Positions 1 to 39,772 of a stretch of 39,772 nt of DNA are shown piece after piece. The DNA comes from Alphaproteobacteria bacterium (GTDB lineage Bacteria; Pseudomonadota; Alphaproteobacteria; Bin65). The stretch lies in assembly GCA_021776685.1 (NCBI GenBank), contig JAJFFJ010000023.1, positions 1 to 39,772 of the forward strand, read 5' to 3'. Both the position numbers and the translations under genes were made by a program. The notes under the pieces were generated by a model, which was not told the origin of the DNA, ran no database searches, and saw nothing but the letters and a program-made list of their open reading frames with translations. Each line of letters starts with the position of its first letter. The first letter of the stretch is position 1.

Positions 1-614
1 ACCACCAGCGAAGATCCAATCGCCAGGAACAGGTCACACGCCTCGCACTCCCGCTGGGCGCGGATCATCTTGTCCTCGGGCATGGCCTGGCCGAAGGAGA
101 TGGTCGCCGTCTTGACCATGCCCTCACACTTCTCACACTCAGGCAGCGTCTCGTCCTTCTCGAACACTTCGCGAATGGGGCCCAACTCGTAGCGCTCGCC
201 GCAATCAAGACAGCTGGCATAGGTGCTGTTGCCATGCACTTCGATCACCTGCCGCTCCGCTACGCCGGAGGCCTGATGCAGCCCGTCAATATTTTGTGTG
301 ACAACGCTGGAGCACTTGCCGTCCTCGACCAACTTGGCCACCGCCCGGTGGCCGCGATTGGGCTCCGCCTGGGTAAACGTCTCCTCCATGGCGAATTTGC
401 GCCGCCAGGATTCCCGACGCATCTCTTCCGAGGCCACAAAGTCCTGAAACTGGATCGGCTGATATTTGGTCCAGATGCCGCCGGGGCTGCGAAAATCAGG
501 GATGCCGGATTCGGTGCTGATGCCGGCGCCGGTGAACACCACAATCCGTTCGGCTTCCCGGATCAATGCGCCTAACTGATCGGCCGCCGCCACCTCATCC
601 TGCAGATCGCTCAC
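1..614 (-). CDS. Sir2-family NAD-dependent protein deacylase (sirtuin), partial
   Basis: NAD-dependent lysine deacylase of the CobB/Sir2 family; the C-terminus is cut off by the window edge. Translation from a GTG at 614 gives the nucleotide-binding signature GAGIST..GIPDFRS near residues 28-40, TQNIDGLH, the catalytic-histidine segment EVHGN, and two CxxC pairs (CLDC, CEKC) that form the structural zinc site. The visible end, GSSLVV, matches the conserved GTSL..V segment. The GTG overlaps the stop of the upstream crotonase gene by four bases (GTGA), which supports this start and translational coupling. The family is clear; the natural acyl substrate is unknown. Confidence 0.93.
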   Translation of the reverse strand, partial: MSDLQDEVAAADQLGALIREAERIVVFTGAGISTESGIPDFRSPGGIWTKYQPIQFQDFVASEEMRRESWRRKFAMEETFTQAEPNRGHRAVAKLVEDGKCSSVVTQNIDGLHQASGVAERQVIEVHGNSTYASCLDCGERYELGPIREVFEKDETLPECEKCEGMVKTATISFGQAMPEDKMIRAQRECEACDLFLAIGSSLV

Positions 615-1387
615 GCGTTGCTCTTTCCGGATGAGAAATTTTCGGCGATCCGCGCCTTCCAGTCACCGGCGACCAGGACCTCCACCAACATGTCCACTTC
701 CCGCGCCATGGCATGGTCCAGCGCGTCCCGCCAGGCTGCCGTCACGCATCGCTTCATCCCCGCACGTGCGGCCGGCGGCAGTCCGGCGATGTGGCTGGCA
801 AGCGCCATTGCCTCGTCCACGCTGGATCCTGCCGGCGCGACCCGGGATACCAGCCCCATGGCGTTGAGCTCAGCCGCATCCACCTTGCGGTTTGAATAAA
901 ACATGTCGTTGGCGCGCATGGCGCCGACCAGCGCCGGGAGCAACCAGGTTACGCCGCCACTCACGAACAGGCCGTGGTCAAGCTCCGGAAAGAATCCACG
1001 GGCGCCTTCATCCCAGACGGCCAGGTCGCAGTTCATCGGCCACGAGAATGCGCCACCCACTGCCCAGCCGTTGACCGCAGCCACCACCGGCGTCTCTCCC
1101 AGCATGATGTTGCGGGTGACGTCTTGAATCTTATCGGCGAAGCGGCGGAGGGCCTGTTGGTCGTCCGCCTCCATATCCTGCTGCTCCACCAGGTCGTCAC
1201 CGGCACAGAAGGCCTTCCCGGCCCCGGTGATGACAATGGCGCCGATGGCGGAACTTTCCTGGGCGACCGCCAGAGCGAGGTTGAAGTCATCCAGCAACGG
1301 TTCCGTGATTGCGTTCATCCGGTCCGGCCGGTTGAGCGTGATCAGCGCAACGCCGTCCCGGTCTTCAGTTAGTACAGTGTTTGTCAT
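611..1387 (-). CDS. Enoyl-CoA hydratase/isomerase family protein (crotonase fold)
   Basis: A 258-residue crotonase-superfamily protein acting on acyl-CoA thioesters. The CoA-binding/oxyanion segment GAGKAFCAGDDL (55-66) and the second oxyanion segment NGWAVGGAF (106-114) are present. The acidic residue of the PE motif (E135 in FFPEL) is conserved. The other hydratase glutamate, normally in GGGCEL, aligns with Ser115, so classic hydratase chemistry is doubtful and an isomerase or other crotonase reaction is possible. A GGGAG ribosome site precedes the ATG at 1387. It lies 19 bp after the secreted-protein gene and overlaps the sirtuin gene. Confidence 0.9.
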   Translation of the reverse strand: MTNTVLTEDRDGVALITLNRPDRMNAITEPLLDDFNLALAVAQESSAIGAIVITGAGKAFCAGDDLVEQQDMEADDQQALRRFADKIQDVTRNIMLGETPVVAAVNGWAVGGAFSWPMNCDLAVWDEGARGFFPELDHGLFVSGGVTWLLPALVGAMRANDMFYSNRKVDAAELNAMGLVSRVAPAGSSVDEAMALASHIAGLPPAARAGMKRCVTAAWRDALDHAMAREVDMLVEVLVAGDWKARIAENFSSGKSNA

Positions 1388-1406
1388 GGAGCGCTCCCGC
1401 GGTGGT

Positions 1407-2651
1407 TTATTCTGGCTTCAGCAAAGCGCGATTGCCGGTGTTGAACGCATCCAGGCGGCCCTTTTTCACGGCACACCATGCCCCACCGTGGCGGATTCGG
1501 AATGTCCCGCCCAGGCTGGTCGCCTTGCCCCGCGCGAGCCTGCTCGTGGCGATGAGGCGCACGGGCTTGCCGTCCCGTGCCTTGCCGAAGGCGACCGTAA
1601 CGCTTCTTAACTTTCGCGGCATCTTCAGGCGCAGGCGTACCGTGACCCCGCCTGCCCGCTTATCAACCTTGTGTGCGATGACCTCTGGCCGGGCTTTAGT
1701 GGTTCCATGGCCGAGGAAAACTTTTCCGTCTCCAACACGCACGGCGAACATCCGGACCGGGGTGTCGCGCAACAGGTCGACATCAATCGAAAGATGGCCA
1801 CCCTGCCAAACCTGCACGTGGTCGCTGCCCCGCCAACCCTTGCCAATGCTTAGGGCCGCGGTGTCCAAAGTAATCAGTAGCGTCCGGTCGCCAAGGGCGA
1901 GGACACGCAGGCGCGAGCCTTTGCCCCCGGGCGCTTTTACCCCCTGGACGACGAACCCGCGGCTGCCGTCACCACGTATTTCCAGTCCGCAACTGCCGAT
2001 GGCCGGCGCAGCGGCGGGAGCCAGTGCGATCCCCTTCCTGAACCAGGGGATCACCGGAAACCTGTGGGTCGCCTGGTCCGGCGAACACCCCATGTCGTCA
2101 TTTCCTGTGCCAGGCTTGAACTTCATGATCTGGCGGCCGCGAAATGTGCGCCAATCCCAGAAGGTCATCTCAAATCCGACGGAGATGTTGTGAAAGGAGC
2201 ACGTCTCCACCTTGAGCACGCGCAGGGGATCAAGCGAGACCGTGCGCTTCACATCCCAGCGCCAGGCTGAGCCGCCATTCTGGTGGTGAATCATTTTATT
2301 CGATGTGACCGTGATCTGGTCCTCGCCGACACCGGACGCCCCGTAACCGTCGTTGCAGAGCGACAGCATCCGCCTTGCGCCAACCCTGTTGGCGGGACCC
2401 ACCACACGCCAGAACTCGCGCCGGTATGGGCGGCACCGGATCGTGCCGTCTGCGCTCTTCGGTCCGAGGTCCAGTTCGATGACGCGCAACTGATTTCCGT
2501 TCTGGGTCTTGCCGGCCGGGTAGCTTTTGATGATCTTGCATGACGTACGCCCCCGGCAGAGCTGCGCTTGCAGGGGCTTGGTCGCAAGCGCCGGCGCCAC
2601 GTCAATCATCAAGAGCAGAAGAGCCGGCAGCACGGCAAGTTTGCGAATCAT
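1407..2651 (-). CDS. Secreted protein of unknown function
   Basis: A 414-residue protein that I do not recognise. It starts with a clear Sec signal peptide (MIRK, hydrophobic core, cleavage probably after PALA near residue 23). The rest is basic and rich in beta-type sequence, with several cysteines (for example CRGRTSC and CSFH) that could form disulphides in the periplasm. No catalytic motif was seen. Its ATG overlaps the stop of the upstream aminotransferase gene (ATGA at 2648-2651), so it is translationally coupled to it. Several unrelated-looking small secreted unknowns occur in this window. Coding status is supported by the signal peptide, length and tight packing. Confidence 0.8.
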   Translation of the reverse strand: MIRKLAVLPALLLLMIDVAPALATKPLQAQLCRGRTSCKIIKSYPAGKTQNGNQLRVIELDLGPKSADGTIRCRPYRREFWRVVGPANRVGARRMLSLCNDGYGASGVGEDQITVTSNKMIHHQNGGSAWRWDVKRTVSLDPLRVLKVETCSFHNISVGFEMTFWDWRTFRGRQIMKFKPGTGNDDMGCSPDQATHRFPVIPWFRKGIALAPAAAPAIGSCGLEIRGDGSRGFVVQGVKAPGGKGSRLRVLALGDRTLLITLDTAALSIGKGWRGSDHVQVWQGGHLSIDVDLLRDTPVRMFAVRVGDGKVFLGHGTTKARPEVIAHKVDKRAGGVTVRLRLKMPRKLRSVTVAFGKARDGKPVRLIATSRLARGKATSLGGTFRIRHGGAWCAVKKGRLDAFNTGNRALLKPE

Positions 2652-3829
2652 CCATCACCTGCGAAGTAGGCGGTCATGCGCTCGATCGCCGCGTCCAGGG
2701 TCGCGTCCTCCTTACAGAAAGAAAAGCGCACGAAATGCTGCGGCGGTTCTTCACCATAGAAGGCGCTGACAGGCACTGCGGTCACACCACCGTCGACGGT
2801 CATGCGCCGGCAGAATTCCACATCGTCGCCGTTGAAGCCGTTCAGGCGCGGGATCAAAGGGCGGAAATCACAGAAGATGAAATAGGTCCCCTCACAGGGA
2901 ATCACGCCAAAGCCGATATCCTCCAGCCCTTGCGCCATCCGGTCCCGGCTGCGCTGCAGGTCGGCGGACAGGCCGGTGAAATAAGCATCGTCCTTGCCCA
3001 GACCATAGGCCGCGGCGCGCTGCAGATTGGGCGGTGTTGTGAAGGTCAGAAACTGATGGGTCTTCGCGATCGGCGTCATCAACTCAGCGGACCCCGTCAG
3101 ATAACCGACCTTCCAGCCGGTCAGCGAAAACGTCTTGCCGGCGGAACCGATGCGGATACAGCGATCCCGCATACCCGGCAGGGTCATCAGCGGAATATGC
3201 TCGCGCCCGTCGAAGGTCAGATGCTCATAGACCTCGTCGCATACCGCGTAGGCATCATGCTTCAGACAAAGGTCGGCGATGAATTCAAGCTCTTCCCGGC
3301 TGTAGACCTTGGACGCCGGATTTTGCGGCGTGTTCAGCAGGATCAACTTGGTCTTGTCTGAAAAAGCCGCCGCCAGTTCGTCCCGTGGCAACTCCCAGTT
3401 TGGCGGCGCTATTCGCACAAGTTTGGGCACGGCCCCGGCGCGGCGGACGATGGGCAGATAGCAGTCATAAAGTGGCTCGATCAACACCACTTCGTCGCCA
3501 GGCTCAATCAACCCGAAATGACAGGCCGCCAGCGCCTCCGTCGCACCCGACGTGACGAGGGTTTCCGTCTGCCAGTCCACATCCAGATCGTAGAAACGCT
3601 TGTTGTGGGCGGCCACGGCCTGGCGCAACTCCGGCACACCCATCATGGGCGGATACTGGTTGGGTGGCCCGTCCAGCGCTTCATGGGCCACGGCCCGCAC
3701 GTCATCCGGACCGTTGCCGTCGGGAAAGCCCTGCCCGAGGTTCACCGCCTCATGCTCGATGGCGAGGCGCGACATCACCTCGAAGACCGTGGTGCCGTAG
3801 CTGGAGAGTATCGAGTTCACTGGTTTCAT
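2648..3829 (-). CDS. Class I/II PLP-dependent aminotransferase
   Basis: A 393-residue fold-type I aminotransferase, closest by eye to the methionine/kynurenine-type (YbdL-like) group. Visible marks are the N-terminal LGQGFPD (31-37), SGATEAL (94-100), the cofactor-contacting NTPQNP (N170), CDEVYE (D198), the Schiff-base lysine K232 in SAGKTFSLTGWKVGY, and the C-terminal RFSF arginine that binds the substrate carboxylate. Full family length. It transfers an amino group from an amino acid to a 2-oxo acid in the cytoplasm; the exact substrate cannot be read from sequence. The stop overlaps the start of the next gene. About 80 bp separates it from the HAD gene upstream. Confidence 0.92.
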   Translation of the reverse strand: MKPVNSILSSYGTTVFEVMSRLAIEHEAVNLGQGFPDGNGPDDVRAVAHEALDGPPNQYPPMMGVPELRQAVAAHNKRFYDLDVDWQTETLVTSGATEALAACHFGLIEPGDEVVLIEPLYDCYLPIVRRAGAVPKLVRIAPPNWELPRDELAAAFSDKTKLILLNTPQNPASKVYSREELEFIADLCLKHDAYAVCDEVYEHLTFDGREHIPLMTLPGMRDRCIRIGSAGKTFSLTGWKVGYLTGSAELMTPIAKTHQFLTFTTPPNLQRAAAYGLGKDDAYFTGLSADLQRSRDRMAQGLEDIGFGVIPCEGTYFIFCDFRPLIPRLNGFNGDDVEFCRRMTVDGGVTAVPVSAFYGEEPPQHFVRFSFCKEDATLDAAIERMTAYFAGDG

Positions 3830-3908
3830 GGCGCAGTTTCACTTGATCACTGACATGGTCACTGAAGCGGCCATGGGCCGCTAAATCAACCGCAATTCGC
3901 CACCGGCG

Positions 3909-4628
3909 TCAGCAGCCGAGCTTGTCGGCCAAATCTTCGAAGCTGGTGGCGGCCACATCAACACCCTCCCAGGGCTCCCTGTCCTTGGTCTGGTCTTCAT
4001 CCGCAACTTCGGTCGGACGGCAGACAAACGCGGCGCTGAGCCCGGCAACTTTCGCCGCCTTCAGGTCATCATTGTGGGCGGCCACGAGCATGCATTCGGC
4101 GGGCGCGACACCCAGCATATCGGCAGCAGACAGGTAGGCCTCCGGCATCGGTTTGTAGGCTCTGGCCACCTCGGCGCCGAGTACAGCATCCCAGGGCAGG
4201 CCGGCGCGGCGGGCCATATTGACGATCAACGCCACGTTGCCATTGGAGAGGGAGGCCAGTGGATAATTGGTCCGCAGCCGGGTCATCCCCGCGACGGTAT
4301 CGGGCCAGGGATCGAGCCGGTGCCAGGCAAAGTTCAGATGATCGATCTCCGCTTCGGTCAGCCCGTCGATCTCAAACTCTTCCAGCACCTCAAGCAGGTT
4401 TTCCCGGTGCAGCACGTCAAGTTTGACGAAGCCGCGGTTGCCGGAGCGCACCCGCTCCATCGCCGGCTGGTACCTATTGCGCCAACTAAGCGCAAAGGCA
4501 TTCCAGTCCCGCTCCAACCCCTTGCCTGCACCCAGCAACGCTGCCGCTTCCCGCGCAATGCTGCGGCGCCAGTCCACGACCGTGCCAAACACATCGAATG
4601 TCAGCGCCTTCACATCTTCCAACGCCAT
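3909..4628 (-). CDS. Type II haloacid dehalogenase (HAD superfamily)
   Basis: A 239-residue HAD hydrolase of the L-2-haloacid dehalogenase group. Motif I is FDVFGTVVDW with the nucleophile Asp at residue 12; motif II is LSNGN; the motif III lysine is in YKPMPEAY; motif IV is AAHNDDL, close to the AAHNWDL form typical of type II dehalogenases. Expected to hydrolyse carbon-halogen or related ester bonds through an aspartyl-enzyme intermediate. A GGAG ribosome site sits six bases before the ATG, and the gene follows the upstream secreted-protein gene by three bases. The subfamily is fairly secure; the true substrate may not be halogenated. Confidence 0.9.
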   Translation of the reverse strand: MALEDVKALTFDVFGTVVDWRRSIAREAAALLGAGKGLERDWNAFALSWRNRYQPAMERVRSGNRGFVKLDVLHRENLLEVLEEFEIDGLTEAEIDHLNFAWHRLDPWPDTVAGMTRLRTNYPLASLSNGNVALIVNMARRAGLPWDAVLGAEVARAYKPMPEAYLSAADMLGVAPAECMLVAAHNDDLKAAKVAGLSAAFVCRPTEVADEDQTKDREPWEGVDVAATSFEDLADKLGC

Positions 4629-4631
4629 CTT

Positions 4632-5192
4632 CTACTCCTGCGGCAGCACGCCGGCGCGGATGAACTGCCCGGCGACGACCTCGATGGCGATGTCCAGCGG
4701 TTTGCGCACCTCCGCCCGAACCACGGCGCGATAGTCGGTGCGCCGTGGGTCATACCAGGCGCCGACAGGCATCAGTTTGCGGGCGTAAACACCCCGATAG
4801 GTCTTGCGTCCCTTGCGGATTCGAATGTCGAGATAGATGGAACAAAGTACGCCGATAGTGCCGATGTTTCGCTTCTGCGGCACGCAGACCTGGCGATACC
4901 GATGCAACCATAGCCGGCCAACGCGGGTGCGGGATGGGAACATGATGACCAATTTCCACAACAGATACTGGCCCATCGCCACCCGATGCTTTGAGCCGCG
5001 GACGGCAGTGGGATAGCTGGCCACGGCCTTGCGAAAGGACGACACATCCGTGTCCTTGATGATCTGATGAACCCGACCATGATGTTTCAGGGTCTTGTGA
5101 GGATGTTCGTCGTGGGTCACCTGTGCGAGCGCCGGCAACGCCACCGCCGCGATCAGTGCCACTACGATGATAAAGATCACGATCCGCTGCAT
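4632..5192 (-). CDS. Small secreted protein of unknown function
   Basis: A 186-residue protein beginning with a typical signal peptide (MQRIV, long hydrophobic stretch, cleavage after LALA-like PALA near residue 22). The mature part is basic, rich in His, Arg and Tyr, with two cysteines. I do not recognise the family and saw no catalytic motif. A strong purine-rich ribosome site (GGGAGAAGAG) precedes the ATG at 5192. It is the first gene of the minus-strand train leading to the sirtuin and diverges from the aminotransferase gene on the plus strand; their shared promoter region is about 140 bp. Confidence 0.78.
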   Translation of the reverse strand: MQRIVIFIIVVALIAAVALPALAQVTHDEHPHKTLKHHGRVHQIIKDTDVSSFRKAVASYPTAVRGSKHRVAMGQYLLWKLVIMFPSRTRVGRLWLHRYRQVCVPQKRNIGTIGVLCSIYLDIRIRKGRKTYRGVYARKLMPVGAWYDPRRTDYRAVVRAEVRKPLDIAIEVVAGQFIRAGVLPQE

Positions 5193-5331
5193 CTCTTCTC
5201 CCTCCCGGATGTCCCCGGTGTTTGCATCCCGGCGCGATCATAGTCAGCACCGGCGTATATGTCCCGTGCCGCGCAGACGACTCGCGTGACGGCCTTTGCC
5301 TGTGGTTTAACCGACCCGGAATTCCGCTTTG

Positions 5332-6540
5332 ATGCGAAATATGGACACGACGATGACAGGCGCGCTGCAGCTCTCAGAAAAAATGTCCCGTCTGGGCACG
5401 GAAACCGCCTTCCAGGTGCTCGCCCGGGCCGAGGCTCTGGCCCGTGATGGTCGGGACATTATCAATCTGGGCATTGGCCAGCCCGATTTCAAATCTCCAC
5501 CGCATGTGGTCGAGGCGGCACAAAAAGCGCTGGCCGATGGGCATCATGGCTATACGCCGGCGGCCGGCATTCCGCCGCTGCGCGAAGCTGTCGCCAGCTA
5601 TCTGGAGGCACAGCACGGTTCAGCCGTAGACCCCGCCAACGTGCTGATCTTCCCCGGCGGCAAGGTGACGATGTTTTTCGCCATCCTCATGTTCGGCGAG
5701 CCGGGCGCAGAGATCATGTATCCGAACCCCGGATTTCCGATTTACGAATCGGTGATCAACTTCACCGGAGCGACCGCCGTGCCTATCCGGTTGCTGGAAG
5801 AAACCGGATTCGCTTTCAAAGCCGAAGAAGTGCTGGCGCAGATCACCCCCCGCACCCGGCTGTTGATCATCAACAGCCCCGCCAACCCCACCGGGGGCGT
5901 GGTGCCGAAAGAGGAAATCGACAAACTAGTGGCGGGCCTCGCGGACCATCCGCATGTGGCGATCCTGAGCGATGAGATCTACTCCCGCCTCCTCTACGAC
6001 GGGCGCGAGCATGTCTCGCTGTTGTCCTATCCGGAAATCCGGGACCGGCTGATCCTGCTGGACGGATGGTCGAAGACATTTGCCATGACCGGCTGGCGCA
6101 TGGGCTATTCCGTCTGGCCCCGGGACCTCGTCGATCCGGCAGAGCGGCTGGCGGTCAACTGCCACTCCTGCGTCAACGCGGCGGCCCAGTGGGCCGGCCT
6201 GGCAGCCCTCGAAGGTCCCCAGGACCAGGTGGACAAAATGGCCCGCGATTTTGATGAGCGCCGCCGCGCCATCGTCCCTGCGCTCAACCAGCTTCCCGGG
6301 GTCACCTGCGTCGAACCGCTTGGCGCCTTCTACGCCTTCCCAAATATTACCGGGACGGGCATGAGCGCCCGGGACCTGCAAGACAAATTGCTGGAGGAAG
6401 TCGGCGTCGCCACCGTGGCCGGCACCAGCTTTGGCGCACTCGGCGAAGGCTATATCCGCTTCTCTTACGCCAACAGCCTCGAGAATATTGAAACCGCCAT
6501 CAGCCGCATCGGCACCTGGCTGACAGATCAGAACGGCTGA
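5332..6540 (+). CDS. Class I PLP-dependent aminotransferase (AspC I-gamma-like)
   Basis: A second fold-type I aminotransferase, 402 residues from the ATG at 5332 (an ATG at 5341 is also possible, and a TTG lies at 5329). It shows LGIGQPDF, HHGYTPAAG, SPANPTGG, SDEIYSRL and the PLP lysine in GWSKTFAMTGWRMGY (about residue 248), ending with a RFSYANS substrate-arginine segment. This is the aspartate/aromatic aminotransferase type common in alphaproteobacteria. It precedes an acyl-CoA synthetase gene by 26 bp, so the two are probably co-transcribed, which suggests amino-acid or amino-acyl catabolism. No strong ribosome site separates the possible starts. Confidence 0.91.
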   Translation: MRNMDTTMTGALQLSEKMSRLGTETAFQVLARAEALARDGRDIINLGIGQPDFKSPPHVVEAAQKALADGHHGYTPAAGIPPLREAVASYLEAQHGSAVDPANVLIFPGGKVTMFFAILMFGEPGAEIMYPNPGFPIYESVINFTGATAVPIRLLEETGFAFKAEEVLAQITPRTRLLIINSPANPTGGVVPKEEIDKLVAGLADHPHVAILSDEIYSRLLYDGREHVSLLSYPEIRDRLILLDGWSKTFAMTGWRMGYSVWPRDLVDPAERLAVNCHSCVNAAAQWAGLAALEGPQDQVDKMARDFDERRRAIVPALNQLPGVTCVEPLGAFYAFPNITGTGMSARDLQDKLLEEVGVATVAGTSFGALGEGYIRFSYANSLENIETAISRIGTWLTDQNG

Positions 6541-6566
6541 CCCCGCTCAAAAGACAGACCTGCCCC

Positions 6567-8189
6567 ATGTACCACCCCAACCTGACCCAATCCCTGTTCC
6601 TGGCGCAGACCGATGACGTGGTTCTCGAAACAACCGTCGGCGGCCTGCTTCGCGAACGCGCCGATATATCTGCTGCGGCAAGCGCCATGGTCGAGGTGGG
6701 AATGGACGGCGAAACGGGCCGCACCTGGACGTTTGCCCAACTGCTGGATGATAGCGAGAAGCTGGCACTGGCGCTGGCCTCCCGGTTCGCGCCGGGCGAA
6801 CGGGTCTGCGTCTGGGCGCCCAACATTCCCGAATGGCTTTTGATGGAATATGCCTGCGGTCTGGCCGGCCTGGTGCTGGTGACCGCGAACCCGTCCTATC
6901 AGGCGGCGGAATTGCGTTATGTGCTGGAGCAGTCCTCGTCCGCAGCGCTCTTCACCATCGACAGCTACCGCGGCAATCCCATGGCGGAGATTGCGGCCCG
7001 CGCCTGTGAGGGGCTCCCCGCAGTACGCGAGATCACCGACCTGGAGGATCCGGCAGTCCTCTATCGGATCGGCGACAGACCAACAGAATTGCCGGACGTC
7101 TCGCCGGACGATCCGGCCCAGATCCAGTACACATCCGGCACCACGGGCTTTCCCAAGGGCGCCGTGCTGCACCACCGTGGTCTGACGAATAACGGGCGGC
7201 TGGTGGCGGCCCGTGTGGGCGCGCCGGACGGGTCCACATGGACCAACTTCATGCCGATGTTTCACACCAGCGGCTGCGGGATCATCGCCCTCGGCACATT
7301 GCAGACCGGATCGCGCATGCTGATGGTCAAGATGTTCGATCCCCTGCAGGCCATTCAGCTGATTGAACAGGAGCGTCCCCGGGTGGTGCTGGCCGTCCCC
7401 ACCATGCTGGTGGGCATGCTGGAAGCCCTGGAGGCCGAACCACATGACATGAGCTCGATCGACGTGGTGATCTCCGGTGGCTCCCTCGTCGCGCCGGAAT
7501 TGATCCGCCGGGTGCGGGACCGTTTCGACTGCTTTTACCAATCGGTCTACGGCCAGACTGAGACGTCGCCGGTGGTCACCCAGAGCCAGCGGGAAGACTC
7601 CGTGGAAGACCTTTGCCATACGGTGGGCCAGCCCCTGCCCTGCACCGCGATCTCCATTCGCAGCACTGAGGCTAATTCCGTTGTCGCCCTGGACAGCATC
7701 GGCGAGATCTGCAGCCAGGGCTACTGCAACATGGTTGGCTACAACGACAATCCCGACGCCACCGCCGCCGCCATCGACTCTGACGGCTGGCTGCACACGG
7801 GCGACCTGGGAACCATGGATGCACGCGGCTATGTGCGGGTCACCGGCCGGGTGAAGGAAATGATCATCCGCGGCGGCGAAAACCTGTTCCCGGCGGAAAT
7901 CGAAAATGTTCTGCTGGAGCATGCAACGGTGGCGGAGGTCGCCGTTGTCGGGCTGCCGGATGACCGTTGGGGTGAGATTGTCGCCTGTTTCGTTCGCCCG
8001 GAGCCCGGCGCGACAGTGGGTGCCGCGACCCTGCGCGAGCATTGCCGCGCCCATCTCTCGCCCCAGAAAACGCCGGCTGTATGGGTGTCCCTAGGCGAGT
8101 TTCCACTGACAGGCTCAGGAAAGATTCAGAAATTCCGCCTGCGCGAGATGTATGTGGAAGGCGCCTTTGACGGCAGCCGGATTGACTGA
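6567..8189 (+). CDS. AMP-forming acyl-CoA synthetase
   Basis: A 540-residue member of the ANL adenylate-forming superfamily. The phosphate-binding loop is YTSGTTGFPKG, followed by YGQTET (A5), GWLHTGDLG (A7), RVKEMIIRGGENLFPAEIE (A8) and the C-terminal catalytic lysine K519 in TGSGK (A10). It activates a carboxylic acid to the acyl-adenylate and then the CoA thioester in the cytoplasm. Length and motif set fit medium/long-chain or FadD3-like fatty acyl-CoA ligases; the chain-length preference is unknown. It lies 26 bp after the aminotransferase gene and is the last gene before the glnB regulatory region. Confidence 0.94.
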   Translation: MYHPNLTQSLFLAQTDDVVLETTVGGLLRERADISAAASAMVEVGMDGETGRTWTFAQLLDDSEKLALALASRFAPGERVCVWAPNIPEWLLMEYACGLAGLVLVTANPSYQAAELRYVLEQSSSAALFTIDSYRGNPMAEIAARACEGLPAVREITDLEDPAVLYRIGDRPTELPDVSPDDPAQIQYTSGTTGFPKGAVLHHRGLTNNGRLVAARVGAPDGSTWTNFMPMFHTSGCGIIALGTLQTGSRMLMVKMFDPLQAIQLIEQERPRVVLAVPTMLVGMLEALEAEPHDMSSIDVVISGGSLVAPELIRRVRDRFDCFYQSVYGQTETSPVVTQSQREDSVEDLCHTVGQPLPCTAISIRSTEANSVVALDSIGEICSQGYCNMVGYNDNPDATAAAIDSDGWLHTGDLGTMDARGYVRVTGRVKEMIIRGGENLFPAEIENVLLEHATVAEVAVVGLPDDRWGEIVACFVRPEPGATVGAATLREHCRAHLSPQKTPAVWVSLGEFPLTGSGKIQKFRLREMYVEGAFDGSRID

Positions 8190-8232
8190 CACTGTCTTGC
8201 GTTTAGCCGATGTGCCCATGAAATCAGCATTT

Positions 8233-8249
8233 TGCCTAATTATTGAGCA
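8233..8249. promoter_or_regulatory. Possible NtrC enhancer site
   Basis: An imperfect 17-bp palindrome with TGC at one end and GCA at the other, the outer geometry of an NtrC-binding site. It lies about 110-130 bp upstream of the start point predicted from the sigma-54 promoter, a usual enhancer distance. The inner bases match the NtrC consensus only partly, so this is tentative. Confidence 0.35.
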
Positions 8250-8334
8250 ACAGATTGAGAGGCGGCTCCGGTGGGGCGTCTGCGCCGCCATATAAGAATT
8301 TATTTTCAATAGGTTATGGTGGGCCCGCCGGCTA

Positions 8335-8813
<479 letters not shown>

Positions 8814-8903
8814 CCCGCTCTGCGACCAAATCTGTTTGGGCTCCGGGGGAAGCCACCAAAAATCCCACCGCCAATAAACTCTGAACCTACGGGAATGAAA
8901 AAA

Positions 8904-10313
8904 ATGTCCGACGCCAATACCGTCCTGGAGATGATCAAGGAGAACGACGTCAAGTTCGTCGATCTGCGCTTTACCGACCCGCGCGGCAAGTGGCAGCACA
9001 CTGCCCAGACCGTGTCGACGATCGAGGAAGGCACGTTCGAGGACGGCATCATGTTCGATGGCTCGTCGATCGCCGGCTGGAAGGCCATCAACGAATCTGA
9101 CATGATCCTGATGCCCGACCCGGCAACGGCAGTGATGGATCCGTTCGCCGCGCAGGAATCACTGATCCTGTTCTGCGATATTCTGGAGCCGTCAACCGGC
9201 CAACCCTACTCGCGCGACCCCCGGTCCACGGCCAAGAAAGCCGAGACCTACATGCGCTCCACGGGCGTCGCGGACACAGCCTATTTTGGTCCCGAAGCTG
9301 AATTCTTTGTCTTCGATGATGTCCGCTTCGACGTATCGATGAACCACACCTTCTACCAGATCGATTCCGAAGAAGGTCCGTACAATTCCGGCGCCGAATA
9401 CGAGATCGGCAATATGGGCCACCGCCCCGCTATCAAAGGCGGTTACTTCCCGGTGGCGCCGGTCGATTCAGGTTCTGACATGCGGGCAGAGATGGTCAGC
9501 ATGATCGAGACCATGGGCGTCGAAACCGAAAAGCATCACCACGAAGTCGCGCCCTCGCAGCACGAACTGGGCATCATGTTCGGCACCCTGGTCACCCAGG
9601 CCGACGCCATGCAGATCTACAAATGGTGTGTCCACATGGTCGCCCACAAGTGGGGCAAGACGGCCACTTTCATGCCCAAGCCGGTGATCGATGACAATGG
9701 CTCCGGCATGCACTGCCACCAGTCGCTCTGGAAAGACGACAATCCGCTGTTTGCCGGCTCCGGTTATGCCGACCTGTCGGAAACCTGCCTGCACTATATC
9801 GGCGGCATCATGAAACACGCGAAGGCCATCAACGCCTTCTCGAACGCCAGCACGAACAGCTACAAGCGGCTGATCCCAGGCTTCGAGGCGCCGGTGCTGC
9901 TCGCCTACTCGGCACGCAACCGTTCGGCGTCCTGCCGCATCCCCTTTGTGGCGTCGCCCAAGGGCAAGCGGGTCGAAGTCCGCTTCCCCGATGCCGCCGG
10001 CAACCCCTACCTGACCTTCGCGGCCATGCTGATGGCCGGCCTCGACGGCATCGAGAACCGCATCCACCCGGGCGACCCGATGGACAAGGATCTCTACGAC
10101 CTGCCGCCGGAAGAACTGCAGGACATTCCGACGGTTTGCGGCTCATTGCGTGAAGCGCTGGAAAACCTGGACGGCGATCGCGGCTTCCTGACCAAGGGCG
10201 ATGTCTTTACGGAAGATATGATCGACGGCTACATCGATCTGAAGATGGAAGAAGTGCACGCACTGGAGCACACGCCCCATCCGATCGAATATGCGATGTA
10301 CTACAGCCTGTAG
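8904..10313 (+). CDS. glnA: Type I glutamine synthetase
   Basis: Glutamine synthetase: ATP-dependent ligation of ammonia to glutamate, a cytoplasmic dodecamer. From the ATG at 8904 it is 469 residues, the standard GSI-beta length; GGGA at 8891-8894 is nine bases upstream. An ATG at 8895 would add three residues but lies too close to that ribosome site. Visible motifs: DGSSIAGW, the metal-ligand segment [10 protein letters not shown], the ATP-binding segment ending in [22 protein letters not shown], and the adenylylation tyrosine Y398 in LYDLPPEE. The adenylylation site and adjacent glnB imply control by GlnE and P-II. A strong terminator follows. Confidence 0.97.
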
Positions 10314-10335
10314 TACGTCGGAAGCAGACACAGAC

Positions 10336-10374
10336 AAGGGCCGCTCGGGCAACCGGGCGGCCCTTATTTTGTTT
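10336..10374 (+). terminator. Intrinsic terminator after glnA
   Basis: A 13-bp stem (10336-10348 with 10353-10365, one G-U pair) closed by a GCAA tetraloop and followed by ATTTTGTTT. It lies 22 bp after the glnA stop and should end the glnBA transcript. Confidence 0.92.
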
Positions 10375-10470
10375 CTCCTCAACATCATCGGGCGCATGCC
10401 AGTACCGGCGAATTTGGCACTTCGTTCTGGTCTGATCGGCGCTTAGGCTGGTCACCACACCCCATGTGGA

Positions 10471-11733
10471 TTGGCCAGTGCAGGGCCGCCCCGCATTGAC
10501 CACCCGGAGCGCCGACCGATCCGCCAAGCCTCTTCTTCCTATGCCTGGATCGTCGCCGGCACTGCCATGTTGGTGGTCCTGGGCGCTGTCGGGCTTGCCC
10601 GATTTGCCTTCGGCATGATCCTGCCCAGCATGGCCAGCGACCTGTCTCTCAACTACGAGCAGCAGGGAATCCTGGGCGGCAGCTATTTTCTTGGCTACCT
10701 CGCCATGGTCGCGCTCATGCCTTGGCTGGCGCCGCGCCTTGGCCCGCGGCGGCTGTGCCTCGGCGGTACCGCACTTGTCGCCATCAGCCTCGTGGGCATG
10801 GCGTTGGGACGCGATTATGGCGTGTTGCTGGCCATATATTTCGTCACGGGAATCGGGAGTGGTGCGGCCTTTGTCGGCGCCATGACCCTCCCCTCTTTCT
10901 GGTTCCATCCCTCCCACCGGGCGCGGGGCGCCGGCGTTGCAACGGCGGGTGCCGGCGTCGCCATCCTGTTTTCCGGATTTCTGGTGCCCCAGGTGACTGG
11001 CGGTCTGGGCCTTGTTGCCTGGCAGTTGATCTGGCTGATCTTCGCCGGGCTGACGGCGCTTATCCTTGCGCTGGCCTTTTTCATTCTGCGCGACAGACCA
11101 TCGGATATTGGGCTGGAACCCTACGGCCGCCCGGCACCGCCGCCCGCACCCGGTGTAACCGCCCGGCCGCGGGTCCGCAGCGGTCGTTTTCTTCTGCAGC
11201 TTGGCCTGATCTACGCCCTCTTCGCGACGACAATGCTCACCTACACAACCTTCATTGTCACGGCGATGGTGGACGGCCTGTCCGTGAGCAAGGGGACCGC
11301 AGGGCTCCTCTGGGCATGCGTAGGCGGACTCAGCATCTTTTCCGGCACCCTGTTCGGCAACATCTCCGACCGGTTCGGGCACAAGGTCGGCATGATGTGC
11401 GGCCTCACCGTGCAGGCGACCGCCTATGGACTGGTCGCGGCCGGCACGGGTGAGATCGGGTTATATATTTCCGTTGTCCTGTTCGGCCTCTCCGCCTGGA
11501 GCATGCCGTCAATCGTCGCCGCCGCATCCGGCGACTATCTGGGGCCGGAAAAAGCAGCGGCCGGATTTGCTATTTTGACCCTCATGTTCGCGGTCGGTCA
11601 GGTGGTGGGGCCAACCGGCGCCGGCATGCTGGCAGAATCGACTGGTGGCTTTGCCGCCGCATTCGGACTGGCCATGGGCGTCAATCTTCTGGCCGCATTC
11701 CTGTGCCTGTTCCTTCGCCGGGCGCCGGCCTGA
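10471..11733 (+). CDS. Major facilitator superfamily transporter
   Basis: A roughly 420-residue inner-membrane transporter with about twelve hydrophobic segments in two halves split by a hydrophilic loop rich in Pro and Arg (near residues 210-240). The N-terminal segment VGLARFAFGMILPSM resembles the YbfB/YjiJ-like MFS group. The loop between segments 2 and 3 is degenerate (LAPRLGPRRL), while the equivalent second-half loop, NISDRFGHKVG, is the classic MFS signature. The substrate is unknown. The listed start is a TTG; no in-frame ATG precedes the first membrane segment, so the start is uncertain by some tens of bases. It stands alone between the glnA terminator and the phosphatase gene. Confidence 0.88.
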   Translation: MASAGPPRIDHPERRPIRQASSSYAWIVAGTAMLVVLGAVGLARFAFGMILPSMASDLSLNYEQQGILGGSYFLGYLAMVALMPWLAPRLGPRRLCLGGTALVAISLVGMALGRDYGVLLAIYFVTGIGSGAAFVGAMTLPSFWFHPSHRARGAGVATAGAGVAILFSGFLVPQVTGGLGLVAWQLIWLIFAGLTALILALAFFILRDRPSDIGLEPYGRPAPPPAPGVTARPRVRSGRFLLQLGLIYALFATTMLTYTTFIVTAMVDGLSVSKGTAGLLWACVGGLSIFSGTLFGNISDRFGHKVGMMCGLTVQATAYGLVAAGTGEIGLYISVVLFGLSAWSMPSIVAAASGDYLGPEKAAAGFAILTLMFAVGQVVGPTGAGMLAESTGGFAAAFGLAMGVNLLAAFLCLFLRRAPA

Positions 11734-11833
11734 TCCCCAGTCTCCTGTTTTCCCATCAGACCGATTCGCGATAGACACAATGCTGCATCATTGCTGTGAC
11801 ACTATCTGCGCAGTTCCATTTCGAGGCCCCTTC

Positions 11834-12907
11834 ATGAACCGACCCAGGATTGCCCCAGTCTTATTTGCAGTGGGCGCGCTTACGTTGTTCCAGCCCCTCG
11901 CCCATGCACAAACGGATGCGACCGGCCCCGTCAAAATCGCCTTCTACGGCGACCAGGGAATGAGGTCCGGCGCGAAGCAGGTGCTCGACCTGGTCGCCCG
12001 GGAAAAGGCGCAACTGGTGGTTCATCTCGGTGATCTCGGTTACGCCGAAACCGACCCTGATTCCGCAGACCGGTTTGAAAGGATGATCACGGCAAAGCTG
12101 GGGGCCAACTTTCCCTACCTCGTGGTGGCCGGCAATCACGACCTGCACCGGTGGGGCGGTCCGCGGGGCTATATGGCTCATGCCGCCGCACGACTGGGCC
12201 GGGTGAAAGGGTTGACCTGCACCGGCCTTACCGGCATTCGCGCCAGCTGCACCTATCGCGGCATCCTGATCGTGCTGTCCGGCATCGGGCTCGCCCGATA
12301 TGACGGGCGCTATCGGCAGGACCGGATCGTCCGCGACGCCACCGGCAAGGCCATTCCAGACGCTTACCGGGATGACAGGTATCTTGAGCATCTGCGCAAG
12401 AGCCTGTCGGCGGCCACCCAACGCTGGCGCATCTGCGCCTGGCACAAAAATCACACATGGCTGCAGGCAGGTGGCAAAGACCGGGAGGTGCCGCTGGCAG
12501 CCTATGAGATCTGCCGGCAGCACGGCGCCATTGTCGCCACCGGCCATGAGCATTCTTATTCCCGGAGTCATCTGATTACGCGGTTTGCGCCCAGGATCGT
12601 CGCCGGCGGCAAAGCCGACCCCCTGGTCATCAGGCCCGGACAGACAATCGCCTTCGTCTCCGGCCTGGCCGGCGCCAGCGTGCGCGACCAGAGGCAGCCC
12701 TGCCGGGCCTGGTGGGCCCGCTCCTATGTGCGCCGCTATCACCGGAGATATCGCGGCGACAAGAACTGTCCGGAGACCATCACCGGCGCAACCTATGGTG
12801 CTCTCTTCTGCACCTTCAGGGCCAAAGGCGTGGCCAACCGTGCCGAATGTTATTTCAAGACCGTGGATGGGAAGACGGTCGATCAATTCTCACTAACGGC
12901 CCAGTAG
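11834..12907 (+). CDS. Secreted metallophosphoesterase, purple acid phosphatase-like
   Basis: A 357-residue calcineurin-fold phosphoesterase with a signal peptide (cleavage after AHA near residue 25). It carries the ordered metal-ligand set of purple acid phosphatases: GDQG (D40), GDLGY (D67, Y70), GNHD (N101, H102), AWHKNH, and GHEHSY. Y70 would be the charge-transfer tyrosine of the Fe site. It is likely a periplasmic or exported phosphatase or phosphodiesterase. The ATG at 11834 directly precedes the signal peptide; the frame stays open upstream, but an earlier start would bury the signal. It converges with the cyclase gene. Confidence 0.87.
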   Translation: MNRPRIAPVLFAVGALTLFQPLAHAQTDATGPVKIAFYGDQGMRSGAKQVLDLVAREKAQLVVHLGDLGYAETDPDSADRFERMITAKLGANFPYLVVAGNHDLHRWGGPRGYMAHAAARLGRVKGLTCTGLTGIRASCTYRGILIVLSGIGLARYDGRYRQDRIVRDATGKAIPDAYRDDRYLEHLRKSLSAATQRWRICAWHKNHTWLQAGGKDREVPLAAYEICRQHGAIVATGHEHSYSRSHLITRFAPRIVAGGKADPLVIRPGQTIAFVSGLAGASVRDQRQPCRAWWARSYVRRYHRRYRGDKNCPETITGATYGALFCTFRAKGVANRAECYFKTVDGKTVDQFSLTAQ

Positions 12908-12946
12908 CGGACCGTTAGCAACCCAGTAGCAGCCCATCAGTGGCCG

Positions 12947-14362
12947 TCAAGTCGCCGCGCTGTAGCGATATATGCGCTCTTCGCCGGAGACGCCCTTCAG
13001 CCGCGCCAGTTCCGCCTGGCCGCTATAGCCAGACATTCTCAGTTGATCGGTTGTGGACTGGTTGTCGTTCAAGGCGCTGGTCACACAAATCTCCCCGGCA
13101 TCCGCAAGGCCTTGGACCCGCGCCGCGATATTCACAGTCTGACCGAAATAGTCCAGATTTTGGCCGGCGTTGATTGCGAGCGCCGGGCCGGCATGTAGGC
13201 CGACCTTGAGGCCAACGTCATCATCCCGCCCATCGGCAACCTTCTGCATGGCAGTCATCATGGCGATCGCCGCGCCAATACCGTCGTCACCTGTCGGGAA
13301 AGCTGCCATCACCGCATCCCCCATGGTCTTGATGACGGCGCCAGAGTGGGACCGCACCACATGTTTGAGGGCCGCAAAATGGTCCTGCACAAGTCGATAG
13401 GCCGCCAAATCCCCTTCCCGGTCATAAAGCGCGGTTGAGCCTTTCAGGTCCGTGAACAGAAGCGTGAGGTTTCGCAGTTTCAGCTTCAGATCAGGTGCGA
13501 GTTCATTGAGCGCAAAACAATCGCGGAAGGCCTGGTTGTTGATCAGGTGTTTGCCGCTGAGGCGCTGGGAGAATTGAGGCGGCCCCTGTTCCACGATGCC
13601 CATGATTTCGTCCATGGCGAGACGCAGCAGGCGGAACCAGACCGGCTGTTCTGTCATGTTGCTCAGTGACAGTGTCGACGGGCCGGCAGGCAGCGATATC
13701 TGGGCCTTTGAAAAGCCATTCGCTGAAAGCGAGAGATCGTCTGTATCGGGCGAACCACTTCCGACATTTACGTCGGCGCCGGAATGGGTATCAAGACAGA
13801 GCATGCGATAGGATTCGCCGGATTGCAGTTGCAGCGGCAGAACTCCGGCCTGTCCGGGATCGAGCTTGATATCGGCGACGGTATTCCGCTCATGGTATGC
13901 CCCCCATTCAGACCGGTACGGGTAGCTCGATGATGTGAAGTAGTGCTGATAGGCAGTAAAATCTCCGTGCAGATCGAAGCCAACGGTTGGCTGGCTGTAG
14001 GCGAAACTGACCTCAACCGTATCGTCCATGATCGACGGCACATCCTGGTTGCAAAGCGAGCAGTGCAGGCTGTCTTCTGCCACCTGGTCAAGCTCGGCGG
14101 CGCTGTGGGTGATCGCGCCACAGAGCGGACAGACCATGCCCCATTCGAGATCGAACAGCCCAAGTTTGGCGCCATGGACAAACAGGTCGATGGCCTGCTC
14201 GCTCTCAATGCCTGCACCTTCCGCAAAGACGAAGGGATTGATGCGCGCCGCCTGAAATGCCGGCAACGATTGCAGATGCTCCGCAAAGCGGCCGAGAACA
14301 ACACCATCGCATCCGCTGCGCTCGGCAGCCGCTTCGAGGGTCGCTGGTACGCTCTGGGTCAT
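12947..14362 (-). CDS. Class III adenylate/guanylate cyclase with N-terminal zinc-ribbon-like region
   Basis: A 471-residue cyclase from the ATG at 14362; AGGA upstream fits it better than the ATG at 14368, and the longer frame would run back into the thioesterase gene. The N-terminal 300 residues resemble the DUF5939-type region found before bacterial cyclases and carry two CxxC pairs (C78/C81, C101/C104). The cyclase domain starts near 300: metal aspartates D305 (FTDLKGST) and D349 (MGDAVMAAF), base-selecting K345 and D404 (DYFG), and N411/R415 (NIAARV) of the transition-state pair. Lys plus Asp favours ATP and thus cAMP. No membrane segment, so it is cytoplasmic. It lies 70 bp after the thioesterase gene. 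Confidence 0.9.
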   Translation of the reverse strand: MTQSVPATLEAAAERSGCDGVVLGRFAEHLQSLPAFQAARINPFVFAEGAGIESEQAIDLFVHGAKLGLFDLEWGMVCPLCGAITHSAAELDQVAEDSLHCSLCNQDVPSIMDDTVEVSFAYSQPTVGFDLHGDFTAYQHYFTSSSYPYRSEWGAYHERNTVADIKLDPGQAGVLPLQLQSGESYRMLCLDTHSGADVNVGSGSPDTDDLSLSANGFSKAQISLPAGPSTLSLSNMTEQPVWFRLLRLAMDEIMGIVEQGPPQFSQRLSGKHLINNQAFRDCFALNELAPDLKLKLRNLTLLFTDLKGSTALYDREGDLAAYRLVQDHFAALKHVVRSHSGAVIKTMGDAVMAAFPTGDDGIGAAIAMMTAMQKVADGRDDDVGLKVGLHAGPALAINAGQNLDYFGQTVNIAARVQGLADAGEICVTSALNDNQSTTDQLRMSGYSGQAELARLKGVSGEERIYRYSAAT

Positions 14363-14432
14363 CGCCATTTCCTCTTCGACGCTCGTGTCACCTGATTTGG
14401 ATGTGGCGTCGGCTATGGCCGACGGCAACCCG

Positions 14433-14840
14433 TCACGTTTCTTCCGATATTGGGCGCGGTTCGCGATTCTCGCCCAGCGCCACATAGGTGAAGAGGCCTT
14501 CCGTCACATTCACATGGGCGTCGGAATTGCGCCGCTCCGCCCAGGCCTCGATTTTCACGGCAATGGAGCTTGTGCCGACGCGTACGATCTTCGCATAGCA
14601 GCACAGAATGTCGCCGACGAAGACCGGCAGGTGAAACTGCATCGCGTCCACGGCCACAGTCGCCGTGCGTCCTCCGGCGCGACGGTTGGCGACAATGCCA
14701 CCTGCGATATCCATCTGCGCAAGCAGCCAACCGCCGAAGATATCGCCCGCTGGATTGGTATCCGCGGGCATGGCGACAGTCCGTGTGGACAACTCGCCAG
14801 CACGGCCGCCATCGACGGGTGCATCCTTTTGCTCTGCCAT
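14433..14840 (-). CDS. Acyl-CoA thioesterase, YciA-type hotdog fold
   Basis: A 135-residue single hotdog-domain thioesterase that hydrolyses acyl-CoA to free acid and CoA. The segment MPADTNPAGDIFGGWLLAQMD (residues 24-44) is diagnostic of the YciA/BACH group, with catalytic D33. Further family residues lie in AVDAMQFHLPV and GDILCCYA. Full family length. It is probably cytoplasmic and housekeeping in acyl-CoA balance. The cyclase gene follows in the same direction, possibly on the same transcript. The upstream region of about 190 bp is shared divergently with parE. Confidence 0.93.
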   Translation of the reverse strand: MAEQKDAPVDGGRAGELSTRTVAMPADTNPAGDIFGGWLLAQMDIAGGIVANRRAGGRTATVAVDAMQFHLPVFVGDILCCYAKIVRVGTSSIAVKIEAWAERRNSDAHVNVTEGLFTYVALGENREPRPISEET

Positions 14841-15028
14841 GGTAGGTGAAGTTCCGTCTGATGCGCCGCGGCGCGGGAGCGGTCCGTCATATCCCGGCCA
14901 TGATCATTTGGCCAGATAGCGTCCGGATCGAAAAAAATCACCCCCACAGGAAACGCTATATCTTGTATCCGGTTTGGGGACCATCTACTGTATAAGCCCT
15001 TTCGTTCCCGCTACGTTTTTTGAGCCGC

Positions 15029-17125
15029 ATGACCGTTATTCCTGACCTGTTCGACGATTCCGACCCGGCCAAAGCCCGGCCTGCCAAACCGCGCGCGGTG
15101 GCCAAGAAATCCGATGCGGATCCGGTTGCGGGTCCGGGTGCGAAACAGGGTCAGAAAAAGAATGGCCGCGCCAATGATTCCTACACCGCCCAGGATATCG
15201 AGGTGCTGGAAGGCCTGGAGCCTGTCCGGCTGCGGCCCGGCATGTATGTGGGCGGCACTGACGAAAAGGCCCTGCACCACCTGGCGGCGGAAGTCATCGA
15301 CAACGCCATGGACGAGGTGGTCGCCGGCCACGCAACCCGCGTGGAGATCGATCTTGCCGCCGATGGATCGCTGACCATTCGCGACAACGGCCGCGGCATT
15401 CCCGTGGACCCGCATCCCAAGTTCAAGGACAAGTCGGCCCTGGAGGTAATCCTCACCACCCTCCACTCCGGCGGCAAGTTCAGTGGCAAGGCCTATCAGA
15501 CCTCTGGCGGCCTGCATGGCGTGGGTGTCAGCGTCGTCAATGCGCTGGCGGAACGGCTGGATGTGGAGGTGGCCCGCGATGGCCATGTGTGGAAGCAGAG
15601 CTATTCCCGCGGCGTCCCCCAGACGAAGCTGAAGAAGGTCGGCACAGCGCGCAACCGGCGCGGCACCACGGTGACCTTCATGCCGGACTCCGAAATTTTT
15701 GGCCCCAGGGCCGTGTTCAAACCGGCGACCCTGTTCCGCATGGCGCGATCCAAGGCCTATCTGATCCGCGATGTGGAAGTGCGGTGGTTCTGCGCCCCGG
15801 AGCTCTTGGAAGACGACGAGACGGTCCCCCAAAAGAGCGCGATCAAATTCCCGGGCGGCGTTCTCGACTATCTGACCGAAGCCCTGGGCGACCGACCCAC
15901 CTGGACCGAGAACGCGTTTTTCGGCACCACCGAGTTCAATTCTGAAGGCCGCGTCGAGTGGGCCATCGCCTGGCCGGGCGACGAGAAAGGCTTCACCCTT
16001 TCATACGTCAACACCGTCCCGACCCCGCAGGGCGGCAGCCACGAACAGGGCTTCCGCGCAGCGTTGCTCAAAGGCCTGCGCAGCTATGGCGAACTGGTCA
16101 ACGCCAAGAAGGCGGCGGCCATCTCGGGCGACGATTTGATGGAGGGCGCCTGCGTCATGCTCTCTGTCTTCATCCCCAATCCGCAGTTTCAGGGCCAGAC
16201 CAAGGAGCGCCTCGGCATGCCGGAGGCGGTCCGCTATGTAGAGAATGCGGTCAAAGATCACGTCGATCATTTTCTGTCCAAGGATCCGGCCAGCGCCCGG
16301 CGGCTGCTCGATCACATGCTGGAAAAGGCGGACGAGCGCATGCGCCGCCGCAAGGAACGCGACCTGGCCCGCCAGAGCGCCACGCGCAAGTTGCGCTTGC
16401 CCGGCAAGCTGTCCGACTGTTCCGAGCGCAAGGCGGACGGCACCGAAATCTTTCTGGTGGAGGGCGACAGCGCGGGCGGCTCGGCGAAACAGGCGCGCAA
16501 TCGCAAATTCCAGGCGATCCTGCCGCTCCGCGGGAAAATCCTGAATGTCGCCAGCGCCACCCTCGACAAGATGCGTGCCAACCAGGAATTGAACGACCTG
16601 ACCCAGGCCCTCGGTTGCGGCGCGGGCCACGCCTATGACGGCGCCAAGCTCCGCTACGACCGGGTCATCATCATGACGGACGCGGACGTGGACGGCGCCC
16701 ACATCGCCTCCCTCCTGCTCACCTTCTTTTTCCGGGAGATGCCGCAGTTGATCCACGACGGCCACCTCTATCTGGCCCAGCCGCCACTCTATCGCCTGGC
16801 CCAGGGTGGCGAGGTCGCCTACGCCCGCGACGACGCCCACAAGGACGAGCTGATGAAGGACACCTTCTCGGGCCGCGGCAAGGTGGAGATCAGCCGCTTC
16901 AAGGGCCTGGGCGAGATGCCGCCGGCGCAGCTGAAGGAAACCACCATGGATCCGGCGAAGCGCGTCCTGTTGCGCGTCAATATCCCGAACGACCAGGACC
17001 CGCACCAAGCCGAAGAAGCCAAGGAAACCGCGACACTGGTCGAAAGCCTCATGGGCAAAAAGCCGGAGCTGCGGTTCGCCTACATCCAGGACCACGCGCG
17101 CTTCGTCGCCGATGTTGATGTATAG
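15029..17125 (+). CDS. parE: DNA topoisomerase IV subunit B
   Basis: A 698-residue type IIA topoisomerase ATPase subunit that works with ParC to decatenate chromosomes. GHKL motifs: EVIDNAMDE, DNGRGIPVD and GGLHGVGVSVVNAL. The TOPRIM acidic residues are in EGDSAGGSA and TDADVDGAH, followed by the KGLGEM segment. The length and the compact TOPRIM-tail junction, without the GyrB insertion, favour ParE over GyrB. The N-terminus has an extra basic, low-complexity stretch of about 50 residues before the GHKL fold. The ATG at 15029 is preferred to a TTG at 15020. A weak -35/-10 pair (TTGTAT and TACTGT, 17-bp spacer, 14963-14991) lies upstream. Confidence 0.94.
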   Translation: MTVIPDLFDDSDPAKARPAKPRAVAKKSDADPVAGPGAKQGQKKNGRANDSYTAQDIEVLEGLEPVRLRPGMYVGGTDEKALHHLAAEVIDNAMDEVVAGHATRVEIDLAADGSLTIRDNGRGIPVDPHPKFKDKSALEVILTTLHSGGKFSGKAYQTSGGLHGVGVSVVNALAERLDVEVARDGHVWKQSYSRGVPQTKLKKVGTARNRRGTTVTFMPDSEIFGPRAVFKPATLFRMARSKAYLIRDVEVRWFCAPELLEDDETVPQKSAIKFPGGVLDYLTEALGDRPTWTENAFFGTTEFNSEGRVEWAIAWPGDEKGFTLSYVNTVPTPQGGSHEQGFRAALLKGLRSYGELVNAKKAAAISGDDLMEGACVMLSVFIPNPQFQGQTKERLGMPEAVRYVENAVKDHVDHFLSKDPASARRLLDHMLEKADERMRRRKERDLARQSATRKLRLPGKLSDCSERKADGTEIFLVEGDSAGGSAKQARNRKFQAILPLRGKILNVASATLDKMRANQELNDLTQALGCGAGHAYDGAKLRYDRVIIMTDADVDGAHIASLLLTFFFREMPQLIHDGHLYLAQPPLYRLAQGGEVAYARDDAHKDELMKDTFSGRGKVEISRFKGLGEMPPAQLKETTMDPAKRVLLRVNIPNDQDPHQAEEAKETATLVESLMGKKPELRFAYIQDHARFVADVDV

Positions 17126-17153
17126 TGGCCATCCACGTGCGAAGGAGGCCAGC

Positions 17154-17789
17154 ATGACCGACCATGTCACCACAGACCACGCCGTCGAGAGCCAGGATGA
17201 CTTGCGCGAAATGATCGGCGAGCCAATGCATCTGGCGACCCTGAAAGAACAACCCTCGCTGGACCATCACACCCGCGAGTTCATCAACCGCTCGCCCTTC
17301 CTGGTGATGGCGTCGGTTTCGGGCAAAGGTCATGTGGACGTGAGTCCGCGCGGCGACCCGCCCGGATTTGTCAAAATCGTCGACGACAATACGCTGATCC
17401 TGCCTGATCGTCGCGGCAACCGCCGGGTCGACACCATGACCAACATCCTCGAAAACGAGAATGTGGGTTTGATCTTCTTCCTGCCCGGTTTTGAAGAGAC
17501 CCTGCGTATCCGCGGCCGCGCCAGCCTGTCCCGCGACCCGGCAGATCTTGCCGGCATGGAGGTCAATCAGAAGGCGCCGGAGCTCGGCATCCGCATCGAC
17601 ATCGACACCGTCTTCTACCACTGCGCCAAGGCGCTCAAACGTTCACGCCTTTGGGACCCCGAGGCGCAGAAGACGTCTGAGGGATATCCCAAATACGCCC
17701 AGATCGTGCGCGACCAGCGCATGCCGGAAAAACCGGTCGAGGAGATCGACGACTTCATCCAGAAAAATTACCGGGAGGAGTTGTACTGA
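17154..17789 (+). CDS. Pyridoxamine 5'-phosphate oxidase-like FMN-binding protein
   Basis: A 211-residue split-barrel flavoprotein of the MSMEG_1061-type PNPOx-like group. Typical marks are the segment with VSPRGDPPGFVKI near residue 62, ILPDRRGNRR near 82 (FMN phosphate contacts) and the hydrophobic NVGLIFFLPG strand. It is probably a flavin- or F420-type redox protein rather than true PdxH. A strong ribosome site (GAAGGAGG, 17141-17148) is five bases before the ATG at 17154; an in-frame upstream ATG overlapping parE is less likely. It starts 28 bp after parE and may read through from it. Confidence 0.88.
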   Translation: MTDHVTTDHAVESQDDLREMIGEPMHLATLKEQPSLDHHTREFINRSPFLVMASVSGKGHVDVSPRGDPPGFVKIVDDNTLILPDRRGNRRVDTMTNILENENVGLIFFLPGFEETLRIRGRASLSRDPADLAGMEVNQKAPELGIRIDIDTVFYHCAKALKRSRLWDPEAQKTSEGYPKYAQIVRDQRMPEKPVEEIDDFIQKNYREELY

Positions 17790-17876
17790 GCGGGCACCAA
17801 TCAGGTCCAGGGGGAGAGACCTGTCCGGCAGGCCCGTTTCGTATAGAGCCACACCCCAATCCCATCGGAGACATTC

Positions 17877-18014
17877 ATGCGTAAGAAAGCCCTCACCCTT
17901 CTCAGCCTTTTCGTGCTGGGTCTTGGCGCTGCCGCCTGTAACACCATCGAAGGCGTCGGCGAGGATATTTCCGCCGTGGCCCGGGGCGGCAAGAAAGTGA
18001 TCCGCGGGAAGTAA
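17877..18014 (+). CDS. Entericidin-like small lipoprotein
   Basis: A 45-residue protein with a lipoprotein signal: MRKK, a hydrophobic stretch, and a lipobox ending in AAC with the lipidated Cys at residue 21. The mature peptide CNTIEGVGEDISAVARGGKK is the entericidin A/B pattern (CNTI.G.G.DI...G). Entericidins are membrane lipopeptides of toxin/antidote or envelope-stress type; in alphaproteobacteria they usually occur as single genes, as here. It lies 87 bp after the flavoprotein gene and is short enough to be missed by routine gene finding. Confidence 0.88.
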   Translation: MRKKALTLLSLFVLGLGAAACNTIEGVGEDISAVARGGKKVIRGK

Positions 18015-18087
18015 CCAGCCATGGCCGGGCGCGAATTGCTGCACCTGGCCCGCCGCCGCTAATCCGCGATCGTCAAGTGGATTGAGC

Positions 18088-18600
18088 CTAGTTGGGAATT
18101 TCCTTTTTCAGCAGGGCCAACCATGCGCCGACGCGCTTCTTGTTGACGTCTAAGTCGCGGCGGCCATATTTCGCGCGACTATAAATCGCCAGCCCGGCCT
18201 TGCCGCCACCGAGGTCAAAAGCCTGCACGGTGACAAAGTCCGGAAAACGGAACACCCCACTTCGCTGAACCAGCTCGAACTGCAGGTTGCCGTCGATGTC
18301 GCGCACCAGCTCTGTGCGGGGCCGTTTCAGCCACAGGTCTTTGGCCCGGTTTGCCAGTGCGGCCGCTGACACCTTGAATGCCGGGCTGGTCACATCTGGC
18401 TTGTCGCTGCCAGCAAACCCTTCCGGGAGCACCAGATATTTGTTGCCTCGCCCCATCAGCTTCAGCGTCTTGAAATCAATTACCACGGTGCCCATTGCCC
18501 GGCCGTCCACATCCTGATTAGGGTTGAGCATCGTCCAGGCGCCAAAGCCAATCACGGCCACAACGACCACGGCGACGATGCGTATGATCCATTTCTTCAT
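18088..18600 (-). CDS. DUF1499-like membrane-anchored protein
   Basis: A 170-residue protein with an N-terminal membrane anchor or uncleaved signal (residues 4-22) and an exported domain. The C-terminal segment AIYSRAKYGRRDLDVNKKRVGAWL resembles the end of DUF1499 proteins (RSASR.G.SDLGVN.KR), whose function is unknown. The ATG at 18600 is chosen because GGAG lies seven bases upstream and because the hydrophobic segment follows directly. The gene begins 23 bp after the isochorismatase-like gene stop, so the two are probably co-transcribed. Confidence 0.8.
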   Translation of the reverse strand: MKKWIIRIVAVVVVAVIGFGAWTMLNPNQDVDGRAMGTVVIDFKTLKLMGRGNKYLVLPEGFAGSDKPDVTSPAFKVSAAALANRAKDLWLKRPRTELVRDIDGNLQFELVQRSGVFRFPDFVTVQAFDLGGGKAGLAIYSRAKYGRRDLDVNKKRVGAWLALLKKEIPN

Positions 18601-18623
18601 CCTGGTTCTCCGGTTTCCGGCGC

Positions 18624-19169
18624 TTATCTCACGAGCGCGCTGACCCGCTTGAAGGCTGGGTCGCCCGCAGTATGCAGCCATTCGAACACGGCCATCTCAC
18701 TGGTGACGGTATCGACACCGTGCGCCGAGATGCGCTCAAGGGCCTGCGCCTTGTCACTCTCATGACGGGATGCCACAGCGTCTGCCGCGACCGCAACCTC
18801 CAGGCCCAGGGCTTTCAGGCCAATCGCAGTCTGCAGCACACATATGTGCGCTTCGATGCCGGCAACCAGCACCTGGGTCCGTCCTGCACCTTGAATGGCC
18901 TCGCGCAGGTCCGGGTCATGGGCGCAGGAGAAATGCAGCTTGTCCAGAATCGCGCCGTCCGGCGCCAATGCGGCAATCTCCTCAACGGTCGGGCCCAGAC
19001 CCTTCGGATACTGTTCGGATACCAGTACGGGAACTTCCATCAAGCCCGCAGCGCGCATCAGCCGGGCAGCTCGGTCGATCATTTCCGATGCCCCGGTCAT
19101 TACGGGCGCCAGCCGCTCCTGAATATCGACGATCAGCAACAAAGACTTGTCGGCATCCAGTAACACCAC
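18624..19169 (-). CDS. Isochorismatase-like cysteine hydrolase
   Basis: A 181-residue member of the isochorismatase-fold hydrolases, of the YcaC-like branch. The catalytic triad is visible: D15 in IVDIQERL, K77 in LDKLHFSC, and the nucleophile C110 in GIEAHICVLQTA, with the cis-peptide region just before the Cys. The SEQYPKGLGPT segment (51-61) is typical of this branch. The substrate is unknown; amides and related small molecules are possible. The start is a GTG (19169 or 19166), with AGGAG upstream. It diverges from the DEAD-box helicase gene. Confidence 0.9.
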   Translation of the reverse strand: MVLLDADKSLLLIVDIQERLAPVMTGASEMIDRAARLMRAAGLMEVPVLVSEQYPKGLGPTVEEIAALAPDGAILDKLHFSCAHDPDLREAIQGAGRTQVLVAGIEAHICVLQTAIGLKALGLEVAVAADAVASRHESDKAQALERISAHGVDTVTSEMAVFEWLHTAGDPAFKRVSALVR

Positions 19170-19209
19170 GCATTCTCCTTTGGAAATCCTGGCTCAAAAA
19201 GATCGCGGC

Positions 19210-19238
19210 AAGTTGTTGCACTGCAGCGAAAGTTGTTG
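19210..19238. repeat. Direct repeat in the helicase promoter region
   Basis: The nonamer AAGTTGTTG occurs at 19210-19218 and again at 19230-19238, exactly 20 bp apart, about two helical turns. Both copies lie in the AT-rich 160-bp gap between the hydrolase gene and the divergent helicase gene, upstream of a TATACT -10-like box at 19262-19267. A regulator site is possible but not shown. Confidence 0.5.
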
Positions 19239-19328
19239 AATTTCCGGTAACATTTCGCACGTATACTAATGTTGTAACTAAATACGTGCTTCAATTAACG
19301 ACACTCGCACGGATTCAATCGGAAACAT

Positions 19329-20867
19329 ATGACATTTCAAGACCTTGGTCTTAGTGACCCGTTGCTAGCCGCCATCGAAAATTCTGGCTACACAATACCG
19401 ACGCCGATCCAGGAAAAAGCCATTCCCCTCGTATTGATGGGGCGCGACATATTGGGTTGCGCGCAGACTGGCACCGGCAAGACCGCCGGCTTCGTCCTGC
19501 CGATGATCGACATTCTGGCAGAAGGCAAGCCCAAAGCGCGCATGCCGCGCTCGCTCATCCTGGAGCCCACCCGCGAACTTGCTGCCCAGGTTGCGGAAAA
19601 ATTTGACGATTACGGCCAAAACCACAAACTGACCAAAGCCCTGCTGATCGGCGGCTCGAGCTTTGTTGATCAGAAGAAGATCCTCGACCGCGGCGTCGAC
19701 GTGTTGATCGCGACACCGGGACGTCTCCTCGACCTGTTCGAGCGCGGCAATATCCTGATGAGCGACGTCAAGATTCTGGTCATCGACGAAGCCGACCGTA
19801 TGCTTGACATGGGCTTCATCCCGGACGTGGAAGAAATCTGCTCCAAGATCCCCGCGATCCGCCAGACCCTGTTCTTCTCCGCCACCATGCCGCCGGAAAT
19901 CAAACGGCTGAGCGAAAAATTCCTGACCAATCCGAAGGAAGTCACCGTCGCCCGCCCGGCGACCACGGCCTCCACCATCGAAGACTTCATCACGAACACG
20001 CACCCGCGGGACAAACGCAAGGTTCTGCGTGGCCTGATCGAGGAGCAAAAAGTCCACAGCGCCCTGGTCTTCTGCAACCGCAAACGCGATGTAGACGTGG
20101 TCGCCCGCTCGCTCAAGAACCGGGACTTCAATGCCGCCGCCCTGCATGGCGACATGACCCAGGACAAGCGGACCGAAACCCTGGACCGCTTCCGCGCCGG
20201 CGAAATTCGAATTCTGGTGGCCAGCGACGTGGCCGCCCGTGGCCTGGACATCAACGATGTCTCCCACGTCTTCAATTTCGATGTGCCGATCCACCCGGAC
20301 GACTATGTGCACCGCATCGGACGCACGGGCCGCGCTGGCAAATCCGGCCGGGCGTATACCCTGGCGACCCGCGAGGACGAGAAATTCGTCGCCGCGATCG
20401 AGCGCGTGATCGGCCGCAAGATTACCGTTCTGGATGGCTCTGCCACATCACCTGCCCCAGCACCGGCGCCTGCCGAAGTTAAGGCGGACGACGTCGCCGC
20501 TGCACCGGTGGAAGAGCCGGCAGCGTCAGCTGAAAAGCCTGCTGAAAAAGCTGCTGCGACGGAAGAAGAGGCCAAGCCCGCAAGAACCCGCCGCAGCCGC
20601 GCCAGGAAAGACACGCCGCGTGACGACAAACCCGAAGCGCGCGAGAGCCGCGACGAGAACAAGACACGTGAAGGCCGGGGCGATGGACGGGGAGACCGCC
20701 AAAGCCACGGTAGCCGCAATGAGCCGCGTAATCACAAGCACCCGGACGAGCGGCCGGAAGCCAAACCTTTGCCGGACACCGAAAAAGAATTCGGCAAGAC
20801 CGACCAGGTGCCTGCCTTCCTGCTGCAGGAAGTCACCCTTAGCGACGAAGAAAAAGCCGCCGCCTGA
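19329..20867 (+). CDS. DEAD-box ATP-dependent RNA helicase, RhlE-like
   Basis: A 512-residue RNA helicase. The motifs follow in order: Q motif (YTIPTPIQ), Walker A AQTGTGKT, PTRELA, TPGRLLD, DEAD, SATM, then in the second domain LVFCNRKRD, VASDVAARGLD and HRIGRTGRAG. From about residue 375 the tail is disordered, first Ala/Pro/Glu-rich, then rich in Arg, Asp and Glu, which probably binds RNA non-specifically. The likely role is ribosome assembly or mRNA turnover, often cold-induced; the AT-rich upstream region of about 160 bp would allow a leader. Only a weak GGA ribosome site precedes the ATG. Confidence 0.95.
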   Translation: MTFQDLGLSDPLLAAIENSGYTIPTPIQEKAIPLVLMGRDILGCAQTGTGKTAGFVLPMIDILAEGKPKARMPRSLILEPTRELAAQVAEKFDDYGQNHKLTKALLIGGSSFVDQKKILDRGVDVLIATPGRLLDLFERGNILMSDVKILVIDEADRMLDMGFIPDVEEICSKIPAIRQTLFFSATMPPEIKRLSEKFLTNPKEVTVARPATTASTIEDFITNTHPRDKRKVLRGLIEEQKVHSALVFCNRKRDVDVVARSLKNRDFNAAALHGDMTQDKRTETLDRFRAGEIRILVASDVAARGLDINDVSHVFNFDVPIHPDDYVHRIGRTGRAGKSGRAYTLATREDEKFVAAIERVIGRKITVLDGSATSPAPAPAPAEVKADDVAAAPVEEPAASAEKPAEKAAATEEEAKPARTRRSRARKDTPRDDKPEARESRDENKTREGRGDGRGDRQSHGSRNEPRNHKHPDERPEAKPLPDTEKEFGKTDQVPAFLLQEVTLSDEEKAAA

Positions 20868-20895
20868 CTCGGCAACGGAACTCGTACGGCAAGCT

Positions 20896-21552
20896 TCAGC
20901 TCACCGAAAACCCGACCGCCGCTTCAAGTTCGCGGAGTGCATCCGCAGGCGCCGCGACCTTGATCGTGGACATGCCGAGGTCGCGGGCGGGTTTCAGATT
21001 GATGCCCAGATCATCCAGATAAACCGCCGCCGCAGGCGGCACCCCCAGCTTGTCGCAGGCCATCTGATAAATTCGAGGGTCGGGCTTGCGCAAACCGACC
21101 TTACTCGACTCGATCACCAGCTCAAAGAGCTCCATGACTTCAGCCACCGCTGTCGCATGTTCCGGTGTCCGGGACATGGAGGGTCCGGACAGCGCCGAGA
21201 CATTGTTGGTGATGCAGCCGACCTTGAGCCGCGCGCGGCAGCGGCGGAGTGCCTCCACCATCTCCGGCCGCACCTCACCCGCCAGCAGGCCGATAATCTC
21301 CCGCCCACCGATCGGATGACCCAGCTCTGTGCTCTCTTCCCGGAACTGAGCATCGAAGGCGTCGAGTTCGATTTCGTTGCGCTCAAACTGGGCCCAGGCA
21401 TTGGTGTCGGGGTTGCGGGTGTTGACGCTGCGGATGAAATCGTGGGGCAACCCCTGTTCTGCTTCATAACGGTTGAAGGCATCGAACGGGCTTGAGGTCA
21501 GAACGCCGCCAAAATCCCAGATGACCGCCTTGATGTCTGCGCTGGCGGGCAA
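20896..21552 (-). CDS. HAD-superfamily hydrolase (subfamily IA, epoxide hydrolase N-domain-like)
   Basis: A 218-residue HAD hydrolase if translation starts at a TTG at 21552; no in-frame ATG fits, because the frame continues back into the SDR gene. Motif I is VIWDFGGVL with nucleophile D13 and Gly in place of the second Asp, as in the HAD domains of ACAD10 and soluble epoxide hydrolase. Motif II is ITNN, the motif III lysine is in RKPDPRIY, and motif IV is YLDDLGIN. The missing second Asp makes phosphatase activity uncertain. It begins about four bases after the SDR stop, so the two are almost certainly coupled. Confidence 0.86.
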   Translation of the reverse strand: MPASADIKAVIWDFGGVLTSSPFDAFNRYEAEQGLPHDFIRSVNTRNPDTNAWAQFERNEIELDAFDAQFREESTELGHPIGGREIIGLLAGEVRPEMVEALRRCRARLKVGCITNNVSALSGPSMSRTPEHATAVAEVMELFELVIESSKVGLRKPDPRIYQMACDKLGVPPAAAVYLDDLGINLKPARDLGMSTIKVAAPADALRELEAAVGFSVS

Positions 21553-21556
21553 CCCA

Positions 21557-22411
21557 TCAGCTCCCGGCCTGATTTGACGCCTGCTTCGACGCCTCAAAGG
21601 CGGCATTCAAGCTTTCCTGCATGCGCCCGGCCCCCATCAGCAAACAGCCACCGTCAACCGGCAGGCTGATACCGGTAATGTAGGCTGCGGCCGGCGAAGA
21701 CAGGAAGATACAGGCATCCGCTATTTCCTGCTTGGTGCCGTAGCGTTGGATCGGCAGGCCCATGCCCGCATCTTTTTTGCGCACCTCGTCGGTGGAAAGA
21801 CGGCGCATGCCCTCCGTATCCGCAATGGGACCGGGCACGATGGTATTGACCCGAACGTTCAATGGACCCCATTCGACCGCCAGGCATTGGGCCAGCATCT
21901 CGACCCCCGCTTTTGCAGCGCAGACGTGGGACTGCAGGCCATAGGGGATTAAGCCCTGGGGCGCCGAAATTGCGATGCAGGAGGCGCCTGACGGGCTGTC
22001 CGTATTCAGGTGCTCATGTCCGGCACGGAAGACGTTGAAGGTGCCCTGCAAATCAATGTCCATCACGGTCTTGAAGGCGTTGGCAGACATCCCCAGCGCC
22101 GGCACCACAAAATTTCCCGCAGCGCCGGAAATCAGCACATCGATAGGCCCAAGTGACTGCACAGCCGTCTTGAGCGCATAGGCGACCTGCTCATAGTCAC
22201 GCACGTCTGCTGTGGCGCCGATGGCGTCCACACCTTCGCTTTTGAATCCGGCGATGGCGGCTTCCACATTTTCCGCCTTGCGGCTGCAGGTGGAGATATT
22301 CGCGCCCATGCGGGCAAAGCCATGGCCGATGCCCTGGTTGATGCCGGTGGTGCCACCGGCGATGAACACATGCTTGCCCCGGAAATAGTCCGGATCGAAA
22401 AGATGGGGCAT
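21557..22411 (-). CDS. 2,4-dienoyl-CoA reductase-type short-chain dehydrogenase
   Basis: A 284-residue SDR. The NAD(P)-binding segment is GGTTGINQGIG (19-29), with a GAAGN strand-4 motif at 96-100. The catalytic YxxxK tyrosine is absent: position 163 before K167 is Val in SHVCAAKAG. This, together with LAVEWGP.N.RVN and PGPI..TEGM.RL, is the pattern of peroxisomal-type 2,4-dienoyl-CoA reductases, which lack that Tyr. It is therefore likely to be an NADPH-dependent reductase in unsaturated fatty-acid beta-oxidation. AGGAGG six bases before the ATG at 22411 sets the start, discarding 26 residues of upstream frame. Confidence 0.87.
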   Translation of the reverse strand: MPHLFDPDYFRGKHVFIAGGTTGINQGIGHGFARMGANISTCSRKAENVEAAIAGFKSEGVDAIGATADVRDYEQVAYALKTAVQSLGPIDVLISGAAGNFVVPALGMSANAFKTVMDIDLQGTFNVFRAGHEHLNTDSPSGASCIAISAPQGLIPYGLQSHVCAAKAGVEMLAQCLAVEWGPLNVRVNTIVPGPIADTEGMRRLSTDEVRKKDAGMGLPIQRYGTKQEIADACIFLSSPAAAYITGISLPVDGGCLLMGAGRMQESLNAAFEASKQASNQAGS

Positions 22412-22520
22412 GGCTGCCTCCTGCATTGGCGTGATGAATATGGTGGCGGCTGTGCTAACAGATTGCCCGTCACCCACCAATTGGCCCATCGGTCACCCCT
22501 GCCCCCATTTGCCAGTGAAC

Positions 22521-23384
22521 ATGCCTGCTGATCCGCCCGCCACTGCGCCCCTGCAAACTGCGCCCGTCGTTGTCGCCTTCTCCGCAGAAGTGCCGGACCC
22601 GGGGGACTATCTGACATTGCCCATGTCGGACCCCGGCGTCTTGCTTGTGCGGCAGAGCGATGGCGCTGTCTCGGCCTTCCTCAACCGTTGCCGGCACCGC
22701 CGCCGGCCTGTGGTCATCGAAGCCCATGGCGACGGCGCCCGCGGCTTCATCTGCCCCTTCCATGCCTGGCGCTATGGTCTGGACGGCGACCTGACCTATG
22801 CGCCCAAGCATGACTGGCCGGAAGGGGACGGCTGGGCCGGGATACAGCGCCTGTTGGTGATCGAGGACGGTGGACTGATCCTCACGGCCGATGAACCAGA
22901 CGCGAAGGCGGCGGCGATCCAGCAGGGACCCGCCGAGGCCTTACAGATCTTGCGCGGCCTGATTCCGGAAGGATTGGCACGGGTGGCCCGCGCAGCGGTC
23001 CGTACAGAGTCTGAACTCCCCACCATGATGTCTCTGGCGGCCACGGTGCTGATCCCCAACGCCGACTCCTTCGTTGTGAGGTCACGCGAGCCGGCCGCGC
23101 AGGTCTTTCGCGCGCCAGACGGCGATGCCAACGGTCCAGGCCATCTGTTCCTGCTCGGCCCGGGAACCCTCATCTGGCGGAATGATAGCGGGGCAACCCT
23201 GGTGCGGGCCAAAGTCCTGCGGCGGGGCGGCTGCGAAGTGCAGATTGCCGGATTTGCCCATGGTCCCGCCCCGGAGCATCCGGCCAATGATCTTGCCCAT
23301 GCCCTGCAGGAGGACACGGGCGGCGATGAAAACGGCGTCCTGTTGCCGGCGATCGCCGCGGCTTTTGCGTCGCCCGATCCTTAG
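22521..23384 (+). CDS. Rieske [2Fe-2S] protein lacking the oxygenase iron domain
   Basis: A 287-residue protein from the ATG at 22521. The Rieske cluster ligands are intact: C57-x-H59 (CRH) and C78-x2-H81 (CPFH), followed by AWRYGLDG as in ring-hydroxylating oxygenase alpha subunits. The C-terminal half, about 180 residues, shows no D-x2-H-x4-H mononuclear-iron motif, and the protein is much shorter than the roughly 400-450 residues of true alpha subunits. It may be an electron carrier or an inactive relative. The start is uncertain: the frame runs back to 22410, over the divergent SDR start, and no good ribosome site was seen. Confidence 0.78.
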   Translation: MPADPPATAPLQTAPVVVAFSAEVPDPGDYLTLPMSDPGVLLVRQSDGAVSAFLNRCRHRRRPVVIEAHGDGARGFICPFHAWRYGLDGDLTYAPKHDWPEGDGWAGIQRLLVIEDGGLILTADEPDAKAAAIQQGPAEALQILRGLIPEGLARVARAAVRTESELPTMMSLAATVLIPNADSFVVRSREPAAQVFRAPDGDANGPGHLFLLGPGTLIWRNDSGATLVRAKVLRRGGCEVQIAGFAHGPAPEHPANDLAHALQEDTGGDENGVLLPAIAAAFASPDP

Positions 23385-23452
23385 GTATTTGCACCGGCAA
23401 GACGCCATGATAAAGTTAGTTGCATAAGAAAACTTAATCGAAAAACCTAAGA

Positions 23453-23472
23453 GCTGGGACTGCCATCCCAGC
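23453..23472. other. Small hairpin before the diiron-oxidase-like gene
   Basis: A perfect 7-bp inverted repeat (GCTGGGA and TCCCAGC) with a six-base loop, placed 8 bp before the AGGGAG ribosome site of the next gene. It has no T-run, so it is not a standard terminator; it could affect translation or be incidental. Confidence 0.35.
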
Positions 23473-23492
23473 CGACGTTGAGGGAGCACATC

Positions 23493-24242
23493 ATGCCGGA
23501 CGCCAGCGGTTCCGCCATCGCCGAACAGATCGTCGCCATTCGCGAAAAATGGCACACCAAGAAACACCCCTTCTTCACGTCCATGCTCGATGGCTCGCTA
23601 CCGATCAAGGCGCTCGGCATCTACATGGCCCAACACCAGAAATTCGTGAACAAGGCCGTGCCCGGCTTCGGCCTGATGGTCTACAGCTCACCGCCCGACG
23701 TGCGGAAGGCCATGGTGGAGAACCTGGCGGAAGAGGAAGGCCTGCTGGCAATCCCCAAGGAAGGCCATGTGGCCCACGACCACTGGGCAATGATCTCCGG
23801 ATTCTGCCTCGCCTCCGGCATGACCCAGGACGAGATCGAGAATACCGAGCCGACGCCCGGCTGGTGGGGACGGACGCTGCACTATGTGAATACCATGCGC
23901 GAGGAGCCGGTGGGCGTGGCGCTGGCCATGCAGGCGACCCAGGAAGGCCAGCAGGTGGCCCTCAACACCGAAATCACCATCCCGTCCTTCGCCAAACACT
24001 ATGGCTACACCGCCGAGGATGACGAGATCTCCTTCTTCGTGGAGCATGCCGAGGCGGACGCGGAGCACAGCCGCCGCCAGCTAGACCTCGCCGTCAAATA
24101 TCTCGACACCCCGGAGTTGCAGGCCCGCGCCCTGAAGGTTTGCGACGAAGCCGTGCGCCTCCGCTGGGCGTCCACCAACGACATCTACGAGATGCATGTG
24201 CTGGGTAATCAGCCGATGATGCCGGAGGGAGTTGCGGCCTAG
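23493..24242 (+). CDS. Heme-oxygenase-fold probable diiron oxidase (TenA/PqqC-like)
   Basis: A 249-residue all-helical protein of the TENA/PQQC or heme-oxygenase-like diiron oxidase (HDO) superfamily. Likely metal ligands are visible: the acidic cluster E80-E82 (AEEEG), His in EGHVAHDHW (92-97), E151 (ATQEG), and the late signature H185-x3-D189-x2-H192 (EHAEADAEH). The H..D..H set is typical of HDOs rather than thiaminase TenA. HDOs carry out varied O2-dependent reactions such as N-oxygenation, desaturation and C-C cleavage. AGGGAG at 23481-23486 fixes the ATG at 23493. It is flanked by two Rieske genes on the same strand, which suggests a shared oxidative role. Confidence 0.85.
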   Translation: MPDASGSAIAEQIVAIREKWHTKKHPFFTSMLDGSLPIKALGIYMAQHQKFVNKAVPGFGLMVYSSPPDVRKAMVENLAEEEGLLAIPKEGHVAHDHWAMISGFCLASGMTQDEIENTEPTPGWWGRTLHYVNTMREEPVGVALAMQATQEGQQVALNTEITIPSFAKHYGYTAEDDEISFFVEHAEADAEHSRRQLDLAVKYLDTPELQARALKVCDEAVRLRWASTNDIYEMHVLGNQPMMPEGVAA

Positions 24243-24398
24243 CCTCTCCGCCTGCCAACGTGAAACCGGCTAGCGCCGGGCCTTAATGTTCTTTCGTCAC
24301 CGCAATTTCGCCGACCGAAGCAATGGGTAGAAATTTTCAGATCGCCCGATAAACTATAAAAAACCGCAACCAATGCGCCTAATGAAAGAGGAAAGCCG

Positions 24399-25526
24399 AT
24401 GAGCCCCGATGCTGACGCCGCGCCTGTCCTGCAAGGGATTGAGCCCTCACAATATCCGCGCCTGACCGTTCCACGCAGGGCCGGGCCTGATCCCCGCTTC
24501 CTGCGCAACAGCTGGTATGTGGTGATGTTTTCGTCGGAGCTCGAAGCCGGCCAGTTGATGCATCGCACCATCCTGAACGAGCCCATCGTATTTTACCGGA
24601 AGGAAAAGGGGGGCATTGCCGCCTACACGGATCGCTGTCCCCATCGCTCTGTCCCGCTGTCGATGGGTAAGCTTTGCCCGGGGGATCGGGTGCAATGCAT
24701 CTATCATGGGTTGGAATTCGGCCCCGACGGGCAATGCGTAAATAATCCGCACGGAACCGGTAACATTATCGACGCCTTGCACCTCAGAAGTTTCCCGGTC
24801 GTCGAAAAACATACGCTGATCTGGATCTGGATGGGCGATAAGCCGGCCGACCCCGACAATATTCCGGACTATAGCTGTCTCGATGACCGGCCCGAGCTGC
24901 ACGTGACCCGGCCCGGCTATCTCAACGTCAAGGCACACTACACGCTCGTCGTCGATAACCTGCTCGACCTGAGCCACATCAACTACACCCATGCCGGAAT
25001 TCTCGGCAACGCCGATGCGGTCAAGGCCGAGGTCGATATCACCCAGGAAGGCGATGTCGTCACGGCCAGCCGCAACAGCACGGATACCGAGACCCCCGGG
25101 ATTCTGAAGATGATGGCCCCGGATTTGCCGCGGGGGAGCTTGTGGAACTCGATCTCCTGGTATGCACCGAGCAATCTGCTTCTGCAGTTCGGCATGAGTG
25201 CGGATGGCGAGTCCAAAGAGAGCGGCACTGGCTACTACGCGATCCATTTCCTGACGCCCGAGACCGAGCGGACGACCCACTATCACTACACGGCCTCCCG
25301 CTACAACGTCCTCACGGACGATGAGGCGAACAGGGAGATGCGGGACCTGATCTACAAGATGCGGACCTTCGCCTTCGCCGATCAGGATGTGCCAATAATC
25401 GAGGCCCAGCAAATCGCCCTGGACCAGGCGAGTGAAGAAGTCGAGCAGGCCCTTCTGAATGTGGATGCCGGGCCCAACCGCTATCTCAGAGTTCTCGACA
25501 AACTGTTGCGCGAGGAAGGGAGCTAG
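24399..25526 (+). CDS. Rieske non-heme iron oxygenase, terminal oxygenase subunit
   Basis: A 375-residue oxygenase alpha subunit of the vanillate O-demethylase/Group I type. Rieske ligands: C80/H82 (CPHR) and C100/H103 (CIYHGLEF). Mononuclear iron site: D187/D190, H193 and H198 in DNLLDLSHINYTHAG. Such enzymes hydroxylate or demethylate aromatic or steroidal substrates with electrons from a separate reductase. No reductase gene is adjacent. GAGGAA lies six bases before the ATG. A weak stem-loop (24266-24279) lies between this gene and the HDO gene; a strong terminator follows. Confidence 0.93.
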   Translation: MSPDADAAPVLQGIEPSQYPRLTVPRRAGPDPRFLRNSWYVVMFSSELEAGQLMHRTILNEPIVFYRKEKGGIAAYTDRCPHRSVPLSMGKLCPGDRVQCIYHGLEFGPDGQCVNNPHGTGNIIDALHLRSFPVVEKHTLIWIWMGDKPADPDNIPDYSCLDDRPELHVTRPGYLNVKAHYTLVVDNLLDLSHINYTHAGILGNADAVKAEVDITQEGDVVTASRNSTDTETPGILKMMAPDLPRGSLWNSISWYAPSNLLLQFGMSADGESKESGTGYYAIHFLTPETERTTHYHYTASRYNVLTDDEANREMRDLIYKMRTFAFADQDVPIIEAQQIALDQASEEVEQALLNVDAGPNRYLRVLDKLLREEGS

Positions 25527-25569
25527 CCTCCCGCCTGACGCAAGTCAGCCCAAACGACACCAATAGCAG

Positions 25570-25606
25570 AGCCCATCCGCTTGCATTGTCTGGCGGGTGG
25601 GCTTTT
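25570..25606 (+). terminator. Intrinsic terminator after the Rieske oxygenase
   Basis: An 11-bp stem (25570-25580 with 25593-25603, one G-U pair), a loop of 12 bases and a TTTT run, 43 bp after the stop of the Rieske oxygenase gene. Confidence 0.88.
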
Positions 25607-25714
25607 GCGTTGGTGATGACTGCTCTGTCACCAGGAATGGACGAAATGTGCGCCCCGCCAATTGTCCGCTAAATGCAAGGAGCGGACGATAGGTATCCGC
25701 ACTGGGGGCGTGAG

Positions 25715-26248
25715 CTATTGAATGGATTTAAGTTTCTTGAAGTTAATTTTGCGCGCAAACGCGAAAACTACGTCCTTTGGCACATTTGATGAGAATATAA
25801 CGATGCCAAATTCACCAGCGACAATAAACAAATTTGAATTTTTATTTGTACCTTTAAAGTAAGCGGTCATACCATTTATCTGCATTTTGTTATTTTTTTT
25901 GAATTCTTCTCTGATAACTTTCTGGTATTCCTTTTTTTGACTGTAGGAGATATATATTGTGATCGATTTACTACAACACGGTGGAGACTGATAACCACGC
26001 TCTGCACTGGGATAATATTTTTTCTGTCCTTGCTCGGTCGCCAGTTCAGCCTGCGTAATGCCCTTAGAGGCCTTAAAACCTTCCAGCTCGGCCGGCAATG
26101 TTGACAGCATCTGGCGAGCAAACTGCTCGGCGCTGCTTTTGGTGAACATCGGGACCGTCTTTGCATGGCTCTCGGGTTCAAAACCAGCCCACGCAGCTAC
26201 GAGGCATGCAACAATTGTTGTCAGGCCGCGAATTCGCATCAATCCCAT
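25715..26248 (-). CDS. AT-rich gene for a small secreted protein
   Basis: A 177-residue protein from the ATG at 26248 (26239 is equally possible) with a signal peptide ending near SHA, residue 31. I do not know its function. It has a CC pair in the middle, a Lys/Asn-rich second half and the C-terminal segment FARKINFKKL. That end resembles LARKINWRKL in the protein at 35718-36242, and both share an LP.....G(F/W) segment after the signal, so the two are probably distant relatives. The second half is markedly AT-rich compared with all neighbours, including runs of A and T, suggesting transfer or relaxed selection. Confidence 0.75.
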   Translation of the reverse strand: MGLMRIRGLTTIVACLVAAWAGFEPESHAKTVPMFTKSSAEQFARQMLSTLPAELEGFKASKGITQAELATEQGQKKYYPSAERGYQSPPCCSKSITIYISYSQKKEYQKVIREEFKKNNKMQINGMTAYFKGTNKNSNLFIVAGEFGIVIFSSNVPKDVVFAFARKINFKKLKSIQ

Positions 26249-26717
26249 TTTAACATCCGAACGGTTTAGTCGAGGCTCCTTATCTAGGCTCCTCTCAGAA
26301 AACCGACTGTAGATAGAATGGAATCCAAAGGCAACGAATCGGCCTTTTCCGCGTGCCTGCCTCGGAAATACGAGATGGCCGGGATATCGGCCAACACCTT
26401 TCCCGGTTTGTAAACTCAGCAGCGGAAACCGAACCATTTGTCGGTAGCAAATGATTTGGGCGAGGACCGGTATGCGATTCATTAGACTTCGTAGCCGTCC
26501 GCTCTGGGACACAAGCGGACATCACGGCATCAAAATTTCGAGTCAGTTAAAGGTTCACCAGCTGACCTTTTTCGCGCGCTTCGCTCTAAATAAAAATACC
26601 CCGTGGCCGCTTTGCGCAACGGGCGACCACAGGGCTTTGAATATGACAGCGGTGGGACAGCGTTAGGCCCCGACACGGGGCTCAGAGGTCCATCGGTCCC
26701 GATGGCGTTCTGCCGGC
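26249..26717. other. Intergenic region without a supported gene
   Basis: About 470 bp between the AT-rich secreted-protein gene and the nitrile hydratase-like alpha gene. It holds the minus-strand terminator at 26587-26633 and two short hairpins without T-runs (26667-26681 and 26690-26705). Open frames here lack ribosome sites and recognisable protein features. Confidence 0.6.
26587..26633 (-). terminator. Intrinsic terminator of the carboxylase/nitrile hydratase-like gene train
   Basis: Read on the minus strand: a 12-bp stem (26622-26633 with 26598-26609, two G-U pairs), a 12-base loop, then TATTTTTATTT. It lies about 85 bp past the stop of the alpha-like gene and should end the long transcript. 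Confidence 0.88.
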
Positions 26718-27413
26718 CTAGTTCGGCAGTTCCACCTCGGCGACACCGATCATGGAGTCGCGGCCGATGACGCCCGCGAGTTGTTCCTCGCTCCAGCCAT
26801 CGGTGCCGGCGGGGCGCTTTGGAAGCACCATGTAGCGCATGTCGGCGGTGGAATCGTGGACGCGGACTTCGCGGTCATCGCCGATCTCGGTGCCGAACTC
26901 GTGCAGGACCTGCCGCGGGTGGCGGACGACGCGGGAGCGGTATTCCCGGCTCTTGTACCAGTCCGGCGGCCGGCCCAGAACGAAGACTGGATAGCAGGAG
27001 CAGAGCGTGCAGACGACCACGTTGTGGACGTCTTCGGTATTCTCGACCACCACCAGGTCCGCGACCACCACATCGATGTCCATTTCGTCTTTCAGCGTCT
27101 TCTTGCCGTTGGTCAGCAGTCGCTCCTTGAAGGACGGGTCGGTCCAAGCCTTGGCGACAATACTGGCGCCGATGGCCGGTGTGCGGCTGTCGATCCGTTC
27201 GATCATCTCACGCACGTCGGAGCCGTCGAAATAGCCCTTTTCGATCAGCAGCTCGCGGGCGGCATCGGCCAGATTGTGATAGTGGCCCGTCGGCTCGTCC
27301 GCCTGGATCGGCGTATGGTCGTGATCGTGGTCATGCCCGTGACCGTGGCTATGGCCGGTATCGTCATCATGCCCATCATCGGGCCCATCATCGTGATCGT
27401 GGCTATGGGGCAT
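26718..27413 (-). CDS. Nitrile hydratase alpha / thiocyanate hydrolase gamma-like subunit, cobalt type
   Basis: A 231-residue catalytic subunit. The metal claw VCTLCSC (C135, C138, S139, C140) is the cobalt-type form, in which two cysteines are normally oxidised. The flanks ENTEDVHN, LGRPPDWYKS and RYMVLPKRPAGTDGWSEEQL are strongly nitrile-hydratase-like. The first 34 residues hold 11 His alternating with Asp/Gly, a probable metal-loading tail like that known in thiocyanate hydrolase gamma. Unusually, the two residues after CYP are Val-Phe (143-144), where nitrile hydratases usually have Trp-Pro. It hydrates nitriles to amides or hydrolyses thiocyanate. The start overlaps the beta C-domain gene stop (TGATG). 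Confidence 0.92.
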   Translation of the reverse strand: MPHSHDHDDGPDDGHDDDTGHSHGHGHDHDHDHTPIQADEPTGHYHNLADAARELLIEKGYFDGSDVREMIERIDSRTPAIGASIVAKAWTDPSFKERLLTNGKKTLKDEMDIDVVVADLVVVENTEDVHNVVVCTLCSCYPVFVLGRPPDWYKSREYRSRVVRHPRQVLHEFGTEIGDDREVRVHDSTADMRYMVLPKRPAGTDGWSEEQLAGVIGRDSMIGVAEVELPN

Positions 27414-27712
27414 CAGTTGCCTCCTTCTGCTGGCTCCAGCCAGTGTTCGAATATCTCCACATCTACCTTGTCCGCAGCCGGCCCGTCATAGTCGGGCCAC
27501 ACATGAGCCTGATCGAACCGCACCCGGTAGAGCGGAAAGGCGTTGGCGTCATAGTCGCCGAAGGCCAGTTGCTCCGGATTTTTATATTCACCGCAGATGC
27601 GCTCAACAGCGCCGGTCTTGCCGCGGATATAGTAAGGCGTGCGGATATGGCGGGGCCCCGTGGGATATCGGGCCGCGACGGTGACCTTATCACCAGGGGC
27701 GAAGCGGGCCAT
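27413..27712 (-). CDS. Nitrile hydratase beta C-terminal domain as a separate subunit (ScnA-like)
   Basis: A 99-residue protein matching only the C-terminal SH3-like barrel of nitrile hydratase beta. It shows FAPGDKV, PRHIRTPYYIRGKTG (the arginines near the alpha-subunit claw), the PEQLAFGD loop, LYRVRFD and the closing DKVDVEIFEHWLEPA. In thiocyanate hydrolase this domain is likewise a separate polypeptide (alpha subunit), whereas ordinary nitrile hydratases have it fused to the N-domain. The ATG at 27712 overlaps the upstream stop by one base, and its own stop overlaps the alpha gene start, so the three are tightly coupled. Confidence 0.9.
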   Translation of the reverse strand: MARFAPGDKVTVAARYPTGPRHIRTPYYIRGKTGAVERICGEYKNPEQLAFGDYDANAFPLYRVRFDQAHVWPDYDGPAADKVDVEIFEHWLEPAEGGN

Positions 27713-28080
27713 CACGCGCCTCCTCCAGAGTTTTCGACACCTTTTTCGACCACCGGCTCGCCCGCGGCCTTGCGCGCAGCCACATCCGCCATGCGCGCGT
27801 CCAGCTCTTCCCGGCTCAGCACGTCCTTCTCCACCAGAATCTCCGTCAGCCCGGCAATCCATTTCTCATAGTAGGAAACGCCGTCATAGACCTCCGGCGG
27901 CAACTCCTCGATGCCGCGGCGCAGCTCGTCGATGGTAATGATCGGCGGTTGGCGCAGGGACAAAAGCCGCACCAGTGCCTCGATGCGTTTCTCCCAAGGT
28001 TCGAACTCGTGGGTGGAGGGCTGGACCGTCTCCGCGTCAAGCCCGCCCATGTCGTGATGTTGGCGTGTATCATCGGTCAT
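27712..28080 (-). CDS. Nitrile hydratase beta N-terminal domain-like protein, copy 2
   Basis: A 122-residue protein matching the N-terminal half of nitrile hydratase beta or thiocyanate hydrolase beta: HHDMGG (9-13), FEPWEKRIEAL, the helix DELRRGIEELPPEVY, YYEKWIAGLTEILVEK and SREELDARM. After that comes a short Ala/Gly/Glu-rich tail like the linker that normally joins the two beta domains, and the next gene supplies the second domain. It is probably the structural beta N-subunit. It is clearly related to the gene upstream (28222-28539). A role as metallochaperone, as in nitrile hydratase activators, is an alternative. Confidence 0.88.
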   Translation of the reverse strand: MTDDTRQHHDMGGLDAETVQPSTHEFEPWEKRIEALVRLLSLRQPPIITIDELRRGIEELPPEVYDGVSYYEKWIAGLTEILVEKDVLSREELDARMADVAARKAAGEPVVEKGVENSGGGA

Positions 28081-28110
28081 GGGGCGGAGTATGCCAAATT
28101 TCAGACCCGT

Positions 28111-28140
28111 TCGTCATCCCCGTGAATACAGGGGTCCAAA
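28111..28140. repeat. REP-like palindromic element
   Basis: A short imperfect palindrome, TCGTCATCCCC followed after nine bases by GGGGTCC, matching the widespread proteobacterial type of intergenic repeat (CGTCATCCCCGCG...CGGGGATCC) from memory. It sits in the only sizeable gap, about 140 bp, inside this gene train, between the two beta N-domain copies. No other copy was seen in the window. Confidence 0.6.
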
Positions 28141-28221
28141 AAACGCCGCGGAACCGGATTCTCGCCTTGGCAGGAAGGACCGATTGATTTGGCCGCACCA
28201 TCAATCAATGCGACCGACCGT

Positions 28222-28539
28222 TCAGCCTTTCGCTCTGACCCGCGCTTCCAGCTCATCCCGATCAAGAATGCCTTGTTCGATCAGATGGTTGGTCACGGCC
28301 AGCGCCCAGCGGCCGTAATAGCCGGCGCTGTCGTATACGTCCGGCGGCAGGGATTCGATATGGCGGCGCAACTCGTCAACGCGCATGGTCCGGGTCTTGT
28401 AGCCGGTGAGCAGATAGACCACCGCCTCTAGCTCTTTTTCCCAGTCAGCCTCTTCATGGCCGGTACGATCGATAGGCCCCGCGGGTTCGCTGCCAACCTG
28501 GCCACCCATGTCGTGATGCTGGCGCGGGTCCTCCGCCAC
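28222..28539 (-). CDS. Nitrile hydratase beta N-terminal domain-like protein, copy 1
   Basis: A 105-residue protein from a GTG at 28539, four bases past the stop of the crotonase gene. It repeats the layout of the next gene: PRQHHDMGG near the N-terminus, DWEKELEAVVYLL, VDELRRHIESLPPDVY, YYGRWALAVTNHLIEQG and DRDELEARV. It ends directly after this helix, without the linker-like tail of copy 2. Two adjacent genes of this kind suggest duplication. One may be a structural subunit and the other a cobalt-insertion chaperone, since nitrile hydratase activators share this fold; however, both copies keep the HDMGG segment I associate with true subunits. Confidence 0.85.
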   Translation of the reverse strand: MAEDPRQHHDMGGQVGSEPAGPIDRTGHEEADWEKELEAVVYLLTGYKTRTMRVDELRRHIESLPPDVYDSAGYYGRWALAVTNHLIEQGILDRDELEARVRAKG

Positions 28540-28543
28540 GGGG

Positions 28544-29350
28544 CTACCGGCCCTTGAAATCAGCGTCGCGGCGTTCGGTGAAGCTGGCGACACCTTCCTG
28601 AAAATCCTCGCTGCGCATCAGGCGGGGTGCGATCTGGTCGAACTGCAATACGGCGGCCTGCTGGCCGGCATAGGTGTAGGTGCGGGCATTCTCCATGGTC
28701 GCCTGCACGGCCAGCGGCGCCTGTTTCACGATGCTTTCCGCCAGTTCCATGGCCCGGGCCTCGGCCTGTCCCTTGGGCGTGATCTCCTGGATGAAATGCA
28801 TGCGCTTGGCCTCGTCCGGCCCGAATTCGTCGCCCGTGAGCAGCCAGCGCATGGCGTCGCCCCAGCCGGCGCGGCTGACAAAGCGAATGGTGGCGCCGCC
28901 GAGGGCCATGATGCCCCGCTTGACCTCAAGCTGGCTGAAGCGGGTGCCCTCCTCCGCCACGACGATGTCACACGCGAGCATGAGCTCAATGCCCAGGGTG
29001 AAACAGATACCCTTCACGGCCGCGATCACCGGCTTGGTGCGGAGCGGCGGACGCAGGCCCATGGGATCGATGGTGCCGGCCGGCATCATATGGCCGTCCA
29101 CGGACTCGAATTCCGACAGATGAAGTCCAGCGGTGAAATTATCGCCATTGGCCTGGACCACGCAGCACCACGCATCTCGGTCTTCTTCATAGGTCGTATA
29201 GGCTTCCGCCAGCTCGTGCATCATGGCCGGGGTGAAGCCGTTATATTTCGTCGGCCGGTCGATGGTGATGACGAAGATGCGGTCCCGCCGCTCCCACAGG
29301 ATCTGGCCGGCCTCCGGGCCATCCTCGGTCTTGTGTTTCACATGGGGCAT
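28544..29350 (-). CDS. Enoyl-CoA hydratase (crotonase family)
   Basis: A 268-residue crotonase. Both hydratase glutamates are present: E122 in LGIELMLACD and E142 in SQLEVKRG, so water addition to an enoyl-CoA is likely. The oxyanion segment is NFTAGLHL (71-78). AGAGGA lies seven bases before the ATG at 29350. It follows the carboxyltransferase gene by 47 bp and precedes the nitrile hydratase-like genes by four bases. In known isoprenoid and leucine routes a crotonase hydrates the carboxylated acyl-CoA (AtuE or LiuC role); by position this gene fits that step. Confidence 0.92.
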   Translation of the reverse strand: MPHVKHKTEDGPEAGQILWERRDRIFVITIDRPTKYNGFTPAMMHELAEAYTTYEEDRDAWCCVVQANGDNFTAGLHLSEFESVDGHMMPAGTIDPMGLRPPLRTKPVIAAVKGICFTLGIELMLACDIVVAEEGTRFSQLEVKRGIMALGGATIRFVSRAGWGDAMRWLLTGDEFGPDEAKRMHFIQEITPKGQAEARAMELAESIVKQAPLAVQATMENARTYTYAGQQAAVLQFDQIAPRLMRSEDFQEGVASFTERRDADFKGR

Positions 29351-29397
29351 AGGGTCGTCCTCTGTTACGGGAAAGCCCCGAGGGAGTTACAGGCGCG

Positions 29398-31008
29398 TTA
29401 CAGGCGCAGAATGCCGTTCCTCGGCTCGGCCATGGGCGCATTCAGGCTGGCGGAGATCGCCAGACCCAGCGCATTGCGGGTATCGGCAGGATCGATCATG
29501 CCGTCATCCCACACTTCCGACGTCGCATAGTACGGACTCGAGTCAGCCTCATAGCGCTGAAAGATCGGATCGCGGATCTCGGCGATTTCCTCGTCGCTCG
29601 GGTTCTCTCCGGCGCGTTTCATTTGCGCTACCCGCAGGTCGGTCAGGACGCCCGCCGCCTGCTCCGCGCCCATCAGGCAGACCCGCGCGGTCGGCCAGGT
29701 GAACAGAAAGCGCGGATCGAAGGCACGGCCGCACATGCCGTAGTTGCCCGCGCCATAGGAGCCGCCGACGATCACCGTGAATTTCGGCACCCGCACATTG
29801 GACTGCATCATGATCATCTTGGCGCCGTCCTTGGCGATTCCCCGCGCCTCGTATTCGCTGCCGACCATGAACCCGGTGATATTCTGCAGGAAGATCAGCG
29901 GTGTCTTCGACTTGTTGCAATGGTCGATGAAATGGGCCGCCTTGAGCGAGCTGTCGTTGAACAGCACGCCGTTGTTGCCGAGGATGCCGACCTTGTAGCC
30001 CCACAGGCGCGCAAAACCGCAGACCAGGGTGGTGCCGTAATTGGGCTGGAATTCGTGGAACCGGCTGCCGTCCACCAGGCGGGCGATGATTTCACGCACG
30101 TCATACTGGATGCGGTCTGACGGCGGAATCACGCCATAGAGCTCTTCCGTGTCGTAATAGGGCTCTTCGGGCTCTGCCCAGTCGATCTCTTCCTTCTCGG
30201 CGGGCGCAAAATTGGTCGCGACGATCTCCCGGGCAAGCGCGATGGCCTCTTCCTCGGTTTCCGCCGGATAATCGGCCGTGCCGGAAACGCGGGTGTGAAC
30301 ATCAACCCCGCCGAGATCTTCCGCAGAAACTTCCTCGCCCGTTGCCGCCTTCACCAGGGGCGGACCGCCCAGGAAGATGCCGCCGGTGCCACGTTTGATG
30401 ATGGCGTAGTCGCTGAGCGCCGGCACATAGGCGCCGCCTGCCGTACAGTGGCCCAACACCACGGAAATCTGCGGAACCCCCAACTGGGACAGGGTGCACT
30501 GGCTGTTGAAATAGCGGCCGCCATGGCGGGCATCGGGAAAAAGGCCGGCCCAGAGCGGCAGAAACCCGCCGGCACTGTCGCAGAGATGGATCACCGGCAG
30601 GCGATTTTCGATCGCGATATCGAGGCCGCGGTTCATCTTCTTGACGGTCAGCGGATACCAGGCGCCGCCTTTGATGCTGGCATCGTCCGCGTGGATATAC
30701 ACCTCGCGGCCCGATACCAGACCGATGCCGGAGATCGTGCAGGCAGACGGCACCTCACCGTCATATTCCTGATTGGCAGCCAGGGCGGAGAGCTCCAGGA
30801 AGGGTGAACCCGGGTCCAGCAACAGCTCGAGCCGGTCGCGGACATAGAGTTTGCTCTGGCGGGCCAACCGGTCCATGTCCCGCTGCGGACGCACATGACG
30901 GGCGGCATGCAACTTCTCTTTCAGTTCACCCACAAGGTTCAACTGATAGGCGCGATTACTGGCGTAAGTATCTGAATTTACGTCTATCTGACTATCAATT
31001 CGCCGCAT
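29398..31008 (-). CDS. Acyl-CoA carboxylase beta subunit (carboxyltransferase), methylcrotonyl/geranyl-CoA type
   Basis: A 536-residue biotin-dependent carboxyltransferase with tandem crotonase-like domains. Typical segments are GHCTAGGAYVPALSD (oxyanion, N-domain), FLGGPPLVKAATGE, and in the C-domain FLQNITGFMVG, GGSYGAGNYGMCGRAFDPRF and WPTARVCLMGAEQAAGVL. This is the MCC/GCC type, acting on 3-methyl-branched enoyl-CoAs. The segment HGGR (162-165) has Gly163 where MCCs usually have Phe, which may mean a larger, geranyl-CoA-like substrate. GGAGG is seven bases before the ATG at 31008, which shares one base with the upstream stop (TAATG). Confidence 0.93.
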   Translation of the reverse strand: MRRIDSQIDVNSDTYASNRAYQLNLVGELKEKLHAARHVRPQRDMDRLARQSKLYVRDRLELLLDPGSPFLELSALAANQEYDGEVPSACTISGIGLVSGREVYIHADDASIKGGAWYPLTVKKMNRGLDIAIENRLPVIHLCDSAGGFLPLWAGLFPDARHGGRYFNSQCTLSQLGVPQISVVLGHCTAGGAYVPALSDYAIIKRGTGGIFLGGPPLVKAATGEEVSAEDLGGVDVHTRVSGTADYPAETEEEAIALAREIVATNFAPAEKEEIDWAEPEEPYYDTEELYGVIPPSDRIQYDVREIIARLVDGSRFHEFQPNYGTTLVCGFARLWGYKVGILGNNGVLFNDSSLKAAHFIDHCNKSKTPLIFLQNITGFMVGSEYEARGIAKDGAKMIMMQSNVRVPKFTVIVGGSYGAGNYGMCGRAFDPRFLFTWPTARVCLMGAEQAAGVLTDLRVAQMKRAGENPSDEEIAEIRDPIFQRYEADSSPYYATSEVWDDGMIDPADTRNALGLAISASLNAPMAEPRNGILRL

Positions 31009-31508
31009 TAGGCCGCCTCCGGTTCCAGACTTACCAGGGCATCGCCACGATCGAACGTGGCGCCCTCGGCGATATGAATTTCCGCCACCGCGCCCGCGCG
31101 CCATGCTTTGACCGTGGTCTCCAGCTTCATGCTCTCGATCACCACCAGCACATCGCCTTCGCGCACTGATTGGCCGTCGGAAACCTTGATGCTCAGCATG
31201 GTCCCCGGCATCGGTGCCGTCATGCTGTCGCCGCTGACGCCACCGGTGCCGCGCGCGGCGGACATCAGCGGATCGTCGATCTCGACCGTCCAGACCTCAC
31301 CGGCGTGATGCACATGGATGCGGTTGCCGTCGCGGACCGCCTTGCCCGGCCCCACCTGCCCATCCACATCCGCCAGGAATCCATGGCCGGTGGTCATATA
31401 GGAGGTCACCGGCATCCTGCGTCCGTCGATCATCACCTCCTGCGGGTAGGTCCGCTTAGTGAAGGCGAGCTCGTGAATATTGCCGTCCAGGGAAAGTTTC
31501 CAGGCCAT
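31008..31508 (-). CDS. Biotin carboxyl carrier protein of acyl-CoA carboxylase (BT-BCCP part of alpha)
   Basis: A 166-residue protein equal to the C-terminal part of an MCC/GCC alpha subunit. Residues 1-85 look like the BT domain that docks to the carboxyltransferase (MAWKLSLDGN..., VHHAGEVWTVEIDDP), and residues 95-165 are the biotinyl domain with biotinylated K128 in ESMKLE, a variant of the usual EAMKM. The preceding gene supplies the biotin carboxylase. In most MCC/GCC systems these are one polypeptide of about 650-670 residues; here they are separated by 10 bp. The ATG at 31508 fits the domain boundary. Confidence 0.92.
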   Translation of the reverse strand: MAWKLSLDGNIHELAFTKRTYPQEVMIDGRRMPVTSYMTTGHGFLADVDGQVGPGKAVRDGNRIHVHHAGEVWTVEIDDPLMSAARGTGGVSGDSMTAPMPGTMLSIKVSDGQSVREGDVLVVIESMKLETTVKAWRAGAVAEIHIAEGATFDRGDALVSLEPEAA

Positions 31509-31518
31509 CGTGTTCTCG

Positions 31519-32988
31519 TCAGTTCCGCCAGGGGCCGATACGGCCCCAGGGGCCGGGCGCGGCCAAACCATGGCGACCTTCCAGGGTCACCGCCGCTGCC
31601 GCCAGCACCACATTGCGTCCATGTTCCGACAGGGGCGCACGGGTCAGGTCGTCCGCGTGCCGGTCCAGAAAGGCCGTGTCCAGTTCAGCCTCGCGAAAGG
31701 CCGGGTGGCGCATCAAGCGGCCCAGCCAGCCTGTATTCGTGGTCACGCCCAGCAAAACGGTTTCATTCAGAGCGCCTTCCAAATTCAGGACAGCTTCAAA
31801 CCGCGTGTCACCACTGGCGATGATCTTGGCCAGCATGGGGTCAAAGGATGCCGTTACCGCCTGGCCTTCTGCGAAGCCGGTATCGACCCGGCACCGCCAG
31901 GCCGCCGGCAGAGTCATGTGCAACAACCGCCCTGTGGCCGGCATGAAGTTGTTGTCCGGGTTTTCCGCGTAGATCCGCGCCTCGATCGCATGCCCGTTCA
32001 GGGGCACCGCCTCCTGGGCCAGTGGAATGGGCTCGCCCGCCGCAATGCGCAACTGCCACTCAACCAGATCCAGGCCAGTGACTTCCTCCGTCACCGGATG
32101 CTCGACCTGAAGGCGGGTGTTCATCTCCAGAAAGTAGAAGTCGCCATCCGGCGCCATGACGAATTCGACCGTACCCGCATTGGCATAGTTCGCGGCTTTG
32201 GTCAGACTGACGGCCGTGGCGCAGATGGCTTCGCGCTGCGCATCGGTAATCGTCGGGGACGGCGCCTCCTCGATCACCTTCTGGAAGCGGCGCTGGATCG
32301 AACATTCCCGCTCCCACAGGTGGATCGCACCACCGGCGCCATCGCCAAACACCTGCACCTCGATATGCCGTGGCCGGTCGATCCAGCGCTCGGCATAGAC
32401 CACGCCGCTGCCAAAGGCGCGTGTCGCCTCGCTCTTGGCGGTCTCGATCGCCGCGTCAAGTTCGCCGGCCTCGCGGACAATGCGCATGCCCCGGCCACCG
32501 CCACCCGCAGCCGCCTTGATTACCAGCGGAAAGCCGATTTCCGCCGCGCGCGCCGCGAAGTCCTCGCCCTCATCCACCGATGGCGAAAGCGGCACGCCAT
32601 GCTCTGCCGCAAACCGGCGGGCCGCCACCTTGTCCCCCATCAATGCGATCACGTCCGCAGAAGGGCCAATGAAGGTGAGCCCGGCGTCCGCAACCGCGCG
32701 GGCGAAATCAGCATTCTCGGACAGGAAGCCGTAGCCCGGGTGAATTGCGCCAGCGCCAAGAGCCTTTGCGGCCTCAATTATCTGCGCGCCATCCAGATAA
32801 GCGCCCACCGGCGTCTCGCCCGTAATCTCCACGCTTTCGTCCGCCTGACGAACCGCTGGGCTGGCGGCATCCAGATGGTGGAAGACAACCGCGCTGCCAA
32901 TCCCAAAGGTGCGAAGGGTGCGAATGATGCGGCAGGCAATTTCACCCCGGTTGGCGATCAACACTTTTTCGAACAAGGGAGCGCTCAT
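31519..32988 (-). CDS. Biotin carboxylase subunit of acyl-CoA carboxylase
   Basis: A 489-residue ATP-grasp enzyme that carboxylates biotin using bicarbonate and ATP. Typical segments: LIANRGEIACRI, HPGYGFLSEN, MGDKVAARR, the glycine-rich KAAAGGGGRGM loop, RHIEVQVFGD, ERECSIQRR, EMNTRLQVEHPVTE and EARIYAE. The last 40 residues (ending PWGRIGPWRN) correspond to the region just before the BT domain in fused MCC/GCC alpha subunits, so the gene break lies between domains. Its ATG overlaps the stop of the AtuA-like gene (ATGA), showing translational coupling. Confidence 0.94.
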   Translation of the reverse strand: MSAPLFEKVLIANRGEIACRIIRTLRTFGIGSAVVFHHLDAASPAVRQADESVEITGETPVGAYLDGAQIIEAAKALGAGAIHPGYGFLSENADFARAVADAGLTFIGPSADVIALMGDKVAARRFAAEHGVPLSPSVDEGEDFAARAAEIGFPLVIKAAAGGGGRGMRIVREAGELDAAIETAKSEATRAFGSGVVYAERWIDRPRHIEVQVFGDGAGGAIHLWERECSIQRRFQKVIEEAPSPTITDAQREAICATAVSLTKAANYANAGTVEFVMAPDGDFYFLEMNTRLQVEHPVTEEVTGLDLVEWQLRIAAGEPIPLAQEAVPLNGHAIEARIYAENPDNNFMPATGRLLHMTLPAAWRCRVDTGFAEGQAVTASFDPMLAKIIASGDTRFEAVLNLEGALNETVLLGVTTNTGWLGRLMRHPAFREAELDTAFLDRHADDLTRAPLSEHGRNVVLAAAAVTLEGRHGLAAPGPWGRIGPWRN

Positions 32989-34874
32989 GCTGCGGCCTTC
33001 CAGTCATCAAGCCAGCCGCCGGGCGCCAGCCAGTCCGCCGGCACATATACCGGCATGTCCAGCAGCATCTGGGCATAGGCCTTGCCCTGGGGGTCGTAGC
33101 GCAGCGAGGCAATGCCGCCACCGCCCAAGGCATTCAGCAGCAGGAAGTTGAAGGCATTCATGCTCGGCAATTCATAGCGTTGCACCTGCGATGCGTCCGG
33201 TGTTTCGAGGACGTGGCTGAACCAGCCTGCCACCGACGCTGTCGTGAGCGTTGCGCGCAGCAGCGGCAGAAACTCCCGCCGGCGCGCGATAATTCCGATG
33301 TTCGCGTGATTGCCTTTGTCGCCGCTGCGTCCGTGGGCCAGCGCCACGAGCGGCACCATCTTGGTGTTGGGCGAGGGCATCGCCTCCCATCCCGGTACGA
33401 CCAGATCATCTGCGGCAGCTGCCGTCCGCTCTGTGGAATCTACGCTCTCGGTTTCAGGTGCAGGCGCCGGCACATGAACATCAACGGCATGGCGCACCCC
33501 GGCAACGTCCACCGTCACCGGCACATTCTGTTTCGGCGCCAGGCAGGAGAACAGGCGAACCACCGGCGTCGGACGGGGCCGCCCGGCATAGAAACCCGTT
33601 ATTCCCGGCGCGAAGGAGGTTGCCGACGGTGCAATCTCCCGGGAGAAAAGCTCAACCGCATCCCGACTGTCGTGGTGTACCGCGAGCTTGAGCACCACAT
33701 CGCGCGACGCAACCCGGGCATGGTTGCCGTAGGTGCCTTCCGCGCCGATCACTTCAATGCTGGTGTCGCGGAAATCTCCCAGGTTGGTTTGCGCCAGCAT
33801 CTTCCGGACCCTGCCCAGAACGGCGTCGCCAACACGTTGGGCTTTCCGTCCCGCATCGATGCCGCCGATCATCAGCGTGGTCATCGCGCGAAAGCCATCC
33901 GGATAGGTCGCACTGACTTTGTAGCTGCCTGTCGGCGGCTTGCCGCGTGCACCGCTGACCGACACCCGGTTGACCCCCGCCTGTTCAAGGCTCAGCTGGG
34001 TCCAGTCACAGGTTACGTCTGGCAGCAAATAATTTGCGGGATCGCCGATCTCGTAAAGCACCTGCTCGCCAACGGTGGCGGGTGTCACGAGGCCACCGGT
34101 GCCATCCGGCTTGGTAACAGTGAAATGCCCGTCCGAGGTGCATTCGACTATCGGGTAGCCGATATTTTCCCAGTCCGGCACGCTCTCCCAGTCGGTGAAG
34201 AGGCCGCCGGTTGCCTGGGCGCCGCATTCCACGATGTGCCCGGCCAGGCTTCCGGCGGAAAGCCGGTCATAGTCATCGTCCTGCCAGCCGAACACGTGAA
34301 GCAGCGGTCCGAGCGTCACGGCGCTGTCGACACCGCGGCCGGTGATCACAATGTCCGCGCCGGCGTCCAGTGCGTCGGCAATCGCCCGCGCGCCAAGATA
34401 GGCGTTCATGCTCATCAGCCGCGCCGGCATGGGATCGCCGGAAAACATCTCCGTGACGCCCGCATTGCGGTAGTCATCGGCCTGGCTCAGCAGATCGTCG
34501 CCTTCGACCACGGCAATCGAGAAATCGACACCTGCCTCCGCCGCCACCGTCTCCAGCGCTGCCCGGCAAGCTGCCGGATTGACGCCGCCGGCATTACTGA
34601 CAACCCGAATGCCACGATCCTTGATCTCCCGGGCCAGGCGGCGCATCGGGCCATTGACGAAATCCGGTGCATAGCCGAGGTCGGGATTCTTTTCCCGGGC
34701 ACGGGCCAACAGGGACATGGTGATCTCGGCCAGATAGTCGAAGACCAGAAAATCGATCTGGCCGCTCAGCACCAATTGCGGCGCCGATATCTCGCTGTCG
34801 CCCCAAAACCCGGAGGCACAGCCGATGCGCACCACTTTGCCGCCCTGTTCCTGACCTGCCATATCCTTCCCCAT
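32985..34874 (-). CDS. AtuA-like DUF1446 protein (acyclic terpene utilisation)
   Basis: A 629-residue protein of the DUF1446/AtuA family found beside geranyl-CoA and related carboxylases. The N-terminal domain shows IGCASGFWGDS, FDYLAE, FVNGPMRRL, VSNAGGVNP and TGRGVDSA; the C-terminal AtuA-like domain shows GRSGDKGNHANIGI and FLLLNALGGGG. The biochemical role of AtuA is not established; genetic work in Pseudomonas links it to acyclic terpene and isoprenoid acid catabolism. It is the first gene of the minus-strand train and diverges from an SDR gene across about 127 bp. An ATG at 34862 is an alternative start. Confidence 0.9.
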   Translation of the reverse strand: MGKDMAGQEQGGKVVRIGCASGFWGDSEISAPQLVLSGQIDFLVFDYLAEITMSLLARAREKNPDLGYAPDFVNGPMRRLAREIKDRGIRVVSNAGGVNPAACRAALETVAAEAGVDFSIAVVEGDDLLSQADDYRNAGVTEMFSGDPMPARLMSMNAYLGARAIADALDAGADIVITGRGVDSAVTLGPLLHVFGWQDDDYDRLSAGSLAGHIVECGAQATGGLFTDWESVPDWENIGYPIVECTSDGHFTVTKPDGTGGLVTPATVGEQVLYEIGDPANYLLPDVTCDWTQLSLEQAGVNRVSVSGARGKPPTGSYKVSATYPDGFRAMTTLMIGGIDAGRKAQRVGDAVLGRVRKMLAQTNLGDFRDTSIEVIGAEGTYGNHARVASRDVVLKLAVHHDSRDAVELFSREIAPSATSFAPGITGFYAGRPRPTPVVRLFSCLAPKQNVPVTVDVAGVRHAVDVHVPAPAPETESVDSTERTAAAADDLVVPGWEAMPSPNTKMVPLVALAHGRSGDKGNHANIGIIARRREFLPLLRATLTTASVAGWFSHVLETPDASQVQRYELPSMNAFNFLLLNALGGGGIASLRYDPQGKAYAQMLLDMPVYVPADWLAPGGWLDDWKAAA

Positions 34875-35001
34875 CTATTCCGGTGATAGCGGTGCCGTGG
34901 TGCGCTCGCAAGCCCCTGCCACCCACGGACCACGCGGCATCGGCGCGCACGATTTTTCCGGCTTTGGCTGTATCGGCCATTATGGCTAAGCTGACCGCCG
35001 A

Positions 35002-35721
35002 ATGGGAAGAACAGTGGGAACCGCGATCTTGGACTTTTCCGGACGCAGCGTCGTCGTTACCGGCGCATTTGGCATTTTGGGCACTGGCGTTGTCTGCCGC
35101 CTTCAGCAGGCTGGCGCGAAGGTCATTGCCGTCGATGCACATATAACGCCGCAGGACCGCTGGGCCGCCGCCGGCCTTGAGCGGGTAGACGTGCGGGGCG
35201 GCGTTGATCTGCGCGAGGAAGGGCCGGTTGAGGAGCTTTATCAGTCCATTGCCGCGCCGTGGGCGTCGATCCACATCGCCGGCGGGTTCCTGTATGCGCC
35301 GCTTGCTGACACCAGCCAGGCCGATTTTCAGAACATGATGCAGATGAACGCGCGGACTTGTTTTCTCTGTTGCCGCGCCGCCGCTGCACGCATGGCCGAC
35401 GGCGGCCGCATCGTCAACATCGCCGCCCGGCCTGGCGTGGAACCGCGCACGGGCGCGAACATGAGCGCCTATGCGGCAAGCAAGGCGGCTGTTGCGGCCC
35501 TGAGCGAAGCATTGGGTGAGGAACTGGCCGGCCGCGGCATCCTGGTGAACGCTGTGGCGCCGTCGATCCTCGACACGCCCCAGAACCGCGCCGACATGCC
35601 CGACGCAGACCCCGCCGACTGGCCAAAGGCCGAGGACGTTGCCGAAACTATCGCCTTCCTCGCCAGTCCAGATAACACCGTGACCCGCAGTGCGGTCGTG
35701 CCGGTATACGGACGGGCATGA
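35002..35721 (+). CDS. Short-chain dehydrogenase/reductase family protein
   Basis: A 239-residue SDR. The cofactor loop is VVTGAFGILGTG (classic TGxxxGIG relaxed to TGAFGILG), with D at the end of strand 2 (VIAVDAH) favouring NAD(H). The catalytic YAASK is present, but the usual serine of the NISS segment is replaced by Ala (NIAARPG), so activity may be altered. It is divergent from the AtuA-like operon, and its product may act on the same substrates. The stop overlaps the start of the next gene (ATGATGG). A GTG at 35014 is an alternative start; no clear ribosome site was seen. Confidence 0.86.
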   Translation: MGRTVGTAILDFSGRSVVVTGAFGILGTGVVCRLQQAGAKVIAVDAHITPQDRWAAAGLERVDVRGGVDLREEGPVEELYQSIAAPWASIHIAGGFLYAPLADTSQADFQNMMQMNARTCFLCCRAAAARMADGGRIVNIAARPGVEPRTGANMSAYAASKAAVAALSEALGEELAGRGILVNAVAPSILDTPQNRADMPDADPADWPKAEDVAETIAFLASPDNTVTRSAVVPVYGRA

Positions 35722-36242
35722 TGGCTTGCCGATCAATCCGCGCCGCGATTCTGTTGACGATACTGGTGGTAATCCTGGCTGCGTGGCTCACCAGCCCAAC
35801 CCCAGCCTCGGCCCGTGCTGGCGAAGCCCTGATGGCGTCCCTGCCGATACCACCTGCCGGCTGGTCGGTGGCCAACATCAAAGTGGGGCGGACGCGTCAC
35901 CGGGAACCGATGGCGGAGATCCAGTTCCGGCGTGCCGGTGGGGTCGCCTATGTGCGCGTGGTATCTGCAGACCGGCCGCTTAGGGCCGACCCTTCGGTCG
36001 CCGTCAACAACGATCCCTTCCTCACACGCGCCCGGGCGGAAGTCCTGACGGTGCGGGCCAAGAAGCTGATCCTCTTCACCCTGCGCAAATCCTGGTTCGT
36101 GATGGGAGTTGCCGGCCCGCGCAACAGTGTGCAGATTTTCGTGGCCTACGGTCGCGCCCGGGACCGCGGCCGCAGTGTCGCCATCGACCTTGCCCGCAAA
36201 ATCAATTGGCGCAAACTGGCCCGGGCAAAGGCACTTCCCTGA
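35718..36242 (+). CDS. Small secreted protein of unknown function
   Basis: A 174-residue protein with a signal peptide (hydrophobic stretch to about residue 25, cleavage near ASA at 30-32). The mature part has an LPIPPAGWSV segment and ends with AIDLARKINWRKLARAK. That end matches the FARKINFKKL tail of the AT-rich protein at 25715-26248, with similar spacing from the signal peptide, so they look like one family of exported beta-rich proteins. No catalytic motif was seen. Its start overlaps the SDR stop, and it precedes the acyl-CoA synthetase by about 25 bp. Confidence 0.8.
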   Translation: MMACRSIRAAILLTILVVILAAWLTSPTPASARAGEALMASLPIPPAGWSVANIKVGRTRHREPMAEIQFRRAGGVAYVRVVSADRPLRADPSVAVNNDPFLTRARAEVLTVRAKKLILFTLRKSWFVMGVAGPRNSVQIFVAYGRARDRGRSVAIDLARKINWRKLARAKALP

Positions 36243-36267
36243 CCCCAATCATGAATCATCGCACGCT

Positions 36268-37824
36268 ATGACAGAAATCGGCCCGACCCTTCCCGACCAT
36301 GCCGAGCGCACGCCGGATAAGCCTGCCCTGATCATAGCCGGCAGTGGCGAGGTGACCAGCTTTGCCCAGCTGGAGGAGCGGTCGAACCAGTATGCCCACC
36401 TGTTCCGGTCATTGGGGCTTCAGGCCGGCGACCATATCGCGCTCTACCTGGAGAACACGCCGCGATATCACGAAATCTGCTGGGGAGCGAAACGCAGCGG
36501 TCTCTATTTCACCTGCATCTCCAGCTACCTGACCGCACCAGAGGTCGCGTTCATCGCCCAGGACTGCGAGGCGAAGCTCTTTATCAGCTCCACCTACAAG
36601 CAGGACGTGGCCACTGAGGTGGAGGCTCAGTGCCCCGGCATACCCCACTGGATGATGATCGACGGCACAATCGACGGGTTCGAGTCCCTGGAGGACGCCG
36701 GCGCGGCCCAACCCACAAGCCGTATTGCCGACGAACTGGAAGGGCAGGACATGCTCTACTTCTCCGGCACAACAGGACGGCCCAAGGCGATCAAGCAATT
36801 CCTGCAGGGCAACCCTTTCGGCACCATCGATCCGTCGATCCACGCCATCGGCCAGCTATTCGACATCGACCAGAACACCGTCTACCTCTCCCCCGCGCCG
36901 CTCTATCACGCGGCCCCCCTGCGCTTTAACCTCCGGATTCAGCTGGCGGGCGGCACCAGCGTGGTCATGGAGCGGTTTGATCCGGCGATCTCACTGGAAC
37001 TGCTCGACCGTCACAACATTACCCACAGCCAGTGGGTCCCAACCATGTTCGTGCGCATGTTGAAGCTGCCGGAGGCGGAGCGTCAGCGGCATGATTTTTC
37101 CAGCCATCGTATTGCCATCCATGCCGCCGCCCCCTGCCCTGTCCCGGTAAAGCGGCAGATGATCGACTGGTGGGGGCCGATCATCCGCGAATATTACGGC
37201 GGCAGCGAATCCAATGGCTTCTGCTCCATCAACACCGAGGAATGGCTGGCCCACCCCGGCAGCGTCGGCCGGCCGCTCTTCGGCGTGCCCCGGATCGTCG
37301 ATGACGCCGATGTCGAGCTGCCCGTGGGCGAGGAAGGCTCGATCTATTTCTCAGACGGCCATCCCTTCGAATATCACAATGACCCGGAACGCACCGCCGC
37401 CGCCCATAATGACCGCGGCTGGAGCACGCTCGGCGACGTGGGCTTTCTGGACAAGGACGGGTATCTTTATCTCACCGACCGCAAGGCCTTCCTGATCATC
37501 TCCGGCGGGGTCAACATTTACCCGCAGGAGATCGAGAATGTGCTGATCACCCATCCGAAGGTGGCCGACGTGGCCGTCTTCGGTGTGCCGAACGAGGAAT
37601 TCGGGGAAGAGGTGAAGGCCGTGGTCCAACCGATGGACATGGCGAAAGCAGGTGACGATCTGGCCGACGAGCTTCTGACCTTTGTGCGCAAAGATCTCAG
37701 CGGTCTCGAGGTCCCGCGCAGCATCGACTTCGACGCCGAACTCCCCCGCCACCCCACCGGCAAGCTCTACAAACGCCTGCTGAAAGACCGGTATTGGGGC
37801 AAGGAAGATAGTCGGATTGTGTGA
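36268..37824 (+). CDS. AMP-forming acyl-CoA synthetase
   Basis: A 518-residue ANL-superfamily ligase. The phosphate loop is FSGTTGRPKAIK, A5 is YYGGSESNG, A7 is GWSTLGDVG, A8 is RKAFLIISGGVNIYPQEIE, and the C-terminal catalytic lysine is K499 in HPTGK. The Glu of A5 and Asp of A7 are intact. It would supply acyl-CoA substrate, perhaps to the divergently encoded carboxylase pathway. The ATG at 36268 starts where family homology begins; an open extension back to 36109 overlaps the previous gene and is rejected. Confidence 0.93.
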   Translation: MTEIGPTLPDHAERTPDKPALIIAGSGEVTSFAQLEERSNQYAHLFRSLGLQAGDHIALYLENTPRYHEICWGAKRSGLYFTCISSYLTAPEVAFIAQDCEAKLFISSTYKQDVATEVEAQCPGIPHWMMIDGTIDGFESLEDAGAAQPTSRIADELEGQDMLYFSGTTGRPKAIKQFLQGNPFGTIDPSIHAIGQLFDIDQNTVYLSPAPLYHAAPLRFNLRIQLAGGTSVVMERFDPAISLELLDRHNITHSQWVPTMFVRMLKLPEAERQRHDFSSHRIAIHAAAPCPVPVKRQMIDWWGPIIREYYGGSESNGFCSINTEEWLAHPGSVGRPLFGVPRIVDDADVELPVGEEGSIYFSDGHPFEYHNDPERTAAAHNDRGWSTLGDVGFLDKDGYLYLTDRKAFLIISGGVNIYPQEIENVLITHPKVADVAVFGVPNEEFGEEVKAVVQPMDMAKAGDDLADELLTFVRKDLSGLEVPRSIDFDAELPRHPTGKLYKRLLKDRYWGKEDSRIV

Positions 37825-37892
37825 GGAAAATGGCCGATCGGCAGATTGCCACTATCCGTATTGGTGCCAAATTTCAAAGTCAGTAAATCTGC

Positions 37893-38450
37893 ATGAGATT
37901 TCCGCTGAAATGGACTGCGATTCTGTCAGGAGTAATTGGCAGCGTATTCGGAATCCTCGTTACCTTGGGTTGGCTTCTAGTTTGGTGGGTCGAATCACCA
38001 GACTATCCACGACAGTATGTGCCCAAAAATTTTGATATTGAGGCAGAGGTCTACCGCAATGGAGCTTCTTCCTGTCATATTCTCGTCTTCCAACTCACAG
38101 AAGGATTTCGGGTAAAATTTGCCCGAAAAGGGCAACCGCTACTTCAGACAGCGATTGTCAGGAAAGTGGATCCTCCTGCGCCAGGGCTGGCGCCGCCCGA
38201 GACGCCGCCAAAACCTCGTATACATCGCTGGCATGCCACACCATTCGCCAATGGACATGATACAGGTCTTAGAGAGCAATTTGCGGCCCGAATAGGCGGC
38301 TGCATTAACTCAGGGACTAAGTTTTCCAACACGTTCCAAAAATATGCTTATGGCAAAGGGGCATGGCTCACCCATTGGGGGTCGTCTTTTACATTGATCC
38401 TCTTTGTCCCAGCTGAAAATTTGTTGTTCATTGGCGCAGCAACTATCTAG
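37893..38450 (+). CDS. Membrane-anchored protein of unknown function
   Basis: A 185-residue protein with one N-terminal membrane segment (about residues 9-32, ending in LLVWWVESP) and an exported domain holding two cysteines. I do not recognise it. Base composition is visibly less GC-rich than the flanking synthetase gene, with many AT-ending codons, so recent acquisition is possible. No convincing ribosome site was seen. It stands alone between the synthetase gene and the convergent toxin-antitoxin pair. Confidence 0.65.
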   Translation: MRFPLKWTAILSGVIGSVFGILVTLGWLLVWWVESPDYPRQYVPKNFDIEAEVYRNGASSCHILVFQLTEGFRVKFARKGQPLLQTAIVRKVDPPAPGLAPPETPPKPRIHRWHATPFANGHDTGLREQFAARIGGCINSGTKFSNTFQKYAYGKGAWLTHWGSSFTLILFVPAENLLFIGAATI

Positions 38451-38543
38451 CCGCGTCAGATCCAGCAGAATCCGGCTCACCATCGAGCGCTGCAGGCCCC
38501 AAGGATCTTGGCCGCACTTCATTCAAAAGGATATCAGGAATGT

Positions 38544-38834
38544 TCAGGCCGCACGGGGCTCGACCCGCTTGCGGATTTCCTTGCCGGCTTGAGCCTCCGC
38601 GACGCTCAGGTCGTAGGCGGATTGCAGGTTCATCCAGAATTCTGCCGTCGTACCGAAGTAACGCGCCAGTCGAAGGGCCGTGTCCGGAGACACGCCGCGG
38701 CGCTCGCGCACAACATCGTTGATCCGCGGGGTATCGATCCCCAGCGCTCGCGCCAGCGCATTTGCGCTCAGACCGAGCGGAGCAAGAAATTCCTCGCGGA
38801 GGATTTCACCCGGATGTGTGCGAATGCGTGTCAT
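38544..38834 (-). CDS. higA: HigA-type antitoxin, XRE-family helix-turn-helix
   Basis: A 96-residue antitoxin of the HigA/VapI group. HPGEILREEFLAPLGLSANALARALGI followed by TPRINDVVRERRGVSPDTALRLARYFG gives the full helix-turn-helix, and FWMNLQSAYDLSVAE is the usual closing segment. It neutralises the RelE-fold toxin encoded just upstream and with it represses the operon. Its ATG overlaps the toxin stop by four bases (ATGA); the toxin-first order is typical of higBA. Confidence 0.93.
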   Translation of the reverse strand: MTRIRTHPGEILREEFLAPLGLSANALARALGIDTPRINDVVRERRGVSPDTALRLARYFGTTAEFWMNLQSAYDLSVAEAQAGKEIRKRVEPRAA

Positions 38835-39112
38835 CGGTGATAGTCCACAATCTCCACGTCGTGCGCGCCATCGTCCCAACGAAAGCACAGGCGCCATTGG
38901 TCGTTGAGGCGAATGGAATGCTGTCCGGCACGGCGCTCTTTCAAAGCTTCCAGTCTGTTTCCAGGTGGCACCCGCAAATCCTCAATCACGACTGCCGCAT
39001 CCAGCATATCGAGCTTGCGCAAAGCGACGGTGCGGATATTCGCAAACTGCCTGGACCGCCCGGTTTCGAACAGCACTCGCGTGTCACGACATTGAAAGCT
39101 CCGTATCGCCAT
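38831..39112 (-). CDS. higB: HigB-type toxin, RelE superfamily mRNA interferase
   Basis: A 93-residue RelE/HigB toxin, an expected ribosome-dependent mRNA endonuclease. Visible marks: ALRKLDMLDAA in the helix, LRVPPGNRLEALK, then the core strand QHSIRLNDQWRLCFRW and the closing VEIVDYH. The Arg and His residues in these last segments are the usual active-site region. The first gene of the pair, it starts 12 bp downstream of a perfect palindrome (39125-39142), with only a weak ribosome site. Confidence 0.93.
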   Translation of the reverse strand: MAIRSFQCRDTRVLFETGRSRQFANIRTVALRKLDMLDAAVVIEDLRVPPGNRLEALKERRAGQHSIRLNDQWRLCFRWDDGAHDVEIVDYHR

Positions 39113-39124
39113 CTATTTCAGTAC

Positions 39125-39142
39125 ACGTATAATGTTATACGT
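39125..39142. promoter_or_regulatory. Operator-like palindrome of higBA
   Basis: A perfect inverted repeat with 8-bp arms, ACGTATAA and TTATACGT, and a 2-bp spacer, 12 bp upstream of the higB start. It contains TATA-type -10 sequence on the minus strand. A second perfect 10-bp palindrome, ATCAATTGAT, lies at 39148-39157. This is the usual place and form of a HigA autorepression site. Confidence 0.78.
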
Positions 39143-39156
39143 TAAATATCAATTGA

Positions 39157-39772
39157 TTAACTCTTCGAATCTGTAAGAGTAACCACCTTGTTTCCCGCGT
39201 CATGCCCAATGTCGGCCCGCCCCAGATACGCCTTCCCCGCTTCTTCACAGCGGTGCTGCACCGTCGCCACCTCGTCCAGTACGAAGTCCGGGTCGTTTTC
39301 CGGCACCTGGCTGATGCGGCCGAGGCGGAGGCCGGCGATCTGGTCCATGCCCGGCGCGCTGAGCACCTGCCAGAGGGCGCGGTCGATGCGGTACATGTGT
39401 TCGTCCACGTCCTCGATCATCAGCACGCGGCCTGCCAGGTCCGGCTGCCACGGCGTGCCAATCAGATGGGTGAGGACGGTGAGATTGAAGGCCGCCGCTT
39501 GTTCGCCCGCCGCCACGTTCGGCTCCAGCGCGCTCTTGTCACGGTCCACCAGCCATGCCAGCGCGCGCCGGATGGCCGCCTCCCCGCCCTCGCGGTTGAT
39601 GTCCGAGACCATGGGGCCATGGGCCAGATGGGGAAACCCCGCCCCCATCAGCGCCGCAAGAATGAACCCCGCGTCGCTGTAGCCAAGCCACGCCTTGTCC
39701 CGCGCGGCGTCGGTCAGCTTCGGCAGGATGCGTGTCAGCAGCCGCCCGGCGCCATAACCGCCTCGGGCAAAC
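39157..39772 (-). CDS. LD-carboxypeptidase (peptidase S66 family), partial
   Basis: C-terminal part, about 205 residues, of a serine carboxypeptidase that cuts the terminal D-Ala from murein tetrapeptides (LdcA) or detoxifies microcin-like compounds (MccF). The start is beyond the window. Visible: ARGGYGAGRLL, the nucleophile segment WLGYSDAGF, the acidic VLMIEDVDEHMYRIDR segment with the catalytic Glu, and GHDAG near the end with the catalytic His. The C-terminus VVTLTDSKS is the natural end. It lies upstream of higBA on the same strand, 44 bp from higB. Confidence 0.88.
   Translation of the reverse strand, partial: FARGGYGAGRLLTRILPKLTDAARDKAWLGYSDAGFILAALMGAGFPHLAHGPMVSDINREGGEAAIRRALAWLVDRDKSALEPNVAAGEQAAAFNLTVLTHLIGTPWQPDLAGRVLMIEDVDEHMYRIDRALWQVLSAPGMDQIAGLRLGRISQVPENDPDFVLDEVATVQHRCEEAGKAYLGRADIGHDAGNKVVTLTDSKS

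Follow-up and report, generated by a model that had tools for sequence, protein, structure and literature searches.

A CADD-like candidate diiron oxidase encoded between two lineage-specific Rieske genes in an alphaproteobacterium

Results

Gene content of the locus

The window analysed here is the whole stretch of 39,772 nt, and three of its open reading frames are our subject: smR, for a small Rieske protein, HDO, for a diiron-type oxidase of the heme-oxygenase fold, and RO, for a Rieske oxygenase (Table 1). An initial annotation had reported an HDO gene between two Rieske genes, all on one strand, and the three same-strand frames are indeed present there. For HDO, we place the start at an ATG 7 nt after a GAGGGAG, in preference to the TTG at 23478, and convincing ribosome-binding sites precede both HDO and RO. 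The intergenic gaps (108 bp between smR and HDO, 156 bp between HDO and RO) are partly AT-rich, and their length makes the three genes unlike one tightly packed operon. Promoter and terminator scans of the locus gave background levels only, no reductase gene lies among the immediate neighbours examined, and a plasmid search returned only matches of 26-27%.

The orphan frame downstream of RO has a possible signal peptide and is not present in the sister genus; with its low GC content it looks like a recent acquisition. The nitrile hydratase (NHase) encoded beyond it (26718-28593, minus strand) is of the three-subunit type, with beta split over two genes.

Table 1. Features of the locus, with positions in the window.
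Feature	Position	Strand	Remarks
SDR oxidoreductase	21557..22489	-	before smR; adjoins HDO in the sister genus and NHase alpha in genus g4
smR, degenerate Rieske dioxygenase alpha subunit	22521..23384	+	287 aa; PF00355 E 4e-14
HDO, CADD/PqqC-like heme-oxygenase-fold protein	23493..24242	+	249 aa; PF14518 1e-14, PF03070 3e-9
RO, complete VanA/DdmC-type Rieske oxygenase	24399..25526	+	375 aa; PF00355 3e-21, VanA_C PF19112 2e-42
Orphan ORF	25715..26512	-	no Pfam match; low-GC stretch between RO and NHase
Nitrile hydratase alpha subunit	26718..27413	-	PF02979 259 bits; VCTLCSC motif, His-rich N-terminus
Nitrile hydratase beta, C-terminal half	27413..27862	-	PF02211
Nitrile hydratase beta, N-terminal half	27712..28080	-	PF21006
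Second nitrile hydratase beta-N paralogue	28222-28593	-	missing from sister-genus genome G001

The two Rieske proteins

RO had been called a complete Rieske oxygenase, and its features bear this out: both PF00355 and PF19112 score above their cut-offs, as in the VanA/DdmC type, and the mononuclear iron ligands D190, H193, H198 and D330 are conserved. Within the family, its best homologues are paralogues encoded elsewhere and do not exceed 46%. RO is probably an independent monooxygenase/demethylase.

The description of smR as truncated likewise stands. The protein begins almost at its Rieske domain, without the N-terminal part of alpha subunits, and is some 100 aa short in the catalytic domain relative to dioxygenase alpha subunits. 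Its Rieske [2Fe-2S] motif (CxH...CxxH) is intact, while the mononuclear Fe site that marks a ring-hydroxylating dioxygenase alpha subunit (NWKL-D-H-H, 2-His-1-carboxylate) was not found in the smR alignment. No relative of the C-terminal half turned up in the 240 genomes sampled from the class, and the structural model is reliable for the Rieske domain only, with low confidence elsewhere. We also considered a Rieske ferredoxin, a stand-alone protein of about 100 aa, and rejected it, as smR has 287 aa and matches dioxygenase alpha subunits. smR is probably an oxygenase in decay, or else serves ad hoc as an electron carrier.

Fold, metal site and family of HDO

The predicted structure of HDO (AF2, from 13 orthologues; mean pLDDT 88) is a heme-oxygenase-like helical fold. 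The nearest fold to the model is that of CtCADD (TM 0.90, Z 26.5, 213 aligned, rmsd 1.8), followed by PqqC (Z 23.9); by sequence, the solved structures nearest to HDO are NePabS and CADD. Alignment to CADD assigns the predicted diiron ligands to E81, H97, E151, H185, D189 and H192, in the pattern EE-x15-H, E, H-x3-D-x2-H (3-His/3-carboxylate). All six are invariant in the 46 homologues that we collected, so the ligand set that the initial annotation had thought likely is conserved among orthologues. The polar residues R127, Y131, Q153 and N158 are invariant as well, Q150 is kept in 45 of the 46, and W124 is among the residues conserved with these around the motifs. We assume that W124, R127, Y131, Q150, Q153 and N158 line the pocket; the invariant polar residues suggest that the substrate may itself be polar. 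Sequence and model together make HDO credible as a diiron oxidase, from a CADD-like subfamily that is uncharacterised.

Both the sequence and the fold neighbours raise the question of whether HDO is a self-sacrificing p-aminobenzoate synthase, since CADD and NePabS make this compound by consuming their own Tyr and Lys (PMC11965152). The positions of CADD Tyr27 and Lys152 are, however, occupied by F28 and I161 in HDO, none of its homologues has a Lys at 161, and it reaches only 56.5 bits on TIGR04305, against a cut-off of 200. With both sacrificed residues missing, we consider a CADD-type activity extremely unlikely.

The HDO tree divides into several subclades, and up to three paralogues are found in some genomes of one order. 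The family is sparse: of 385 genomes sampled from the class, 7 have a member (the window's own genome among them), and in a sample of 398 genomes from the phylum only the window's own has a close one; its distribution is patchy, in Rieske-rich bacteria.

Conservation of the gene trio

We compared 21 HDO loci, calling genes by codon-usage scoring (HDO itself was missed at a few loci) and counting Rieske genes by profile search; a TauD gene at L132 matched by regular expression only and was discarded as a false positive. The smR-HDO-RO arrangement was seen in the window genome only, and at none of the other 20 loci is HDO flanked by two Rieske genes. In the sister genus g2 (genome G001) the locus comprises SDR, HDO and NHase genes with no Rieske gene, and the HDO and NHase reading frames converge about 8 bp apart. 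Elsewhere HDO adjoins a glutathione-reductase-like gene (genus g3) or a TctC-type receptor gene (freshwater proteobacterial loci), and in family f179 it is the last gene of a run with a Rieske oxygenase, a cupin, a hydrolase, a regulator, an SDR and a ThDP enzyme.

A Rieske neighbour is not rare by chance in these bacteria, as HDO-carrying genomes have 31-79 Rieske genes each (all 17 genomes searched). Within 2 kb of HDO a Rieske gene occurs at 3 of 21 loci (0.81 expected), or at 2 of 20 when the window is left out (p 0.18); within 8 kb the counts are 8 of 21 (2.8 expected, p 0.008) and, leaving the window out, 7 of 20 (p 0.017), all p-values resting on a set count of 45 Rieske genes per uncounted genome and being optimistic because they ignore Rieske gene clustering. 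Finding Rieske genes on both sides of HDO by chance is, on the other hand, improbable in itself (about 0.002 over the 21 loci). The 8-kb enrichment and the f179 run make a loose functional link between HDO and Rieske chemistry possible.

The initial annotation went further, proposing that smR, HDO and RO carry out one multi-step oxidation in which smR supplies the electrons. The genes are adjacent and co-directional, both Rieske centres are intact by motif, and MboAB offers a precedent for an HDO with a dedicated redox partner, although that partner, MboB, is a flavin/Fe2S2 reductase and not a Rieske protein (PMC13185094). The comparison nevertheless speaks against such a scheme, which we regard as very unlikely: the three genes are rarely adjacent, being found together in one genome, and Rieske genes are altogether missing from the locus in the sister genus. 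smR resembles alpha subunits rather than ferredoxins and has an orphan C-terminal half, and the gaps and the lack of a reductase gene among the neighbours examined point the same way. Since HDO is kept in many bacteria without these Rieske neighbours, the three proteins are probably not a dedicated team, as far as gene order can tell.

Two other groups of loci deserve mention. At L045 (9191-18653), L046 and L126, the Rieske/cupin/hydrolase/SDR/ThDP run closed by HDO directly adjoins genes that, read from sequence, resemble cobalamin biosynthesis genes. At L031 (14113-17022) a glutamine-synthetase-like gene is followed directly by a Rieske alpha subunit gene, a pair reminiscent of aniline degradation clusters.

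Nitrile hydratase genes near HDO

HDO lies beside NHase genes both in the window and in G001, and in an unrelated genome from another order (G765) an HDO of another subclade forms a one-strand run with genes for an FAD monooxygenase, NHase alpha and beta and an accessory protein, which, by gene arrangement, apparently is one operon. Two independent HDO-NHase adjacencies in about 20 loci compare with about 0.05 expected (p about 0.001), an estimate from NHase density computed after the pattern had been noticed. In G765:C122 (L132, 3537-8605) the run, at 3537-7393, faces a gene for gentisate 1,2-dioxygenase; HDO and NHase are most strongly linked there.

These adjacencies bring up the idea that HDO, like AetD, makes a nitrile or otherwise feeds NHase, in place of an aldoxime dehydratase. 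AetD is an HDO nitrile synthase that acts on a tryptophan (PMC11611611), a precedent that makes the idea testable, and aldoxime dehydratase genes are often found in operons with NHase (PMC8955678). On the other side, the HDO and NHase genes of the window and of G001 converge and so form no operon, in the close relatives G003 and G005, which hold NHase-ECH clusters, HDO was not detected, and the other HDO loci examined showed no NHase nearby. NHase is present in all 18 HDO-carrying genomes, but also in 7 of 9 HDO-negative genomes of the same order, so this co-occurrence is explained by lineage and is uninformative. AetD was not among the matches listed for HDO in sequence and fold searches, which excludes nothing. 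On balance we find it improbable that HDO supplies NHase in this way, and slightly more doubtful still that a diiron oxidase makes nitriles in catabolic pathways and passes them to nitrile hydratase; if true, oxidase and nitrile hydratase would make up a route alongside the aldoxime-nitrile pathway. Our searches of the open-licence literature gave no paper that ties an HDO to nitrile hydratase within a cluster of catabolic genes. As a lead to a partner of HDO, nitrile hydratase is still weak, though better supported than the Rieske neighbours.

NHase genes also occur in the sponge-derived relatives of the window genome (L019 and its genus), among them a sponge-named MAG. A sponge nitrile hydratase is reported to act on aeroplysinin-1 (PMC3766881).

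Discussion

The locus is best explained, with a probability that we put at about 70%, by a conserved stand-alone HDO with two lineage-specific Rieske neighbours. HDO would be an O2-activating diiron oxidase in its own right: as in other HDOs, its Fe(II)2 centre and O2 would give a peroxo-diferric species, which would then oxidise a small polar substrate, and the enzyme may work within accessory, mostly catabolic gene sets.

A comparison among relatives hints at how the locus arose. In G005 (genus g4), where HDO was not detected, an unbroken run in one direction consists of genes for ECH, the NHase beta halves, NHase alpha and SDR, the last two being 164 bp apart. At this NHase-SDR junction G001 has HDO, on the opposite strand; the window has there the two Rieske genes and the orphan frame in addition to HDO. 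HDO may thus have been inserted at this point into an older cluster of ECH, nitrile hydratase and SDR genes, and the Rieske genes, which flank HDO only in the window's genus (g1), would have been gained in g1 or lost in g2. Judged from few genomes, some of them incomplete, insertion at the junction is probably the right reading, rather than loss.

The initial annotation was therefore right about an HDO with a conserved diiron ligand set and about the genes that surround it, while its view of the grouping as a multi-step oxidation did not hold up; cooperation of HDO with two Rieske proteins is not supported by the comparison of loci. In genomes with tens of Rieske genes, an adjoining Rieske gene is weak evidence of partnership. 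About a dozen of more than 10,000 HDOs have been functionally validated according to a 2026 review, and these are linked mainly to natural-product biosynthesis (PMC13108848). With its invariant metal site, its distinct conserved residues and its occurrence among catabolic genes in Pseudomonadota rich in Rieske genes, the present family can reasonably be searched for new O2 chemistry.

Among known systems, RO is like DdmC (dicamba O-demethylase) and the guaiacol O-demethylase 7qwt in combining Rieske and VanA_C domains and in carrying D190-x2-H193-x4-H198 and D330, and differs in that no reductase gene is found among its immediate neighbours. smR shares a Rieske domain with the ring-hydroxylating dioxygenase alpha subunits HcaE and CntA, whose fold its low-confidence model matches, but it is short, lacks the mononuclear Fe ligands and has a unique C-terminal half. 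HDO has the fold of PqqC and TenA; PqqC itself was rejected as an identity, at 21.9 bits on TIGR02111 against a cut-off of 240, and the kept metal ligands argue for an HDO rather than for either of these. With CtCADD and NePabS it shares the fold, the six metal-ligand positions, the HPF-region and a Tyr (Tyr44) at the position of NePabS Tyr41; structural identity to CtCADD is 18-19%, and HDO differs from both in having Phe and Ile in place of the sacrificial Tyr and Lys, together with its own HDH motif and a large set of invariant polar residues peculiar to it. Finally, although AetD is not among its listed sequence matches and it lies outside any biosynthetic cluster, unlike AetD and other 3-His/3-carboxylate HDOs, the window protein has the 3-His/3-carboxylate pattern of AetD, UndA, BesC, HrmI, PolF and MboA, and would be expected to share their peroxo-diferric chemistry.

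Follow-up and report, generated by a model that had tools for sequence, protein, structure and literature searches.

Genomic linkage of a split nitrile hydratase-type enzyme to acyl-CoA enzyme genes in an alphaproteobacterial family hints that a branched compound is degraded by an undescribed route

A nitrile hydratase (NHase)-type gene set directly adjoins an acyl-CoA enzyme gene in the source genome and in all ten same-family relatives. In the 39,772-nt stretch of DNA analysed here (contig JAJFFJ010000023.1; the window), nine minus-strand genes at 26718-34874 encode AtuA, biotin carboxylase (BC), BCCP, carboxyltransferase (CT), crotonase, βN1, βN2, βC and α (Table 1). The locus is two joined modules, AtuA-BC-BCCP-CT and crotonase-βN-βC-α. 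This linkage hints at an undescribed degradation route for a branched compound. The reading that we tentatively prefer, at somewhat less than even confidence, is an operon for branched-acid catabolism whose products also hydrate a nitrile, either carried by the substrate or set free from it.

Table 1. Features of the locus and its surroundings in the window
Feature	Position	Strand	Basis and remarks
Isochorismatase-fold hydrolase	18624-19169		Pfam scan
Intrinsic terminator behind α	26583..26640	-	Hairpin computation
NHase α: CTLCSC metal motif, pocket motif YPVFVLGRPP, His-rich N-terminus	26718..27413	-	Pfam, alignment, tree
βC, NHase β C-domain subunit	27413..27715	-	Longest ORF from 27862; likely start ATG 27715
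βN2, NHase β N-domain subunit, ortholog of the relatives' βN	27712..28080	-	Pfam, identity
βN1, diverged β N-domain duplicate	28222..28539	-	ORF open from GTG 28593; likely start GTG 28539
Crotonase, NF005126/PRK06563 type	28544..29350	-	Over that model's cut-off
Acyl-CoA carboxylase CT, MCC-like length, Gly165 at MCC Phe191 position	29398..31014	-	Pfam, alignment; likely start ATG 31014
BCCP, ESMKLET biotin-attachment motif	31008..31571	-	Pfam, gene ends
Biotin carboxylase subunit, separate gene	31519..32988	-	Profile searches
AtuA-family protein (PF07287 + PF23544)	32985..34874	-	Pfam; role after PMC4847356
SDR, divergent from AtuA	35002..35721	+	Profile searches; probable pathway member by position
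Acyl-CoA synthetase	36250..37824	+	Best model FadD4, below that cut-off; probable pathway member by position

The ORF map and the Pfam matches bear out the nine genes, their order and their single strand as described in the original prediction. Its mostly overlapping or near-touching gene ends and its strong terminator are also found. Given the likely starts in Table 1, neighbouring genes overlap or lie at most 47 nt apart, except for a 141-nt gap between βN1 and βN2 (the spacing computation itself took the longer βC ORF). Behind α, a hairpin with a 13-bp stem (-24.8 kcal/mol, z -3.2) is followed by UAUUUUUAUUU; a simple scan with loop length capped at 8 does not list it. The nine genes are predicted to be co-transcribed. 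A promoter inside the 141-nt gap before βN2 could speak against a single operon. The gap holds one weak promoter match (28097-28069), and the frequency of such matches does not clearly exceed expectation (5 observed, 3.1 expected).

The upstream module resembles the carboxylases of acyclic isoprenoid catabolism. Domain matches exceed the Pfam cut-offs for AtuA (AtuA 479 bits, AtuA_ferredoxin 105 bits), biotin carboxylase (237, 136 and 111 bits), BCCP (Biotin_lipoyl, 61 bits) and CT (Carboxyl_trans, 439 bits), and the N-terminal part of BCCP gives a weak BT-domain match below the cut-off. CT carries Gly165 where 3-methylcrotonyl-CoA carboxylase (MCC) has Phe191, the gatekeeper residue expected of the leucine-pathway enzyme; the other MCC-like CT of the source genome (C130) has Phe at this position. 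PMC4673880 describes F191G MCC as gaining geranyl-CoA activity and essentially losing methylcrotonyl-CoA activity. Because Gly replaces the Phe gatekeeper, the CT substrate is predicted to be larger than C5. Geranyl-CoA carboxylase (GCC) lacks a three-residue MCC insertion before the gatekeeper, whereas the window CT aligns gap-free to MCC there. It is therefore MCC-like with an opened pocket rather than a GCC proper, and it scores higher against MCC β than against GCC β (607.6 versus 456.9 bits; 606.2 bits against a chain labelled PCC β). The AtuA match and Gly165 thus back the Atu/GCC-like role in branched acyl-CoA metabolism that had been proposed.

In the downstream module, the crotonase (ECH_1, 146 bits, over the Pfam cut-off) keeps the first of two Glu residues that we take to be catalytic, and the second is replaced by Arg. 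The subunits α (PF02979, 259 bits against a cut-off of 27.2), βC (PF02211, 74 bits) and the two βN copies (PF21006, 75 and 64 bits) each match their own Pfam family above its cut-off, which agrees with the split nitrile hydratase called originally. We name the protein NHase-type and not a proven NHase, since α narrowly misses the NCBIfam NHase model TIGR01323 (243 versus 249.85 bits). As in cobalt-type NHases, the CTLCSC claw motif of α and both β domains with their arginines are present, and cobalt is the predicted metal. CTLCSC and the arginines of DE[LM]RRGIE and RTPxYIRGK, which we presume to be catalytic, are kept in all 11 copies aligned (βC rows trimmed to the last 110 residues). Of the two predicted βN copies, both present, only βN2 is the ortholog of the relatives' βN, with 61-66% identity versus 43-50% for βN1, and two βN genes in a row before βC occur in none of the ten relatives.

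A stand-alone NHase activator (TIGR03889) has no match in the source genome. Among the 11 family genomes this model exceeds its cut-off only in G001, on the contig of that genome's second NHase; weaker matches in the others lie mostly at βN genes, and βN2 itself reaches 18 of the required 46 bits. Because no stand-alone activator was found in the source genome, metal might be loaded via the His-rich α N-terminus and perhaps βN1, a candidate maturation factor. Eukaryotic NHases are likewise without known activators, according to PMC7193024.

Comparison with the relatives locates the conserved part of the locus. The crotonase, βN, βC and α genes stand together on one strand in nine of the ten. 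In the tenth, G001 (75% complete), an orthologous CT, 71% identical to the window CT, lies directly before βN in the place of the crotonase. The nine-gene order appears in none of the ten within the 10-20 kb fetched. The original prediction had tied its fate to the recurrence of this neighbourhood, and the outcome is divided: the crotonase-NHase or CT-NHase link recurs and is a real genetic linkage across relatives, but the full order does not. Since the crotonase-NHase unit is kept in nine relatives, which span two other genera, while most other genes around it in the window were not found in them, the link is more than chance. At E<=1e-30 the crotonase has one match per genome in the source genome and the nine relatives with the unit, and this match is always the NHase-linked gene. 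Outside the family, an NHase part lies within about 1.5 kb of a crotonase relative in 0 of 25 loci fetched (12 of 42 matches came without a locus and were left out). A divergent ORF of one cluster adjoins the unit in eight of ten relatives; the two of its members that were scanned resemble FadJ (enoyl-CoA hydratase plus 3-hydroxyacyl-CoA dehydrogenase). AtuA is present in eight relatives, always on another contig than the NHase, and beside its own carboxylase genes in all four of those regions fetched.

The AtuA and NHase parts also occur apart, which bears on an unlikely but serious alternative: the two modules might be independent, with a general nitrile- or cyanide-scavenging NHase expressed by read-through behind the acyl-CoA genes and serving a separate pathway. 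On plasmids, AtuA-BC-BCCP-CT occurs without NHase in four of five regions opened among 20 matches listed of 161 records (Nitratireductor, Sagittula, Sulfitobacter, and an unannotated Cupriavidus region found via tblastn). Three split NHases on other alphaproteobacterial plasmids stand beside cobalt transporters (four records opened among 60 listed of 178). When 385 genomes of the class were searched for the exact pattern, the YPVF part of the pocket motif turned up in two of the 380 that lie outside the family, G114 and G385, both of another family. These carry a YPVF α with split β genes, the motif there reading YPVFLLGKSP, and crotonase, AtuA and carboxylase are unmatched within 19.9 kb and 39.9 kb around the NHase; a YPVF-type NHase therefore works without these acyl-CoA genes. 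For the same reason, we dismissed the idea that the pocket motif proves coupling to the crotonase. The absence of the nine-gene order from all ten relatives fits independent modules as well. Against independence stand the near-touching gene ends and the position of the NHase beside an acyl-CoA enzyme gene in every family genome while the other flanks differ. The G385 region also holds one SDR match (30%). One listing of comparison loci comprises at least 68 loci; in GC-rich stretches ORF calling produced antisense artefacts, which left the surroundings of NHases outside the family incompletely annotated, and the cluster d12, found repeatedly next to second NHases, looks like another of them.

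Other readings concern the reaction itself. We consider it improbable that the NHase-fold enzyme hydrates or hydrolyses something other than a nitrile, either an intermediate bound to CoA or another product of the pathway. The full motif YPVF[VI]LGRPP after CTLCSC is limited to this family (12 of 86 αs compared; YPW follows in 43 of 86; αs without 40 residues behind CTLCSC were dropped), and the pairing with CoA enzymes points the same way. However, the metal motif and β arginines are kept, the YPVF part also occurs without CoA enzymes, and we know of no precedent for another reaction by this fold. Similarly doubtful is the bolder proposal that a family-specific metalloenzyme of this fold acts directly in acyl-CoA catabolism, with the crotonase as obligatory partner. 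It would hydrate a nitrile bound to CoA, or some other triple-bonded or heterocumulene group, that arises or is encountered while a branched isoprenoid acid is broken down. A thiocyanate hydrolase (SCNase)-type enzyme acting on thiocyanate or isothiocyanate is very improbable. It would share the split β and three-gene form, and SCNase β is the best solved relative of βN2, narrowly ahead of NHase β chains (E 2.1e-6 versus 2.6e-6). In contrast, α reaches only 200 of the 291 bits required by the SCNase γ model TIGR03887, matches Co-NHase better than SCNase (E 1e-66 versus 1e-51), and forms a separate clade from the SCNase-like rows in a tree whose bootstrap is not settled. One of these three rows is annotated as such (L187) and two were labelled by what we take to be the SCNase motif; αs shorter than 130 residues were dropped, and G114 and G385 are not in the tree. 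Sulfur-oxidation genes were not seen by eye in the window. The thiocyanate hydrolase-like identity proposed earlier therefore fails for α, and we rejected it.

For the preferred branched-acid operon with added nitrile hydration, we infer the direction, substrate and nitrile chemistry as follows. The substrate would be a β-methyl-branched, isoprenoid-type acid, prepared as acyl-CoA by the divergent acyl-CoA synthetase and SDR. BC-BCCP-CT would act on an enoyl-CoA exceeding methylcrotonyl-CoA in size and carboxylate its β-methyl group, hydration would fall to the crotonase, and AtuA would cleave the branch off as acetate, in the manner of the Atu pathway. βN2-βC-α, as a cobalt-type NHase with a family-specific pocket, metal-loaded as suggested above, may convert the nitrile into an amide, to be passed to one of the genome's amidase-family enzymes. 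The lack of an amidase in the window had been counted against a simple nitrile route; it says little, because PF01425 matches occur at 12 places in the source genome and the window encodes an isochorismatase-fold hydrolase. A haem-oxygenase-like protein (23478-24242) was considered as the nitrile-making enzyme and dropped for lack of evidence; its match adjoins the NHase in G001, lies on another contig than the NHase in six further family genomes, and is absent at E<=1e-20 from three. Terpenoid isonitriles of sponges were dropped as substrate, evidence being lacking.

Nitrile hydratases matter as industrial catalysts, and what they act on in nature is mostly unclear. An NHase tied to acyl-CoA enzymes in 11 of 11 family genomes is a lead to a natural substrate class, and, if the proposal is true, the Atu pathway would extend to nitrogen-bearing branched compounds. 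An NHase with an altered pocket and no recognisable activator could also serve to test ideas on maturation and substrate range. In the open-licence PMC literature, 'nitrile hydratase' was not found together with AtuA or 'acyl-CoA carboxylase', and among the papers listed by broader searches there, no title or abstract opening points to an NHase/acyl-CoA link. 'Nitrile hydratase' and 'crotonase' co-occur in one genome paper.

Several known systems resemble parts of this locus. Thiocyanate hydrolase (scnABC) has the three-part architecture in common with it, but the window α falls in a different clade and under that family's cut-off. Split-β Co-type nitrile hydratases share the CTLCSC α, the βN and βC domains and the β arginines, but the window enzyme has the YPVFxLGRPP motif, is paired with a crotonase, and comes from a genome in which the TIGR03889 accessory protein is unmatched. 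The plasmid AtuA-BC-BCCP-CT regions have the same gene order and a CT 59-65% identical to that of the window, but differ in lacking an NHase match, and the three annotated ones carry acyl-CoA dehydrogenases. No such AtuD-like domain turned up in the 40 window proteins scanned with Pfam, which counts against the preferred operon. The Atu pathway with geranyl-CoA carboxylase likewise gathers AtuA, an open-gatekeeper carboxylase, a crotonase, an SDR and an acyl-CoA synthetase in one region. The window differs from it, beyond this missing dehydrogenase, in its separate biotin carboxylase and BCCP genes, its CT nearer to MCC β than to GCC β and its crotonase of the PRK06563 subfamily, and it adds the NHase.

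Nine minus-strand genes stand in a row in the window gene calls, in the order AtuA, biotin carboxylase (BC), BCCP, carboxyltransferase (CT), crotonase, betaN1, betaN2, betaC and alpha, the last four being nitrile hydratase (NHase) genes. The original prediction of this row with a terminator at its end is confirmed, as order, strand, a clear family match for each gene in profile searches and a strong closing hairpin are all present. Gene ends overlap or lie at most 47 nt apart, with the sole exception of 141 nt before betaN2, and we infer that the nine genes are co-transcribed. That gap might hold an own promoter for the second half of the unit. At the AtuA end, SDR and FadD4-like acyl-CoA synthetase genes run divergently.

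Coordinates of the features discussed (window positions unless a locus is named)
Feature	Position	Strand	Remarks
Nine-gene unit	34874-26718	-	AtuA to alpha
NHase alpha	26718-27413	-	also passes NHLP leader-peptide model cut-off (59.8 vs 50.9 bits)
betaN1/betaN2 gap	28081-28221	-	141 nt; T-run, weak promoter-like match
Isochorismatase-fold hydrolase	18624-19169	-	PF00857; ~7.5 kb off NHase alpha
SDR	21557-22489	-	PRK07576 type
Haem-oxygenase-like protein	23478-24242	+	PF14518; CADD/PqqC-like (below CADD cut-off); HxxxDxxH motif
Rieske oxygenase	24399-25526		adjoins haem-oxygenase-like gene
HigB-like toxin	38544-39112	-	PF05015; overlapped by HTH protein
Second betaN and alpha	L101:8683-10324		same-family genome G003; immediately after first NHase set; YPVF motif in second alpha too

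Among the other window genes, the HigB-like gene and its overlapping partner are likely a HigBA toxin-antitoxin pair. In the relative G001, the ortholog of the haem-oxygenase-like gene and NHase alpha are convergent neighbours, tail to tail, whereas the ortholog lies on a contig other than that of NHase in six further family genomes. The SDR has a 53% identical counterpart directly after CT in an AtuA-BC-BCCP-CT region of Cupriavidus plasmid pBB1, and SDRs 61-63% identical to it occur near NHase in G001 and its relative G005. The isochorismatase fold includes amidases, and NHLP leader peptides derive from NHase alpha.

The unit consists of two modules. NHase alpha is present in 29 of 61 genomes searched, including the own genome and all ten same-family genomes (67-71% identity). 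Crotonase, betaN, betaC and alpha follow in that order on one strand in nine of these ten, and in those nine and the own genome the single crotonase match at E<=1e-30 is the NHase-linked gene each time. G001 (75% complete) yielded no crotonase match; its betaN is directly preceded by a CT that shares 71% identity with the window CT. In 8/10 relatives, the crotonase-NHase unit is flanked by a divergent gene belonging to a single cluster (the two members scanned are FadJ-like), and a PhyH-like cluster is near it in four (one member scanned). Second split NHases in G009, G007 and G008 (L117, L118, L119) are close to ABC-transport genes (transport domains scanned in L117) and have no crotonase match; the G008 match crosses one stop codon.

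AtuA, BC and BCCP had no match beside NHase in any of the ten relatives (10-20 kb fetched), and AtuA, found in eight, is on contigs different from those of NHase, with its own carboxylase genes alongside in the four regions fetched. Therefore, the nine-gene unit is particular to the own genome among the 11 family genomes compared. The suggestion that one pathway joins both modules is thus partly supported: NHase is linked to an acyl-CoA gene in 11/11 family genomes, whereas the full neighbourhood recurs in none of the relatives. The strongest alternative is that two useful modules simply lie side by side. Outside the family, AtuA, BC, BCCP and CT had no match among the 68 named NHase-alpha loci listed (at least 68 exist, and some end at contig edges); one (L061) has a crotonase match at 26% and another (L081) a crotonase 30% like a different window gene. 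Crotonase occurs at E<=1e-55 in 38/385 genomes of Alphaproteobacteria, with no NHase part within ~1.5 kb at the 25 non-family loci fetched. Cobalt (or nickel/cobalt) transporters accompany each of three plasmid-borne split NHases inspected in other alphaproteobacteria, two of which also have an aquaporin nearby.

The alpha subunit keeps CTLCSC, followed by YPVFVLGRPP; the YPVF[V/I]LGRPP form is found in 12 of 86 alphas compared, every one from this family, and most family copies have a His-rich N-terminus in the alignment. Of the two betaN copies, betaN2 is orthologous to betaN of the relatives (61-66%), and betaN1 (43-50%) is a diverged duplicate. The accessory-protein model (NHase activator, TIGR03889) had zero matches in the own genome and a single match above its cut-off across the 11 family genomes, on a G001 contig that carries a second NHase. 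The exact pattern CTLCSCYPVF occurs in 7/385 genomes of the class, namely five family members in the sample and G114 and G385 of another family. The latter carry a split betaN-betaC-alpha (51-65% identity) whose motif continues LLGKSP, and the 19.9 kb (G114) and 39.9 kb (G385) around it gave no match to crotonase, AtuA or the carboxylase. Among the genes scanned nearby are AzlC-like, sulfatase, sensor kinase, CbiX-like and Mg-chelatase-like ones. Therefore, the YPVF pocket is not tied to acyl-CoA linkage, which speaks against the favoured pathway.

Among solved structures, CT scores highest against MCC beta (607.6 bits) and a chain that is labelled PCC beta (606.2), with GCC beta behind (456.9). 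In the alignment, Gly165 occupies the Phe191 position (human-chain numbering), where 12 other CTs have Gly (8), Ala (1) or Phe (3, including the second MCC-like CT of the own genome). A passage in PMC4673880 reports that F191G MCC gained geranyl-CoA activity and essentially lost methylcrotonyl-CoA activity. CT is best read as a predicted gamma-carboxylase whose substrate is a beta-methyl-enoyl-CoA of more than five acyl carbons (C5). PMC4847356 describes AtuA as the acetate-releasing lyase of the Atu pathway. The 40 window proteins scanned include no acyl-CoA dehydrogenase. The favoured mechanism is a branched-acid pathway that would remove the methyl branch by carboxylation, hydration and release of acetate. 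In this pathway NHase would turn a nitrile into an amide, a possible substrate for one of the amidase-family enzymes, which occur at 12 places in the own genome. The gene families, their linkage and the residues are direct observations, whereas we infer the substrate, the pathway direction and the nitrile chemistry. The unit offers a testable lead toward a natural NHase substrate.

Compared with known systems, the window CT is not a GCC proper, because it keeps MCC-type length around the Gly165 position, the gatekeeper region. In a tree of 93 alphas, the 12 family rows form one clade (100/94) inside a 40-row group that also includes plasmid split-beta types and a clade like thiocyanate hydrolase, from which the family clade is separate. 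The nine-gene unit is a fresh variant built on kinds already known.
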